DNA of 64,000 bases from assembly GCA_037043015.1 (NCBI GenBank), contig CM073330.1, forward strand, positions 12,542,512 to 12,606,511. Reading direction: 5' to 3'. Origin of the DNA: Bryum argenteum (Eukaryota > Streptophyta > Bryopsida > Bryales > Bryaceae). Made by a program: the position numbers and the translations under genes. The notes under the pieces were generated by a model. The model saw only the letters and a list, made by a program, of their open reading frames with translations, had not been told where the DNA came from and made no database searches. Within the stretch, counting starts at the first letter, position 1. Each line of letters opens with the position of its first letter. This document shows, piece by piece, positions 1 through 64,000 of the stretch.

Positions 1-893
1 TACGGAAAGGCTGTTTGAATTTTTCTTCTCGAAAAACTTCTCCTTAGCCTCTTTTCGTAGCACAAGCATGGTCTCCATGTCAGCTATGCAGTCTAGAGCT
101 TTTTCGAAAACCTCCCGACATTCTTCTTGTACATCGTATGGTGTAGAAAGGGCTCTTTCTTTGAGGGCTTCCAATTCCTTTCTATTCTGCAGTACTAAAT
201 CCAATTCGATGCATGTGACTCTACCTAAATTGTGCACAAGGATCAAAGTATCCATGGCTTCGGATATTCTTCCACCCACTTTTCGGAGTGGATTTACCTC
301 AAAGGATATTGCTTCAATCCAATGCAGTGGAGGACTAGTTGGTTCATCGAGCTCGTATTCGTGTGTGTGTTCATCCTCCGAGGATTCAGAAGAAGACCTT
401 GCTGTGTAAAATTCCGCGTCGGCCTTAGGACTCATACGTACCGTTCCAATTCCATCTCCTTCAATAGTCTTTGATGTCTCTCCAACCTCTATTGGTTCGG
501 TCTTCTCTTGTATATGCAAACGTGGATGCGTCCACCAATGCACCTCCTTCCCGAGAATCATTTCCGCATATGCCATTTGTGCCAAAAAGTAGGGAACCTC
601 ATATTGAAAAATATGGTTGTTACCGTATATCATATGCCAAGCATAGATGCATCTCGCTTTGAATTCGTAATGATGGCACTCTCGGAGGTTAGCTTCATTC
701 TTGTGCCGATGAATATTGTGCCAATGTAGAGGAAAGAGCTTGTTGATGTGGCACCACTCCACATATTTCTCACATATGGCAAAAGACCACGGCCCCGTCT
801 CTTCTTCCCATCCCATCTCTAAACGCTACTATCTTTGGATTCTTCAAGATGTCCCCGCTTCTTCTTCGCAATCCGACCTCGGTCATGGCGCAC
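1..893 (-). pseudogene. Copy A of an unrecognised gene family, 3' end outside the window
   Basis: Function unknown. Read on the minus strand, an open frame runs from about 827 to the left edge. It contains the block shared with copies B (3032-4621) and C (7734-8438): KYVEWCHINKLFP, then CHHYEFKARCIYAW, then EVPYFLAQMAYAEMIL. An acidic Ser/Glu-rich linker and a charged, probably coiled-coil tail follow. The likely start is the ATG at about 893. The first part is in another frame, and two TAG codons at about 828-833 mark a frameshift, so this copy looks disabled. Conserved Cys and His (WCH, CHHYEF, RC) suggest metal binding, but no known domain is recognised. A GC-rich palindromic island lies directly upstream (1072-1357), as in the other copies. 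Confidence 0.6.
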
Positions 894-1071
894 CATGGAT
901 GTGCCCGCTACAACGGGTAGTGCCTCCATAACAAAAAAATTCGTAGAAAAACGCAAAGTCCTCTACGAGCAAGCAAGCAAAGAACTCAAGTCGATACTAG
1001 TCAATGCGCGAAAAGGAGGAACTCGCAAAGTGTGAAAATGGATCGCCTGTCGCGTTCTTAAGCGAGTGCTA

Positions 1072-1357
1072 AGGCGACCGGCGGTCTCACGAAATGTGCA
1101 CCGCCGGCCGCCGGCGGCCCAAATATCGCCCTATCTGGACCGCCCGACGCCTCGGCGACCGACGATCGCCCATGAATCGGACCGGCGGTCGCCCTAGCGA
1201 CCGACGATCGCCTAAAGCCGACCGGGCGGTCGCCCTAGCGACCGACGATCGCTTATCACCGATCGGCGGTCGCCCTAGCGACCGACGATCGCCTAAAGCT
1301 GACCGCCGACGCCCTAGCGACCGACGATCGCCCATCACCGGATCGGCGGTCGCCCTA
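1072..1357. repeat. GC-rich palindromic island 1
   Basis: About five imperfect units of 40-48 bp contain CGGTCGCCCTAGCGACCG, a 7-bp perfect stem with a CCTA loop, followed by GACGATCGCC. Units are separated by short variable links. It is extremely CpG-rich against AT-rich flanks and lies about 180 bp upstream of the likely start of copy A. Open frames on both strands here follow from the palindromic, stop-poor sequence. Confidence 0.85.
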
Positions 1358-2652
1358 TTTCACCTATTTATGTTGAATGCGAGGGCATCGGGTTTCATAG
1401 CACTCCTACGAGGATGAAAATCATGAGATGAGGATGAATATTGGATGGGGAGGAATAAAAGAGCGCTTTAGTTTATAATGTATTAATTTTAAAAATTAGG
1501 AATGTATGCATAGGGTATGAATTTCGGATCGTGGGTCCCATAATTCCCATTTTATGATCATTCAATTCCTAAGAAATGGACAAGAGATGTGTAAATGGAT
1601 AATAATGTATGGGAGGAAGGATGGGGTGAGAGTTTTTCGTCCTCTTTGTAGGCATGAATGGTATATATTATTTTGTATGCTGTATATTTTAAGAAGTCAT
1701 ATCGTGCCTAATCAGTTATAATAATTGATAAAATGTGAAATCATTTAAGAGCATCAGCCTCTTCAATGCATGAAAACACTTTAATGAATCTAACGATTCA
1801 ATACCTACAATCTGAGCATGTAATCCTAGGTAGTCTATTCGTAGCATCTAAATAAGATACCATTTCTGTACAAAACTGCACCTCTTATTTTAACATCACA
1901 TTCAGTAACAATTTCTAGTTTCTTTTTATATCAGTGGAGCCTTTAATATATTATAAGATCTCCGTATATAATATCCGACTGATAGATTATCCTTGCAATG
2001 AGTTTATGGGCTCATAACATTATGAAATTTTTTAAATTGAGTGGGGGGAGGAATTTGAAAATTTTGGCAAGTCAAATAATAAGGCCTCGAAATACAATTA
2101 AGTGAATGGGATTAGTGCATATACCCTAGAAAGCACTGAGAGAAATAGTAGCTTACCAAATTAAAAGGTGATATATCATGACATATTATATGTTTGGAGA
2201 AAAAATGAGTGACCACTATATGAAGGTAAATATTTGAAGTCAAGAAGACTAATGATTTGCGGACATTCTTATCAACCCAAAGAATGAGGGTACTTTTGGA
2301 ACCAATATTTGATGATGAGTATTTTATGTTGAGAATTTTGAGAATGTTGAAAATTATAATTTTGTAAATTGTGATTAAACTTGTATCGATCTAAATCCAT
2401 ATTACACCACAAGAGTATCCAATGAGAATAAAATCATTTTTCATGTATCATGGTCACCGCTCTTGGCAAAATGCCCATGACCATGAGAATCATTTTCAAT
2501 TGTGAATGAGATATAGGAAGATGTGAGTGGGAATGAGAGAAAATGAGGGGGATGAGGGGGATTGAAGGGGGAATGGGGAGATGCTTGAATCCGTTAATTC
2601 AAAATTTGAATATTGCATAAAGAGGATCCAAGAAAAAGAGCGGGAGCTCTCG
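1358..2652. other. AT-rich non-coding stretch
   Basis: No ORF with recognisable content. The right edge (about 2500-2590) is purine-rich with GGGGAT/GGGGAA runs. No terminal repeats or RNA gene were seen. Confidence 0.6.
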
Positions 2653-2838
2653 CGAAGTCGCCCCTGCAGAGTGCCGGTCGCCCCGAAGCGCTCCGCTCTG
2701 GGTCAGATCGAAACTCTTTTGAAGCCGCACCGCGGTCGCCGCCTAGCTGACCGGCGGTCGCCCGAGCGAGTCTTGCAAGAAACACGGACCGGGCGGTCGC
2801 CCTAACGATGTCGCCGACACCGCCGGTCGCCCCGCCAC
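2653..2838. repeat. GC-rich palindromic island 2
   Basis: A degenerate version of the island motif (GCCGGTCGCC, GACCGGCGGTCGCC, GGGCGGTCGCC), less regular than island 1. It ends about 195 bp before the ATG of copy B. Directly after it, a block with CACGTG, TTGCGCATTGTC, GTGTCGAC and GTTGCCAC (about 2887-2950) is conserved with the same position upstream of copy C (about 7502-7566). Confidence 0.75.
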
Positions 2839-3031
2839 AGGAGGTTAAATACAATCGTAATAGGCCGTAGTCGTCACTTTTTCGCCCACGTGCGTGAATT
2901 GCGCATTGTCCGTGTGTCGACTCAAAGTTGCCACTTGCTTGCTCGATTGGAGGCCAACGTGGATTGCACCATTTTTGGTGTTTTGTATCTAACATCACAT
3001 CATAGCGCCATCACCGTGATCGGAGGTAACA

Positions 3032-4621
3032 ATGACTACAATTGCGGAACGTAAAATAGTACTTGGGAGCGACGCAAGAAGAGAGGGAAAACTCAGAAGA
3101 GGAATCACCGTATTCTCCAAGATGCCACTCAACGCGCTTTTCCGGGGTGGGAGACCGAAGAGGGTGTGTGGAGTCAGACAACAGTGAAGAATTACATCGC
3201 CTGGTGCCACATCAGCAAGTTGTTTCCACACTTTCGACATGAGACGCACTTGAAATCAAATGCCGCAACCGCACTATTGTAAGCATGACGAATTCGTGCA
3301 ACGATGTATTGAAGTGTGGAGGTTCCTTTATAAAGGCAAGAATGTCACCAAGAACGAGGTTTCGTATCATATTGCTCAAATGGTGTATGCAGAGGTAATA
3401 TTGGAGAAAGTGGTGGATTGGAGCTCAATGAAAAAATCGCCTCAATTCTTCCTTCCAACCAAGCAAGATATTCCAAGAGCCCCTTTGAGAGAAAAAACCA
3501 CGAGAAGGACTTACGGCAAAGAAGGTATCGGAAAGATGGGGATGCTTTGATGATGTGTATGTTTGGGTAAATCCTAATTCGATGAAGAAGAGGTTAAGGA
3601 GAGGGAGCATCATACTCCTCTTGTAGAAGGTTCTATTGGTGGCGTCGAACACTTTCATGTGGGTGAAACAAGCGTGCAAGATTTGGATGTGATTGATGCA
3701 CCCGTGAAGCACATCGAGGACCTACGAATGAAGGAGAAGCGGATGGCATTGAATACATGGAGGTTGAAGCAATGTTTGGTGCTTGTACTTTGGGAACACC
3801 CGAAGTTATAGTTCGCCCGTTATGAGCGCCTCTCCTCAAACAAATGTTAGCGTAGAGGATGGGACTCTAGAATATCCAATGGAAACGATTGAACAATCGA
3901 AAAGAGAAGGAAATGAAGAAGTAGAGCCGAGAAGGAAGTTCAAGTAGTCTTCAAAGCGAAACGCCCGAATGAAAACGATGATTCGTACATGAAGTTGTTG
4001 AACAAGGCTTTTGAGAATTATTCATATTTGTTTCATGCTTTGTCATACGAACGGGCAAAGTGTGTTGAACTCCAACATGACATAAAGGTAATCAAGGACG
4101 CAAAAAAGAAGATCCAAGAGGAGGCGACGAATGTTCTCCCAGCTCTGGTTGCATCAGATCAAGTCGATTATGAGGAAGAGCTCATAAAGAAGACGAAACA
4201 TTTCGAGGATGTGCTTAAGAGATACAGACGTGTCGACGAATGGTTTGTGGTCAATGATTGGGGTCGCGAGAAGGATTTTATGGTTGAAGGAGCCAAGGAC
4301 CAAGGTCATTTTGAGAAGGAGCTAAAGGAACTCATTTTGGCATGCGATGCCTTGAGAGCTGAGATCGAAAGGGTGAACCTAGCATCAATAAGATTGAAGG
4401 GGGACAAGGAAAAGTTAGTCCTCAATGGAATAGATGGAACCGTGGATATTGCAGAAGAGGGTCAAAGTTCACAGCGCAATGAAACAACCGAGGAGTTGGT
4501 CAAAAAGCTACTTGTGCTCGCAGAAGAGGAGAGGTTCTTAAATGCAAGGATCAAAGATCTATGTATTGCAAATAAGACAAAGGAGAAATGTCGGAGCTGG
4601 TACCATCTAAAAAAAAACTAA
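3032..4621 (+). pseudogene. Copy B of the unrecognised gene family, frameshifted
   Basis: The start at 3032 aligns with copy C (MT...ERKI). The frame then shifts near 3065 (to a frame reading AFPGWETEEGVW and NYIAWCHISKLFPHFRHE), again near 3265 (HYCKHDEFVQRCIEVWRFLY, EVSYHIAQMVYAEVIL), and again in the acidic linker near 3550. The last segment, 3989-4621, is a clean 210-residue, Lys/Glu-rich, strongly helical tail that looks like a coiled coil (for example EEELIKKTKHFEDVLKRY). The family block is very close to copy C, so the frameshifts are probably recent. The product would be a Cys/His N-terminal domain, an acidic linker and a coiled coil; function unknown. Confidence 0.65.
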
Positions 4622-5307
4622 AGTACAATGGAAGAAGATTAGAGTAAGCGGAATCAAGTTTTAGAAAGACGTTGGTGTGTTGGTTATATCCATTTACTTT
4701 ATTTTATTTGTGAACTGAAAGTTGGGAGATAAGTGCTAGGCTGGATGTTATACAATGTATCTTTTTGATTATATGATATGTTTTTACTAGTAAGATACCC
4801 GTTGAACGATGTTATGTTTATTATTTGTATATATGCGCACGGTGTTATTTTAATCATCTTGTTTATTCTTTTTATTTGTTTATTTTTTATTTGAAATGCA
4901 TGATTTGGAAATATCTAAAAGGAGGTTCTTAGAATGGTATGTAGGTTCGTAATTATTTAAGTTGGTAGGTTTGTATGTTGGTAGGTTGGTGGATACTTTG
5001 GACAGTGGTCTTTTAGAAAATTATGTCGTGTATACCATTCCATATGTATATATAATGATATTGAATTTTGGAAAGCTTTTATTAGTATTAATCCACGATG
5101 AAGTAATGATAAATAATTTGTAAAAATTTGGAATCGTACCTAAGTTGTAAAAGTTACGTATAAATATATGGTGGGATTTAGTTGCAAGTATCTAGAGTCA
5201 ATGAATATATTTACAAACCCCCCAAAACCTCGCAAGGCAATGATTCGTACATGATTTCAAATATGCAGAAAATGATTTGTAGCAAAAGGGGGAAGATATT
5301 CGCGCCC
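4622..5307. other. AT-rich 3' region after copy B
   Basis: TTG/TTT-rich sequence with no coding signal. It probably contains the 3' UTR and flank of copy B. Confidence 0.5.
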
Positions 5308-5740
5308 ATCGCGTGACCGCGGCCGCCTCGTCACCGTCGTTCATTGGATCGGCGGTCGCCCTAGCGACCGACGACGCCCATCGCTGACCGGCGGTCGCCG
5401 CCCAAAGAAGAGGGTGGCGCGGAGGCTCGCGGACACTAATCTCCTTGGTGCACCCCATCATCACGTAGACCGCGACGACGCCGCCGACCGACGACGGTCG
5501 CCGGATCGGCGGTCGCCCTAGCGACCGACGATCGCCTTAGCGACCACGACGACGCCGCCCTGCCACGCCTGGACCGGGGCGGTCGCCCAAGCGAGAGAGG
5601 GTGCGAGGAGGAGCTCGCGGACACTAATCTCCTTGGTGCACCCCATCACGTAGACCGCCGGTCGCCCTGACCACATGCCGGGTCGCTGATCGGCGGTCGC
5701 CCTAGCGACCGACGACGCCCATCCGCCGTATTGGCGGGCG
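5308..5740. repeat. GC-rich palindromic island 3 with internal duplication
   Basis: Contains GATCGGCGGTCGCC, CTAGCGACCGACGA and related motifs. A segment with CGCGGACACTAATCTCCTTG and GTGCACCCCATCA occurs twice (about 5420-5470 and 5610-5660), a direct duplication about 190 bp apart with island motifs between the copies. It lies downstream of copy B. Confidence 0.8.
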
Positions 5741-7180
5741 CGGGATTGGAGGTTTTGAATGAAGTTAACACCAAGTATCCTATAGACCTACACCATGCCA
5801 AGGTTGAATCAAATTAACACCAAGTATTTCCTTCCATGTAAATCCAAGTTCCATGTGGCTTCTTTCATGATTTAATATATTTAATACGGTTAGAGAAAAT
5901 AATAAAACCACCTCCTCCCCCCTTTAGTATAACTTCCTCTATTACTTAGCATCCTACAAAGTCAAAGTAAATCATAACATGTAGATACGTTTCTTTTACA
6001 GGAAATTTTGTTCTTCCATAATTTTTATAAGGTCTTTTTTAGTCAACACAAGTTTTAAAATCGTTATCTCTTTCCACAAATCTATTTTCCGTACATCATT
6101 CAATATTCTACTCATTCAAATGACTTACAAGCAAATGATGACCTATAGGTGACATATCCCCACGATTTTCTAAATAACACCATCATTTCCATAGGGTCAT
6201 CATTAGGTAGTGTAAGGGTTTAAATTATCCTCTTACCCCCTTTATCTAATTTTTCTTATTTTTTGAAGTTTTGGTGTTTCTAAGTGCTTCCAACCAAAAT
6301 CCAACCTATAGATCCTTTACTCCAACGATTCTTTTTCATAGCTCCATCATGTTCATAAGGTAGTTATTACATAGTCCAATTCTTTTTAAAATATTTTTTC
6401 TCTCCATTTAACTATTTTTTATCTTTTATTTAAAGCTCTACTTACTTCGAAAATTCTATATTAATTTGGGAAAAATAGTACAGGTTGTCCTATAATACTT
6501 TTGATGGTTCCATCATTTTTATATGATCCATATTACCTACACTAAATAGGTAGATTAGTGTTAGATACACTAATATACATAAATAGGCTATAAGTTTTTA
6601 CTATTAGTCAATATTTGTACCCTCTACAAAGGTGAAGATGGGGATCCTTACATAGTATTGGAATCGATACTCTTGGCAAAATTTTTATCCCAAAAGTAAA
6701 AACTTGTAGCATTTTCAAATCTTATAAAAATCTAACACTAATGTACCTATTTAGTGTAATCCAAATGTTCAAATTACATTCCCCACTTTGTTTTCGTATG
6801 CATGTGCGCACAAAGCCTACTTTCACATGACTATTTAATTATTGCAAATTCGGGAAAAATACTTTCATTCCTGCTATGCCCCTAAGATTTATATTATATT
6901 TTTTACACAATATGAATCACCTAGGAAAGTTATCAGCACCCCTTCTACTCCCTTTTTACTTATATATCATTTTCATACGGTCATTATTAGGAAGTCCAAG
7001 TATTAAAATCACATTATTGCCCCACATATATATATATATATATGTTTTTTTAAAATTTTTTTTTGTTTTTAGTTTTGATGGTTCCAAATACTTGCCACCA
7101 AAAGTCATTATATACAATCGTTACTACTCTGATAATTCTGACACACACGCTGGGAAGAAGGTAAGTACTTAATCACCAGG
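5741..7180. other. AT-rich non-coding stretch with a TA microsatellite
   Basis: No credible gene. It includes many homopolymer tracts and a (TA)n run at about 7025-7043. Short ORFs here are low-complexity. Confidence 0.6.
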
Positions 7181-7450
7181 TGGACCGGCGGTCGCCCAGT
7201 GACCGGCGGTCGCCCACCAGCTGGATCGGCGGTCGCGCGATCCAGAGGTCGCGGCCCCACGCAAACGTCGCGCCCTCCCACTTGGAGGTCGCGACCTCTG
7301 ACCAGTGGTCGCAGACCAGGTGGACCGGCGGTCGCCCGTCCGCTGGATCGGCGGTCGCCCTGGCGACCGACGATCGCCCATCGGCTGGATCGGCGGTCGC
7401 CCTGGCGACCGACGCTCGCCTTTCAGCTGGATCGGCGGTCGCCCTAGAAC
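7181..7450. repeat. GC-rich palindromic island 4
   Basis: At least six GGCGGTCGCC cores separated by GTGGACC, AGCTGGATC and similar links, with GGCGACCGACGATCGCC and GGCGACCGACGCTCGCC between them. A separate piece reads GAGGTCGCGACCTC, a palindrome, near 7286. It lies about 285 bp upstream of the ATG of copy C. Confidence 0.85.
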
Positions 7451-7733
7451 CAGGGTTACATATACGCGGGCGGACACCGCCAGTCGCCATTTCTCACCGC
7501 GTCCACGTGTCGAGCCTTGCGCATTGTCTGGTGTCGACCTCGGGTTGCCACCTGCTTGTGCGAGCGCTAGAGCGTGCGGTGATTGGCACACATGTGCCAC
7601 ACGTGTGCATTTCACACATACATGCTGCCCGATTTTCGAGTTTTCTATATTTTGTGTTAGTCCACGGAATACATATAACTATTTTTTTGAAATAGTTTAA
7701 AAACTTTCTTCCTTCGTTAGCATTTCGGTGACC

Positions 7734-8438
7734 ATGACGCCTAGCCAGGAGCGGAAGATAGCGAGAGACAAGGACCGCAAGAGGAAAGGAAAGATGCAAA
7801 GGAGATTTCACAAGATTCTCATAGATCCCACGCTACAGGCTTTTCCGGGGTGGGCGCAAGTAGAGGAACCGTGGACCCTCAAGACTTGCAAGTGGTACAT
7901 TGCTTGGTGCCACATCGGCCATTTGTTTCCACACTATCGTCACGAGTTTCATCGCCGCCTGAATTGCGCAAATTTGCACTATTGCCATCACGATGAATTT
8001 GTGCAACGATGCATTGAAGTGTGGAAGTTCCTCTACGCCGGTGTGCATGTGGTGAGCAACGAGGTTTCGTACAACATAGCACAAATGGTGTACGCGGAGG
8101 TAATTTTGCAGAGGGACGTGGATTGGAGGACGTTTAAAAAATCCCCTCAAACAATTAAGCCACAAGAACCGCATATTCCACGAGCTCCTTACCCAACGGC
8201 CAACCCACGAGAAGGGCTTACAACACCTAGGGGTTACAAAGGAGGAATCCCTGATGAGGACATAGTTTGGTCAGATTCGGAAGAAGAAGGGACCGAAAGC
8301 CGAGAAGTGGATGAAGGGGAGCCAAACCAAACGATGGAGGAAGGTCAAGCACATTTTGATGAAGGGGGGCCAAGCCAAGTTTGTACAGAAGGGGGGCCAA
8401 GCCAAATTTACAATGAAGGGGGCCCAAGCGAAGAGTGA
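7734..8438 (+). CDS. Copy C of the unrecognised gene family, short intact ORF
   Basis: An intact 234-codon ORF from ATG 7734. The N-terminus is very basic (MTPSQERKIARDKDRKRK, a possible nuclear signal). It is followed by AFPGWAQVEEPW, KWYIAWCHIGHLFPHYRHE, HYCHHDEFVQRCIEVWKFLY and EVSYNIAQMVYAEVIL, then an acidic tail ending in three EGGPSQ/EGGPSE repeats. It lacks the coiled-coil tail of copies A and B, so it is either truncated by the repeat or a short form. The conserved C..H and HYCHHDEF...RC residues suggest a zinc-binding fold, but the family is not recognised. The upstream block at about 7502-7566 is conserved with copy B and may hold the promoter. Confidence 0.6.
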   Translation: MTPSQERKIARDKDRKRKGKMQRRFHKILIDPTLQAFPGWAQVEEPWTLKTCKWYIAWCHIGHLFPHYRHEFHRRLNCANLHYCHHDEFVQRCIEVWKFLYAGVHVVSNEVSYNIAQMVYAEVILQRDVDWRTFKKSPQTIKPQEPHIPRAPYPTANPREGLTTPRGYKGGIPDEDIVWSDSEEEGTESREVDEGEPNQTMEEGQAHFDEGGPSQVCTEGGPSQIYNEGGPSEE

Positions 8439-9002
8439 CTGGTAGTTAGTTAATCACGTTTTTTTAGCAATTGTAGAAAAGTAGTGTACTCGATACCAAA
8501 CACTAAGTGCAATTGCCATTTTGTATGCAAAAACGTTGAATGTGAATATGAACTTTTTGATTTTCTTCAATTTAAATATTCTTGGTGAATGCAATCTCAC
8601 TATTGCATGTGGTATAAGCATAATGGAAAAACCTTCAATGTCCGAGGTACCATCATTGATACATGGCAATTTTTATCATTCTTAATTATTTAGGAAACGT
8701 GGATTGAGCAATATTCATCCCTTTATTTTTTGGATTTGAAGCAAGAGAAGTTAAAACTCTAGTTTCTAATATGAGTCCTTATTGTTCTCTCTCTTGCCTT
8801 CGCATGTTCCCTTTATTATTATTAATTTTTTTCTTTTCAAAAGAAAAGCATTATTGCAAATCAAACATTTTTGAGCCACATGGTCTCCGGAATTCTAGTT
8901 ATTAATAGCTCTACTACGTGGACGGTGGACCAAGGAATTTGACTTGGAGAGTAAAGTGCTCTTCGTCCGAGCAATCTGTCTTGGGAGTGTCTAAATATCC
9001 TC
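8439..9002. other. Non-coding stretch after copy C
   Basis: AT-rich; nothing recognised. Confidence 0.5.
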
Positions 9003-9241
9003 TACGAGCGTGGCTTGGATGCCAGGCTCGGGTGGGGGGTGGGGAGGGTGGGGTAAAATCTGCCCCTATTTTTTAATTTGTTTAGGCCCCATTTGAACAC
9101 ATAGGGGGCTTCCAAGGGTAATTTGGGGCCCTAGGCCCCAAATTTTGCGAAAAAAAATTCAAAAAATGGCCCCAAATGGGGAAAACGGGAAGGGCCAGAA
9201 AATTGATCCCCACCGAGCCTGGCATCCTCGCCACGCTCGTA
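9003..9241. mobile_element. MITE-like inverted-repeat element with G-quadruplex motif
   Basis: The ends are inverted repeats of about 35 bp. The left end reads TACGAGCGTGGCTTGGATGC then CAGGCTCGG; the right end, reverse-complemented, reads TACGAGCGTGGCGAGGATGC then CAGGCTCGG. The left arm continues into GGGTGGGGGGTGGGGAGGG, a perfect G-quadruplex pattern. The centre holds a second near-palindrome around GGGGCCCTAGGCCCC. It has no coding capacity, and no clean target duplication was found. Confidence 0.65.
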
Positions 9242-9269
9242 GGGGAGAAATAAAGAGACCCATCTGTCA

Positions 9270-9432
9270 TCGCTAAGGCGACCGGCGGTCCAAGTGGGTT
9301 GGGCTAGGGCGACCTGCGGTCCAGCTAGCGCGATGAAGTCAACGCCAGGGCGACCGCCGGTTCACATGGCGGCGACAAATATTTAGGGCGACCGCCGATC
9401 CGGGCCGTGGCGACCGCCGATCCGGGCCGTGG
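9270..9432. repeat. GC-rich palindromic island 5
   Basis: GGCGACCGGCGGTCC, GGGCGACCTGCGGTCC, GGCGACCGCCGGTTC and two tandem copies of GGCGACCGCCGATCCGGGCC. Here the GGCGACCGCC strand dominates. It lies directly upstream of the hAT coding region. Confidence 0.75.
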
Positions 9433-9563
9433 CAAGATATATATAAGGAGTCGTTCACGGGCTCGAAGTCACTTTCCTTTGCGCTTGGCCCGTTGTCTTG
9501 GGTCTCCCCATGAGAAGCCCCCTGCTCGGTCTATAGGTGCAAAGAGTAACTTGAGCCCTTCTA

Positions 9564-12500
9564 GTGCGTGTTGTCGTCACCGGTTTCATTGCGGCAAGGA
9601 GAGGTGCGGTTCCGCAACATGGAGCATTCTTCCCAATCCAACGGGTACCGGATAATAGAAGAGACACTCGCAAATGGGACGAGTGGCTACGAGTATCCAC
9701 GGAACGGAACGACAAGCCAAATACTCGCGTGTGCTTATTCTGTGGGAAAAGCACAGTCTTTGTAAGGCAACGAGCATTAGCTCATTTCGGATATCCTCAC
9801 AATTCCCCATTACCCCGGTATACGAGGTTGCCCCGTGGAGTTCTCGAGCTATTCCGTGGATCATGAGGGGATAGTTCCAAAGAACAACATTTCTTATGCG
9901 GATGTTGTTCCAGACTCACGAGTGGAAGCGGGCATACCATATGCGGCAAGGGAAACTACGGAGAACATAGATACCCCTCACATCAACTCTGTACAAGTAC
10001 CATCCCCTAACCTAAGGTCTAATCAGGTGCCATCCTCTAACAAGGGGAGTCATGGCAGCAATGGACAAAGGATCTCTACGCTCTCTAGTGGACGGCAACA
10101 TGGGCAAAGGAGTATGGAGGATAGTTTTGATCTTGCCATTAGGCAAAATTTGGATGCAAAGTGGGCTTCATTTTTCTATGAGGCAAACATTGCATTCAAT
10201 GTCGTCGACATCCAAAGATTCATAAGTGCCGTTCAAGAGACAAAAAAAGGCGGTATTGGTGGATATCAACCACCCTCGTATCATGCTATTAGGACTACGA
10301 TGCTCGATGCGAAGAAGGCGGCCGCAAAAGGTCGGTAGAGGATCGAACAAAACTTTCTATCGAGAAGTACGGAGGAACAATATGCTCAGATGGGTGGTCC
10401 GATGTCACAAGCAGACCACTCATTAACATGATGCTTGTTTGCCCAGTGGGAGAAGTGTTTTTGGGATCAGTGGATACTACAGGGAAGAAAAAGGACATTG
10501 CTTATGTGGCAAATGAAATGGCGAAGTACATAGAGGAGGTTGGACCACAAAACATCGTGCGATATGCACCGACAATGCAAGCTCCATGTTAGGTCTTTGT
10601 GAAGAAGTTGCGAGATAGACTATCCTCACTTGTATGGACAAGGTTGTGCGGCACATATTCTAGACCTCCTTCTCGAAGATTGGGGGAAAGAGGCGTGGGT
10701 TAAGCAATTGGTGGAGCAAGCCAAGAGAGTGTGCACATTTATTAAGGGGTCCCACGTCCCCCTGGCTCTATTCAGGAAGTACTCGCCGAAGCTGCAGCTC
10801 AAGGTACCACCTCAGACTCGATTTGCAACAAACTACTTGATGATAGAGCGGTTGTTAAAGCTACAACAACCTCTGAACAACATGGTGATCGATCCGGAGT
10901 GGCATGCGTTTGTCCAAACATTGTTCAACAGGCAAAACAGTCACCAGTTACAGACAAAGGCAAGGAATGTGCGGATTAGCATTAGGAGCGATGAGTTCTG
11001 GGAGAATTGTACGAAGTCTGTCAACGTAGTTGAACCAGTACTCCTAGCTCTTCGGGAGTTCGACGGGGAAGTACCAGCCATGCCCAGGGCGTATGTGATC
11101 ATGTTGGACCTTAAGGAACACGTGTTCTCTTTGCGTGAACCTCCATTCGAACTATCCCACGACATTGCTACAAAATACGAGGATGCATTTCAAAAACGAT
11201 GGGAGATGATGCTCACAAACCTCCACTATGCAGCAGCTTTGTTGAACCCTTATTTGACAAATATTGGAGCAATTCAAAACAATGGAGAAGCAAGAAGAGC
11301 TTTAAACCGGGTCATAAGGAAGCTTAGCGCCCCAATGGGAGTGGTCTATGAGGAAGTGGTGCGGGAACTCATACAATATGAGGAGAGGACGGGTCCATTT
11401 AACACCAATTCAGAGGCCCCTGATCCAGCTCACTGTGACTTGTTACCCCATCAATGGTGGCATCAAGTCGGGGGGAATGCCTTGCCAAAAATTGCGAAGA
11501 GGATTTTGGCATTGACATGTTTAGCTTCATCATGTGAGAGGAATTGGAGCATGTACTCTTTCGTGCACAACAAAGTGAGGAATCGGTTGTCAACTTCCAA
11601 AGCAGAGGACCTTGTGTACATCTATGCGAACGCCAAACTCGAGCGCCGAAAACGTACGGATCGCCGAGAACGTGGTACGAAAATTACTTAGAAGAAGAGG
11701 ACTCTGACGAAGAAGACTATGTACCCGACAATGAATGGGATGATGGTGTATTCATGGATAACTCGGAGGCAGATGACGACAATTATGTCAACGACGGTTT
11801 CGAACACGGCGACCTAGAGAATTGGAACGACAACGAAGGAAACATGACTATTCATGTCAAGGACCCGTTTGAGTTCGATGACGACCAGGATGTTCCACAA
11901 CCGCCTCGCCCGGTTTGCGGTATTTGCCAAATGACACGAAAGGAGAAGGAGTGGCAAATTTACAACTCCAAGAGAGTACCGCCTAGCGAAACAAGACTTG
12001 GTAAACCGGATGGATGAAGAGAACATTGGTCCACTTAAAGGCGCAGCCACACTCTACCAACGACGATAAACTTGAGAGTGTGAAGGGCACGGTTACCACG
12101 ACAGGAGTTCAAATGGACCAAATTAAAGTGGAACCTAACGATGTATCCAATTCAGGTTGCATGGAAGTGGGGTCACCTAGAGTTTCAACCATTCGATCAA
12201 GGAATTCAACTCTTAACGGAGATGACTCCGATGTACCTCTACAACAATTGTTCCCAAGGGTTACCCAACCTAAAGGGGCCCATACAACACGTATGGTATT
12301 GCCGAAGATGGAGGTCAAGATAGAACCAACAAGTCCAACATGCAACCGGGCATTGGCAGTGGCACGAGACGCGTCGGGCCATCTACACAACCTCGCAATC
12401 GTATTACACGAGGCCAGAAGCGTTTGAGGAAGGCACACGATCGACGATGTCGGAAAGGAGCACGTGTACATGAAGAAGTCCATGCTGGGATTGCTTCATC

Positions 12501-12780
12501 CAATAATCCGAATACACGTACAATGCGCCATCTACCACAGAACGCAAACGGGATCACTAATGCTTCACGGCCCTTGAAGCGCCTCGTTACAGTGAACAAG
12601 AAAACAACCACGGACACGGAATTGCGCAATTTGGCGAGTGAGGTTGAGTGTGAAGTTCGCAATGAGACAGAGGATGAAGACGAGGATGGCGACCAAAGCA
12701 CCGATGACTCTCTAGGTGAAACCGATCCAAACGCAGATGAAGTGTCAAGCGACAATACGTATACATTGAAGGATACCTAA
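9564..12780 (+). pseudogene. hAT-superfamily transposase, multiply frameshifted
   Basis: A DNA transposase of the hAT superfamily, in pieces. Order: BED-type zinc finger near 9690-9790 (RVCLFCGKSTVFVRQRALAH); the hAT start of the core WASFFYEANIAFNVVDIQRF (about 10168-10230); ICSDGWSDVTSRPL (first catalytic Asp, about 10380); ICTDNASSMLGLC (second Asp, about 10565); then 10630-11691 with the C-terminal dimerisation region ALTCLASSCERNWSMYSF (catalytic Glu and the conserved W). An acidic tail follows (11.66-12.02 kb) and a further charged tail to 12780. Frame changes near 10338, 10560, 10615, 11650, 12015 and 12340 show it is dead. Islands 5 and 6 flank it, so they may be subterminal parts of this element. 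Confidence 0.85.
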
Positions 12781-13127
12781 AGACGGGTTATTAGAATTTT
12801 GTTATTTTGGATTGGAAGCACGAAGTTCATTGTTAGTACTCGGTACAATACTACAATGTACTGCAAGTAGGGCAACTATTAGCTTACAATACTTTGGTAT
12901 CCTAGTATGTTTTAGTATAATACATATAGTTTGGTATATGTAATAGTTACATCATATATATGAATACTATGATTATAGACATGCGCAAATTTGTACTATG
13001 AAATGCACCATTGACCTTGTTTCCAATTAAAAACGTATTCATAAAAATGCTTTGAAGCTCATTTTGTACCACTATGGATATATTTTTCTTGTTTCATATA
13101 CAACCATAGTCTTTGTCACATGGGCGC
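12781..13127. other. AT-rich 3' flank of the hAT relic
   Basis: Nothing coding; probable 3' UTR or subterminal sequence. Confidence 0.4.
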
Positions 13128-13470
13128 TACCCTGTGGCGACCGCCGATAGCCATAAGCGGCCAAGCGACGACGCCCGGGCGATCGCTTGGTCGCTAAGTA
13201 CTAGACCGGCGGTCGCCTAATAGCGGTTGCCGGGCGACCGCCGATCTCTATAAGCGACCGACGACGCCTCGGCGATCGCTTGTCGCCAAGATCGACCGGG
13301 CGGTCGCCTACTAGCGATTGCTAGGGCGACCGCCGCCTCCATCTGACCGCCGGCCGCCTTTCATGCGGCGGGCGAGCGTCGGCGGCGGTCGCAGTAGGCG
13401 ACCGACGATCGCCCCGGTGCGACCGCCAGTCGCCTAGCGAGGTTGCCCACCGCCGGTCGCCCACTGTGAC
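13128..13470. repeat. GC-rich palindromic island 6
   Basis: Repeated GGCGACCGCCGATC, AAGCGACCGACGACGCC, GGGCGATCGCTTG and GACCGGCGGTCGCC units. It lies between the hAT relic and the convergent coiled-coil gene. Confidence 0.8.
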
Positions 13471-13731
13471 GTGTTTTTTGATTTTCCACGTCATTATCAA
13501 CCCTACGCCACGTAGGATAATAGCTTTTTACCTCAAGGTAAATCTCAACAAGTTTTTTACTATGTAATTTTTGGTACCGTCGACATTTTCGTCGACTCGA
13601 CGTCTAACAGACATGTCCAATACGACAATTCAGACAGACATTCCCAAAATTGTGTCTAATAAGACAACCCTGCATACAAGGTCACAATTCAATTCATACA
13701 CTAACATGCACTCCATTTTAAAAGTGCACAT

Positions 13732-15615
13732 TCAAATCCAAAATCTGTGTTTCAGAAGTATACCGTCTAGTTTGGCCTGGGCGTCCTCCTCCCGCTCAAG
13801 GTGCCACTTCTCTTGTATAGAATCAGCACCAATTGTGATTGCCCTTTGTTTAAGCTCGTCAGAAGGAGCCTTCCATCCGAAACTTTGGTGCCAGCTAGGG
13901 TGAACAACTTGATCACAACCCTGCATGCAGCATTTACTGCCCTTTCCAAAAACAACTACTGCACACCAGGGATGATAGATGTGCAAACAATTTGCAACTA
14001 AAACATCAAAATTAGGAAAGGGATAGCTACAGAAAGAACAGACTGTAATCGGTATGTACTAGATTTCATCTTCTGCCGGTGGCACAGAAGGATAGTACAT
14101 CGGCCACGGCTGCATGCCTGATACTCGTCCACCAAACTTCAGGAGATTGGCCTCCTCGCTCAAACTTCCCACCTGCAGCTGCTGAACCCGGAGCCGAGCT
14201 TCAACGTCAGCCATGTCGCACTCCACCTGGGCCAACTCTTCATGAGCTGCTAGTTGCATCTTCTCCGCATCTGCTATGCATGTTTCCATGCATTTAACCC
14301 GTACCAAAACATCCTGCCCAGTGCGTCGTCCTTGGGATTCTAATCCCTTGATCTGGTTTGTAATGCTCTTGATATTTCTGGTGCAGTTCGTTATGTCTCC
14401 CCTAGCTGCCTCCAACCGAGCACCCAATTTCTTCATTCTGTTTTTGCTGTACTTCACCTCCACGTTAAGGATCTTCAGAAGCTCCCCAATTCGCTCCAAC
14501 CTCTCGGATGCTTGCATTCCAGTATCCTCCTCCTGTTTGGTTGGAATACGAGATGCACATACCTCGGACACGTCCTACACAGCAAAAAACACAAACATCA
14601 GAGCTGCTCAAATTCAACGCTTTGAACAGAAACCACGTATGAGCAGCTAAGGCTATCCTGAGCAGTGATGCGATTAGGGCAAATTATGCGATACACTATA
14701 CACAGTTCCTTACAGCAGTGTACTCGAAATGCATTGCAGAAAGTGCTTATCAAATTGCATTGGAGAATTGTGAAGCCCTAGATACGAAGCCCTAGATATG
14801 AACAAATCATGTTGAATTTAGAAGGTTCAATGCTCAATGCAAGTGTTTACCTTCTTGGGGTCGTCACCTCCTAATTCAGGGACTTCGAGTCTGTACAACT
14901 CTGACTTGGGTATGCGCGGAATCTTCTGCAGCAAGCAGTACTCTAATTTCGCCCTGTACTTCTCTTTACGATCTCGTTGAGTCAAGTTCGTACTAGCCGC
15001 GTACGCCGCCCAGTTCACCGACCCAATGCCGTTCTTCACCTCCAAAGTGATCCCCATTGCAAACTTCACCTTGATACAGGTTGGCATCCAATTCAAGGCT
15101 GTTTGGTAGCACCTGGTTTGGAGGAACTTGATTCGCGCTCTGATCTTCTCATCTTCACACACCTGCCACTTGTATCCTCCTCTGCCCCTGAGACCCTTCG
15201 GCTTGCCGAAAAGAGCAGCAACATCTTCTTTCGGAATTTCGTCTCCCTTCCAGGTGTGCGGATTGATGCCAGTACCGTCCAAGTGAAACTTGTCCCTAAA
15301 CTCTGCTTCCAGAATAGTCTTCGGAGGCGGCTTCAACTTTTTCAGGGCACCCTCAACGTCGAGCTTGTCATCAATGTCGTCGTCCAGGTCCTCTTCCTCC
15401 GAGATGTTGTAATCCTCGTCTGCACCGACCACCTTCTTCGGAGCCCCTGCCTTCTTCTTTGAACTCGAACCTCCAGGGGCTGCTCCCTTCGAACCACCAC
15501 CGGATGTTGTCTTCGAGGTTGTCACTGCAGACTTTGACTGCAATGCCGCACGGTCTCCGGCAGTGAGCTGCCCACGATCGCGGGCGCCAGGCTCCGACCG
15601 TTTACCCTTCGCCAT
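13732..15615 (-). pseudogene. Lysine-rich, coiled-coil and zinc-binding protein gene with an in-frame TAG
   Basis: Not recognised as a named family. Exon 1 is 15615-14851, starting MAKGKRSEPGARDRG. It has a basic/Ser-Gly-rich start, an acidic stretch (NISEEEDLDDDIDD) and a globular part with GRGGYKWQVCEDEKIRARI. The intron (GTAAAC to TAG) joins exon 2 (from 14574) in phase. Exon 2 encodes a long coiled coil. It meets TAG at about 14059-14061, but the same frame stays open to 13732 and encodes VCSFCSYPFPNF, CLHIYHPWCAVVVF and CCMQGCDQVVHPSWHQSFGW. That is a Cys/His pattern like a RING/PHD-type zinc finger. The good match across the stop suggests a point nonsense mutation rather than a true end. 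Island 7 lies about 540 bp upstream. Confidence 0.6.
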
Positions 15616-16149
15616 TGTACCTGCATTCAGGGCCTAAAGCAACTGGTTCCTCTTCCAACACTAACTACTACCACGTTCAGTCTCAACGAACTTCTCGCGG
15701 TCTCCAACTCACCCAAACCCTCAATACAGTCGCATACACTCGGCCTAGAGACAGCAATCCGTCCCTCACAGATAAGAGCAGTCAAAAACCAATACCTACA
15801 ACGCCTAAACCTACACTAAACGCGGACAGACACAGAATGGAAATGCTCGATTGGTATACGCTCGACCTCCTAAGCATACACTCAAACTCCAATGCGACCA
15901 CTCCACCTCCTAAGCATACAGTCGAACTACAATGCGACTACTCGACCTCCCTCACGACCTCCCTCGCGACTCCCTGCGCTACCTCAACAACAAACAAAGG
16001 CCTTCCTGAACGACAGCAACCCTACACTAACAGCAAACACACACGACAGAACAGAAACAACAATTCCAAAACGCGAAGGTGCGAGACGAGCAGCGACCGC
16101 AAAACTAGGAAATTGAAACTGTGAGCTTGACGGGAGAGAGGTGCGAGAC

Positions 16150-16220
16150 GACTGCGGTCTCGACCGGTGACCGCCGGTGCGATCGGCCTTATGACTGGTG
16201 ACCGCCGGTTCGGGCCATCC
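16150..16220. repeat. GC-rich palindromic island 7 (short)
   Basis: Two copies of GACCGGTGACCGCCGGT / GACTGGTGACCGCCGGTTCG. It lies between the coiled-coil gene start and the SUVR-like exons. Confidence 0.6.
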
Positions 16221-18411
16221 ACACCATTCAGGTCTAAAACGTATCGGACGGCCCAGCGATAGTGGGGCCACTTTAGCGACTTGATCTGACAGCTTGGCAA
16301 AAATCACTATGATGACGGCGTAAAGTACGCCGACCAGTATCCATATTAAGCCAATGGATACCCATTTTTAGCCAGCAGTACCTCGAGTACTCTAAGGGGG
16401 GAAAAAAATCAGTTCGTTGACTTCCTGTACTTTGGGTGTATGTTTTTTTGGCCGCAAGTGGTCCACCCTTGTATGCTTCCACCCATGCGCAGTGAAGAAT
16501 GGGGGGAGGTTTTCGTACTCGGCGGATGGAAGATTGGCTGCCCACATGCTCTGTCAGGTACGTCGAGGACTTTCCCTCTCCAAGCTTCACCATCAAATCC
16601 CGTCTCAATTGAGTTAGTTTTATACATTTTATAGATATTTTATATTTCAATTCTCTTGCATTGCACCAGGGGGAACCAGAGATGGTCTGGTGTGACGAAG
16701 GGCAGGGGTGTTATGAAGCGCACCTAAACCCTGAGTCGGGTGTTATTGCTGAAAAACAAGCCACTTGTTATCGGCATATTCCAAGAAAGATGATATGGGA
16801 GTGTACCATGACGTGTGGCTACCACCGGTCTTGTGGAAATAGAGTTATTCAGCATGGAATGACTTTGAAAGTGGGGGTTTTTTGGACTGGTCCAAAAGGC
16901 TGGGGTGTTAGGACCTTCGAAGCTATCCCGATGGGAGGTTTTGTGTTTGAGTACGTGGGTGAAATCTGTAGTAGTGAGGAACTTTTAAAAAAACATGGAG
17001 ATTCAATTTTCTGCGGTCGCTACACACTCGATTTGAATGCTGACTGGAAAAGTGAGGCTGGAGTGTCTGACAAAAATGCTTTGTGTGTGGACTGATTTTC
17101 TGTGGGGAATGTTGGGAGGTTTGTCAATCACAGGTGTGAAGATGCTAACTTGGTGGACTTTCCGGTGAGGATTGAAAGGAGTGACCCCCGCTTTTATCAC
17201 GTGGCTTTCTTTGCAAAGAGACCCATCCATGCCCTCGACGAACTCACTTGGGTAATATCCCAATCACTATTGCAATTCCAATACACTACTACAATACTGC
17301 CCTGTAGCTACGTTTTTTACGCTACGTTTAAGGGTTGTGCTACGTTATCGGATTCGGCAGCTACGTTCGCGAAGAATTCAGCGACCCGTGGTTTTTGACT
17401 ACGTTAGCACTACGATATTGGGGAATGGCCATGTTACAGCGGGAACGCGACGTTATCGGTGAAGAACTTGCTTTTGGTTTTCGTACTTCTTCTGTTGTTT
17501 CTTACGGCGATAATTTTTCCGCACCATTCTGAACACGTGTCTTCTGTGGCCTGGGTTTCTTTTTTGACTGAGTAAATGAGAGAACCTCAATTTTCCGTAA
17601 CTGAAATGAACGCTACTACCAGTTGTTACGCATGCTATGGTAGAAACGAGTTATTGTAAAACTGAAGGCATCCTGTCTATGTTGATGCCGATTCCACGTA
17701 AGTATTTTACGCGAACATATTGGCAGCTTCTGTATGGGAAAATGGAAAATCTGGGTATGGATACTGAATTTATAGTGTTGGTTTGAATGATTACATGTTA
17801 TTAATAATCGCGGACTATGAAGTCTCTGTCAAATCAAAAAATTCAATGATCCGCAAATATAGGTCCAACAACATGTTTAGCCTCACAGTAATTTTACATC
17901 AAGGACGCGAGATTTCAAGCTCTTCACTGATATAAAAAAATGTGGTTGCGGCATCATATTTGACTTATAAACGTAGTTGCAACAATTTTAATGAATGAGC
18001 GCAAATCACTAACTGAAATCACACATTCTACATTTCTTTCATATCGGGGATTTAAGCAGATCGGTTGATTCCCTGTTAGTAAGACCTTTCAAATGTAAGC
18101 GACATACACATGCTTATCATACTGGAACGAGTGTAATTAAAAGTATGTCTGCATTCAGCAGGAACATTCAGTGTTACAGAACAAGTACACCGAATCCCGA
18201 TGTGGGTAGAGTAATCATGTGTGAAGGAAGCACACGGAGTATGTCATTCATAATCCAATTGCTGTTAGCACAGATACAACAATGGGAGACACGAAAATCT
18301 GATGCTGCAAATACACGAAGTAGTTATCTAAATCGATTCATCGAAGTACTGAATGTAATGGCACAGCACTAACTCCCTTGAAATTGGTAGGTTCGATGGA
18401 AACTCTGTATG

Positions 18412-19326
18412 CTACTCCAATAATCGGGCAAATACTTGAAACCTGCCCGGAGCATATTTGTACCTCCATGGACCAACCCTGTTATACTTTGACATTTGGT
18501 GGCGATCCATGAGCTCCGTATTGTCAATGAAAGCGCACCAAAACTGGGAGACTAATCGCAACTTTAACATGTGTTGTACCTGTGTCACGTCATTCCCCTC
18601 GCGTATCCTCGACCACACTTCCTCTGCAACAATTATGTTCGGTATTTGAGGAATGAGTTCTTTGTCCTCGAAGCCATGCTCAGGTAAGAAGTCGATGTCA
18701 CCATTCGCTCGCTTCAATGTCTGCTTCATTGTCAAGTTCTTGGTGCCTCCATGAATTTGATGTTCAGTGCCTATTTGTGGGACAGGCTTCCTGACAATAG
18801 TGGGAGGCCTTCGAAGTTCCGATTCCCTACATGCTGTCATTACATGGAGATTGTCTTCTACGTACTGGAGGAAATTCGACATCAGAAATCTCAGAGGAAC
18901 GTCAGAATGTGGAAAAAATGAATGATGAATATCTGAATGGTGATGGACACTCACGTGGAATCGTAAGCTGCATCAGCGATTCTCCTTAAGACCTTCCCCG
19001 TAGAGCTTCCGTGTAGTTCTGAGTAACGGCAATGTATAGGATCAGCTATCCGTTCAACAATCTAGTACTTCATTTGTAACCACATTTCTTTGCAGTATGG
19101 AGTCTAAAAAACCTACAATGACTGGCAACCACAAGCAATTCTACACATGTCTTAGCCAAGCTCACGTTTGATCTTCGGTTGTAGGAGTAGCATACCGTTA
19201 TCTAAATTATCTGCCGACTTTGCAATTTCTGCAACGGCGTTGCTGTTGAGAGAGGAAGATCGCATGATTCTCCCGAACAAAACAACCGTATCCTTTCCGA
19301 CTACCTGTGTCCATCCATCAGCAATC
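18412..19326 (-). CDS. Possible F-box-like protein gene inside the CACTA element
   Basis: The main piece is 18864-18412, opening after a ...CTCCAG acceptor. It contains IPNIIVAEEVWSRIREGN followed by LKLRLVSQFWCAFIDNTEL, which resembles the F-box (L..LRLVs..W..lid). The tail is YNRVGPWRYKYAPGRFQVF. Open upstream segments with splice-like edges are 19061-18955 (CRYSELHGSSTGKVLRRIAD) and 19326-19196 (IADGWTQVVGKDTVVLFGRI), but I could not join them in phase. The gene model is therefore incomplete or the gene is damaged. If real, it would be a third CACTA gene. An F-box would suggest a ubiquitin-ligase adaptor; this rests on a short motif. Confidence 0.4.
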
Positions 19327-19683
19327 CTGCAATGTCCAAGACGGTAAGCACATTTGTAAATTGTCGATAGGTCGGGTAATTTAATTTATCTACTCCATAC
19401 TCGTGCAACGAATTCAAAAGTAAGGGATTACCCTTAAGCCTGATTCATCGTGACCTTCATTGGTCGATAGCTATTGTCGATGGCAGCCTTCCCCAATTCT
19501 CCGCTGTGGCTCCTAGTTTTACATCGGTGGGAATTGGTAAACGCAGCCGTCCCCTTCTCCGTAGCGCCAGCGATGCCGCGAAAGAGGCGAGGGCATCAAA
19601 AGTGCTGCAACCATAGCAATTAGTTATGGCTCTGCCGCCTGTAATGCCTCAATTCCCGCCCCCTTGAATCTCGATCACTACGT

Positions 19684-22600
19684 TTACGCTACAATTGCGT
19701 GCCAGTAAGTGCAAACACAGGAAGGAATTGCGTGCCAGTAAGTGGAATCACTGGAAGGTTCATAATTGTGTAGACGGGATTTTACCTTTGTCGCGGCATG
19801 GTCAGCAGTATCGAGACGATGCAATGGCCGTTCATTTTCCAATTCTCCATCACTTTCTATGTCAAGTAACTCGTCTTCACTTACGAATTGCTCGAATTCT
19901 TCCGGATCATCCAATCTGGGGGTCGGTAACTCCTCTTGATCCGAGTACAATTCTTCTGCTATAATTTCCGCTAGGACGTCATCGCTGTCGTCAACATCTT
20001 CCTCGACGCCTGCTCCTTCGCCTGCATCATCGTCTGCTTCAACTGAGAGTAACTCCAATTCAAGTCCCCCCCGAGGATATGGCTGTGCACCGCCTTCGGT
20101 ACTGACCTCTCCTGGTATGCTTAGCTGTTCAGATAATGGATTTAGGGTTTCATCTTCCTTTTCAAGGGCTTCTGCTTGTTGCCGCTTGTATACCACTAGA
20201 TTAGCTCGAGGTTTGACCTTCACTGCTAATTTCCAGCCTAGGTTTAAAGAATCATCGACATAAAATAGCTGGCTGACGTCCTTAGGAAAAATGAAAGGAT
20301 CGTCCTCGGCCGCTGATGCCCTAATAAAATCCCCTGCCTTAACAATATCAAACCCGCATTCATCTTCTAAAACCGTGGCATTGGAGCCATGCCGCCAGAT
20401 GATAGAGTCCCAAAATTGACACTTAAATAACACCGTTTCAAAGCTATCAAAATTCAACCTAACAATGTTTTCAATGTAGCCATAAAACTCTATTTTTTCT
20501 CCGCCGATGTCGTATACAACCGACACCCCACTATCAAATGTAGTTTTTTTGGCCAAATCCTAGCCATAATCCGATAATGACTTCCGTATGCCCAACACAT
20601 ACTATAGAAATGGCCCTTATCTCCTGGCCCAACAATTATATCTAAAATCATTTGTGACACTTCTTTCTTTTTAGATATGTCATATCTAACAGCTTCCTGG
20701 GCCCAATCTTTGAATGAAGGTTTTTGTAACTGATGTCCACATTCTAAGTCATATCTTTCTCTCCAAGGTTCAAGGCACGGAGCATTAAGTAACAAAAACC
20801 TATGCGCTTGTTCCCTAAAAATGGGATCCAATGGTTTCAGTGATGATAACTTTGGCAAGACTATCCCAGTGGAACGTACATCCTCCTCAGTTGATTTTTG
20901 AAGTCGCGTAGCAAATCTACCCAACCTTTGAGTATATTCATTCACAAAGAACATTGATTCAGCACAAATATACCCCTCTGCAATGGAACCCTCAGGTCGA
21001 GCACGCTGTCTAACAAAGTCTTTTAGTACTTTGAGGTACCGCTCAATGTGATACATCCACCGTATAGAAACCGGTCCCGCGAGTTCCACTTCTTTGACTA
21101 TATGCAATATATTGTGGACTTGTATGTCGAATATTGAAATAGGTAAGTGGATTTCCATTTCACATAGAATCTCTGCAGCCTCCTTCTTCATCATCGAACA
21201 CTCTGATACCTTAATCTCTTTGGAGCACACCCAACGGAAGAGGGCTGATAATCGGTACACGATGTTTCGAATACCTGGCGTAAGAGTACCCCGCACGGCA
21301 ATAGGCAGCAAATCATGAAGCAAATTATGGTAATCGTGGGTTTTGAATCCTACTAGCTTACGATTGTTGAACTTGTGGCAAAAACTTGAGCCGTAGCCAA
21401 AAGGAGTACAGGTTGATGATATCATTTGTATGATATTATCGTACTCCTCAGATTTCCAAATCCAATCGGCCGCTGCACATGTCCACTTCTGTACACCCTT
21501 ATCATCCACTCCATCTTCCATTGGGTGAAAGCGTCGTAAAACATTAAATTGTTGTAATGATCTTCGTAATGCAAGAGAATCAGACTTAGTCCCCTTGCAA
21601 TTCGAGAATGTCTTCAATAATGACGCTGATACGTTCTTCTCCGTATGCATAACATCTAGTAGATGTGGGAGTAGCAGGTGCTGGTAGAGGGACAAAACAA
21701 AGAAAATTTTCAAAAATTAACCCACTTAAACATAAAACAAAGTAATATATCCTTCATACTATATTATTGTATTAAATCATTGAATGTTGTTGTGAAATTT
21801 AAATGTTCCGTACCTCACTACAATTTGGAAAATCATGGCAAAAACAAACAAAGTATTTTTGAGTATAGTAATAGAAGGATAGTGAAGTTACTAAACTAGA
21901 ATCGAAGTTTATATAAATAACAATTTGAAAACATTACCCCTTTATCTGAACACGAATGATGATGACTACGTTGAATCGTAGTAAAATATGTACCGTTGCA
22001 TGTAAAATAAATGTACCCTTTTCATCAGCTCGTTAAAAATTCACTTATTCTATCTCTGTAGTCTTTAGGTCACGGCTATTGGTACCATATAAAATTATTT
22101 TCCAATCCTTATTACAAACTCAGTAATTTAATGATAGTTGGATCGAATTTCAGTATTACATTTCAGAGAACTAACTACAGGGATATTCCCTTTATATTGC
22201 ATATGTAATTGGGACTTCAAAAATAGCTTTTACTGAATATAAAGGTAATCGGACTTTTTGCTATCGTCGTTGTACTGACGTATGCACTGAACTCCTTAAT
22301 ACTCATGTATATGCGGTCATTGTATGGAGGACATTTGTAGATTTCAGTTTACCTTAGAATGTAGAATACTTACCTTATAATATGGAAGACGAAATAAGAT
22401 TGACTTCTCCTTCATGCCCGAGTCTTTTAGAAGTACTTCATTTTTTTGGACCTTCCTCCACTGTTTTAGCCAAAATGGACCCGTTGTTCTTTGCGGCTTA
22501 GGAACTTTAGTATATGATGTACCATCAAATTTGTTTTGGTTCCTCCTTGCCCTGTACCTGTGCTTCATTGGCAGGTATTTTCTATGCCCGATATAGACTA

Positions 22601-25115
22601 CCTTTTTCAGGTGCGTACAATATTTTGCCTCCAGCACATTCGGGCCACAAGGGGGGCAAGCCTTCAGTCCTTGCCTTTGTAATGATGAAAATACACCATA
22701 TCCTGGAAAGTCATGCAATGACCACAACATCATTGCATATAGTCTGAACGTTTGTCTTGTGTTAGCATCGTAGGCATTGACTCCATCCACCCATAGCTTG
22801 AGAAGCTCGTCTATCAAGGGTTCCATGTACGTGTTGAAGTTTTTTACTTTTCTTTTGCCTGCACAATGATAATGCTCAATTAGACATGTAGGAAGTTCTA
22901 TTTGGTTCTATTTATCACATTGTCAAAGTTAGTGTATACCCTTATAACGGATTGAATGCAACCTACCAAACCATTTGATCAAGGTTTAGTTCAACAAAAC
23001 TCACATAAACAATAATAATTCATGACATAGAATCCATTTTGACTTAAAAGAAATGTATATGCAAAATAAATTTATGATTATGCTTTAAATTGTAATGAAG
23101 CAAGGTATAAGATTAGGAGTCATACCTGGTACGATAGTAGACAGCAGAATGTGTCCTTTATGCATTCCAAGCTTAGGATTCAAATTCAGCAGAGTGCATG
23201 TTATTGGCCATAGTGAATGGCTTGCTGAATTCAAGCCCGCGGGATTTATACCATCCGTACTGATTTGTAGCATGACACTTCGAGCATCCTTCATATTGTC
23301 ATATTTCTCCTCCATAGCCTTCCAAGCAGGACTATCGGCTGGTATTCGCATAACATCATCCTGACTTCTATTATCACGATGCCAGACCATGCGTGGAGAC
23401 AGACTTGGGCTCTGATAATATGCAAGTAGGCGTAGAATTATCGGGAAGTACCACATTCTCTGAAATTGAACACCAGCAGTAATTAGCAACCTATCAATAT
23501 GCTCATTCTAGAAAATAGATTACTTGTTATGTTTAATCGGGCATCAAATGGACTTAGTACAGTACCCGAACGTAGCCCTTCAAAAATCCAGAAGTAGCAT
23601 TTGGTTTTTGTGATACTATGAAAATCATCACCGTATTCTCATTTCAGTAGGCTGTATATACCCTAAATTATATTAACCAAACTAAAAAGAAAAATTAAGA
23701 TTAACGAATATTGTAGCTCTGTAGGAGGTGAATAACAACTTTAATGGACATATCAGTTTAGAGAAATTTTTTTTCGTGCTTGATTCTTTATACAGTTAAA
23801 TTATTTGCGTAGGTGCAGATTTCTACATTTTGAAGGTAAATTTATGTTTTGACAACCTCATTTGTCCTTACTAAAAATGGACATGAAAAATGTAGAGTGT
23901 CACATACCTTCCGAGGAACCGTTTTGCTCTGTATTGTTTCACTATACCGGGAAAGTTTACATTTTGGGCAGGAATTCCAGTCCTTCTTAATAGGCCCGTA
24001 GTAAAGGGTTAAGTCACAAGGACATGCATGATAGACTTTATAATCAAATCCCACATCACTCACTATCTTCCTTGCTTCCGCTCTTGTCGTTGGCATTTTT
24101 GAATTAAGATTTGCAGGAATTACCTTTTCAGATATAGCTTTGAAAATGGCGTCCATTGCTACATTTGAAATCTGCTTGTCAGCTTGAATGCTTAGGAACA
24201 AAAAAATTATGGATAAACGACTACACGTTGCACCTTCAAAAATCATGGTAGAGGCTTCTTCTTCAAGAATGGATAGTTTAGCACCCATTTTTTCTGGTAA
24301 ATTCGTAGTCTCTCGAAAACCATCTTCATCATACCCACGAAGTAGCTCCATGTATTCATCTAGTACGAATTTTTCATCCCAATATATGTTATGGTCCTCC
24401 AATCCACCTTCTGATTCGTCGAATCCTCCTGTGCCTTCAAAACTGGAATCCACCCCGGTAGGGTCCACAAACAGCCTTTGTGCCTCATACAGTCCCTAGA
24501 AATATAAACAGTTAATGATGTACGTTGACTTCATTAGTAATTTCTTACTCAATGCAGCTTCCTTAAAATAAACGATCCATAGACAATTCTGAAGGCCCTA
24601 CAATCCAAGCATAACCAACCTTATCATTTTTTTGTCACGAAAATGAGGGTTAAATGAAAAGGAGGTTATCATTCTATTGAGATAATTTATACCTACCGAC
24701 CTAATCTTTAAGAATATATTCGGTAAGGTAATAAGGATATCCTAGGTATTAGAAAACGTAATTTCATATTATAATTTTAAAAGCATCGCTACTGTTACCA
24801 CTATAGGAAAGGTAATACAGGAATTACCTGGTACTTCTCGGAAATTTGATAAAGATGAATATGATTATCCACAATAGATAAAAATCTCATACTTGGCTTC
24901 TCAGCCTCGGCACATTTGCGACAAGGGCAATACACCTTGAACTCCGGTACGTCTCGTGCCTCCCGTGTAGCATGTACTTCCTCCCCTTTTCTTCTTTTTC
25001 TAGATGGTGTAATTGTAGGCGGTGGAGATAGGGGTATGTCCGGAACATATTCTGTAGCTGATGAAGAGCTAGGAGTAAATTGGGCAACGCTAACAACTTT
25101 GTGTCGGCGAGGCAT
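19684..25115 (-). pseudogene. CACTA transposase (TnpD/TNP2-like), multi-exon, one frameshift
   Basis: Catalyses cut-and-paste movement of the CACTA element. Exons: 25115-24828 (ending in a C.C..C zinc-like motif YCPCRKCAEAE, as in transposase-associated domains); 24495-23908 (CPCDLTLYYGPIKKDWNSCP); 23459-23126 (MRIPADSPAWKAMEEKY, ISTDGINPAGLNSASHSLWP); 22858-22375 (YMEPLIDELLKLWVDGVNAY, MLWSLHDFPGYG); 21680 onwards (LLPHLLDVMHTEKNVSASLL). These are the classic TNP2 landmarks in order. Near 20550 the frame shifts; the next frame encodes the DUF4216-like tail (EFYGYIENIVRLNFDSFETV, DVSQLFYVDD) and a long acidic end. The shift and the rest of the context suggest a recently inactivated copy. The start MPRRHKVVSV is well placed, facing the divergent TnpA-like gene. 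Confidence 0.88.
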
Positions 25116-26318
25116 GTTTAGAGTCCTATAATAAATTCCTGGACACAGAATATAATTAATTTAGGAATTATTATTTCCAATACACTAGGAACATGTATAA
25201 CAAGAAATGGGAATGACTCGCATTACTTCGTAATTCAAAAGTAACTCATAATACTATTAATTACAGAGAGTATATATGAAAAAATTTTAAAAATAAAACC
25301 AACTTCGTTACATACACACGTTCAGATAAAATATTAATTTTAAAAACTACAAGTCGAATGTTTTATAGGACTAACCCTGCATCACATGTTTGACCCAGTA
25401 GAATTCCAGAGTTGACCATCGTATTAAGCGTTACTTAGTGTAATAAGTGCAAAAGATCATGTGATGAATGGAAATCATAATTTAAGGACGTCCATAAGTA
25501 CGTACCTACGATGCTGAGATGGATGAGACGTTCTGACTGTGGGAAATGATGACGACCATTTATTAAACGAAATGATGAAACCGTTGCCGACCCCTCCCCG
25601 ATCCTGGCAGGGTGAAAGTTTGATTTTCGTGTCTGCATTATCCTCACTTGTTTTTCGACTCAGTTTTTCGTCGTCTCCGGTCTTCGCGTTCTTCTCGTCA
25701 GCTCGCTCTTTTCCTCCTCGTGTTCTTCTGCTCGTATAGTATTTCCGTTAGCTGCGCTCACAAGTTTACTTTTACTGGAGCTGTTGTAGGAGTCGGTGGT
25801 TTGTTTACCTGAAGTCGAGGTCGAGGTTGTGGACGTCGACGACGAGTTGAGGTCGAGGTTGTGTTCGACTGGAGGTCAAGTTGAGGACGAGTCAAGTGAA
25901 GTTGAGGTCGAGGTCGAGTTCAGATCGAGTTTCTGAAGCCGGTTAAGGGCGAGTCGGTCGCTGAGGTTGGTTTCCTGAGTTCGAGTAACCGGGTTAGAGT
26001 TTCTGAGCTCGAGCTCCTCACGTCAAGTTCGCGATATCAGGTAGCAGAGTGCGAGTAGCTGAGGGCGAGTGGTTCAGGGCGAGTTGCTGAAGGCAAGTTA
26101 CCCAGTAGGGTCGAGTCGATGTTTACGCGCTTAAGTTGAGTCGCTTCCCAGTACCTTTAGCAGTGAGTCGCATCAGTCGAAGCGGGTCCACTAGTTCCAT
26201 TATCTTTCGCTCTGTCCCTCCTCATCTTCCGCTAATCCATCTTTGGGTGCTTCGGTGTTTCTGCAGGTTCATACGGGATCAGAACCTGTCATTGCAGCAG
26301 AGCTATCGTGGTGGGTGA
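25116..26318. promoter_or_regulatory. Divergent intergenic region of the CACTA genes with GTCGAGGT repeats
   Basis: Lies between the starts of the minus-strand transposase and the plus-strand TnpA-like gene, so it should hold both promoters. From about 25806 to 25935 it has irregular repeats of GAAGTTGAGGTCGAGGT, and at 26047-26100 repeats of GGGCGAGTNGCTGA. No clear TATA box was chosen. Confidence 0.45.
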
Positions 26319-29300
26319 ATGACTGACGTCGAAATGGCCGATACTGGAGAAGGTAGTGGCGATGCGCAGAACCGCCAACGTAGATGTGTCTACGAGACAG
26401 GGGTCACTTGCGAGAAAGACGTTACCTGCAACCTGCGAGTGAAGGACGTTGACACACTGTACCAGACGAAGGAGGTCCAAATTCCTGCACCTAAGCCGTA
26501 TGCGACAAGGAGTGTCAAACATCCACCTCCAGGGTTTGAGTCGGGGACGACCGCACCAACGCAAATATGTATGCTGTCCAAGAAGGGTAACAAGAGGAAG
26601 AACCACCGAGGACAAGACCCGCAAATCTGGACAAAGAAGATCGTAAGGACCACAAGCGCATCGGGGAGGAGCGCGAAAACAATTTCCATGTACTGCCAGT
26701 GCCGATACCGTCATCGATTTGTCGATCAAGAGTCCAGCGAAGAAGAAAAAGACCTCAAGGCGGCAAAACAGGCACAAAGACAGTGCGACATCATCCGGAC
26801 CATCAAAGGCTGGTACGCGTAATTGCTCGAATTCATCTCAGACTCTGCAGGTGTTGCAGCACTCGAGGAGCATGAGGCCCAAAGACGCCGACGAAATCAA
26901 AGGCGGGGAGTCAGAGAAAACAGAGTTGGTGGGAAGCACTGCGATGAGGACGGAGCACGAGGTTCCCAGAAGAAGCCTCCACAAGTATCTGGAAGCCCAG
27001 GAGCGGCCGTGTGTTCCAAACAGAAATGCAACAGTATCAGAAGGTGGGGAAGGTAATATTACTGCCAACATATAAAGCATGAATTCGATTTCTGAATTCA
27101 GTACTTCAATTTCTGTTCTTGAGTTTCGATTCACTTTGGGCTGGTATCGAGTGCAGGATTTAGCTTCCCAGGTGTCAATGCAGATACTCTGCAGAAGGAG
27201 GTTGTTGCATTTGGCAGTGACAACGCCGGCCCTTCTCGAATTGAAGACATCGACGGGTCCCCAGTCCCTGCAGAGGAGCTGAAGGATGTTGACGCAGGCA
27301 CGGCAAGCGCAGAGGAGCCTTCGCTCACCCAGTTCGCGAAGGAGGGAAACGTAGAGCCGCTCCACACTGACGGAGGCTCTGAAATTGATGGGGGGCACGA
27401 CGACTGCAGAGGGGCCTTCGCTCGCTCAGTTCGCGAAGGAGGGAAACGCAGAGCCGCTCCACACTGAAGGTCGAGTGGCGAGTGAAGAAGGGTTGCGGAA
27501 GGACGGTAGTTAGGGAGTGAATTGCGAGGAGGCAGTTCCCGTGATTGAAGATGTGAATGCAACTCCAAATACAGAGTCCTTAGTTGCAGAAGCTAACCTT
27601 GTTGTATATGACGCAGGGAGAGCAGAGTCAGTCGCAGCACCAGTGAACCACGGAGCGCCGTCCAGTACTGCGGTTGAGTTCCCTTTGAGTGCTGCAGATT
27701 TAGAAAGTCCTCCTCCTCCCACTTCTCCGATAGATTTCCCTGTTCTAGATGCAGACACGCAATGCCAAACTCCTCAGAATAAGCCCAAGCCTTGTCAAAT
27801 TACGGTCGCAGATTGTTTGGCAGAGTTTAGAATTACGCGATCAAGAAGCCCCTCCCCCATTCCGCCTTCTCCACCGCAGGGTACCCCTAGTAGTCGGCCT
27901 CCGAGACACGGTAATAGTCGAGGCCAGTCCTCTCCTCCAGCAATGAAGTTAGTGCAGGTGTCACCCAACGCATCGGCAGCGACAACAGGAGGGGCAATGA
28001 AGGAAGGGCCGAAGATGTATCTCCATGCAATATTGAGCAAACTTTCGCCACTTGAGCAGGCGAGGTACCTGCGTGCAAAGGCTGAGGTACAAAAACTTTT
28101 ATTACATTCTTTCTATTCTGACTGCTTGTCATGCGAAGTAACTAAGTCCTGAATCAGTAATTACCAAGTCTAACTGTTACATATATCACTTTTGCACTTG
28201 CAGATGTTAGAAGAGAAGCTGGGAGCTACTGGACCACAGGAGGAGCTGACTGTGAGTAAAGAAAAGAGGGACAGCTCGAAGTCGAAGGGGAAGGCGAAGC
28301 TTGCGAAGGAGAATTCCACGCCTGAAAGCACACAGCCGTCAAAGAAGGAGTTGAGACGCGCGAGGAGGGCAGCCGAAAAACAAGCTGAGATGGAGAGCAT
28401 CGACAAGGCTATGCGTGACTTGGAGATGAAGAAGGCATTGCTTCAGGCGGACTGTAAGAAGAAAAACCGCAATCAGGTGCCCTCACCTCGTGAGAGTAGC
28501 AAAGGCCAGCCATCGAAGCGCAAAGAGCAAACCAGGGAGGCTTCGAAGGTAAGCGACATCACAGTGGGGAGGAAAAAGAACTCACAGTCATTGGATTCTG
28601 CAAATCGTAGTTTGCATAGCGAGAGCAACGCTATCCATGATTTGCATAATATAGGAGTATGGGATACTGTGAGGGAGGTGCCTCCATGCGAGGTGAATGA
28701 GCAGGGCCATCCGATTGGGAGGTTCTGGAAGCATATGCAAAGCTACACCCACGACCGAGCTCCATGGATTTTTCCGTGGGGCGTTTAAGTGGCCATTACA
28801 AGACAAGGCTTTGAAGAGAGCTTTTGCCAATAGGGTCCAGTCATTGTATCCGGGTAAATATGACATTGACTATGTATTAGAGGATGTAGCAACAAATATT
28901 AGACAACGCAGGCAGCGAACAAGGAATCACATGAAGAAAAATAACACAAAGAGGTTTACACAATCGCTCATGGTCTTACCGTCAAGTCATGGAATAATAT
29001 TTGGGCCTCCATTTCTAACCGGTCGTACCAGAAAAATCTAACAAATGCAAAGTAGCGGCGGATGCAAGGACGAACGAATGGGATACACACATCGACTCGA
29101 TTCGGCTGGGAGTGGCGGGACTAATCAAGAAATTTGTGAGCACTTTCTTTCCCTTTTCCATTTCAATGTCTCATAATATGAATTGTTTGATTCGTACGTT
29201 GTATACAATCACATGTACTGGCTTCACCACCCACCCAAGTAAGCATTTCCAACCTCTTTTTCGATTCCAATTCTCCTCGATGTGATTTCAAACATAGTTA

Positions 29301-29780
29301 TGTAGACCGGTATAGTACAGACATGTACTGTGAGGTAGATGTTAAATGTTGAGATTTATCAAGTTTGTACGCATTCCATATGACGACAGTAGAAATGCTT
29401 CGTATATCCATGCCGTTTTTGTGCTCTCATGTGCTGGGATGCGTTGATGTAGGAGGAAGAGTTCAAGCGTGTTCCTACGGAAGAGGAGGTTACGATAGGT
29501 AAACGAGATGGTATTAGAAGCCTATTTTCGATGTTACACAAGCGGTACATGGACAGAGCAGGGGGCGAGAACACTGGCTTGGCCATACAGCAGGCTGAAC
29601 CTTCAAAATCGCCCAAGGAACGACCGGTACGACGTGCCTCACAAGACACAGACGAGGACAGCGCGCGAACATCTTCAGACGAGGAAGACGAGGATCATAC
29701 ACGGCTTCATGAGAGATCAAGTGATTCAGATTCCTCGAAGTCGGTTACCAGCAAGGAAGACGGAGAGGGGGAAACCACCG

Positions 29781-29850
29781 GTGTGAGCGTTGAGCGGTGA
29801 GCGGTGAGCGGTGAGCGGTGAGCGGTGAGCGGTAAGGTTTGAGCGGTAAG
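29781..29850 (+). repeat. Left terminal heptamer array of the MULE
   Basis: GTGTGAGCGTT followed by six GAGCGGT heptamers, then AAGGTTT and one more GAGCGGT, then AAG and a poly-A run. Confidence 0.85.
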
Positions 29851-30598
29851 AAAAAAAAAATCTAAAAGTTAATGGCCCTATTACCATGGAATGGATGATT
29901 CAGAAATTTTAAAGTGGTTATTTTTAGGCAAAATAGTACCCAATACCGTGGACATAGGTCCTTCATCCATCCATTTTCATGGTATTGAGGTCATACATTA
30001 TTTTATAAATAATCCACACTTGCAATTTTAAATAAAAGTTAATTAATTTATGGGCTAACATCATTATGTGTAAGCAACACAATTCAAATCATATATTGGC
30101 TCCGTTCATTCAGAAATTCAAAACTTTAACCAAAACTTGGGAGGGCCCATTATGACAACTATAAAATCACTTTAATGATTTTAAAATTTAAATTAGAATT
30201 AGGGCTGACGTGTCACCTTGTAAGGTGTATAGAAAGACATTCACGTGGCATTCTAGTGGTCCGAGTTCGATTCTCCTCGGCCTCGTTTGAGCATTGCAAT
30301 GCGTCATAAAGCAGCTATCATGAGCTATAAAAATCCTGAACTAGAGCCTCTACCAATATTGGCTAGATTCAATCACTCCAATTCAAAATAAAGAACCATT
30401 TTGAAAATTTTAGTTTGCATTGAGTTTGAAACTTAAACATTCAGATATGAATTAAGAATGCGTTACACGTTCATGATTAATAGATAAACATTATATATAG
30501 AAATAAAAACGTATAATAAAACCACATGTACGACCAATGCCGTAGGGCAACTATATGTCCCTACGTAGTCCAAACCAAACCAAAAAAAAAAAAAACAC
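29851..30598. other. MULE left non-coding arm
   Basis: AT-rich. It includes a tRNA-like B-box sequence (GAGTTCGATTCTC, about 30260) without a foldable tRNA. Otherwise nothing recognised. Confidence 0.4.
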
Positions 30599-30842
30599 CT
30601 ACGATGCTGATGGTGAACGACCATTAAAGTGTTGGTCACACTGATCAGCCTCATCGTCTATAAACGCAAGCACTCTCGAGCTAAAGCGTCGACGTCTACT
30701 ACTGTTCGATATGACGGGAGAAGGGGCAGCGACAAATTCCTGAGCTATCCGCTCCACATAAGATGGCAGGGTGAAGGTTTGCGGAGGACTGCTGTACAGA
30801 CTACCGTCGCCAATCAAGAGTCGATTGGAACCTGCGATCCTA
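30599..30842 (-). other. Possible alternative terminal exon downstream of the ParB/methyltransferase gene
   Basis: After a good acceptor (CTGTACTTTTAG) an open frame reads AGSNRLLIGDGSLYSS through RRRRFSSRVLAFIDDEAD to a stop at 30599. Joining it to the last exon of the neighbouring gene through the donor GTGCGT at about 30928 would create a stop at once. It is therefore a separate remnant or an untranslated alternative end. Confidence 0.3.
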
Positions 30843-30919
30843 AAAGTACAGAAAAAGTCAATACCAATAAATTAGTAGCATGTGAAGGTGACAACAGAAG
30901 GGGGGAAAGTAAGAGATAA

Positions 30920-33900
30920 TTACGCACAAAATGTTGGGCGTTGCTTCTTCTGAAGCGGTTCAGAAGTGTCACTGTCGTAGTCATAATCAGGAACCGAATC
31001 GCCGCTTTCTTCCTCAAAAGCGGTACTATCCACGTAGGCCGATAGAAGTCCGTCGAATATCTCTTCATCAGCTTCAACAGCAATAAGATGACGGTTCGAC
31101 CGCGCACACGCAATCACGGAAGCACCTACATACCAAAAACCAACATCAGAACTACAATAATGAATAAGTTGAATGAGAGTTGGTTTAGCAACAACAAACC
31201 TGTACTAGGGCTCCAGTCAAAGACGATTCCCCGCTCGCATGTGAGAGAATCAATAAAACATTGGATGAAGGAGGGGTCCTTCTCTCGCGAGCCACGCCAC
31301 GGAGTACCATCTTCCTTCTTACGAATGGAATCATTGCTCGCAAAATTGAAAACATGGTCCTCCTCATCGGGAAGAATGGGCACACCCGCATACTCTTTCG
31401 CAACCTGTCTTATGGAGAATCTGGTGGCGAAAGACTTCCTAACGAAGACCTTAATGTGGAAGTTGTGAGTCTGCAAAATTCAATAGATGAGGAAGATTTT
31501 AAAAAAACGCTTTAAATAATCATGAATGATGATTTGAATGTAGTATGAAGACCATACCGTTTTCACGTGGGGGTTCGTCGAGGCCATTGGCATGGGATTA
31601 TATCCCCACCAATCTCGCACCATTCGGAATTCGAAAGCCTTTGACTCGGCATCGAGAGCTTTCTCGACTCGACGGTCCTTGGGATGCATAACAAGTATCG
31701 CACCCTCGTCTGTCAAGTTGTAGAAAGCAAAAAAGAAGACACTCTCGAAGTAGCTCTTCTCTCGCTTGTTCCACGAAGGAATCTCGACGGGCGACACGTC
31801 AGGCACGGGTAAGTTCTCAGGAACGTCCGCGTAGATGAGATCAATGCCCGGATGCGGGTGTTTCGTGCCCATCTCCTTACATGGATACTTCCTGTCCTTG
31901 CCAATCTTTGGAAATCACAGAAAGTTAGACATGTTATAAGCGATGTATTCCAATGAAAATATGAGTAAGAAAATAATGAAATAATAGATTTAAGACATTA
32001 TACCTTTTTGATGTGGTTGATGATGTCCATGACTTGTGTGTCCCATTCTTTTGTTTCATGAGCTGCCTTTTGGACAGAAGCTCCAATATCCCCTTTTTCC
32101 AAGTACATTGGAAGGGGAATAGTAATCTCAGAAGATGAGCACTGTCCAACATGCTTCGATTCAAGAAATGGGAGTGAGGCGAACTTCTTTCCGGAGTTGT
32201 GGTCAACTGTGAAAGATTGAGGAGGGGACCCAGCATTCGTAAGAGCGCCTGTAGAAATCTGAGTCAGTTGTCGACCGCGTCTAGCTACATTGTTCGTCGC
32301 TCCATGTGAAGCCTGAGTCAAATCAGCTTCAGCTGGATCTGCAACGTCTTCATCGAGCGGAGCGATGTCATCGGATGCTTGTTCAACATCAACTATAGGC
32401 TCCGCAGCACCGTTGCGTCGCTTTCTGTTTGCTCGGGTTCTGGGCTGTGCAACCGGTGAAGGTGGTTCGGATGGAGAGAGAGGTGCACTTGGTAAAATGG
32501 AGACGTCGTCGTCGTCATCGTCATCGATCTCCATAGGTGCATGGCTTGGTGCATTTGAACTGAGGTTCCGAAGGAGATGTCTCTCTTCCTTGTGCACGAA
32601 GTTATCGTTGCAATCAAGAAACCAACCACCGGTCAGCAATTGTGAGTTGGAGAACCGTTTCTGTTGGGCGTCGGAGAAGATGCTGGATGGATCATTTGAA
32701 ACGGTGACGTCCTCTAGTTCAGCAGAAATGGACCACGAAGCCAAGGCTCCTTTGCTAAGGAGCTCTCGTTTCAAGTACCTACAGCAAAGGAAACATATTA
32801 CAATGAGAGAATGTAGTATGCAAGATAGATTTTGGAACTCCGCATATTAAGTAGGAAATTGAGAATCTAAGTGAATACGTACCGAAATAAGAGCCGTTTA
32901 ATGGTAACCTTGCCACCACTAATCTTTTGAATATCGGATCCTTTTAAGAACTTCGGGGTGGCGGTTGGAGCAAGGTAGTTGCCAAAGGCATTTTCCCATA
33001 AAAGCAATCTCCATTTCTCAACGTACGCGGATGGCGTAAGTACAGCATCGGACCACTGAATGTGGATTTTGCCATCCTTGAGAAGTTGTTCTATTCCACT
33101 TTCAAGAGATTGTTGTAACTGCAACAAAGTTGAGCAAGTTTGAAAAAGTACAGCGTCAATGACGGGAGTGCAGTAATGACAGAAGTTAAGTACAATATAC
33201 CTGAGCCCAGAGAGAAGCGCGATGCAAAAATGCTTGCAACGTTTTATCCTTCATAGGGCGCTCTACGGGGAAGTGGACTGAGCGACGAACATCAGTTGGC
33301 GCATTCCACCATTGCAGCCACTTTCCCTTAAAATCGAAATGGACATTTGTGGTGGCAACCATGTGCAACCGTTCAATTGTCATATCAGGCTTCAGGTTGT
33401 GGCTGTAGTGAGAATAGATCTGCACATAGGACAAGTAAAAGTAGATAAGTTGAGTATTAATCAAGAACAGTATTGAGTATCCTTAGAAACTAAATAGACG
33501 GAATTATTTACCTCTTTCGGGAACACTTTGCCAAGTTGGTTATTGGCCACAGCAACCATCTTGTCAAATTGTTTGCCACGAATAGATTTGATTTCCGCTT
33601 TGATGGCGTTATCCATGGCACTCCAAACTCCTGGCCCCGTCTGCTTTTCTTTAGGGGTACTGGCGTAGTAATTAGCTTCGGCATTATCCGATGCTTTCGC
33701 TAACCGCCTCTACATGGCATAGAAGTAGTGGTAAGAAATTGTAGTGAAATGAGTACAAGATAGAACCGTTAGGTACGTGTTAAGAAATCTTACCGCATAT
33801 AAGAACTTGACGAAGACGTCCACCGTGACAGGATACCATGTTTCTTTTCTTACTTTAGCTTTTAAGCAAATTTGGTAATCCTCCGGAGTAATGAGGTCCT

Positions 33901-34896
33901 TGAAATCTTCAAGTTTCAACTTACCAAACTTTCGCATGCGTTGCAGCTTTGCACACAAACTATCTTCGACATAGTCATGTTCGGTAGACCTATATAACAG
34001 AAACAGATATGAGAGTACGTCAAGGTTCCAAAGAATTGAAATAAACTTAACAAATATAATGTTTCAAGTACTTACCAGTTGATGTCATTCATGGCGTCAA
34101 GAAGGAGATTGCTTTCACCGCGTGCATCGAGTACGATGCAATCAACTGAAATGTACCATGATGGATCCATCAGGTGGTACCTCTCAATGTGACGCATCCA
34201 CGCCGTCAGACGGTGGTTACCTTCATATACATAGAAGTATTTACCGCTGAGGTCATGCAGATCAGGATCCGACATCAAAGTCTTCTCGAACTCCTCATTT
34301 GCAGCTCTCCATAGCGAATTCTCCCACACACCATCTTCTGCACCAACTTTTTTATCTCTTCCTTTTCTATCGAATGGAGATACATACATGACTCGATCTC
34401 CTTCTCGGTAACCTTTATTGAACTCGTTTTCGAGTTTCCGGACATCTTGTTCGGAGATAGGTCGAACTTTTGGGTAAGACACCAAACGGCACAATGGAAT
34501 GAGCATACGTGACTTCTTAACAAGTTTGAAACGGAACCTGTTTATAATTGCAATAGAATCACTTTTGTGAATCATTCGCATTTCGTTGGCACTCCAGTCC
34601 GGGTCTTTGTTTTGAAGATGAGGAGGCATGTGAACTATGCCCACGTTCACACTTCCAGGCATAGGAGACTGTTCGTCATCTGAAGGGGACTCGTGTTCAT
34701 CGTCATCTTCCGCAGTTTCTGGAAGAGGTTCGGCTTGGATAGGACTATCGCTCGGAATTGCAGAAGACATGACTTGGACGTTCTCTTGTGCTTCGAGAAC
34801 GCTATTATCTCCATGAAGAACTGGAGCAGATGGGGAGTGTTGAGGAAGTACGGTAACTTCTTCGTCTTGAAGAGATAGTACGTCGGATATTCTCAT
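30920..34896 (-). CDS. ParB-like domain fused to a permuted DNA-methyltransferase-like domain
   Basis: Nine exons (34896-34076, 33989-33794, 33709-33512, 33419-33201, 33118-32883, 32778-32004, 31905-31558, 31470-31200, 31125-30920), all with GT-AG edges. They total 3,270 nt in perfect phase: 1,089 residues, no stop. Residues 1-100 are acidic. Residues about 130-260 resemble a ParB/sulfiredoxin-like domain: IPLCRLVSYPKVRPISEQDV, then FYVYEGNHRLTAWMRHI (EGNHR at 225-229). Residues 560-740 include an acidic and basic low-complexity linker (EIDDDDDDDV, RTRANRKRRNG). Residues about 816-1050 look like an amino-methyltransferase of the permuted type: IDLIYADVPENLPVPD at the motif IV position, LTDEGAILVMHP, then EKDPSFIQCFIDSL, GIVFDWSPSTGASVIACA (motif I) and HLIAVEADEEIF. 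Motif IV is DVPE instead of [DNS]PP[YFW], so activity is uncertain. Bacteria and phages often join ParB and methyltransferase domains; in a plant MULE this is unusual. Confidence 0.78.
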
Positions 34897-35037
34897 CTGA
34901 CAAATAAGAGAAAAAAATTCAAAGTCGAGAAAACCAAAATAATAAGAAATGAAATTAGTAATAAAATATGAAATTAAATATAAATCCGTTCATAGTGTAG
35001 AAAATTGTTGCAAGTATCAAATAGTGTTGTCATAAAA

Positions 35038-38000
35038 CTATATGGATTTCAACTTCGCTGCAAGGCGCGGAGAACGTCTGGGTGTATGCCTAGCTAATGC
35101 TCTCGCTTCAGTACGTCTAGCTTTGGCCTCATTTTTTTTAATTCTTATGTTCACTACTCGTGCAAACCGATCGAAATCATCACGTGAAGTGTGATTGACA
35201 GGTGAGGCAAGAGGCGGAGTCTCCGGAATCGAGGAGAATGGTATCACTAAACGCCGGGACTCTACATAAGCCAAGACATTCTTTCTCATAGCCGGGAAGT
35301 CGCTGTCGGCATCAGATTCCTCCTCTTTTGCGACTACGTTAACCTCTTTGGCGTCCTGCAGTACAACGTGGAACACTCAACATAAGTATGTACAGATATT
35401 CACATAAAATGAACAAAACTAATGAAAGATTATTATACATCACAACACATCGCCAAAAAAGCTAACAAGGTACCTGCAAAGCAAATCGGTAGTTGATATC
35501 CATTATATCTATGACATAAAAGAAAAGGTAACACTGAATTCAACTTCTGATACGTTTCACTAGTGAAGGGCCAGGCAAGGAAGTTCAGTCGAGAATAAGA
35601 ACAAGCCCGACATTGGCAAAATGGCGTCACCGCAATTACAGTAAAAAAATAAAACCAAAATCCAGAGATGCTATCCTCCTCGAATAACTCCACGAAGAGC
35701 CTTCTTAAGATGCCGACACCCTCCCATCAGTAGAGCAGGTTTTGTTCGAACCACACCATGAACAACGGGATCTCGAATGCAGGACTACAACGCGACACGA
35801 AAACGAGCGACGATGAAAAGTTGGAAAACACAAATTCAATCCTCTCTGACACGGTAAGGGGAATACGAAAGCATGACCACGACCACGACGGGGTGCACAG
35901 AGAACACCACGAACAAGGGGACCGAGACCACGAGTTTGAAGCAGAGGATTTTACCCTGTTAAGATGCCGACACCACGAACGAGGGGACCACAAATGCAGG
36001 ACCAAAAGTGACGGAACGAAAGTGACGCTGAGAAGTTTAAAAACAAATAATTTTCCCACGGAGGGCAAACCTGCGGTACCGCACGTTACCACCTCGGCGG
36101 CCCTGCTCCGATGCCGGCTCCCTCCCTTTCGGTGTGCAGGGCTGTGCTCGGTCAACACCGCGAACAAGGGACCACGAATGCAGCCAAACACCGGGCCTGG
36201 GTGCACAGACTACACCACGAACATGGGGACCACGACCACGAATGAAGGACCACGAACAAGGGGATCGCGACCAATATCAACAAAGTGGATTCAAAGTTCC
36301 AAAAAAAAGCATGCAATCATCCCACGCATACCAAACCTGCGGTACCGCAGGTTACCACCTCGGCGGCCCTGCTCGGATGCCGGCTCCCTCGCACCAACTG
36401 GAGCCCAGGACTGTGCATACAATGGGACTGGGACAGCAGCGAAAAATGGAAAGGGGGTGCACAGACATCACCACGCAGATGGGGACCACGACCCCGAATG
36501 CAGAATCGCGAACAATGGGACTACGAATGCAGGACCACGACCACGACGGTGTGCATAGACGACACCGCGAACAGTGGGACCTCAAATGCAGAGGACATTG
36601 CCCTGTTCTGATCCCGACTCACTCCCACAGCCAAAACCACGAACAAGGGGACCACGATTGCACGAATGCAGGACCAAGTTCAAAGTTCGAAAAAAAGCAT
36701 GCAATCATCCCACGCATACCAAACCTGCGGTACCGCAGGTTACCACCTCGGCGGCCCTGCTCCGATGCTGGCTCCCTCCCTTTCGGTGTGCGGTGTGCGC
36801 TCGGTCAACACCGCGAACAAGGGACCACGAATGCAGCCAAACACCGGGCCTGGGTGCACAGACTACACCACGAACAAGGGGACCACGACCACGAATGAAG
36901 GACCACGAACAAGGGGATCGCCACCAAGATCAACAAAGTGGATTCAAAGTTCGGAAAAAAGCATGCAATCATCCCACGCATACCAAACCTGCGGTACCGC
37001 AGGTTACCACCTCGGCGGCCCTGCTCCGATGCCGGCTCCCTCCCTTTCGGTGTGCAGGGCTGTGCTCGGTCATCACCGCGAACAAGGGACCACGAATGCA
37101 GCCAAACACCGGGCCTGGGTGCACAGACTACACCACGAACATGGGGACCACGACCACGAATGAAGGACCACGAACAAGGGGATCGCGACCAAGATCAACA
37201 AAGTGGATTCAAAGTTCCAAAAAAAACCAAGCAATCATCCCACGCATACCAAACCTGCGGTACCGCAGGTTACCACCTCGGCGGCCCTGCTCCGATGCCG
37301 GCTCCCTCCCTTTCGGTGTGCGGTGTGCTCGGTCAACACCGAAAACAAGGGACCACGAATGCAGCCAAACACCGGGCCTGGGTGCACAGACTACACCACG
37401 AACAAGGGGACCACGACCACGAATGAAGGACCACGAACAAGGGGATCGCCACCAAGATCAACAAAGTGGATTCAAAGTTCGGAAAAAAGCATGCAATCAT
37501 CCCACGCATACCAAACCTGCGGTACCGCAGGTTACCACCTCGGCGGCCCTGCTCGGATGCCGGCTCCCTCGCACCAACTGGAGCCCAGGACTGTGCATAC
37601 AATGGGACTGGGACAGCAGCGAAAAATGGAAAGGGGGTGCACAGACATCACCACGCAGATGGGGACCACGACCCCGAATGCAGAATCGCGAACAATGGGA
37701 CTACGAATGCAGGACCACGACCACGACGGTGTGCATAGACGACACCGCGAACAGTGGGACCTCAAATGCAGAGGACATTGCCCTGTTCTGATCCCGACTC
37801 ACTCCCACAGCCAAAACCACGAACAAGGGGACCACGATTGCACGAATGCAGGACCAAGTTCAAAGTTCGAAAAAAAGCATGCAATCATCCCACGCATACC
37901 AAACCTGCGGTACCGCAGGTTACCACCTCGGCGGCCCTGCTCCGATGCCGGCTCCCTCCCTTTCGGTGTGCAGGGCTGTGCTCGGTCATCACCGCGAACA

Positions 38001-38821
38001 AGGGACCACGAATGCAGCCAAACACCGGGCCTGGGTGCACAGACTACACCACGAACATGGGGACCACGACCACGAATGAAGGACCACGAACAAGGGGATC
38101 ACGACCAAGATCAACAAAGTGGATTCAAAGTTCCAAAAAAAACCAAGCAATCATCCCACGCATACCAAACCTGCGGTACCGCAGGTTACCACCTCGGCAG
38201 CCCTGCTCGGATGCCGGCTCCCTCGCACCAACTGGAGCCCAGGACTGTGCATACAATGGGACTGGGACAGCAGCGAAAAATGGAAAGGGGGTGCACAGAC
38301 ATCACCACGCAGATGGGGACCACGACCCCGAATGCAGAATCGCGAACAATGGGACTACGAATGCAGGACCACGACCACGACGGTGTGCATAGACAACACC
38401 ACGAACAATGGGACCTCAAATGCAGAGGATATTGCCCTGTTCTGATCCCGACTCACTCTGTGCACTCGAACAAGGACCTCGACTGCGGAACCATGACTGC
38501 GGCCAGAAAAAAAGTGACGATGAAAAGTTTGACAACCTAAATTTCAAAACTCACCTTCAAGCCGTTTCGTTTGAAGTAGAATTCTTCTAGTTCCGCGCGC
38601 GTTTTGATTGCCCCTTCTGGTTGAGTAGTATGAGACCTGTAATACTCCGCATAAAAGTCTGCAAACAAGCTGGACTCGGACGACACTGTACTCACATTCT
38701 GCATATCAAACTTTACGCTCGCTTCTTCTGGCTGAGTCGTCTCAACATCTTGTTCCTCCATCCCCGCCATTTCTCCCTCTCCTCGTGCAATCGCAGCGCC
38801 CTCCTCCAACCCTAACTGCAT
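35038..38821 (-). CDS. Small two-exon nuclear-type protein, MULE cargo gene 2
   Basis: Exon 1 is 38821-38555 (89 codons, start MQLGLEEGAAIARGEGEMAG); the donor is AAG/GTGAGT. Exon 2 is 35355-35038 after TGCAG, phase 0. The product is 194 residues. The first half is acidic (MEEQDVETTQPEEASVKFD, SLFADFYAEYYRSH). The second half is basic, with KNEAKARRTEARALARHTPR followed by RSPRLAAKLKSI at the C-terminus, a DNA-binding or nuclear-signal-like end. No domain is recognised. The single 3.2-kb intron holds the palindrome-bearing tandem array (36.0-38.5 kb). It is co-oriented with the ParB/methyltransferase gene, whose ATG lies 141 bp downstream of this stop. Confidence 0.55.
35990..38460. repeat. 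Tandem array with a 20-bp perfect palindrome in every unit
   Basis: Two unit types alternate: about 262-266 bp and 388 bp. Both share a segment ending CCCACGCATACC, then the palindrome AACCTGCGGTACCGCAGGTT, then ACCACCTCGGCGGCCCTGCTC. Palindromes begin at 36068 (one mismatch), 36334, 36722, 36986, 37252, 37514, 37902 and 38168. Intervals are 266, 388, 264, 266, 262, 388 and 266 bp. The units also carry many short ACCACGAACAAGGGGACC submotifs. Near-identity of units points to recent amplification. It sits in the intron of cargo gene 2; long plus-strand open frames here are a by-product of few stop triplets. Confidence 0.93.
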
Positions 38822-39945
38822 AGTTCATAAGCAAAGGGAAGCCTTCAAAGATCTTCGTTTACAACCTCAATGTTGACGTTCACTGATTTCCAATTGCTAA
38901 ACACAGCTACCACTCTGACACTGCTATCCTCCTATTGTCGACTCTGCTATTCCTACTCACTTTTCCAAATTTACACTCTGTCAAAGCTGCAACCTAGATT
39001 CCTCATCGCTGGCTTAGCTTAATCGCCTGTCAACCACGCTAAATTCGTTGGACTAAAGACAGAGCTAGGGTTTTGTTTTTCCTGCAGACCCGCCGGAGCA
39101 GCGACGCCGCGCAGGAGCGACGCCGAGCTCCAGCCTGCTGACCCCTTCTCTACGCACGACGTTGCTGTCCCCTTCTCTACGCACGACGTTGCTGTCGCCG
39201 ACCATCCTGCCTTCCCTTCCTGCGGCTCTCCCCCCTGCCGGCCATACCCGGCTCTCTAACCCCTGCCGGCCATACCCGGCTCTCCCCCCTGCCGGCCATA
39301 CCCGGCTCTCTAACCCCTGCCGGCCATACCCGGCTCTCTAACCCCTGCCGGCCATACCCGGCTCTCTAACCCCTGCCGGCCATACCCGGCTCTCTAACCC
39401 CTGCCGGCCATACCCGGCTCTCTAACCCCTGCCGGCCATACCCGGCGCCCATGCCGGCCATACCCGGCTCTCTCCCCTGCCGGCCATACCCGGCGCCCAT
39501 TCCCTCCCGGCCTTACCCGGATCGCAATCCCTGCCCGCCATACCCGGCCGATTACTGCCCGCTTCATGTACCGACCGGATACCCGGCCTGTCCACCCGAG
39601 CCCGATATTATGTCCATACGTGGCCCGTCTATCCTAGCACCTACCCGCCCCGTTCAACCCTGCCCTCACTCTTTACCTACCTGGCCTGCACCTACTCGGT
39701 TATTCCTACACTACATGCAACGTCATATTGGACTCCTAAATTGTTGAAGTATCAAAAGTACCAGAAGTACCAGAAATATAAACTTCAGTCCCGTAAATGA
39801 CAATCAAACAAATAAAAATATTTATTTTCTTTTATTTACGTTTTCCAAAAGCAAACAATGTTTCCACTTGAAAATCACTATGATATATATTACTTTCTCT
39901 TGAGTCTGCATCTATCATGAAACCATATGATGTCACAACTCAACA
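38822..39945. repeat. 28-bp minisatellite between cargo genes
   Basis: About eleven copies of a 28-bp unit with core TGCCGGCCATACCCGGCTC lie at about 39233-39497; later units decay. GCCGGC and CCGG make it locally palindromic. The rest of the interval is ordinary sequence, with the promoter of cargo gene 2 probably on its left side. Confidence 0.85.
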
Positions 39946-40719
39946 CTACATCGAACGGAAGAAAGGACTATCGTTGATTGTGTACTTAACCAACCCTAAG
40001 TCCTCCCAGTAAACCACGAAGTAGGGTTTCTCATGTACCTCCTCCTCTAATTCTTCAGTGGTACTGTATACTTCTTCCGCTTCATTATTTTGTGTTTCCT
40101 GATGTAAAGGGGCTTCCGCTGTCTCCGCCACATCAGTGACTCTTTTCTCCTCACACATTACTGCTTCATCTCCTGATCGTTCCTCTTCTTCTTCCAATCT
40201 TCTGCGATCCTGATAGCAACACATGCTCATATTAATCCATACTTGTATCCGGGATTAGTTTGACCTTTATGAATATCATCATTTTTGAAACATTTTCTAC
40301 TTCATTACCTCATGCGTAGAGTCCACACCTCCATCGTCATCCCCATCCGCGCAAACAGCCTGTCTAAACGTCCTGAATTGCCCTCTACACCCTTCATCCT
40401 CCTCTTCTTCAGCTTCGTCAGTCCCGACACTCTCCGGGACACTATCGAGGTTGAGCGACCGCATTTTGATCGTCCGTCTGAATGGCGGAAGCACATCATC
40501 GTCGATCAAGATATCGTACCCGTCTGGTTCCTGATCATCACCGCTAGAGCTTCTCCCATCGCGCTTCCTCATAGCACTACGTCTCTGTGCTTTAGAATTA
40601 GTGAACTTCGTACCACCCCTCCGCTTCTTCTTTCTCTGACCTATCTCCTTTCCTCTCTCACTACCGCTAGCGGTTTCGTCCATGCTGCTTGCAATGATAT
40701 AACTTTTCACACGTTCCAC
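39946..40719 (-). CDS. Small acidic two-exon protein, MULE cargo gene 1
   Basis: Exon 1 is 40719-40309 (or from the second ATG at 40683), exon 2 is 40209-39946. The GT-AG intron is phase 0, giving about 212-224 residues. The N-terminal part is basic (RGKEIGQRKKKRRGGTKF, a likely nuclear signal), then DGYDILIDDDVLPPFRRTIK. The rest is Glu/Asp-rich, ending KPYFVVYWEDLGLVKY and INDSPFFRSM. No family is recognised. It faces the transposase gene across 482 bp and is first of the three co-oriented minus-strand genes. Confidence 0.55.
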
Positions 40720-41201
40720 TATACTACTCCAAGTGTTCTCACTGCAAACGAAGAGGCTGAAATATGATTTTCATCTCCATTATATAAGTTCCCCTTTGCG
40801 GCTAAGAAACCCTAATCAGCCAACGCGTATTCCCTAACATCCCGCTCTCACCGTGTCTGACAATCCAAAATAAGCTTACTTCTGAACGCATCTATTATCC
40901 AACTAAATCTCTGACAATGACTGCCGCCGTCACTTTTCCTTCTCCACCTTCTTAATTTACGGACGAATCTCATATTTTTAATCGTCACTACTTAATGCAA
41001 TTCTGTCAAACCCAGTATTTTAAGTATTACAAGTACTCAGCTTTAAAATGATCTTCCCCACGATTAATAGTATCGAGTATATGTACGTTTTATTATAAGA
41101 AATTAGGTTTAATTAGTATTCAAAACGTATGGAAACACCCTACACCAATTTCTCGTATATGAACATTCGAAACGCATCTGAAACTCTCTTTCTCTGCGCA
41201 C
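40720..41201. promoter_or_regulatory. Divergent promoter region of the MULE
   Basis: Lies between the starts of the minus-strand cargo genes and the plus-strand transposase. A TATATAAG-like sequence at about 40779-40786 is seen. No other motif is claimed. Confidence 0.4.
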
Positions 41202-44200
41202 TTGTTGATGTTGTCTTCCTCGCCTTCGTCTATCATGGCATCATCCGCTCCCCTCCCTCCCGCTGCAGACGTCATTGTCATTAGGTCTGAAGGCTTAAGT
41301 CCCCCAATCTGCATTCCTCCGGGTGTGGATGGGGTGGCTGAAGTCACACCGTCTTGGCTAGCAATTCGTTTCGGGTTTGATGAGTCCTCTCTCTGGTTAG
41401 AGAAACATGTCTTAGATCCTAACTCTAATCTTGTCCATTACTCTGTCCTTGTCGAACCTATCGACCTAGAGAGTAATTGTAAAATGTATAAGCTACGGCC
41501 TGGACAGTATCGATTGTTCGGCTTGACAGAGTCCGTTATGAACGCCTCCACCGTCCTTCTCACTCCTCGTAGCTCTTCTACCATCTCCACAGTTGTCCTA
41601 GTTCTTGCTCGTGTCAAGGTCGAACCCGGACTCGAAGTCCGAATCGATATTTCTGATTCATCCGATGATGAAAGAAAAGTGTCCATCCAGTCCAATCGAC
41701 TATCATCGAATCTGCCTCCCCCGTCGTCTGGATTTGAATACAATCTCAGAACCACCCCCGTTTCTCTTCCCCCGTCCAAAGTTGTAAAACCCAAAAACAT
41801 TCTTCCCTCGCTCCGTAGACTAGGTAGTATGTCTCGCAACAAAACTATACTCAAAAAAATTGATTTCCATTCCATTCGTACTCAGAGTGTCTCTTTCCTG
41901 CCACCCACTTTCAATGGTGATGTCCTATACATTCTCCCCCCTGTTCTACCAACTACTGCTATCAAGGTAGCCAAATCTATGGAAGGGATGGACAAAAGAT
42001 ACGACGGCCATGTGTGGACTAGGACAATGACTACTAACATCAGTAACAACCTCGGTTTGTCTTTCCGCTACTCTAACTGTGTAGGGCATCTTCAATGCCA
42101 CAATGACAAGTGCGCCTTCCTGCTACGACCTGACCGCAGAGCACAACTGAATGAGGTGGAGTTCGAGGGGTTTACGAAGGACCCCTTCTCGGTCGGCCGC
42201 GCGCCTCCTCCTTCTTCAACACTGGTCTGTAAGATCTGCAAAGAACCTCCGGTTTGTGTTGCTCTATGCCCTTCTAAAATATTCTACGTATTCGGAGAGG
42301 AGAGTCAAGAGCGGGCGTGTGTACATATCGGTACCCACGAACATCCTGTCAAAGTCGGAGACTACAGATGTGCACGTAAAATAATTGATGAGTTAATAGA
42401 GGAGCACGTAGAACGTAACCCACAAGCTACCACGTCCAAAATAGTTATGGAGGCAAGCAAGGACTTACTCGGAAACTTACTTCTCCGTGAAGAAGGTGAC
42501 CCTGTTACCTCCAAGCTCACCCTCCAGGAGCTAGAACCTATATTCGATCAGTGTAAAGAGCTCAACTCTCCAAGCGTGAGGAATCGTATTACCACTTTTA
42601 AGCACTTGCGCAGATAGGGTGTTCTCGATGGGATCACCAAGCTTCGAGGCCTCAGCAACTGGGCTTACATCCAACGTAACCAGTTCCCGGGCCAAGGAGA
42701 TGAAAGTGACAAAGTTTTCATTTTCAAGATGTCTGAGGTCGGCCCCGGAAGCGGTGTTGACCTTGTTCGTCGTATGCAGCCCGGAGGCGACCTGTCTCAC
42801 GCGTGGTTGATGTTCGACCACGTCAAGCGTGTCAAGAACTGGACCACCATGGCGTGCCACGTTTATGACTCAAAAATCTGCCGCATTCTAACTATTGCAT
42901 GCTGTGATTTCCAGTCTGAAGACGGAGAAGCTCAAATCGTCTTCTGGAAGAACCTAAACCACGTCATGGGCAGAAACGGAGTGGAATCGCCACAGTTTCA
43001 AGGGTTCATGGCCGACAGTGCGCAAGCCAACTGGAACGCTGTGCGGATCATTTATGGCTCCGGAGACCCTAAAGTGCCCATGGAAGGCCGTGAGCGGACT
43101 TGCTACTTCCATTGGACGCAATCACTCGAGAAACACACCAAACAATACATCGTGCATGAGTTGCAGGATCAACATCGACATCTTTGTAAGCAATACAAAG
43201 ATGCACGCACCATGGCTGAGGCAGAGACAAGATATTGGGCGATCCGAGCATGGTGGGCGTCCGCGCAGGCCACCTCCGACGTTGGATTAGGTCACCTCGA
43301 ACACTGGCTTGCATTCTGGCACTTCCGATACAGGCAGTGGGGTGGCTTCATGGAATTGGTGAGTCGACAGTCGCTGTAGCAATTTTGTACACGTGCATGT
43401 ATGTCTACTTACTCTGAAAAATTCATTTACTTTTTTAGTACAGAATATTCCGCTTTTTTATTTTTTCCAGTAACCATTATTTTATTTTTAAACTGAAAAA
43501 AATTTCTATTTTTAGATCAGACCTGCGGTACAGCAAGTCTAACCCACTCCAGATATCGTGATCAACTTCTTTTGTTACTGAGTCAAAATTCTTTGCACCA
43601 TACAGGAAAATAAATATTCTGCGGAGGAGCTGGCGGAGATGCCTTCATGTAACCTTGCGGAATCTATCCATAACAAGTGGTTGCAAGCGTCCGGCAACAA
43701 GGGTGGGGACTTGTACGTTGCAGCTGTTGATGATTATGTTCGTGCTTTCCTCCAAGTTGTAGGTTACCATGACTTCAACGGAGGTGGTAAGGGTGGTAAT
43801 GGACCAACATCCGAAGAACTATTACTTCGTGTTGCCCATAAAGCTCAACGAACCGGCGATCCATCAGGCCTCACAAAGGCAGTTTCTGACTATCCAGGAG
43901 CGGAAAATATTTGTACCCGCGACGCCCACCTTGAGGGGTCCGAGGTGTTCGGATCGAAAAAACGTAAGGCTGATGTTCCAATTGGAGCTGATGATGAAAC
44001 ACACAGACCTGACATCGTGAGCTACTCACGTCCCCGAATAGGGAGAAGGGTTACCCGAGCCTGTGCAGAAAATCTGTCAACTATCCATGAAGTGGACGAA
44101 GTTGAGGAGCAACCGACATTACCATCCACTTTTGCTGGACCTAGTATTGAACGTGTGACCGCTGTTCAGGAGACTAAAGTGGACGAGAGGTTGTGGCACA

Positions 44201-45045
44201 TTGCCCGTTTGAGGGAGAATTCCTCCAAGGCTTGTTGGGGTATCATGCGAAAGAGTAAAAAAAGATGCGACTCACGAATTATTCAGAAGGGGAAGGCGAC
44301 CGCAGCTCCAACTTACACCGGAGTATGGCAACGGCCTCAAGAGGGGCCACGAAAAATAGATCAGTTCTTTTTTTGTGCGGATGATATTGATAGGTGTGTG
44401 AAGGGTCATCGTCGCAAGTGGATTGAGCCATTCTCTCCAAGCCATGATAGACCCCCTATTCCTTCAATATGGCCTGTTAAGATAGGCACTAACCTTACAC
44501 GTGATGAGATGGAGGCGTTAGAAAATGCGGGCTTCCGACTACCACAGAAAGAACAGCTTCCTACAAACCGCACATTCAATAACGCTGCCCCACCCAGAGA
44601 CTTGTCCCATATTCCAGTCCCGGAGAAGCCGGACGTGTTCCCTAGGTCAAGAAGATCGAAGAACATGAAACGCATTCCCGCTATGACTTCAAAGCACATG
44701 AAGAATATTGAGTCTGCCACGTCAATGCAGGCCAAAATTCTGAGGGTGACCATGATCCCGCAGCCTGGTTTTGGGTGTATCGTAGACTTGGAGTCGGATT
44801 CAGATGCAGTTTATAGACTTTCAATTAGTAAATTCCCGGATTGCTCATGTCCAGTGTTCAAGAAAACAATTTCATCGTTAGGACGGAGAGATCCATATCG
44901 ACCGTGCAAGCACCTATACTTCATCACGGTATTGGTTTGCAAATTTGATCCGGATGCTGATCTCTTCATCCACGCGGCCACTCTTAGTTTCAACGAGGTG
45001 AAGAAGATTCTGGAGGGAGGAATCCTAGACCATGCTACAGATTAG
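41202..45045 (+). pseudogene. MULE-type transposase with WRKY-GCM1-like zinc finger and SWIM finger; one in-frame TAG
   Basis: Catalyses MULE transposition. Exon 1 is 41202-43358, the intron has GTGAGT...CAG edges, exon 2 is 43606-45045, phase 0, about 1,198 residues with a single internal TAG at 42615-42617. Start may be 41202 or the ATG at 41235. Order: low-complexity N-terminus; WTRTMTTNISNNLGLSFRYS and CVGHLQCHNDKCAF with HIGTHEHP (WRKY-GCM1/FLYWCH-like zinc finger); DDE core with ACCDFQSEDGEAQIVFW, FMADSAQANW (Asp), CYFHWTQSL (the C..H of MULEs) and NLAESIHNKW (Glu); C-terminal SWIM finger CSCPVFKK...PCKHLYF (about 44835-44925). The reading frame is otherwise clean, so the TAG is probably a recent mutation. 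Confidence 0.82.
43518..43541. repeat. Degenerate copy of the array palindrome in the transposase intron
   Basis: ACCTGCGGTACAGCAAGT at 43521-43538 matches the inner 18 bp of the array palindrome at 16 positions. Confidence 0.7.
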
Positions 45046-45461
45046 AATGCCTTATATCTCCTCATCTACGTACGCTATATGTTAGTCTTATGATTGGGTG
45101 CTCCACACTATATGTGATATTTTTTCACAACTTATCAAAAATTATTATACCAGTACCTACATGTACAGCAGACCTTGCCAATTTGTCTAACTCGGAGTAC
45201 TATTCACTTAGAAATATTACCTTAGAAACCTCTTGACATTTAAAAATTTGTGATTTACTGTAGAGTTTTGTAGCTCAAGTCTCACAAATTCAGTGAATTT
45301 AAGCCTTATTTCCACGGGTTTGGGTCACTAAATCCACGGTTATAAGTCTAGAATATTCGAATATTCTTGAGAATATTCGAAATTTATTCTCATTTTTTTA
45401 AAAACTATTTTTAGAAATATTTTTACTAAAAATACAAAATCAGCCCTAAAAATTCTAAATC

Positions 45462-45502
45462 TTACCGCTCACCGCTCACCGCTCACCGCTCAACGCTCAC
45501 AC
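45462..45502 (-). repeat. Right terminal heptamer array of the MULE
   Basis: Inverted counterpart of the left end: CTTACCGCTCACCGCTCACC, then two more heptamers including the variant CAACGCTCACAC. It has fewer heptamers than the left end, so copy number has changed since insertion. Confidence 0.85.
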
Positions 45503-45629
45503 GGTAGCAACGTCCGACGGAGAGGAGGCCAGCGCGCAATTCCAGGGGTGCGGATCGGAGCTCAAAGAAACTCAGAGAGCGGACGTCGGGTCTTCATCTG
45601 AGGACGGTAGTGCAGACGATCGGGACTGA

Positions 45630-46596
45630 TGTCCTGTCCCCAGGTTCAGGCTAACATTCTTTTCGGTTGTAGTTATCGTACATGCTGTGTTATATTTTGT
45701 ACATACTGTGAATACACGGCGGACAATCGACACAGAGATTCAGGACTGAACTTCCCAGACTTCGCAAATTCATGCGTACCAATGGAATTTTGCAGCAACT
45801 ACTCTCTTTTTTTATACCCCACACGCTTGCAATGTTATGTTTAAGTCACAGTCGTTTGCAATTTTGTATTTAATTTCGGCCTTGTTTTAGAGTCTTTGTT
45901 AATAAGGTCTCAGGAAACGTATTATCGGACCTATTACTGAAATTCTACAGGCTGCTGAAAACTGTAATTGGCAGAATCGATTGCCCATGCTAATTTTTAT
46001 TTTAAACAAACAATTCTACCAATCGATACTCTCCACGAGTCTAAATCTCAGCCCTTATCAGAAATCCAGGGACATAAAATTGTCGGATTATGAATCTCCC
46101 AACTAGTGCTATGGAGACACGTGTAGATCTATAACACTGCACCGTAGAAATTCCCGATTAACCGCTCAAGTAACATGCGCATGTGAATGCGGAAAGGTAA
46201 ATATATATTCACCCAAAATTTGACCAGGGTAATGCGTTTCTAATTCACTTTACCGGGGTTATCAATTTTTTCACCATGGGAAGGTAAGTCAGACGTTTAC
46301 TTTTGTAGAAGGAAGTAAATCTGTTTCCGGTACATAGAAGCACTTTTTATTTACAAAATGTACTGTTACTGGGCCCACCCTCATGCATTGATAGCGCCTG
46401 GGAACTTCAATCGCATGGGAACGACGAGTTCCCACCAAGGTTACACGCCGTAACGGATTCTACACCCCAACGTCGCTAAATAAATAGCTACGTGTACCTG
46501 CATCTACCGTTACGTTTCTAGGACTCCCATTTTTCGGAAGCTCAGACTAAATAGCTACGATTTTTCCGTAGTTTACAGTGTTGAATCCTAGTAGTG
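45630..46596. other. Right arm of the CACTA element
   Basis: Holds the 3' flank of the TnpA-like gene, then subterminal sequence with AATAGCTACG repeats, ending TAGTAGTG. No gene. Confidence 0.6.
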
Positions 46597-46810
46597 ATAA
46601 TCTTTGTATTCCGGTTTTTGTATACACTCTGATTTTGTACTACGTTTGAATCAGGACTATGGATCGGCTTTCTGGGAAGAATCGGGAAGCGCCCCCTGTT
46701 ACTATGGGAGCCCACACTGCCGAGGCCAGAAACCAAGTGCAAGTTCAACACCACTTCCGAAAGTGGAGCGGAAGGTTCAAAGGAGGATAAGATTTTGCAG
46801 GGGTGCATAG

Positions 46811-48076
46811 TTTGTTTACCATGGTGCTAATAGCATGTATATATTGTACGTAGAGAGAACAACGTCACTTCCAGGGCGGAATTACTACTTATACTCAGTT
46901 TAGACTTCACTGAGACGAACTTTGTCCTTCTCGATCCTCCTTTTGAATTTCCATTGCCCATTGAAATTGCCTTGAAGTGCAGTTGGTTAATGGAATTTAC
47001 TTGCTGTAGTTGAGAGCTATTAAAACCTCTCACCGAGACCTAATACTTATGTGAATGCGAGCTTTAGAATGCACATTGCCTTTGCATATCAAGCGAATTT
47101 GGCACACTGAATTTGTAAACTTTCACTTTGTAAACAATTTGTAACAAATTGGTGTGACTTTGCAAAGGTTTCGATGTTAAATGACTTTGCAAAGACATGT
47201 GCATCAAAGTGATAATCATGTGACTATGTGCATTAAAGTGATAATCATGTGACTATGTGCATTAAAGTGATAATCATGTGACTTAGCCCATATTTTTGTG
47301 TGAATGTGAAAATGAAAAGTCACATATTGAAGTGGAATTGGTTTAGATTTTGTAAAGTGTTGTCCATTAATGTGAATTTGATGAGATTTTATTACATGTC
47401 TCATTGCACTTCCAAAGAACCCTCTACCTTCGATTACCACTCAAGCCAAATTTCTTTGGTGTACAACAACCATTCTAACTTCAACTACTTTCTCACCCAT
47501 CCCTCACAACACCAAATCTTCTTATTCTTATTGCATGCCCAAAGCCTTACACAATGACATTTCTTAGGTTTTTATGCATGGCAATAAAAACTGCTTTGAA
47601 TATGAAGTTTATTATCACAAGGCAACAAAGCCCCTACATGTACTCACGACCACCATTGGGTGAGTGCCTCCTTAATGACAATTTCGCTCTCAATCCCTAG
47701 CTTATAAACAAAGAAGGTTACCCTTCACTTGATGGGAGCTAATATCATAGGAAATTTACAAGCCCCGACCAAATGAGATTCGACATATGCTACTTTCGAC
47801 TTCTCTAGTAATACATAAGTATCATGTCCCGTGCCGTACTTTTGGTAATAGGTACCGCAAATCACGGAATCACCCCTTCAGAAAAATCCACCCCATGGAC
47901 AATGAAAATCCTCACGCACTTCAACCTTGGCTTTTACACACTGAAGTATATAGAATTCCACTTTTTCAGCGTTTCCCGGCTCAGCAGGTATCATGAAGTT
48001 ATCCCCACTTGTGTTAAATCACCATGTTGAACACCAACTCCACCATGCGACCAATTCGTGGGGTCGTCATTGGCTT
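46811..48076. other. Non-coding stretch with a 29-bp tandem repeat
   Basis: A 29-bp unit with GATAATCATGTGACTATGTG is repeated about 2.5 times at 47211-47281. Otherwise no gene seen; the first part is probably the 3' UTR of the SUVR-like gene. Confidence 0.6.
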
Positions 48077-51068
48077 CTATTTGCTATGTCGAACAGTTCC
48101 AACGTCATAAGGCCTCAAACGAACTGCCCGCCACGATTGTACATGAGACTGCTGCTCGCAATTACTCCAATCCTGCCCTATACATGGTGCACAAAAGCAC
48201 GATAAATCTCGAACTAGCAATAGCGTAGGATCAGCCTCAGATGCCCCCAATATAGAGTAAAGTTGCCGTGAGCCAGAGAGTGTTCTACAACCCCAGTCAA
48301 TGGTCCTGTCTACATCATCAATAGCAATATGCCAAAACTCACGAGAAACAGGCACCACTTTTGATCCTTCATATGAACTCAAGGCACGGTGTGATAATTT
48401 AGTCTTTAAGAAATTAACACAATTTTGGGCATTGGATAACTCATCCTCAGGGTGCTGAATTTGGTGCGTCCTCAAGGCCCTCTTGACAACTGCCCCAGCA
48501 CCATCCCATTCACCCGCCAATGAGATAAATATCACGCCACAAATTAGTACAATACACTCGAATAAAGTAGCTCTATAGGCAAACTAGGTATAAAGCAAGG
48601 TAAATATGTGTATATTTGCTACAGAATTTTGTACTCATGTAGGCCTGAAGAGTATAATAATTTGTACCACTTGTCTCTCAAATACCAGATTTTGTACTCA
48701 TCAAGGGCCAGCCCAAATTCAAACCACATACCATTTATACCATTCGTACCACTTTGTACCATAATAAGACTACTTTGTACCACAATAATTCGTAGCATTT
48801 ATAACATTCATACCATTAATACCATCCATACCATTTATACCATTCATACCATTTATACTATTCATTCCATTTATACCATTCATACCATTTATACCATTCA
48901 TACCCACACTCTACATTATAGTAGAAAATAGTACCAATGTGACTCTATGTGGTCGACTTTGCACTAACACCAATCATTATAGTACAAACCTTCCCAAATA
49001 TACTCTAAGTGGAAAAGTTTGTACTCACACAAGACTCTCTGATTCAAATACCTACCATTTTTATTCTGTTTGGCAAACTTTATACTCGGGTGTGCCACGT
49101 TAATTTAAAACTCGCCACCTAAAAGAGTAGATTCACTCTAAAGAGTAATTTTGTACTCGAAGTGTGCGACAACAAAGAAAAAAAAGACTTGTGTATCACT
49201 TTCACCCCAAGACCACGATAAATATCTATAGCAATAAAACCAATACCAGGACCGTCTAACAAAAGTATGAAACTACTACATCAATAACGGTTTTATGACT
49301 CACCTTTACCATGGCCGCTACCAAAATAGTTCCACCGCATGGAGCATCCGGTTAGCCCAGGATAACGCGCCACAAAATACATGGCTTTAGCGCCCTTAAA
49401 TCGGGCAGCACAACCATCGGAATACACCCAATGTTCAGAAGGTCGAACACCGAGGCAAGCATCCAATCCCAATGCAAAGAGAAGACAAATCTTTGAGCAG
49501 AACAAACTATCATGTTTTTTGTCATCTGATATGTAGTAATGTGTGTACTTTGCAATTTCACCTTCCTCACCATCTACCACAGGAGGTATTCTATACAAGG
49601 TGATATGAACTAGAATAGTAATACTAGTGCTAAACCAGTGCATAGACTGTACCTCATTCTGGATTGCGAAGGAGTAGTTCTCAGCAAAATCTATGTGCGA
49701 AATCAACACACCAACTGGAAGGTTTTCCATCATTCTTCTACACTCTCCATCTTGCCAGTTAGCCACAAAATTATGGGTTACAAAAGTGCCTACCTTAGAC
49801 TTTAAATATGTCACAAACTCACCCGGTGCGGTCTCCTTAAAGACCTCTTGAATCCTTTTTCTTTCCTGCCCAGATTCCTCATCCACTCCAAACGTTAGTT
49901 TCTCAAAACATTTCCATTTTACTTTCTGGTCACAGCAAAGGGACAGCTCATGAGGACAAAACTCGAGTCTCTTCACTCCACGATCCCGCGGCGCCCCATC
50001 AAACACTCCAAACGATGCCACTTGTCCAAGTCCTTTTTCGGGCACACACATGCCATCCACATGCTAGTCAAATCATCATAAACATGTGAATGAGCTTCAC
50101 AATCTGTGGAATTAGTACCGCACACATAACAGAGACATGTACATTGTATAGAAGAATGCAAACCAGTCTTTGAGTCTCTCAAGGCAATCAAGCCATGTTT
50201 CATCATATCTATCTCAACATGATAGATACAACAACAAGTATTCTGGTCTTTAAGGGTTTTGACAAACCACGGTTTTAAATACTCAAAAGCCCTTTGCTTG
50301 ATTCTGCACTCCGGATGCGCATCTCGAAATCCCAAATAAAGCTGAGTCTGCCCAAAACATGGAAACAACACATAGTTAATACAAATTCACAGAACTTTGT
50401 ACATGAGCCATATGATAAAAAACCATGTATATTCATACAACTTGTACACCATCACATGACACATTTTCACAACCGAAACATCAGTAAGTAAGCATGTGCA
50501 CCTGAGTGTCGGTGAGGTAATGAGTGGCATGCACATCATATTCGTTTCTACCCATCCGCTTTCGTGTGACGTCCTTCTTGTTTGGAGAAACTCGAGATTG
50601 CTGAGTCCACCACAGCAGCACCTTCTCTTTCACGTAATCAGACACACCCGCTCTCTTAGCTCTCTCGAGCAGCTGAAATTGGTTTGCTGGGTCTACACCG
50701 ATCCTCCTACCTACGGCAACACAGATATTCCGTGGATGAACTTGAAGCACCCTCCCCAGAGCTCTCGACCCATCACAGCCTTCGTTGACGGCGGCATCAA
50801 GCAGGGCCCCCTTTCTAGCCAAGAATACCTTCGAATTTGCATTCTTCACCGCTTGGAGCTCCGTCCAAATACTCTCAACGAAAACAAACACCGATTTGGC
50901 GTCCTGTGGTCTGGAATAATACTCGGGCATCAGTGGCCAGAAGGTGTTGTCATTCAACAATTTCTCAACCATGACACGCCTACATTGTAGTGTAGGGCAA
51001 TCTCTCAACTCCTCCTTGATAGCACGAGCAAGCTTGCCTGCTATGCGAGACGATGACCTCTCTGTCAT
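48077..51068 (-). pseudogene. DDE-like transposase-family gene (RVSPxKKD family), broken
   Basis: Belongs to a family seen in many metazoan and algal genomes, usually left uncharacterised. Exon 1 (51068-50502) has a helix-turn-helix-like stretch (GSRALGRVLQVHPRNICVAV) and RVSPNKKDVTRKRMGRN. Exon 2 (from 50347) reads YLGFRDAHPECRIKQRAFEY, CCCIYHVEID, a Cys-rich part, then after a one-base frameshift near 49990 VTHNFVANWQDGECRRMM, ISHIDFAENYSFAIQNEVQ, HWVYSDGCAARFKGAKAMY and NYFGSGHGKG at a GT donor (49304). Exon 3 (from about 48525) continues EWDGAGAVVKRAL and ends with LSCFCAPCIGQDWSNC. The Asp in HIDFAENY, the Asp in YSDGCA and the acidic residues after HGKG fit a DDE/RNase H-like core. The exon 3 acceptor reads GCGG where AG is expected. 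Confidence 0.65.
48785..48902. repeat. TACCATTYA minisatellite
   Basis: Irregular repeats of ATACCATTTATACCATTC, 9/18-bp period, in the intergenic DNA downstream of the DDE-like gene. Confidence 0.8.
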
Positions 51069-52550
51069 CCCAATCGCTTCAAATCGTCTCAAGTCAGATT
51101 ACAAGTCGGTTAGCCTCCGCGCTTCTTCGCTAACCGCGCGCGCCTTGAGCTTGCCTAACACGCGATTGTTGGCATCGCAAAGACTCGCTTGGCTTCTGCA
51201 GCTATAGCCGCTGCAGCCAGAACTTGCGGTCCTGGTTGCGAAATGCCTCGACGGCGTTGTCCCATTCTAGCGTTCCCCATAACCGGTGATCTTCCGGACC
51301 TTCCTCAAGATTCACGACAAAACGGAACTCCCGCAAATAACGCAAAACAATTCCTCACATCACAAGCAAAAACACGATCGCGCAAAAAAGCGAGCGATTG
51401 CCGCGAGAGGCCCGAAAATTCTCCCTCCAAAACTCGGGACGCCTTCGTCGAACGTTCTCGACAAGACAATGAGAAGAGGATGCACCGCCGATCGTCATGA
51501 ACGTGACGTAATCCGAAGGAAATTAACTAACTCTAACCGACGCGTCGACAATGCCTTGTCGGTCGCATTACTGCGAGGAAGCGCCACTTCTCTTTCCCGA
51601 ACTGGTACCTTTGGTACAAATTTTGTACCAGTGTAGAAGATGAGAGGTGTCTACAAATTATACAATCACATTCATTTCGATGAAATCCACCGTTTACACA
51701 CATGCAATACACACACCGCATGGGGGTAGAAAAAAAAACAAAAATTGGATAATTTTTGAGTGAATGCCATTCAAAATGAATTTGGGCACTTTGACCGTAA
51801 ATTTCACTATAAGCGGTAGATCTCTACCAACATTCCAAGTGTGCATATGATGGCTTTATACATATATTTCCATAATTGATGGGTGAATTTGTACTACTCT
51901 ATCTTATAAATCATAAACTTTGTACTTTTGTGTTAATTTCTCTGAGAGGTTTGTACCCTAGAAAAGGTGGAAAAGTACAAATTTGGAGATGCTCCCTACA
52001 TTTTTTGAGGTGGAGCCAATTAAATTAATAAACTTCACAAGTTTTGCTATCATCGACCATTATAAAATTAGTACTTTAGGAGTGGGATCTATGCTAAACA
52101 GGCCCTTGAAGTTGGCTACACCCTGCAGAAAGACAGGGTGATGTACTAAGTGTTCCACCCTAGCATGCTTTGGCCCACGCGTGCATCAGATGATGAATGA
52201 AGACGATACATAGCAAATTCATGAACATGCTACAGTCCTGCACTCAATGATGTAGTAGACGAATGAAGTTACATGACATAGTGACTGATTGAAGGTTAGA
52301 AAATGTAGATCTTTGGCGTTTGTTCGAGTTTCCTGGATGTTGACCTATCTATATATATATAGTTTTAGTTGTTGTATACTGTGCATTCTCGTCTAGAGAG
52401 CTTGTACCTAGAACCTGTATCATCAGTCATGGGGAGTGAATCACACGCAGTAGACTTGCTTATTCTAAAGTGATTTGTATATTCTCAAGTGATTTAGGGA
52501 CTCAAATCAAGTTTTCAAGAACTAGCCCTAAAACGCACAGTTCGAGCTCA
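51069..52550. other. Upstream flank of the DDE-like gene with TTTGTAC motifs
   Basis: TTTGTAC or its complement recurs (51610-51636 and five times at 51888-51985), matching the density downstream of the gene (48.6-49.2 kb). Otherwise nothing coding. Confidence 0.45.
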
Positions 52551-52619
52551 TCTTGACTTCTTGCTCCATGGATCGATCACTCGTTCGATCCTCAACTGCT
52601 ATCAGGCAGGTCATGGGTT

Positions 52620-52925
52620 CTAGCACACAAGCTTCCTACGCTTCCTCTTCATACCGTTCTCGGCTTCTCCAGCGTATTCTTCGTCCGAATCTGCACAAAG
52701 GGTGTCGCTGCTCGGAGACTGTTGCATTGGCTCCTCAAGGACCAGTGTGAGGACCTTGGAAGCACTGCCGACGGTTTCGGCGCCGACATCTTCTACGGTA
52801 ACATCATAGTCATCGTCATAGTCCTCGTCGAGTGTGTGAACCTCGGGATTACTATAAACGGATTCTGCACTACCCACTGCAAGACCAAAGATGCTCCAGC
52901 AGGATTCAAGAGTAGCCATTTTGGT
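52620..52925 (-). CDS. Weak ORF, acidic with basic C-terminus
   Basis: An ORF of about 100 residues (MATLESCWSIF start) with DEDYDDDYDVTVEDVG and ending GMKRKRRKLVC. The acidic-then-basic pattern resembles the ends of transposon proteins or a nuclear protein fragment, but no family is recognised and no neighbouring exon was found. Confidence 0.25.
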   Translation of the reverse strand, partial: TKMATLESCWSIFGLAVGSAESVYSNPEVHTLDEDYDDDYDVTVEDVGAETVGSASKVLTLVLEEPMQQSPSSDTLCADSDEEYAGEAENGMKRKRRKLVC

Positions 52926-52940
52926 GGCGCCCAAAAGCAT

Positions 52941-55287
52941 GGGTAGGTATCCGATTTCTTGAGCGGGGAGGTCGAAATCTGGTCCTGTCAGGATGCTCTC
53001 AAATTGTTGATTGCGTCAGGAAGTCGACAACTGAATCTGGGTCGTCGTCGATGTCGAGCCCGCCAGTACCTACGTACAGGCCATGGCAGAGATGCCTAGA
53101 TGCTCAGGCAAGCAGAAGCTCTCACTTATCACTTGTGGCACCTTCCATCGAGCACGTACGATCTAGTACCCTAACTGGCGACACAGCAGATTCTTTGGGA
53201 TGCGGTTAATTAAGAAAAGCACTGTCCAGACGCACAAGGAGGAGGGAGTGGGGACAGCGGTAACGATGGCACTGACAAGTGAACTCAAGACTCTGAAGCG
53301 AAGCGGAGAAGACTGATACATTCTGACTGAGGATGAGGATGGCTTCTGTATTTATGGCCATGTTTCGCCAAGTATCAAGGTAGTCTCGAGAGTTGGATAT
53401 ATTCAGATAGTCTCGGCCTGTGGGAAAGGGCAATGGCAAAATGATGGCGAGGCCAACGGGATGCTTTCTGCAAGCAAAGGCGTTGGTCACCCTATCAAAG
53501 TGGCTGGAAGTAAACCCGTTCCGTTTCGAGTACCCGGGTCAATTTTCATTTGGTGCTCCTAAGGCTTCCTTCAGGCACAGCTGAGCTTCTGGATCCACGT
53601 TCCGAGTTTGATGATTATGCCGGCTGTGTGACCAACATTGGAGAGCAGTAGCCAAGTTCGAACTTGGGTTTGATGCCGCTCACTCCGCTCGTTCACCGTT
53701 TTGCTTTCACTTTAAGAGGCTGCCAAGCTTGCTCCCGAGGTTTCATCAATGGAAGTCTATGTTAGCTTGAGTAGGATCACTCGATCTTATTATTATTCGC
53801 AAATTGAGCTTCCTGGTCGACGTACTCGGGGGTTGTTAGTGTCGGACGTAGCTGCCTCAACTAGATTTGAAGCCCTACTACTATAGTGCATATAGTTATT
53901 CATGTTATTCTGGCCCCTACTTCGATCCTATATGCTCTTGGCGGTGAGTACGCTCAAGTTAAGTCTTATCTTCGCGAGGAAGCTTTAGAAGTGGACAGTT
54001 CATAATTGTGGCAGAGTCGTGAGAGGTTTCTGATAAATAGGGGGAGGGCGTGATCAGGGAGGATGGAATCTGAAGTTTATTCATGCACTCTTACTCACAA
54101 GAGACTTTGGTGAATGAAGTAGGTCTGGTGGTTTGGGGGGATCCAAGCTGGTCACTTGGTCTACCAGATGGTGGATGCAATGTTCCACGAGTGTAGAAGG
54201 GGACTTTGGAAGACCTCTGAGATGCCATTGGGGCAGCACAGTCGCTGTAGCTGCCAGTAAATAATCGGCAATTTCGCTAGAATTGCAAACTCTAGTTTGC
54301 CCCTGACACCCAAGTTGTATGCGGGCAGAATTCCTGGAATTCCTGAACCAGCTTTCTGTAGTATCAACCATTTTCAATGATACAATTGTTGCCGTTTGCA
54401 TAATGGCTTATTTTTTTAAACTTCTCTGAGGCCGTTTGCAGTAAACCTCCTGCTAGAACCAAGTTTTCAAAGATTCTCTTGTTTTCGCAGATTCCAGTCA
54501 TATTTTTCAGTGTGCCAACCACCCTATATTAGCCCGATGTTTACAAAAATATTGCCGTTTCAAAGGGAGTGGAATTAGTAAAACGAAACAGAAATGGATG
54601 CAGCTGCATTAGTTCACTATGGCACCACACTTCAATAGCGCTCCTTGTGTCCAATTTATTATTTAAGTTAGGTCGTTTGTATTGTTTTGGCATTATGATA
54701 TGAGGGACCGCGTGCCGGATGAGGCCACATGAGGTGTCATTGGAACTTGGAAGCAGGTTTTTCTAGAGAGTTGTGGAAAACAATCAGATCACAAAACGGG
54801 TCAACGATCACAAAACGGGTCAACGAATCGAGAGATATTTAATTTTGACATTGAACTACGTGTTAGTAGTCGATTCAAATGTTGAGGTCAATCATCCACT
54901 GCTTGTTGAAGAGGTGTTCTTTGTTCACTTACATGATGCCTTCGTGACAACTGAGAATTCTAATAAAGATTGAAGTTGAAGCTCGTGCTTATCACAGAAA
55001 GGTTTGGGCGAGTGGACAACCGAACATCCCTGCGGGATGATGAAGAAGACGCGCATCAAATTTGTTTACATGGTACATTCGTGAACTCATTGATGTCGTC
55101 TATAGATGAAGTTACATGACTTTGTGATGAAGGTTAAAAAGTGTACTTCAGAGGTCTTTGGCATTTGGTCGAGCAACTAATTTGAGACAATCCGTCCAGT
55201 CAACAATAGCCTTCCCATGTATAGTAAAAAAGAAATTCATAAATATAGGATCAGCGAAGAAATCAATAAAAAAAAATTAAGCATCAA
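52941..55287. other. Mixed sequence without recognisable genes
   Basis: Several ORFs of 60-110 codons, none with a known motif. It may be decayed coding DNA. A 20-bp direct repeat (ATCACAAAACGGGTCAACGA) occurs twice at about 54787-54826. Confidence 0.35.
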
Positions 55288-55589
55288 CACTAGTAGAAAA
55301 TGGCACTAAAAGTGACTACGATAATGACCTGACCATAATGACACAAAGTGTGAGCTTCAATTGTGTTTTTAATAACATCAAAATAAATAATGATAATTGT
55401 CACTTTTTCTTAGATTTTTTTTTGTTATAATAAGCAAACCACACCCTTTAGAAAAATAAAAAAATTAAAGAAAATTGAAAAATATAAAAAAAAAAATTAT
55501 GTTATTAGAAGCACAATTAAAACTGACACTTTGTGTCATTACCGTCAAGTCATTACAGTTGTCACTTTTAGTGCCATTTTCTACTAGTG
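55288..55589. mobile_element. CACTA-like MITE
   Basis: 302 bp with long inverted repeats: the left end CACTAGTAGAAAATGGCACT then AAAAGTGAC, the right end its reverse complement finishing TTTTCTACTAGTG. CACTAGTAGAAAA is a common plant CACTA terminus. Flanks are CAA and TAA, an imperfect 3-bp duplication. Inner arms also pair (ACACAAAGTGT / ACACTTTGTGT). The AT-rich middle is non-coding. Confidence 0.8.
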
Positions 55590-56404
55590 TAAATTGAGAC
55601 TGTAAAATTTAACAAATATGGTCATCTAGATTGTTGAGCAACATAATTTATAATTTCATAAATTTGAAGTTGAAAACATTGCTATTAAACCAAGTATAAG
55701 ACACTTTTTCACTTAAGGAACATTTATGAGAAACGTTGCAAAAATACACTCTCATCCCAAAAATGCAAACATCCCTCACTTAGAATCCTCTCGTGTAGTG
55801 GACTTTAGTCGACTTTAAGCTTAGCATAAACTCTAAGCTTCTCATTATATAGAAATGACTTTTCCAAAAAAATTAGAATGACCAACTTTTTCTAAATATA
55901 CTTTGTTTCTCGAACTTATTTTTGGAAACATATGGTTCATTAAGTAGCCTTCTAATAGCCAAAATAAAGTCCTCATTTGAACTATTTATGACCTAGGTGA
56001 CTACCTTAAGACAAATATTGTGAAAAGTTTTTATTGTGTCTTTTGGGGATTATCAATGGTCTTTTCACGCAAAATACACTCATGATTAATACAAGCAAAA
56101 GCTTCAACTTTTCATCGTACTTAATTTATGTAAGTTCTTCTTGTACTTTTAACTCTATACAATAAAAAGTTTCCTAAATGTTGTTGGAACATATTGTCCA
56201 CGGTGATTAAAAGTTGAATCCTAAAGGAAACCATCCTAGGGGGAAGTTGATAACCACAAGAACCTGCAATATATAAATTTTAGGTGAAAAAATTAACTTA
56301 AAGTCAAGTATCTTGTAAAATTACAAAAAAAAACATGCATATAAATTTGATTTGTAAATACTCTTACCTTTGTCACAACATATACCTTCAATGCAAATCA
56401 TTAC

Positions 56405-56664
56405 AACCCAATTCCGTTAAAATGGCATTATTCCGGTAAAATGGCACACCTCAACTTTCTGAATTGCAGCTCAAAAGCCATGTGATATAACAGAATTTGA
56501 AGGTGATATTACGGAAAATGAGTGACAATGTATATAAAGGAGTAATATTATTTTAAAAATTGTGATAAATATTACATAATACATCATTCCATGTGAGCAC
56601 ATATGTAAGATTTGGTGTGACAAAATGGCACATGGCATAGTGCCAATTTAACAGAATTGAGGTT
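56405..56664. mobile_element. MITE with AACCC/TCAATTCYGTTAAAWTGGCA ends
   Basis: 260 bp. The left end reads CAATTCCGTTAAAATGGCA; the right end, reverse-complemented, reads CAATTCTGTTAAATTGGCA. It is flanked by ATTAC on both sides (56400-56404 and 56665-56669), a 5-bp target duplication. A second inner copy of the left motif (ATTCCGGTAAAATGGCACA) follows. No ORF. Confidence 0.75.
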
Positions 56665-56669
56665 ATTAC

Positions 56670-58750
56670 TTCTTTTCCAAAACTTTGCAAGCCTTCAATT
56701 TATCCAAATGATTGCGTGAAGATTTATGACCCTCCATAGCTTTCCCATCACTGAATGAATTTTTGCATATTTGACACTTTTTCCTCACTTTTTATTGACT
56801 TGCATAAAAAATAAACAAAATAATTGCACAATTATAAGATAAAGTTGAAACTAGCTACCGGAGCCCGTTGGGCCTCCATGTTGCGCAGAGAAGAAAAGTA
56901 TAAGTTCAATGAAATAGACCATTGGCAAACTCAATTACATTAATAAGTTACTATTCTTTGTATTAAGATATCATAATTAACTTGAAAATAAGTAACGTTA
57001 TTGATCACCAAGTAATAATAATTATAATGCCATAGGTTAGGATTAGAAACATTGCAAAAGCAATTACTAGAATGTTATGAGAATTGAACAACGTCCACAA
57101 AGAAACTAACGTTGCAGAAAAAGTTGCCAATTCCACTCTCTTTTAGTAGTCACACATCACTATGGTGTTGCAACCTCAATCCTCAATACATAACACTACA
57201 TTTGAGAGCATCGAAACCTCCTCCGAAGGTGGAGAAAGTTATTGAAAGTGCCGCAATTGGTGGCTTGAAGAAAGGATAGGGACCATTGATTGCAGAGGCA
57301 CTCCTAGAAAGTCTGAATTAGTGTCAAAAGAGTCGAGAAATAGTATAATGAGCAACTTTCGGTAAATAACACTATCTTCGTATCACATTAATAAACAACT
57401 CCTATGTGGTTCAAAACAGAAGTAACATTCGTAAGTCACTTAATACATGTACAACTGAACTTGCATACATTGTCACTTTTAATCCTTCATGCTTCCCATA
57501 TTATACTATAGAACAACTCATGTCGATCGCATTAATCAATAAGCGCCAAACACTACTAAAATCATTTAGCTTATTACACCACCGCGGCGATAGCCACCAA
57601 TACGTAAGCTAAGCACACAATTCTGTTAACAACAATCTATTAATCAATTAAAAATCTGAATCTTAAAAGTACCGGTCACTGCGCTTTATGATTTCAGACT
57701 TTGTCTAATACACAATCTTATGGACTCAACTCTGAAAAAGTCTTGATTCGTTTAACCCTTAAAGGTCCTTCCACTCCTCAATGGGCAGCCCGAAATTGGA
57801 TCTTAGCATCTTTTGGACTTGGGCAACATGAATAGTGCACTTTTTGAACTTGGGCAGCATGAATGAACCAATCAATGATGAGTTTGCAACCTCCTACAAG
57901 GTTTTGTGCAATCCCAACCTACCTACCACAATCCTTTCAAAGCACAAATCACTCATACAAATTGTGATTTGAATTGTAGAATTTCACTTTGTAGATTCAT
58001 CACAAAGAGGTGACCAGAATGATATAAAAAAACAAGTGAAAAAATGAGAATCAAATGAGCTACAAGCAAGATTCTGTTGGAAAACAGCCCGAGGGGCTGA
58101 CAGGCGCCTTTAAGGGTTAAAGTCTCCCCAGGGTCGAGGAATCAAACTCTAAAGAATAAGTCAAGCATGGCCAGCATTACTCAATTGACCTTAATTTGGT
58201 TCACAGAAGAATCTCCTTCTACATTTTAATTCATATGTACAACTCCAACTAGAATTTGATGAAGTAGGTTCTCACTAAACCCCATCCCGATGACATTTGG
58301 GTGAGGGAGAGTGCTCAATACCAGAGCAGTACCAAGAATGGAGCACTAGGCTTCTTGGCACAGAGGTACATAATAGCTTCTTTACTCAACAGTATCATGT
58401 GCTATTGGCAAACATAATAGGGTGCAAAATCTGGATACCAGTATGGATGTGCCTCGTCTTCTAATTGCAGGATCTAACGTGAATCTGGATGAATCTATTA
58501 TTCTGTATCAAAATCTACGAGGTCCCATGCTTTTCAGAAAACATGGACGAGCTTCCTGGAAGCACAAATCGGTTTGTAAGTCTGATCGAAGGTCGAGTAG
58601 GGTCCGGGAAGAGCCATGAAAGTTGTATAAAATTTCTATTTACAATATTTACAAACAAGAAAATTGCCCACAAAGGTTCATAAATTAGTCTACTGGGGAG
58701 GAATGTAGGAGGATCGCCTGTAAAAATTTAAAAAACGTTGGTTCAGAGTT
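56670..58750. other. AT-rich stretch, no gene
   Basis: Contains a local 30-bp near-duplication (ACTTGGGCAACATGAAT and ACTTGGGCAGCATGAAT, 57815-57870). Short ORFs have no recognisable content. Confidence 0.45.
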
Positions 58751-59473
58751 CTAGGGAGATATGCGGCGCCAGATGGTAAAACGGATGTCTGATTTCGAAG
58801 CTGGTGGGCCGAGCAAGCCCTCACCCTGAATGTTTCGGCGACCACTGCCGCCAGCCGCAGCGGCGACTAGACCAGCCGCTACGGGTGGGACCCCATCCCC
58901 GTTGACCGCTGCCCCTGCCGCTCGAGTCGTTGACCGTGCCGATTGTGCGGCTCGTGCTGCTTGTTCCGCTGACGCTGCCGCTCGATTCGCTAACCGCGGC
59001 GCTTGTGCAGCTCGTGCCGCTGATGCTGCCGCTCGATTCGGTGACCGTGCCGCCTGTGCCGTTGACGCTGCCGCTCGATTCGTTGACCGTGCCGCCTGTG
59101 CGGCTCTTGCTGCTTGTGCCGCTGACGCTGCCGCTCGATTCGTTGACCGTGCTGTCTGTGCGGCTCTTGCTGCTTGTGCCGCTGACGCTGCCGCTCGATT
59201 CCTTGACCGCGGCGCTTGTGCGGCTCGTGCTGCTTGGGCCGCTGACGCTGCCGCTCGATTCGTTGACCGTGCCGCTGGTGCGGCTCGTGATACTTGACTC
59301 GTTGTCGGTCCTGCCGCTAGCAGTGCCGCTCGTGCGACTCCTGCGGCTTGCTCCGGCGCCATTTGTGATGCTCGATCTGCTGCCAGAGGCAGTGCCGCAT
59401 GCAGCGCCGCATGTGGCGCCGGTGTCTCGCTCACTGGAATCCCGGGCCTTTCATCACTCTGTTGTTCGGACAT
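58751..59473 (-). CDS. Alanine-rich repeat ORF
   Basis: A 240-codon ORF starting MSEQQSDERPGIPVSE. The middle is about six copies of a 17-20-residue unit such as RSTNRAAASAAQAARAAQA, encoded by a roughly 60-bp repeat (58.94-59.29 kb). The ends are unique (KSDIRFTIWRRISP). Such a sequence could be a low-complexity protein or just a GC-rich minisatellite with an open frame; opposite-strand frames are also open. Unit-to-unit changes keep the frame, which weakly favours coding. Confidence 0.35.
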   Translation of the reverse strand: MSEQQSDERPGIPVSETPAPHAALHAALPLAADRASQMAPEQAAGVARAALLAAGPTTSQVSRAAPAARSTNRAAASAAQAARAAQAPRSRNRAAASAAQAARAAQTARSTNRAAASAAQAARAAQAARSTNRAAASTAQAARSPNRAAASAARAAQAPRLANRAAASAEQAARAAQSARSTTRAAGAAVNGDGVPPVAAGLVAAAAGGSGRRNIQGEGLLGPPASKSDIRFTIWRRISP

Positions 59474-60126
59474 CGGTGAACCACTTCTTGGCGCCTCACT
59501 TTGCTCCTTGAATGGAGTAAATCGTGGACAGTAAACGAAGAAAGGAGAGGATGAAGGCAGCGATCGTCAGTGTGATTCGGTGCAGAGCTAGATCAGAAGA
59601 AGTTGTGAGCGAGTGGCACTTCATCAACAATGAGTGAGCTTCTGCGGATCTGCTGTGAGAAGAGTGATGGACGATAACAATAGTAAGATGGACGAGATTG
59701 CAGAACTACTTTCGATCGGACTCACATCAATTGGGAATGAGACATGTCGGATTAAGACTCGAGTCGGTTCAATGCTATTTGAATCAGACGGCTCCAAATC
59801 TTCCAGTATCTTCTTCCCCGACAATGACAAAGAGGTGGGGGCACGATATATGCGGGCGCCAATTCCGCGACAGGGACAAGGTGGGGGCAGCGATGCATGC
59901 GGGCGACTGTTCACTGTATGTGCATGCATGCCCTCCGGTCACCATCCACAATTCCACAAGGGAACTTGCCTGCTCAACACGGCCACATGTGAAAACAACA
60001 TGTTCTACCCCGTGCATTCCTCCAGAATATAAAGCATCACTGAATGTCACGCACGTTTGAACTTTAGGACTTAGCCTCGTGACGAATCCCTAATGACTGC
60101 ATAAGAGTGCAAACGAATCGGCATCA
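59474..60126. other. Interval with weak ORFs
   Basis: A 132-codon plus ORF at 59634-60032 has no recognisable motif and is overlapped by others; not called. Confidence 0.3.
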
Positions 60127-60472
60127 GAGCATGCCCAGCCCTGCGCTCCAGGCCGGGCCGCTGGGTTTCGTGGCAATCTCGCATGCAACGCCGGAAGGCA
60201 AGGGAAGTCAAAAGGACGCTCACCAATCACGTTTTCTGATAAATGATTATAATAGAAATTATTCTCTGCCAATATAATCACTGCCACATATAACTCTCTC
60301 ATTGGTTAATGGGGACGCTAAAATGTGAGTGAACACTAACTTTGAATTGTGGTGTGCTAAAATTTATGAGACCTCAAGTCCTCAACCCTCTTGACCGGAT
60401 TTCAGGGATAGTGTGGGGGTTGGGGTTCCTCACATGCCAGACAAGGCTCCACAATGCGGGCTGGGCATGCTC
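60127..60472. mobile_element. PIF/Harbinger-like MITE
   Basis: 346 bp. The left end GAGCATGCCCAGCCC and the right end GGGCTGGGCATGCTC are perfect 15-bp inverted repeats. Flanks are TCA and TTA, close to the TWA duplication of PIF/Harbinger elements. No coding capacity. Confidence 0.65.
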
Positions 60473-61169
60473 TTAGCATGTTATGAAAGCCAATACAATT
60501 CTACATGTATGTTGAGAAAAAAAGAATGTTTATGACATGGTAAAGTCTTAACCTCTTGGCCTCATTGTGGAATGGATGGAGTCTACATGAGAAACCTTGA
60601 TGAATATTGGTTCTACTTTGCCTCGAGATCAAACAAAGTTTAGCTAAACTTCCCTTATGTTATCTAGATACACTAGTTGTGGCCCATCATTCATAGGTGG
60701 AGCATTGATGATGCCCACGGCGAAGCATGGCCGCAAGCAGAAGGTGTGGTAGATTCTACATCTACTTATTTTCTTTTTATCATTGTGTGATGTAGTATTT
60801 CTTGGTTCATTTATTTATGGGTTGATTTGGAGCGCTTGAACATGACTTTATTGAGTTACTAGAACCAAATGTTGTCGTCTTCACATTTGTCATTGTGTTG
60901 GATTCCAAAACAAAAATTTACTCACAGTTGAACTTAAAGTCACTTCTAGTCACTACAAATCAATTTGTACAAACAATGGCTCATATTTAATATCAAAGTT
61001 AGGGAGATTATGTAATGTCATGTCATGTATCCTGATCTTGTTTACACGATGCACGCATGTAGGTAAAGAGCCCAGAAGTGACAATCGAGGCAATTAAACG
61101 TGCGATTAAAGACTTGAAGAGGGTGGTATGTGGAATCTAAACAAAGTAACCTTATTGCAAGCAAAACTA

Positions 61170-61414
61170 CACTACGAGAAAAAGGTGGGGTTGCAACATT
61201 TTTTGTAGACATTCAAGTTCAACAACATTTTGATACTTACTCTAACAACCTTTTCAGCCTTAGATCTACAAATTTATGAAATTATAAATAACGTAGCTTG
61301 GCATTCGGTAACATTGCTTATTTTCTTAAGAGCGTTGCTATAGCAAGTTTCCAAACGTTGCTTCACATTAGCAACAAAACAACATTGCAAATCCCTTCCC
61401 AAGTTGTAGTAGTG
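61170..61414. mobile_element. CACTA-related MITE
   Basis: The left end is CACTACGAGAAAAAGGTGGG. The right end reverse-complements to CACTACTACAACTTGGG, whose first 11 bases equal the left end of the large CACTA element at 17284. 245 bp; the flanks show no clear duplication. Confidence 0.5.
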
Positions 61415-64000
61415 ACATGATTTGTCCGAGACAAAGATGAACAAGATTATACATGGTACACCTAACAAGGTGCTTTGTTTTGTCGTAATGCAAATACATC
61501 ACATCTTTCTATGTAACATGGTACTATAAAATTATCAATTTATTCTCCAAATCCTACCCCTTACCGCTTCAACTGTATTTTCATATATGTATTATCTTGA
61601 GTTCATGTGTGCATGATTTTTATGCATATGTTGGATATGTATTGTAGCAACGATGGTAAGGATGAGGAGGAATGAAGGCATTTTGTCAAACTAAGTTAAA
61701 AAGTCACATATATTTGTGATAAGAGCAGTATATACTTGACTCATAGTTAAATTGATCTTGATTATGTTGGTTCTAGTCTTACATAACAAGTCAATATCTA
61801 TAAGTACAAAAATTGCGATGGAAACTTTAAATTTTTTGTAATGAAGAATGTTGAAGTTTGTATGTATATTTTTTCAATAAGAGACATGTGTGTGTTATGA
61901 GATACACGTATAATAGTCTCATGTAGTCAATACAATATTTTTATAACGGTATTATCTAATCACAAACTAGGATACGTTTAGTCTTTTCAAGTTGTAAGCA
62001 AAAAGTGTATTGCAAATACCATTTAGTGGTGTCGATTCATGACATTTTCCAATAGTAAAAGTAAAGATAAAATTTTACTTTTTTGCAAATAAAAGGAAAT
62101 ACGTTTGTCGCTGCTCTCCACTGCCGTTGTGTGGTCATAGAGCGTTGAAGAAATCAAGTTATATTTTCAAAATGAAAGTAAAATATACAATTTACATTTA
62201 TAGAAGATTGAGTTATAAAATTTGAATTTAATGTGAGCAAGGCAATGTGAACTTTGACCTACTTTTCTTTGATTTGGCATTTCCTTGAGGTATTTTACTT
62301 ATGGCGAAATTGGTGAGCCTCTTCTATAATAAAGGATATTTGCCTCTTGCATATTACTCATTTAGCTTGTCTAGCTATGTAGAAGTCTGTTTCAGCAACC
62401 TATTAGCATAAAAGACTAGTACTTGCAACCAACTATGTTGCTTGTGGCCAACTTGTTTATCTAGCTATAATGTTTTATGAATTCATGAGTAGAGGGTTTT
62501 AGATTACACTAAAATGTATTTTGAAGGGCCTATGTCATACATATTCCATCATAGCAAGGGTGTAATGATGATGCTAAATTTCTTTTACTGAATTGAGTTG
62601 GTTAGCAAATACTCTTTTACAAACTATATTGGCTTGTAGTCATGTACTTTCATACAAAACAACAATGTAAGATAATGTACTTCGCAGAGATTAGCAAACG
62701 AACAATATGTTTTCTTCCTACCATAGTTGAATGTCTATTTTACAAGTGTCAATTCTAATTGGGCTTTCTACTCAACTCATTCACTTTCAAAACTCTAGCA
62801 GATTTGACGTTGGTTATTTTGATGGCGATATGATGATTATTTTTACTAATGTCATTTTGGGTTGAAAATACATTCATTGTTGCTTTTCAATGTGGTAACA
62901 TTGCTTATTTTTCTAAAATTGTTGCTAAAGCAAGTAAGAGGACGATGCTTAACTTGAGCAACATTTATCTTGTCAAACATTTCGATTAATTGAGCACAGC
63001 TCCCAAGTTCTAATAGTCAAAATGAGGAGAGATTTAAAAAGCATAGTATTGATCAAAGCACGTGTAAGTTCAAAGGTATGTTAAATTACGTAAACTCATA
63101 TGCTCTTAAAGCAAGAATTCATACACGGCATTAAGAATTGTAGACCGTTTTATTTGCCTAGTTTTATTCAATTGGTTATTGTTGATATAAAATCAATAGT
63201 TAGCCAACTGGATTAGTATATGTACAGTAGTGACTCTCATTTACCAATTGGTATAAATATAGGATATTAAAAGCTTTAATCAATTGGAATTTATAAAAAC
63301 AGAGTACAATAGAGAGAATTCCGATCGAGATAATAAGTTGGTGTGAGAGTAGGGACTCTTTCTAATGGCCGGAAGTAAAACAATTGTGTTATCGTGTTTA
63401 TGATTTTCGGATCAATAGAATCAAAGTGTTTGCAATTTGTATGTGTGTGTCTGCAAATTATTGTGTTACAATTGGTGTGAGATTTGATTGTGTATGTGTG
63501 AGTGTGAATGATTAATTGGGAATCTAGAGATAGAGAAATTGTATGTAAGGATTATCATAACATTCAATTGGGTGAATTTTGTATGATGTTGATTGAGTGG
63601 CAGTAAAAGAATCGTTAGGGAAATCAAAATTGTGAAGTAAAGAAATGACAAAAGCTATGGGAAGTGAACCCAATGTAGAGGATAAGCGTGTGATTTTACC
63701 AATTGAGGATTAAGAGTAAGCATGTAGCAGTAGGGAACGGATAATCCCAACAAGAGCGAGAGACTGTGAAATAACCCAATTGGAAATTCAAAAGATACCG
63801 ATAGGGATTCTATGTGAATAAACTGGGAGATTGGAGTTAGTGGTGGAATAACTCAATTGGTTGACCTGAGGAATAAAGGCAATAGGAGTACACGATTGGA
63901 GAAGTAGAAGTGAAGCAATTAAAAAGGAAGCCATTGGAGAAATTACCAAGAGTAAAAATAGATATCAATGGGGGAAGATGTGCAAATTCTATAATCCAAC
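61415..64000. other. AT-rich stretch to the window end
   Basis: No gene seen. A 70-bp segment at 62892-62960 (GGTAACATTGCTTATTTT...) is a diverged copy of 61306-61374, inside the MITE at 61170-61414, suggesting a second fragment of that repeat. Confidence 0.5.

Follow-up and report, generated by a model that had tools for sequence, protein, structure and literature searches.

A gene that seems to join a ParB/sulfiredoxin-like domain to a DNA methyltransferase-like domain lies close to a transposase in Bryum argenteum, within a stretch of 64,000 nucleotides (C10:12542512-12606511, hereafter the window). Does this gene belong to a transposon and, if so, what might its product do there? Here, we analyzed the window together with the whole genome (258.8 Mb). 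It is almost certain, for the description as a whole, that a Mutator-like DNA transposon family carries the gene as a regular, mobile component rather than as a passenger, based on the ends and target-site duplication of the element, the same place and orientation of the gene in other elements, and selection on both of its domains.

Gene structure and homologous proteins

The gene is located on the minus strand, from 34896 to 30599, and its ten exons encode 1,168 amino acids:

34076..34896, minus strand: exon 1, acidic N-terminus and ParB/sulfiredoxin-like domain
33794..33989, minus strand: exon 2, splice sites checked across copies
33512..33709, minus strand: exon 3, from Ceratodon alignment and copies
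33201..33419, minus strand: exon 4, from Ceratodon alignment and copies
32883..33118, minus strand: exon 5, from Ceratodon alignment and copies
32004..32778, minus strand: exon 6, linker under weak constraint (dN/dS about 0.30)
31558..31905, minus strand: exon 7, methyltransferase-like domain with the motif IV region IYADVPEN
31200..31470, minus strand: exon 8, methyltransferase-like domain with motif X and the start of motif I (FDWSPSTG)
30924..31125, minus strand: exon 9, end of the motif I region (ASVIACARSNRHLIAVEAD)
30599..30839, minus strand: exon 10, C-terminal tail common to Ceratodon, absent from the earlier model

A preliminary description of this DNA had proposed nine exons ending at a stop at 30920. 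These nine exons do join into 1,089 codons, with GT-AG introns of 74-104 nt (31% GC) and no stop, compared with a mean of 56 and a minimum of 35 stops in 2,000 base shuffles of the joined sequence. The number of exons and the end of the gene had to be corrected: the donor of exon 9 at 30924 leads into a tenth exon (30839-30599), and the tail encoded there matches the C-terminal end of a Ceratodon protein. To examine the model in other copies, 20 were fetched by hand-picking at roughly even steps down the list of ParB-exon matches. Six of them (L017, L020, L027, L031, L032 and L034) were dropped from the splice-site test beforehand as incomplete or carrying inserts; in the other 14, GT was found at 122 of 125 sites and AG at 123 of 125.

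Over residues 371-1165 the product aligns at 48% with a Ceratodon purpureus protein of 803 aa, of which residues 1-801 are covered, and two more Ceratodon proteins, encoded on different contigs, also match the gene. All three protein models start inside exon 3, so they support exon 3 onwards only and do not show the ParB part, which is present in a separate Ceratodon fragment (P0020). With the region of exons 1-3, 68 database proteins, P0020 among them, match (E 1.3e-83 to 2.1e-20), and 50 of these end exactly at (I/V)NW, as would result from a stop at the conserved GTAA donor of intron 1. Judged from these sequences, the exon model is independently supported by the Ceratodon proteins, the (I/V)NW protein ends and the conservation of splice sites.

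More distant relatives were searched for by tblastn. Pattern scans, which reach close relatives only, revealed none in viral contigs for the methyltransferase and ParB parts and none in prokaryote genomes for the ParB part. Weak matches were obtained in phages (287 records, E up to 10; 19 of 20 among the matches listed are annotated as methylases) and in plasmids (30 records, E up to 1). Nothing exceeded the cut-offs in an NCBIfam search.

The ParB/sulfiredoxin-like N-terminal domain

The N-terminus had been suggested to be ParB/sulfiredoxin-like, and structure prediction with fold comparison agreed: the modeled structure of exon 1 has a ParB/sulfiredoxin fold (about residues 125-273 of the model, with EGNHRLTAW at 225). 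A Foldseek search with the exon-1 model gave no match at E 0.001 or better, the exon-1 profile gave none among PDB sequences, and none of the families hit when 69 exon-1 members were scanned with Pfam bears the name ParB, DUF6551 matching weakly in five members. The catalytic cysteine of sulfiredoxin lies in the motif GGCHR; here it is absent, Asn being in its place, and GNHR, which we take to replace the usual ParB motif, occupies the corresponding position in 61 of the 68 homologs. The protein resembles ParB, Noc and KorB in the predicted fold of its N-terminal domain and differs from them in this motif; the comparison with these CTP-binding, spreading, helix-turn-helix proteins is made at the level of the fold.

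The methyltransferase-like C-terminal domain

The preliminary description had also recognized a permuted (beta-class) amino-methyltransferase-like C-terminus, and profile comparison supported this kinship. When the motif X-I part was aligned with beta-class amino-methyltransferases by hhalign, the result was 94.3%, against at most 1.5% in 60 column shuffles, and on this profile evidence the C-terminus is related to these enzymes. The motif IV half alone reached 2%, which is not significant, and the register of motif IV was therefore taken from order and spacing. The Pfam score of the domain was below the gathering score; in a search of PDB sequences with the methyltransferase profile, a dynein light chain ranked first (E 0.031, residues 14-60), followed by an N4 methyltransferase (0.061) and 5hfj (0.32); and the predicted structure (pLDDT 31.5) was too poor for a fold search.

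With beta-class DNA amino-methyltransferases, such as Helicobacter pylori 5hfj and phage enzymes, the gene shares this significant profile match and the motif order, IV followed by X and I. However, it has mostly D[VIA]PE for DPPY and S-T-G for G-x-G. The proposed DNA-modifying role is not supported by these motifs: neither the aromatic residue of motif IV nor the first glycine of FxGxG was found in any of the 16 readable copies. At motif IV, where (D/N/S)PP(Y/F/W) would be catalytic, 14 copies have Glu and two have Lys as the fourth residue; Asp is kept in 15 of 16 and the second Pro in 14, and eleven show the full D[VIA]PE. The SAM motif FxGxG was found in 0 of 16, its place in motif I being of the FDWS type in 13 copies, FDSS in one and interrupted by a stop in two. 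Motifs IV and I are likewise altered in the three Ceratodon proteins. The window gene and all three Ceratodon proteins retain the last Gly of motif I (its codon is split and was not read in the copies). Among seven aligned phage enzymes, five have DLPY or DIPY, so the first Pro varies among them.

A diverged methyltransferase-like stretch was also observed at L082 (C4:20498341) and L083 (C7:9878472), with DLTASTGAS for FDWSPSTGAS and 43% identity over 65 residues.

The element carrying the gene

Residence of the gene in a large element together with a transposase had been claimed previously. We identified one 15.7-kb element, complete at both ends and flanked by a target-site duplication:

29768..45515: the entire element, about 15.75 kb long, its limits set by comparing copies
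29759..29768: left copy of the target-site duplication, 10 bp, GACGGAGAGG; the last G may be the element's
45516..45525: right copy of the duplication, a perfect 10-bp match to the left copy
29781..29851, plus strand: subterminal (GAGCGGT)n repeats on the left, matching those on the right in inverted orientation
45457..45502, minus strand: right (GAGCGGT)n subterminal repeats, inverted match to the left end
41208..43358, plus strand: transposase exon 1, interrupted in frame by a single TAG (42615-42617)
43606..45042, plus strand: transposase exon 2, ending in CxC..CxH, by eye presumably a SWIM-like motif
35038..35360, minus strand: exon 2 of the accessory gene small2, with exon 1 at about 38824-38540; recurrence in a copy on C4, 86% for exon 2 and 73% for exon 1
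39946..40770, minus strand: ORFs of the accessory gene small1, found again on C4 (77%)

The outer ends are GGGGAAACCACCGGTGTGAGCG on the left, gene side, and GGACGTTGCTACCGTGTGAGCG on the right, transposase side, read inward. The element interrupts a reading frame: with the element taken out, 29453-29767 runs on into 45525-45629 as far as a stop. The inverted match between the (GAGCGGT)n repeats (42 bp, 97.6%, at 29781 and 45502) was considered as the limit of the element and rejected, there being no duplication at that place; the true ends lie 13 bp further out. A palindrome, AGAATATTCGAATATTCT, occurs near the transposase-side end both in the window (45350-45367) and in the C4 copy (L036:1680-1697).

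The transposase, described before as broken, is less so than claimed: it has two exons and a single in-frame TAG. In the Mutator superfamily the target-site duplication is about 9 bp (range 8-11), and the transposases have a DDE/D catalytic core with CxxH and a SWIM zinc finger. Motifs of the DDE/D, CxxH and SWIM types were noted in 41208-45042 by eye only. The earlier label of MULE agrees with the duplications and the layout, but no Pfam profile, that for MULE (PF10551) included, matched the three transposase fragments or the read-through, and hhalign of the single transposase sequence against five PF10551 proteins of this genome gave 0.2%, within shuffles. We therefore call the element Mutator-like, after its duplication and layout, rather than a proven MULE.

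Elsewhere in the window, remains of a CACTA-like transposase were seen by eye at 20493-24495 on the minus strand (DUF4218, E 4.6e-30 in 20493-21716). A CACTA element was rejected as the carrier because this sequence lies to the left of and outside the element ends. Two stretches, 3073-3445 and 7776-8150, are related (71% identity, same orientation), and a plus-strand ORF at 16613-17092 presumably resembles a SET domain, judging by eye.

Copies across the genome and selection

The ParB exon has at least 141 matches in the genome (141 of 1,235 first-look candidates were scored), each with E 6e-121 or lower and, excluding the window itself, 67-94% identity. All ten exons are in order in 13 of the 20 fetched copies, including L020 with a 3-kb gap; one or more are missing in six (L017, L025, L026, L027, L031 and L034) and exons are misplaced in L032. 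The two element ends were found 164 and 204 times genome-wide, and the terminal repeat gave 441 and 400 exact 20-mer matches (overlaps counted), with 0 in the reversed-pattern controls in both cases. C1 has 57 gene-side ends; for 25 of these a transposase-side end lies opposite at a distance of no more than 25 kb, and none is beside one in the same orientation. Among the 64 ParB exons of C1, the gene-side end is in place at 20, the other end at 19 and both exact ends at 12, the last being a lower bound for C1 because only exact ends were counted. The corresponding means in 1,000 shifted controls were 0.19, 1.10 and 0.08 (at most 2, 6 and 2), and flipped-strand controls gave 0, 2 and 0.

The first ten of the twelve bracketed C1 elements were examined for a 9-bp duplication, permitting one mismatch and shifts of up to 3 bases; it was present in 10/10, compared with 1/90 mismatched pairs, and seven have exact repeats at least 10 bp long. 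The 2.2 kb searched at the transposase end contained transposase sequence in five of these ten elements and none in the other five. The C4 copy repeats the layout of the window, with transposase exon 2 (96%), the two small genes (73-86%) and then the ParB-methyltransferase-like gene; its transposase has no match over residues 212-678. Among four upstream regions, L036 is this C4 copy, L038 has a diverged layout, L039 contains transposase parts in the other orientation, and L037 has one small gene only.

At the transposase-side end of four C1 elements (L075, L076, L077 and L078) we observed an ORF of 153 aa. In L075 it matches the ADD domain of ATRX (PDB 2lbm, E 9.6e-16), a histone-reader domain within the same element family. 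The DNA of L080 is 97% alike to that of L076, yet the ORF is not among its three longest.

Comparison of dN/dS among copies (Nei-Gojobori, medians; four of the 20 copies left out) gave about 0.07 for the ParB domain, 0.15 for exons 2-5, 0.30 for the linker, 0.04 for the methyltransferase-like domain and 0.39 for the tail against ten close copies (nine for the tail). Against six distant copies, where dS was computable, the values were 0.05, 0.06, 0.26, 0.08 and 0.27, respectively, so that here the methyltransferase-like domain is no more constrained than the ParB domain. Judging from these substitution ratios, purifying selection acts on both domains. In eleven pieces of transposase exon 2, dN/dS was 0.10-0.30 in eight and 0.00, 0.34 and 0.49 in the other three. 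All these values describe the lineage and not individual copies, because some of the copies used contain stops.

Palindromes upstream of the gene

The region upstream of the gene contains a repeated palindrome:

36334..38187: palindrome AACCTGCGGTACCGCAGGTT (20 bp), present seven times, at 36334, 36722, 36986, 37252, 37514, 37902 and 38168, in tandem repeats

There are 15 exact occurrences in the genome (seven in the window, six on C6 and two on C3), each lying upstream of a ParB exon, at a distance of 1.2-4.9 kb, in three close copies, those on C6 and C3 being 89-90% identical to the window copy. The 14-bp core of the palindrome, with up to two mismatches, was found at 39 sites in four elements, including that on C4. 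At the 38 sites with full flanks, mean conservation is 96% over the 20-bp stretch and 65-68% in the flanks, with only the outer bases testing conservation independently because the sites were selected by the core; the spacing varies between elements. The palindrome also multiplies through tandem duplication. The core is absent from upstream regions L037-L039, and it was not found in 20 gene-side regions, which reach only about 200 bp upstream and are thus uninformative on the palindrome. Since only three elements have the exact palindrome and the core extends to a fourth (C4), it is not a family-wide site.

A repeated palindrome near a gene for a ParB-like protein may recall parS, the palindrome associated with ParB. 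The pattern also resembles the published VANC targets, as far as the available part of that source goes (PMC5735166), and suggests by analogy that the palindrome is a candidate self-recognition site.

Possible function of the protein

Our best overall explanation, to which we assign a probability of about 0.5, is that the gene encodes a DNA-binding factor that does not methylate and that serves against silencing or aids transposition. For a self-encoded factor with non-methylating DNA binding as such, the sequences make the odds slightly better than even; an anti-silencing role specifically, to which the element-specific palindrome arrays lend some indirect support, is less likely than not. 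DNA binding rather than methylation is proposed because the methyltransferase part lacks the usual catalytic residues, although degenerate motifs can keep unexpected chemistry, which counts against a non-methylating protein. The ParB-like domain would bind the element's own DNA, and the methyltransferase-like domain would serve DNA or cofactor binding. Sitting on repeated sites in the non-coding DNA of the element, the protein would keep the element expressed, in the manner of VANC; alternatively, it would help the transposition complex to assemble. A more elaborate form, in which the protein loads on element-specific palindrome arrays and spreads, as in a ParB-parS system, to shield the element from silencing while the retired methyltransferase domain reads DNA or its modification state, is an analogy that we regard as quite improbable.

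Several other explanations have to be weighed. An active DNA amino-methyltransferase, marking or protecting element DNA with 6mA or 4mC, would fit the kinship with beta-class enzymes, the low dN/dS of the domain, the retained Asp and second Pro of motif IV, the kept last Gly of motif I and the variable first Pro of the phage enzymes. The change of the motif IV aromatic residue to Glu or Lys and the missing first glycine of FxGxG argue against it, and in rotifer N4CMT an SPPY to APPA mutant is inactive, though two residues were changed there, according to the accessible part of the report (PMC8885841); we consider an active enzyme unlikely. The same part describes bdelloid N4CMT as another bacterial-type amino-methyltransferase domain in a eukaryote, which, however, keeps SPPY, has a fused chromodomain and places 4mC on transposons (PMC8885841), whereas here the gene is carried by the transposon itself.

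The protein might instead be a transposition cofactor, a putative DNA-binding subunit that recognizes the ends, e.g. (GAGCGGT)n, and works with the transposase. The abundance of the terminal repeat over its reversed controls speaks for this, as does the presence of the gene together with transposase sequence in the window, the C4 copy and half of the ten C1 elements; the transposase itself has zinc-finger-like and SWIM-like regions (by eye), which weakens the case, and we regard such a cofactor as rather doubtful. A captured passenger kept only through hitchhiking is very improbable: MULEs tend to acquire host gene fragments, as stated in the consulted portion of PMC6446971, and several copies contain stops, but dN/dS is far below 1 in both domains, the place and orientation of the gene are identical in bracketed elements, and homologs exist in Ceratodon.

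A close comparison for a non-methylating DNA-binding factor is VANC of the Arabidopsis VANDAL MULEs. As described in the available part of the source (PMC5735166), those are Mutator-type elements with a transposase and an accessory gene, and with repeated short motifs in non-coding element DNA that differ between related elements; VANC itself has DUF1985 and DUF287 domains, and ParB or methyltransferase-like folds do not appear in that part. Anti-silencing is described for VANC, whereas here it would be a possible role. In a literature search conducted largely without subscription journals, we found no transposon with ParB and methyltransferase domains and no Mutator-like accessory gene that is a fusion of ParB and amino-methyltransferase-like domains.

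Accessory genes of Mutator-like elements are already known; a ParB-methyltransferase-like fusion would, judging by this search, be an addition to them. Its methyltransferase-like domain stays under selection despite the loss of canonical catalytic residues, and the 20-bp palindrome and the end repeats offer concrete sites for binding tests. If the proposed DNA-binding role is true, a bacterial-type DNA-binding architecture would join the means by which plant transposons maintain themselves.
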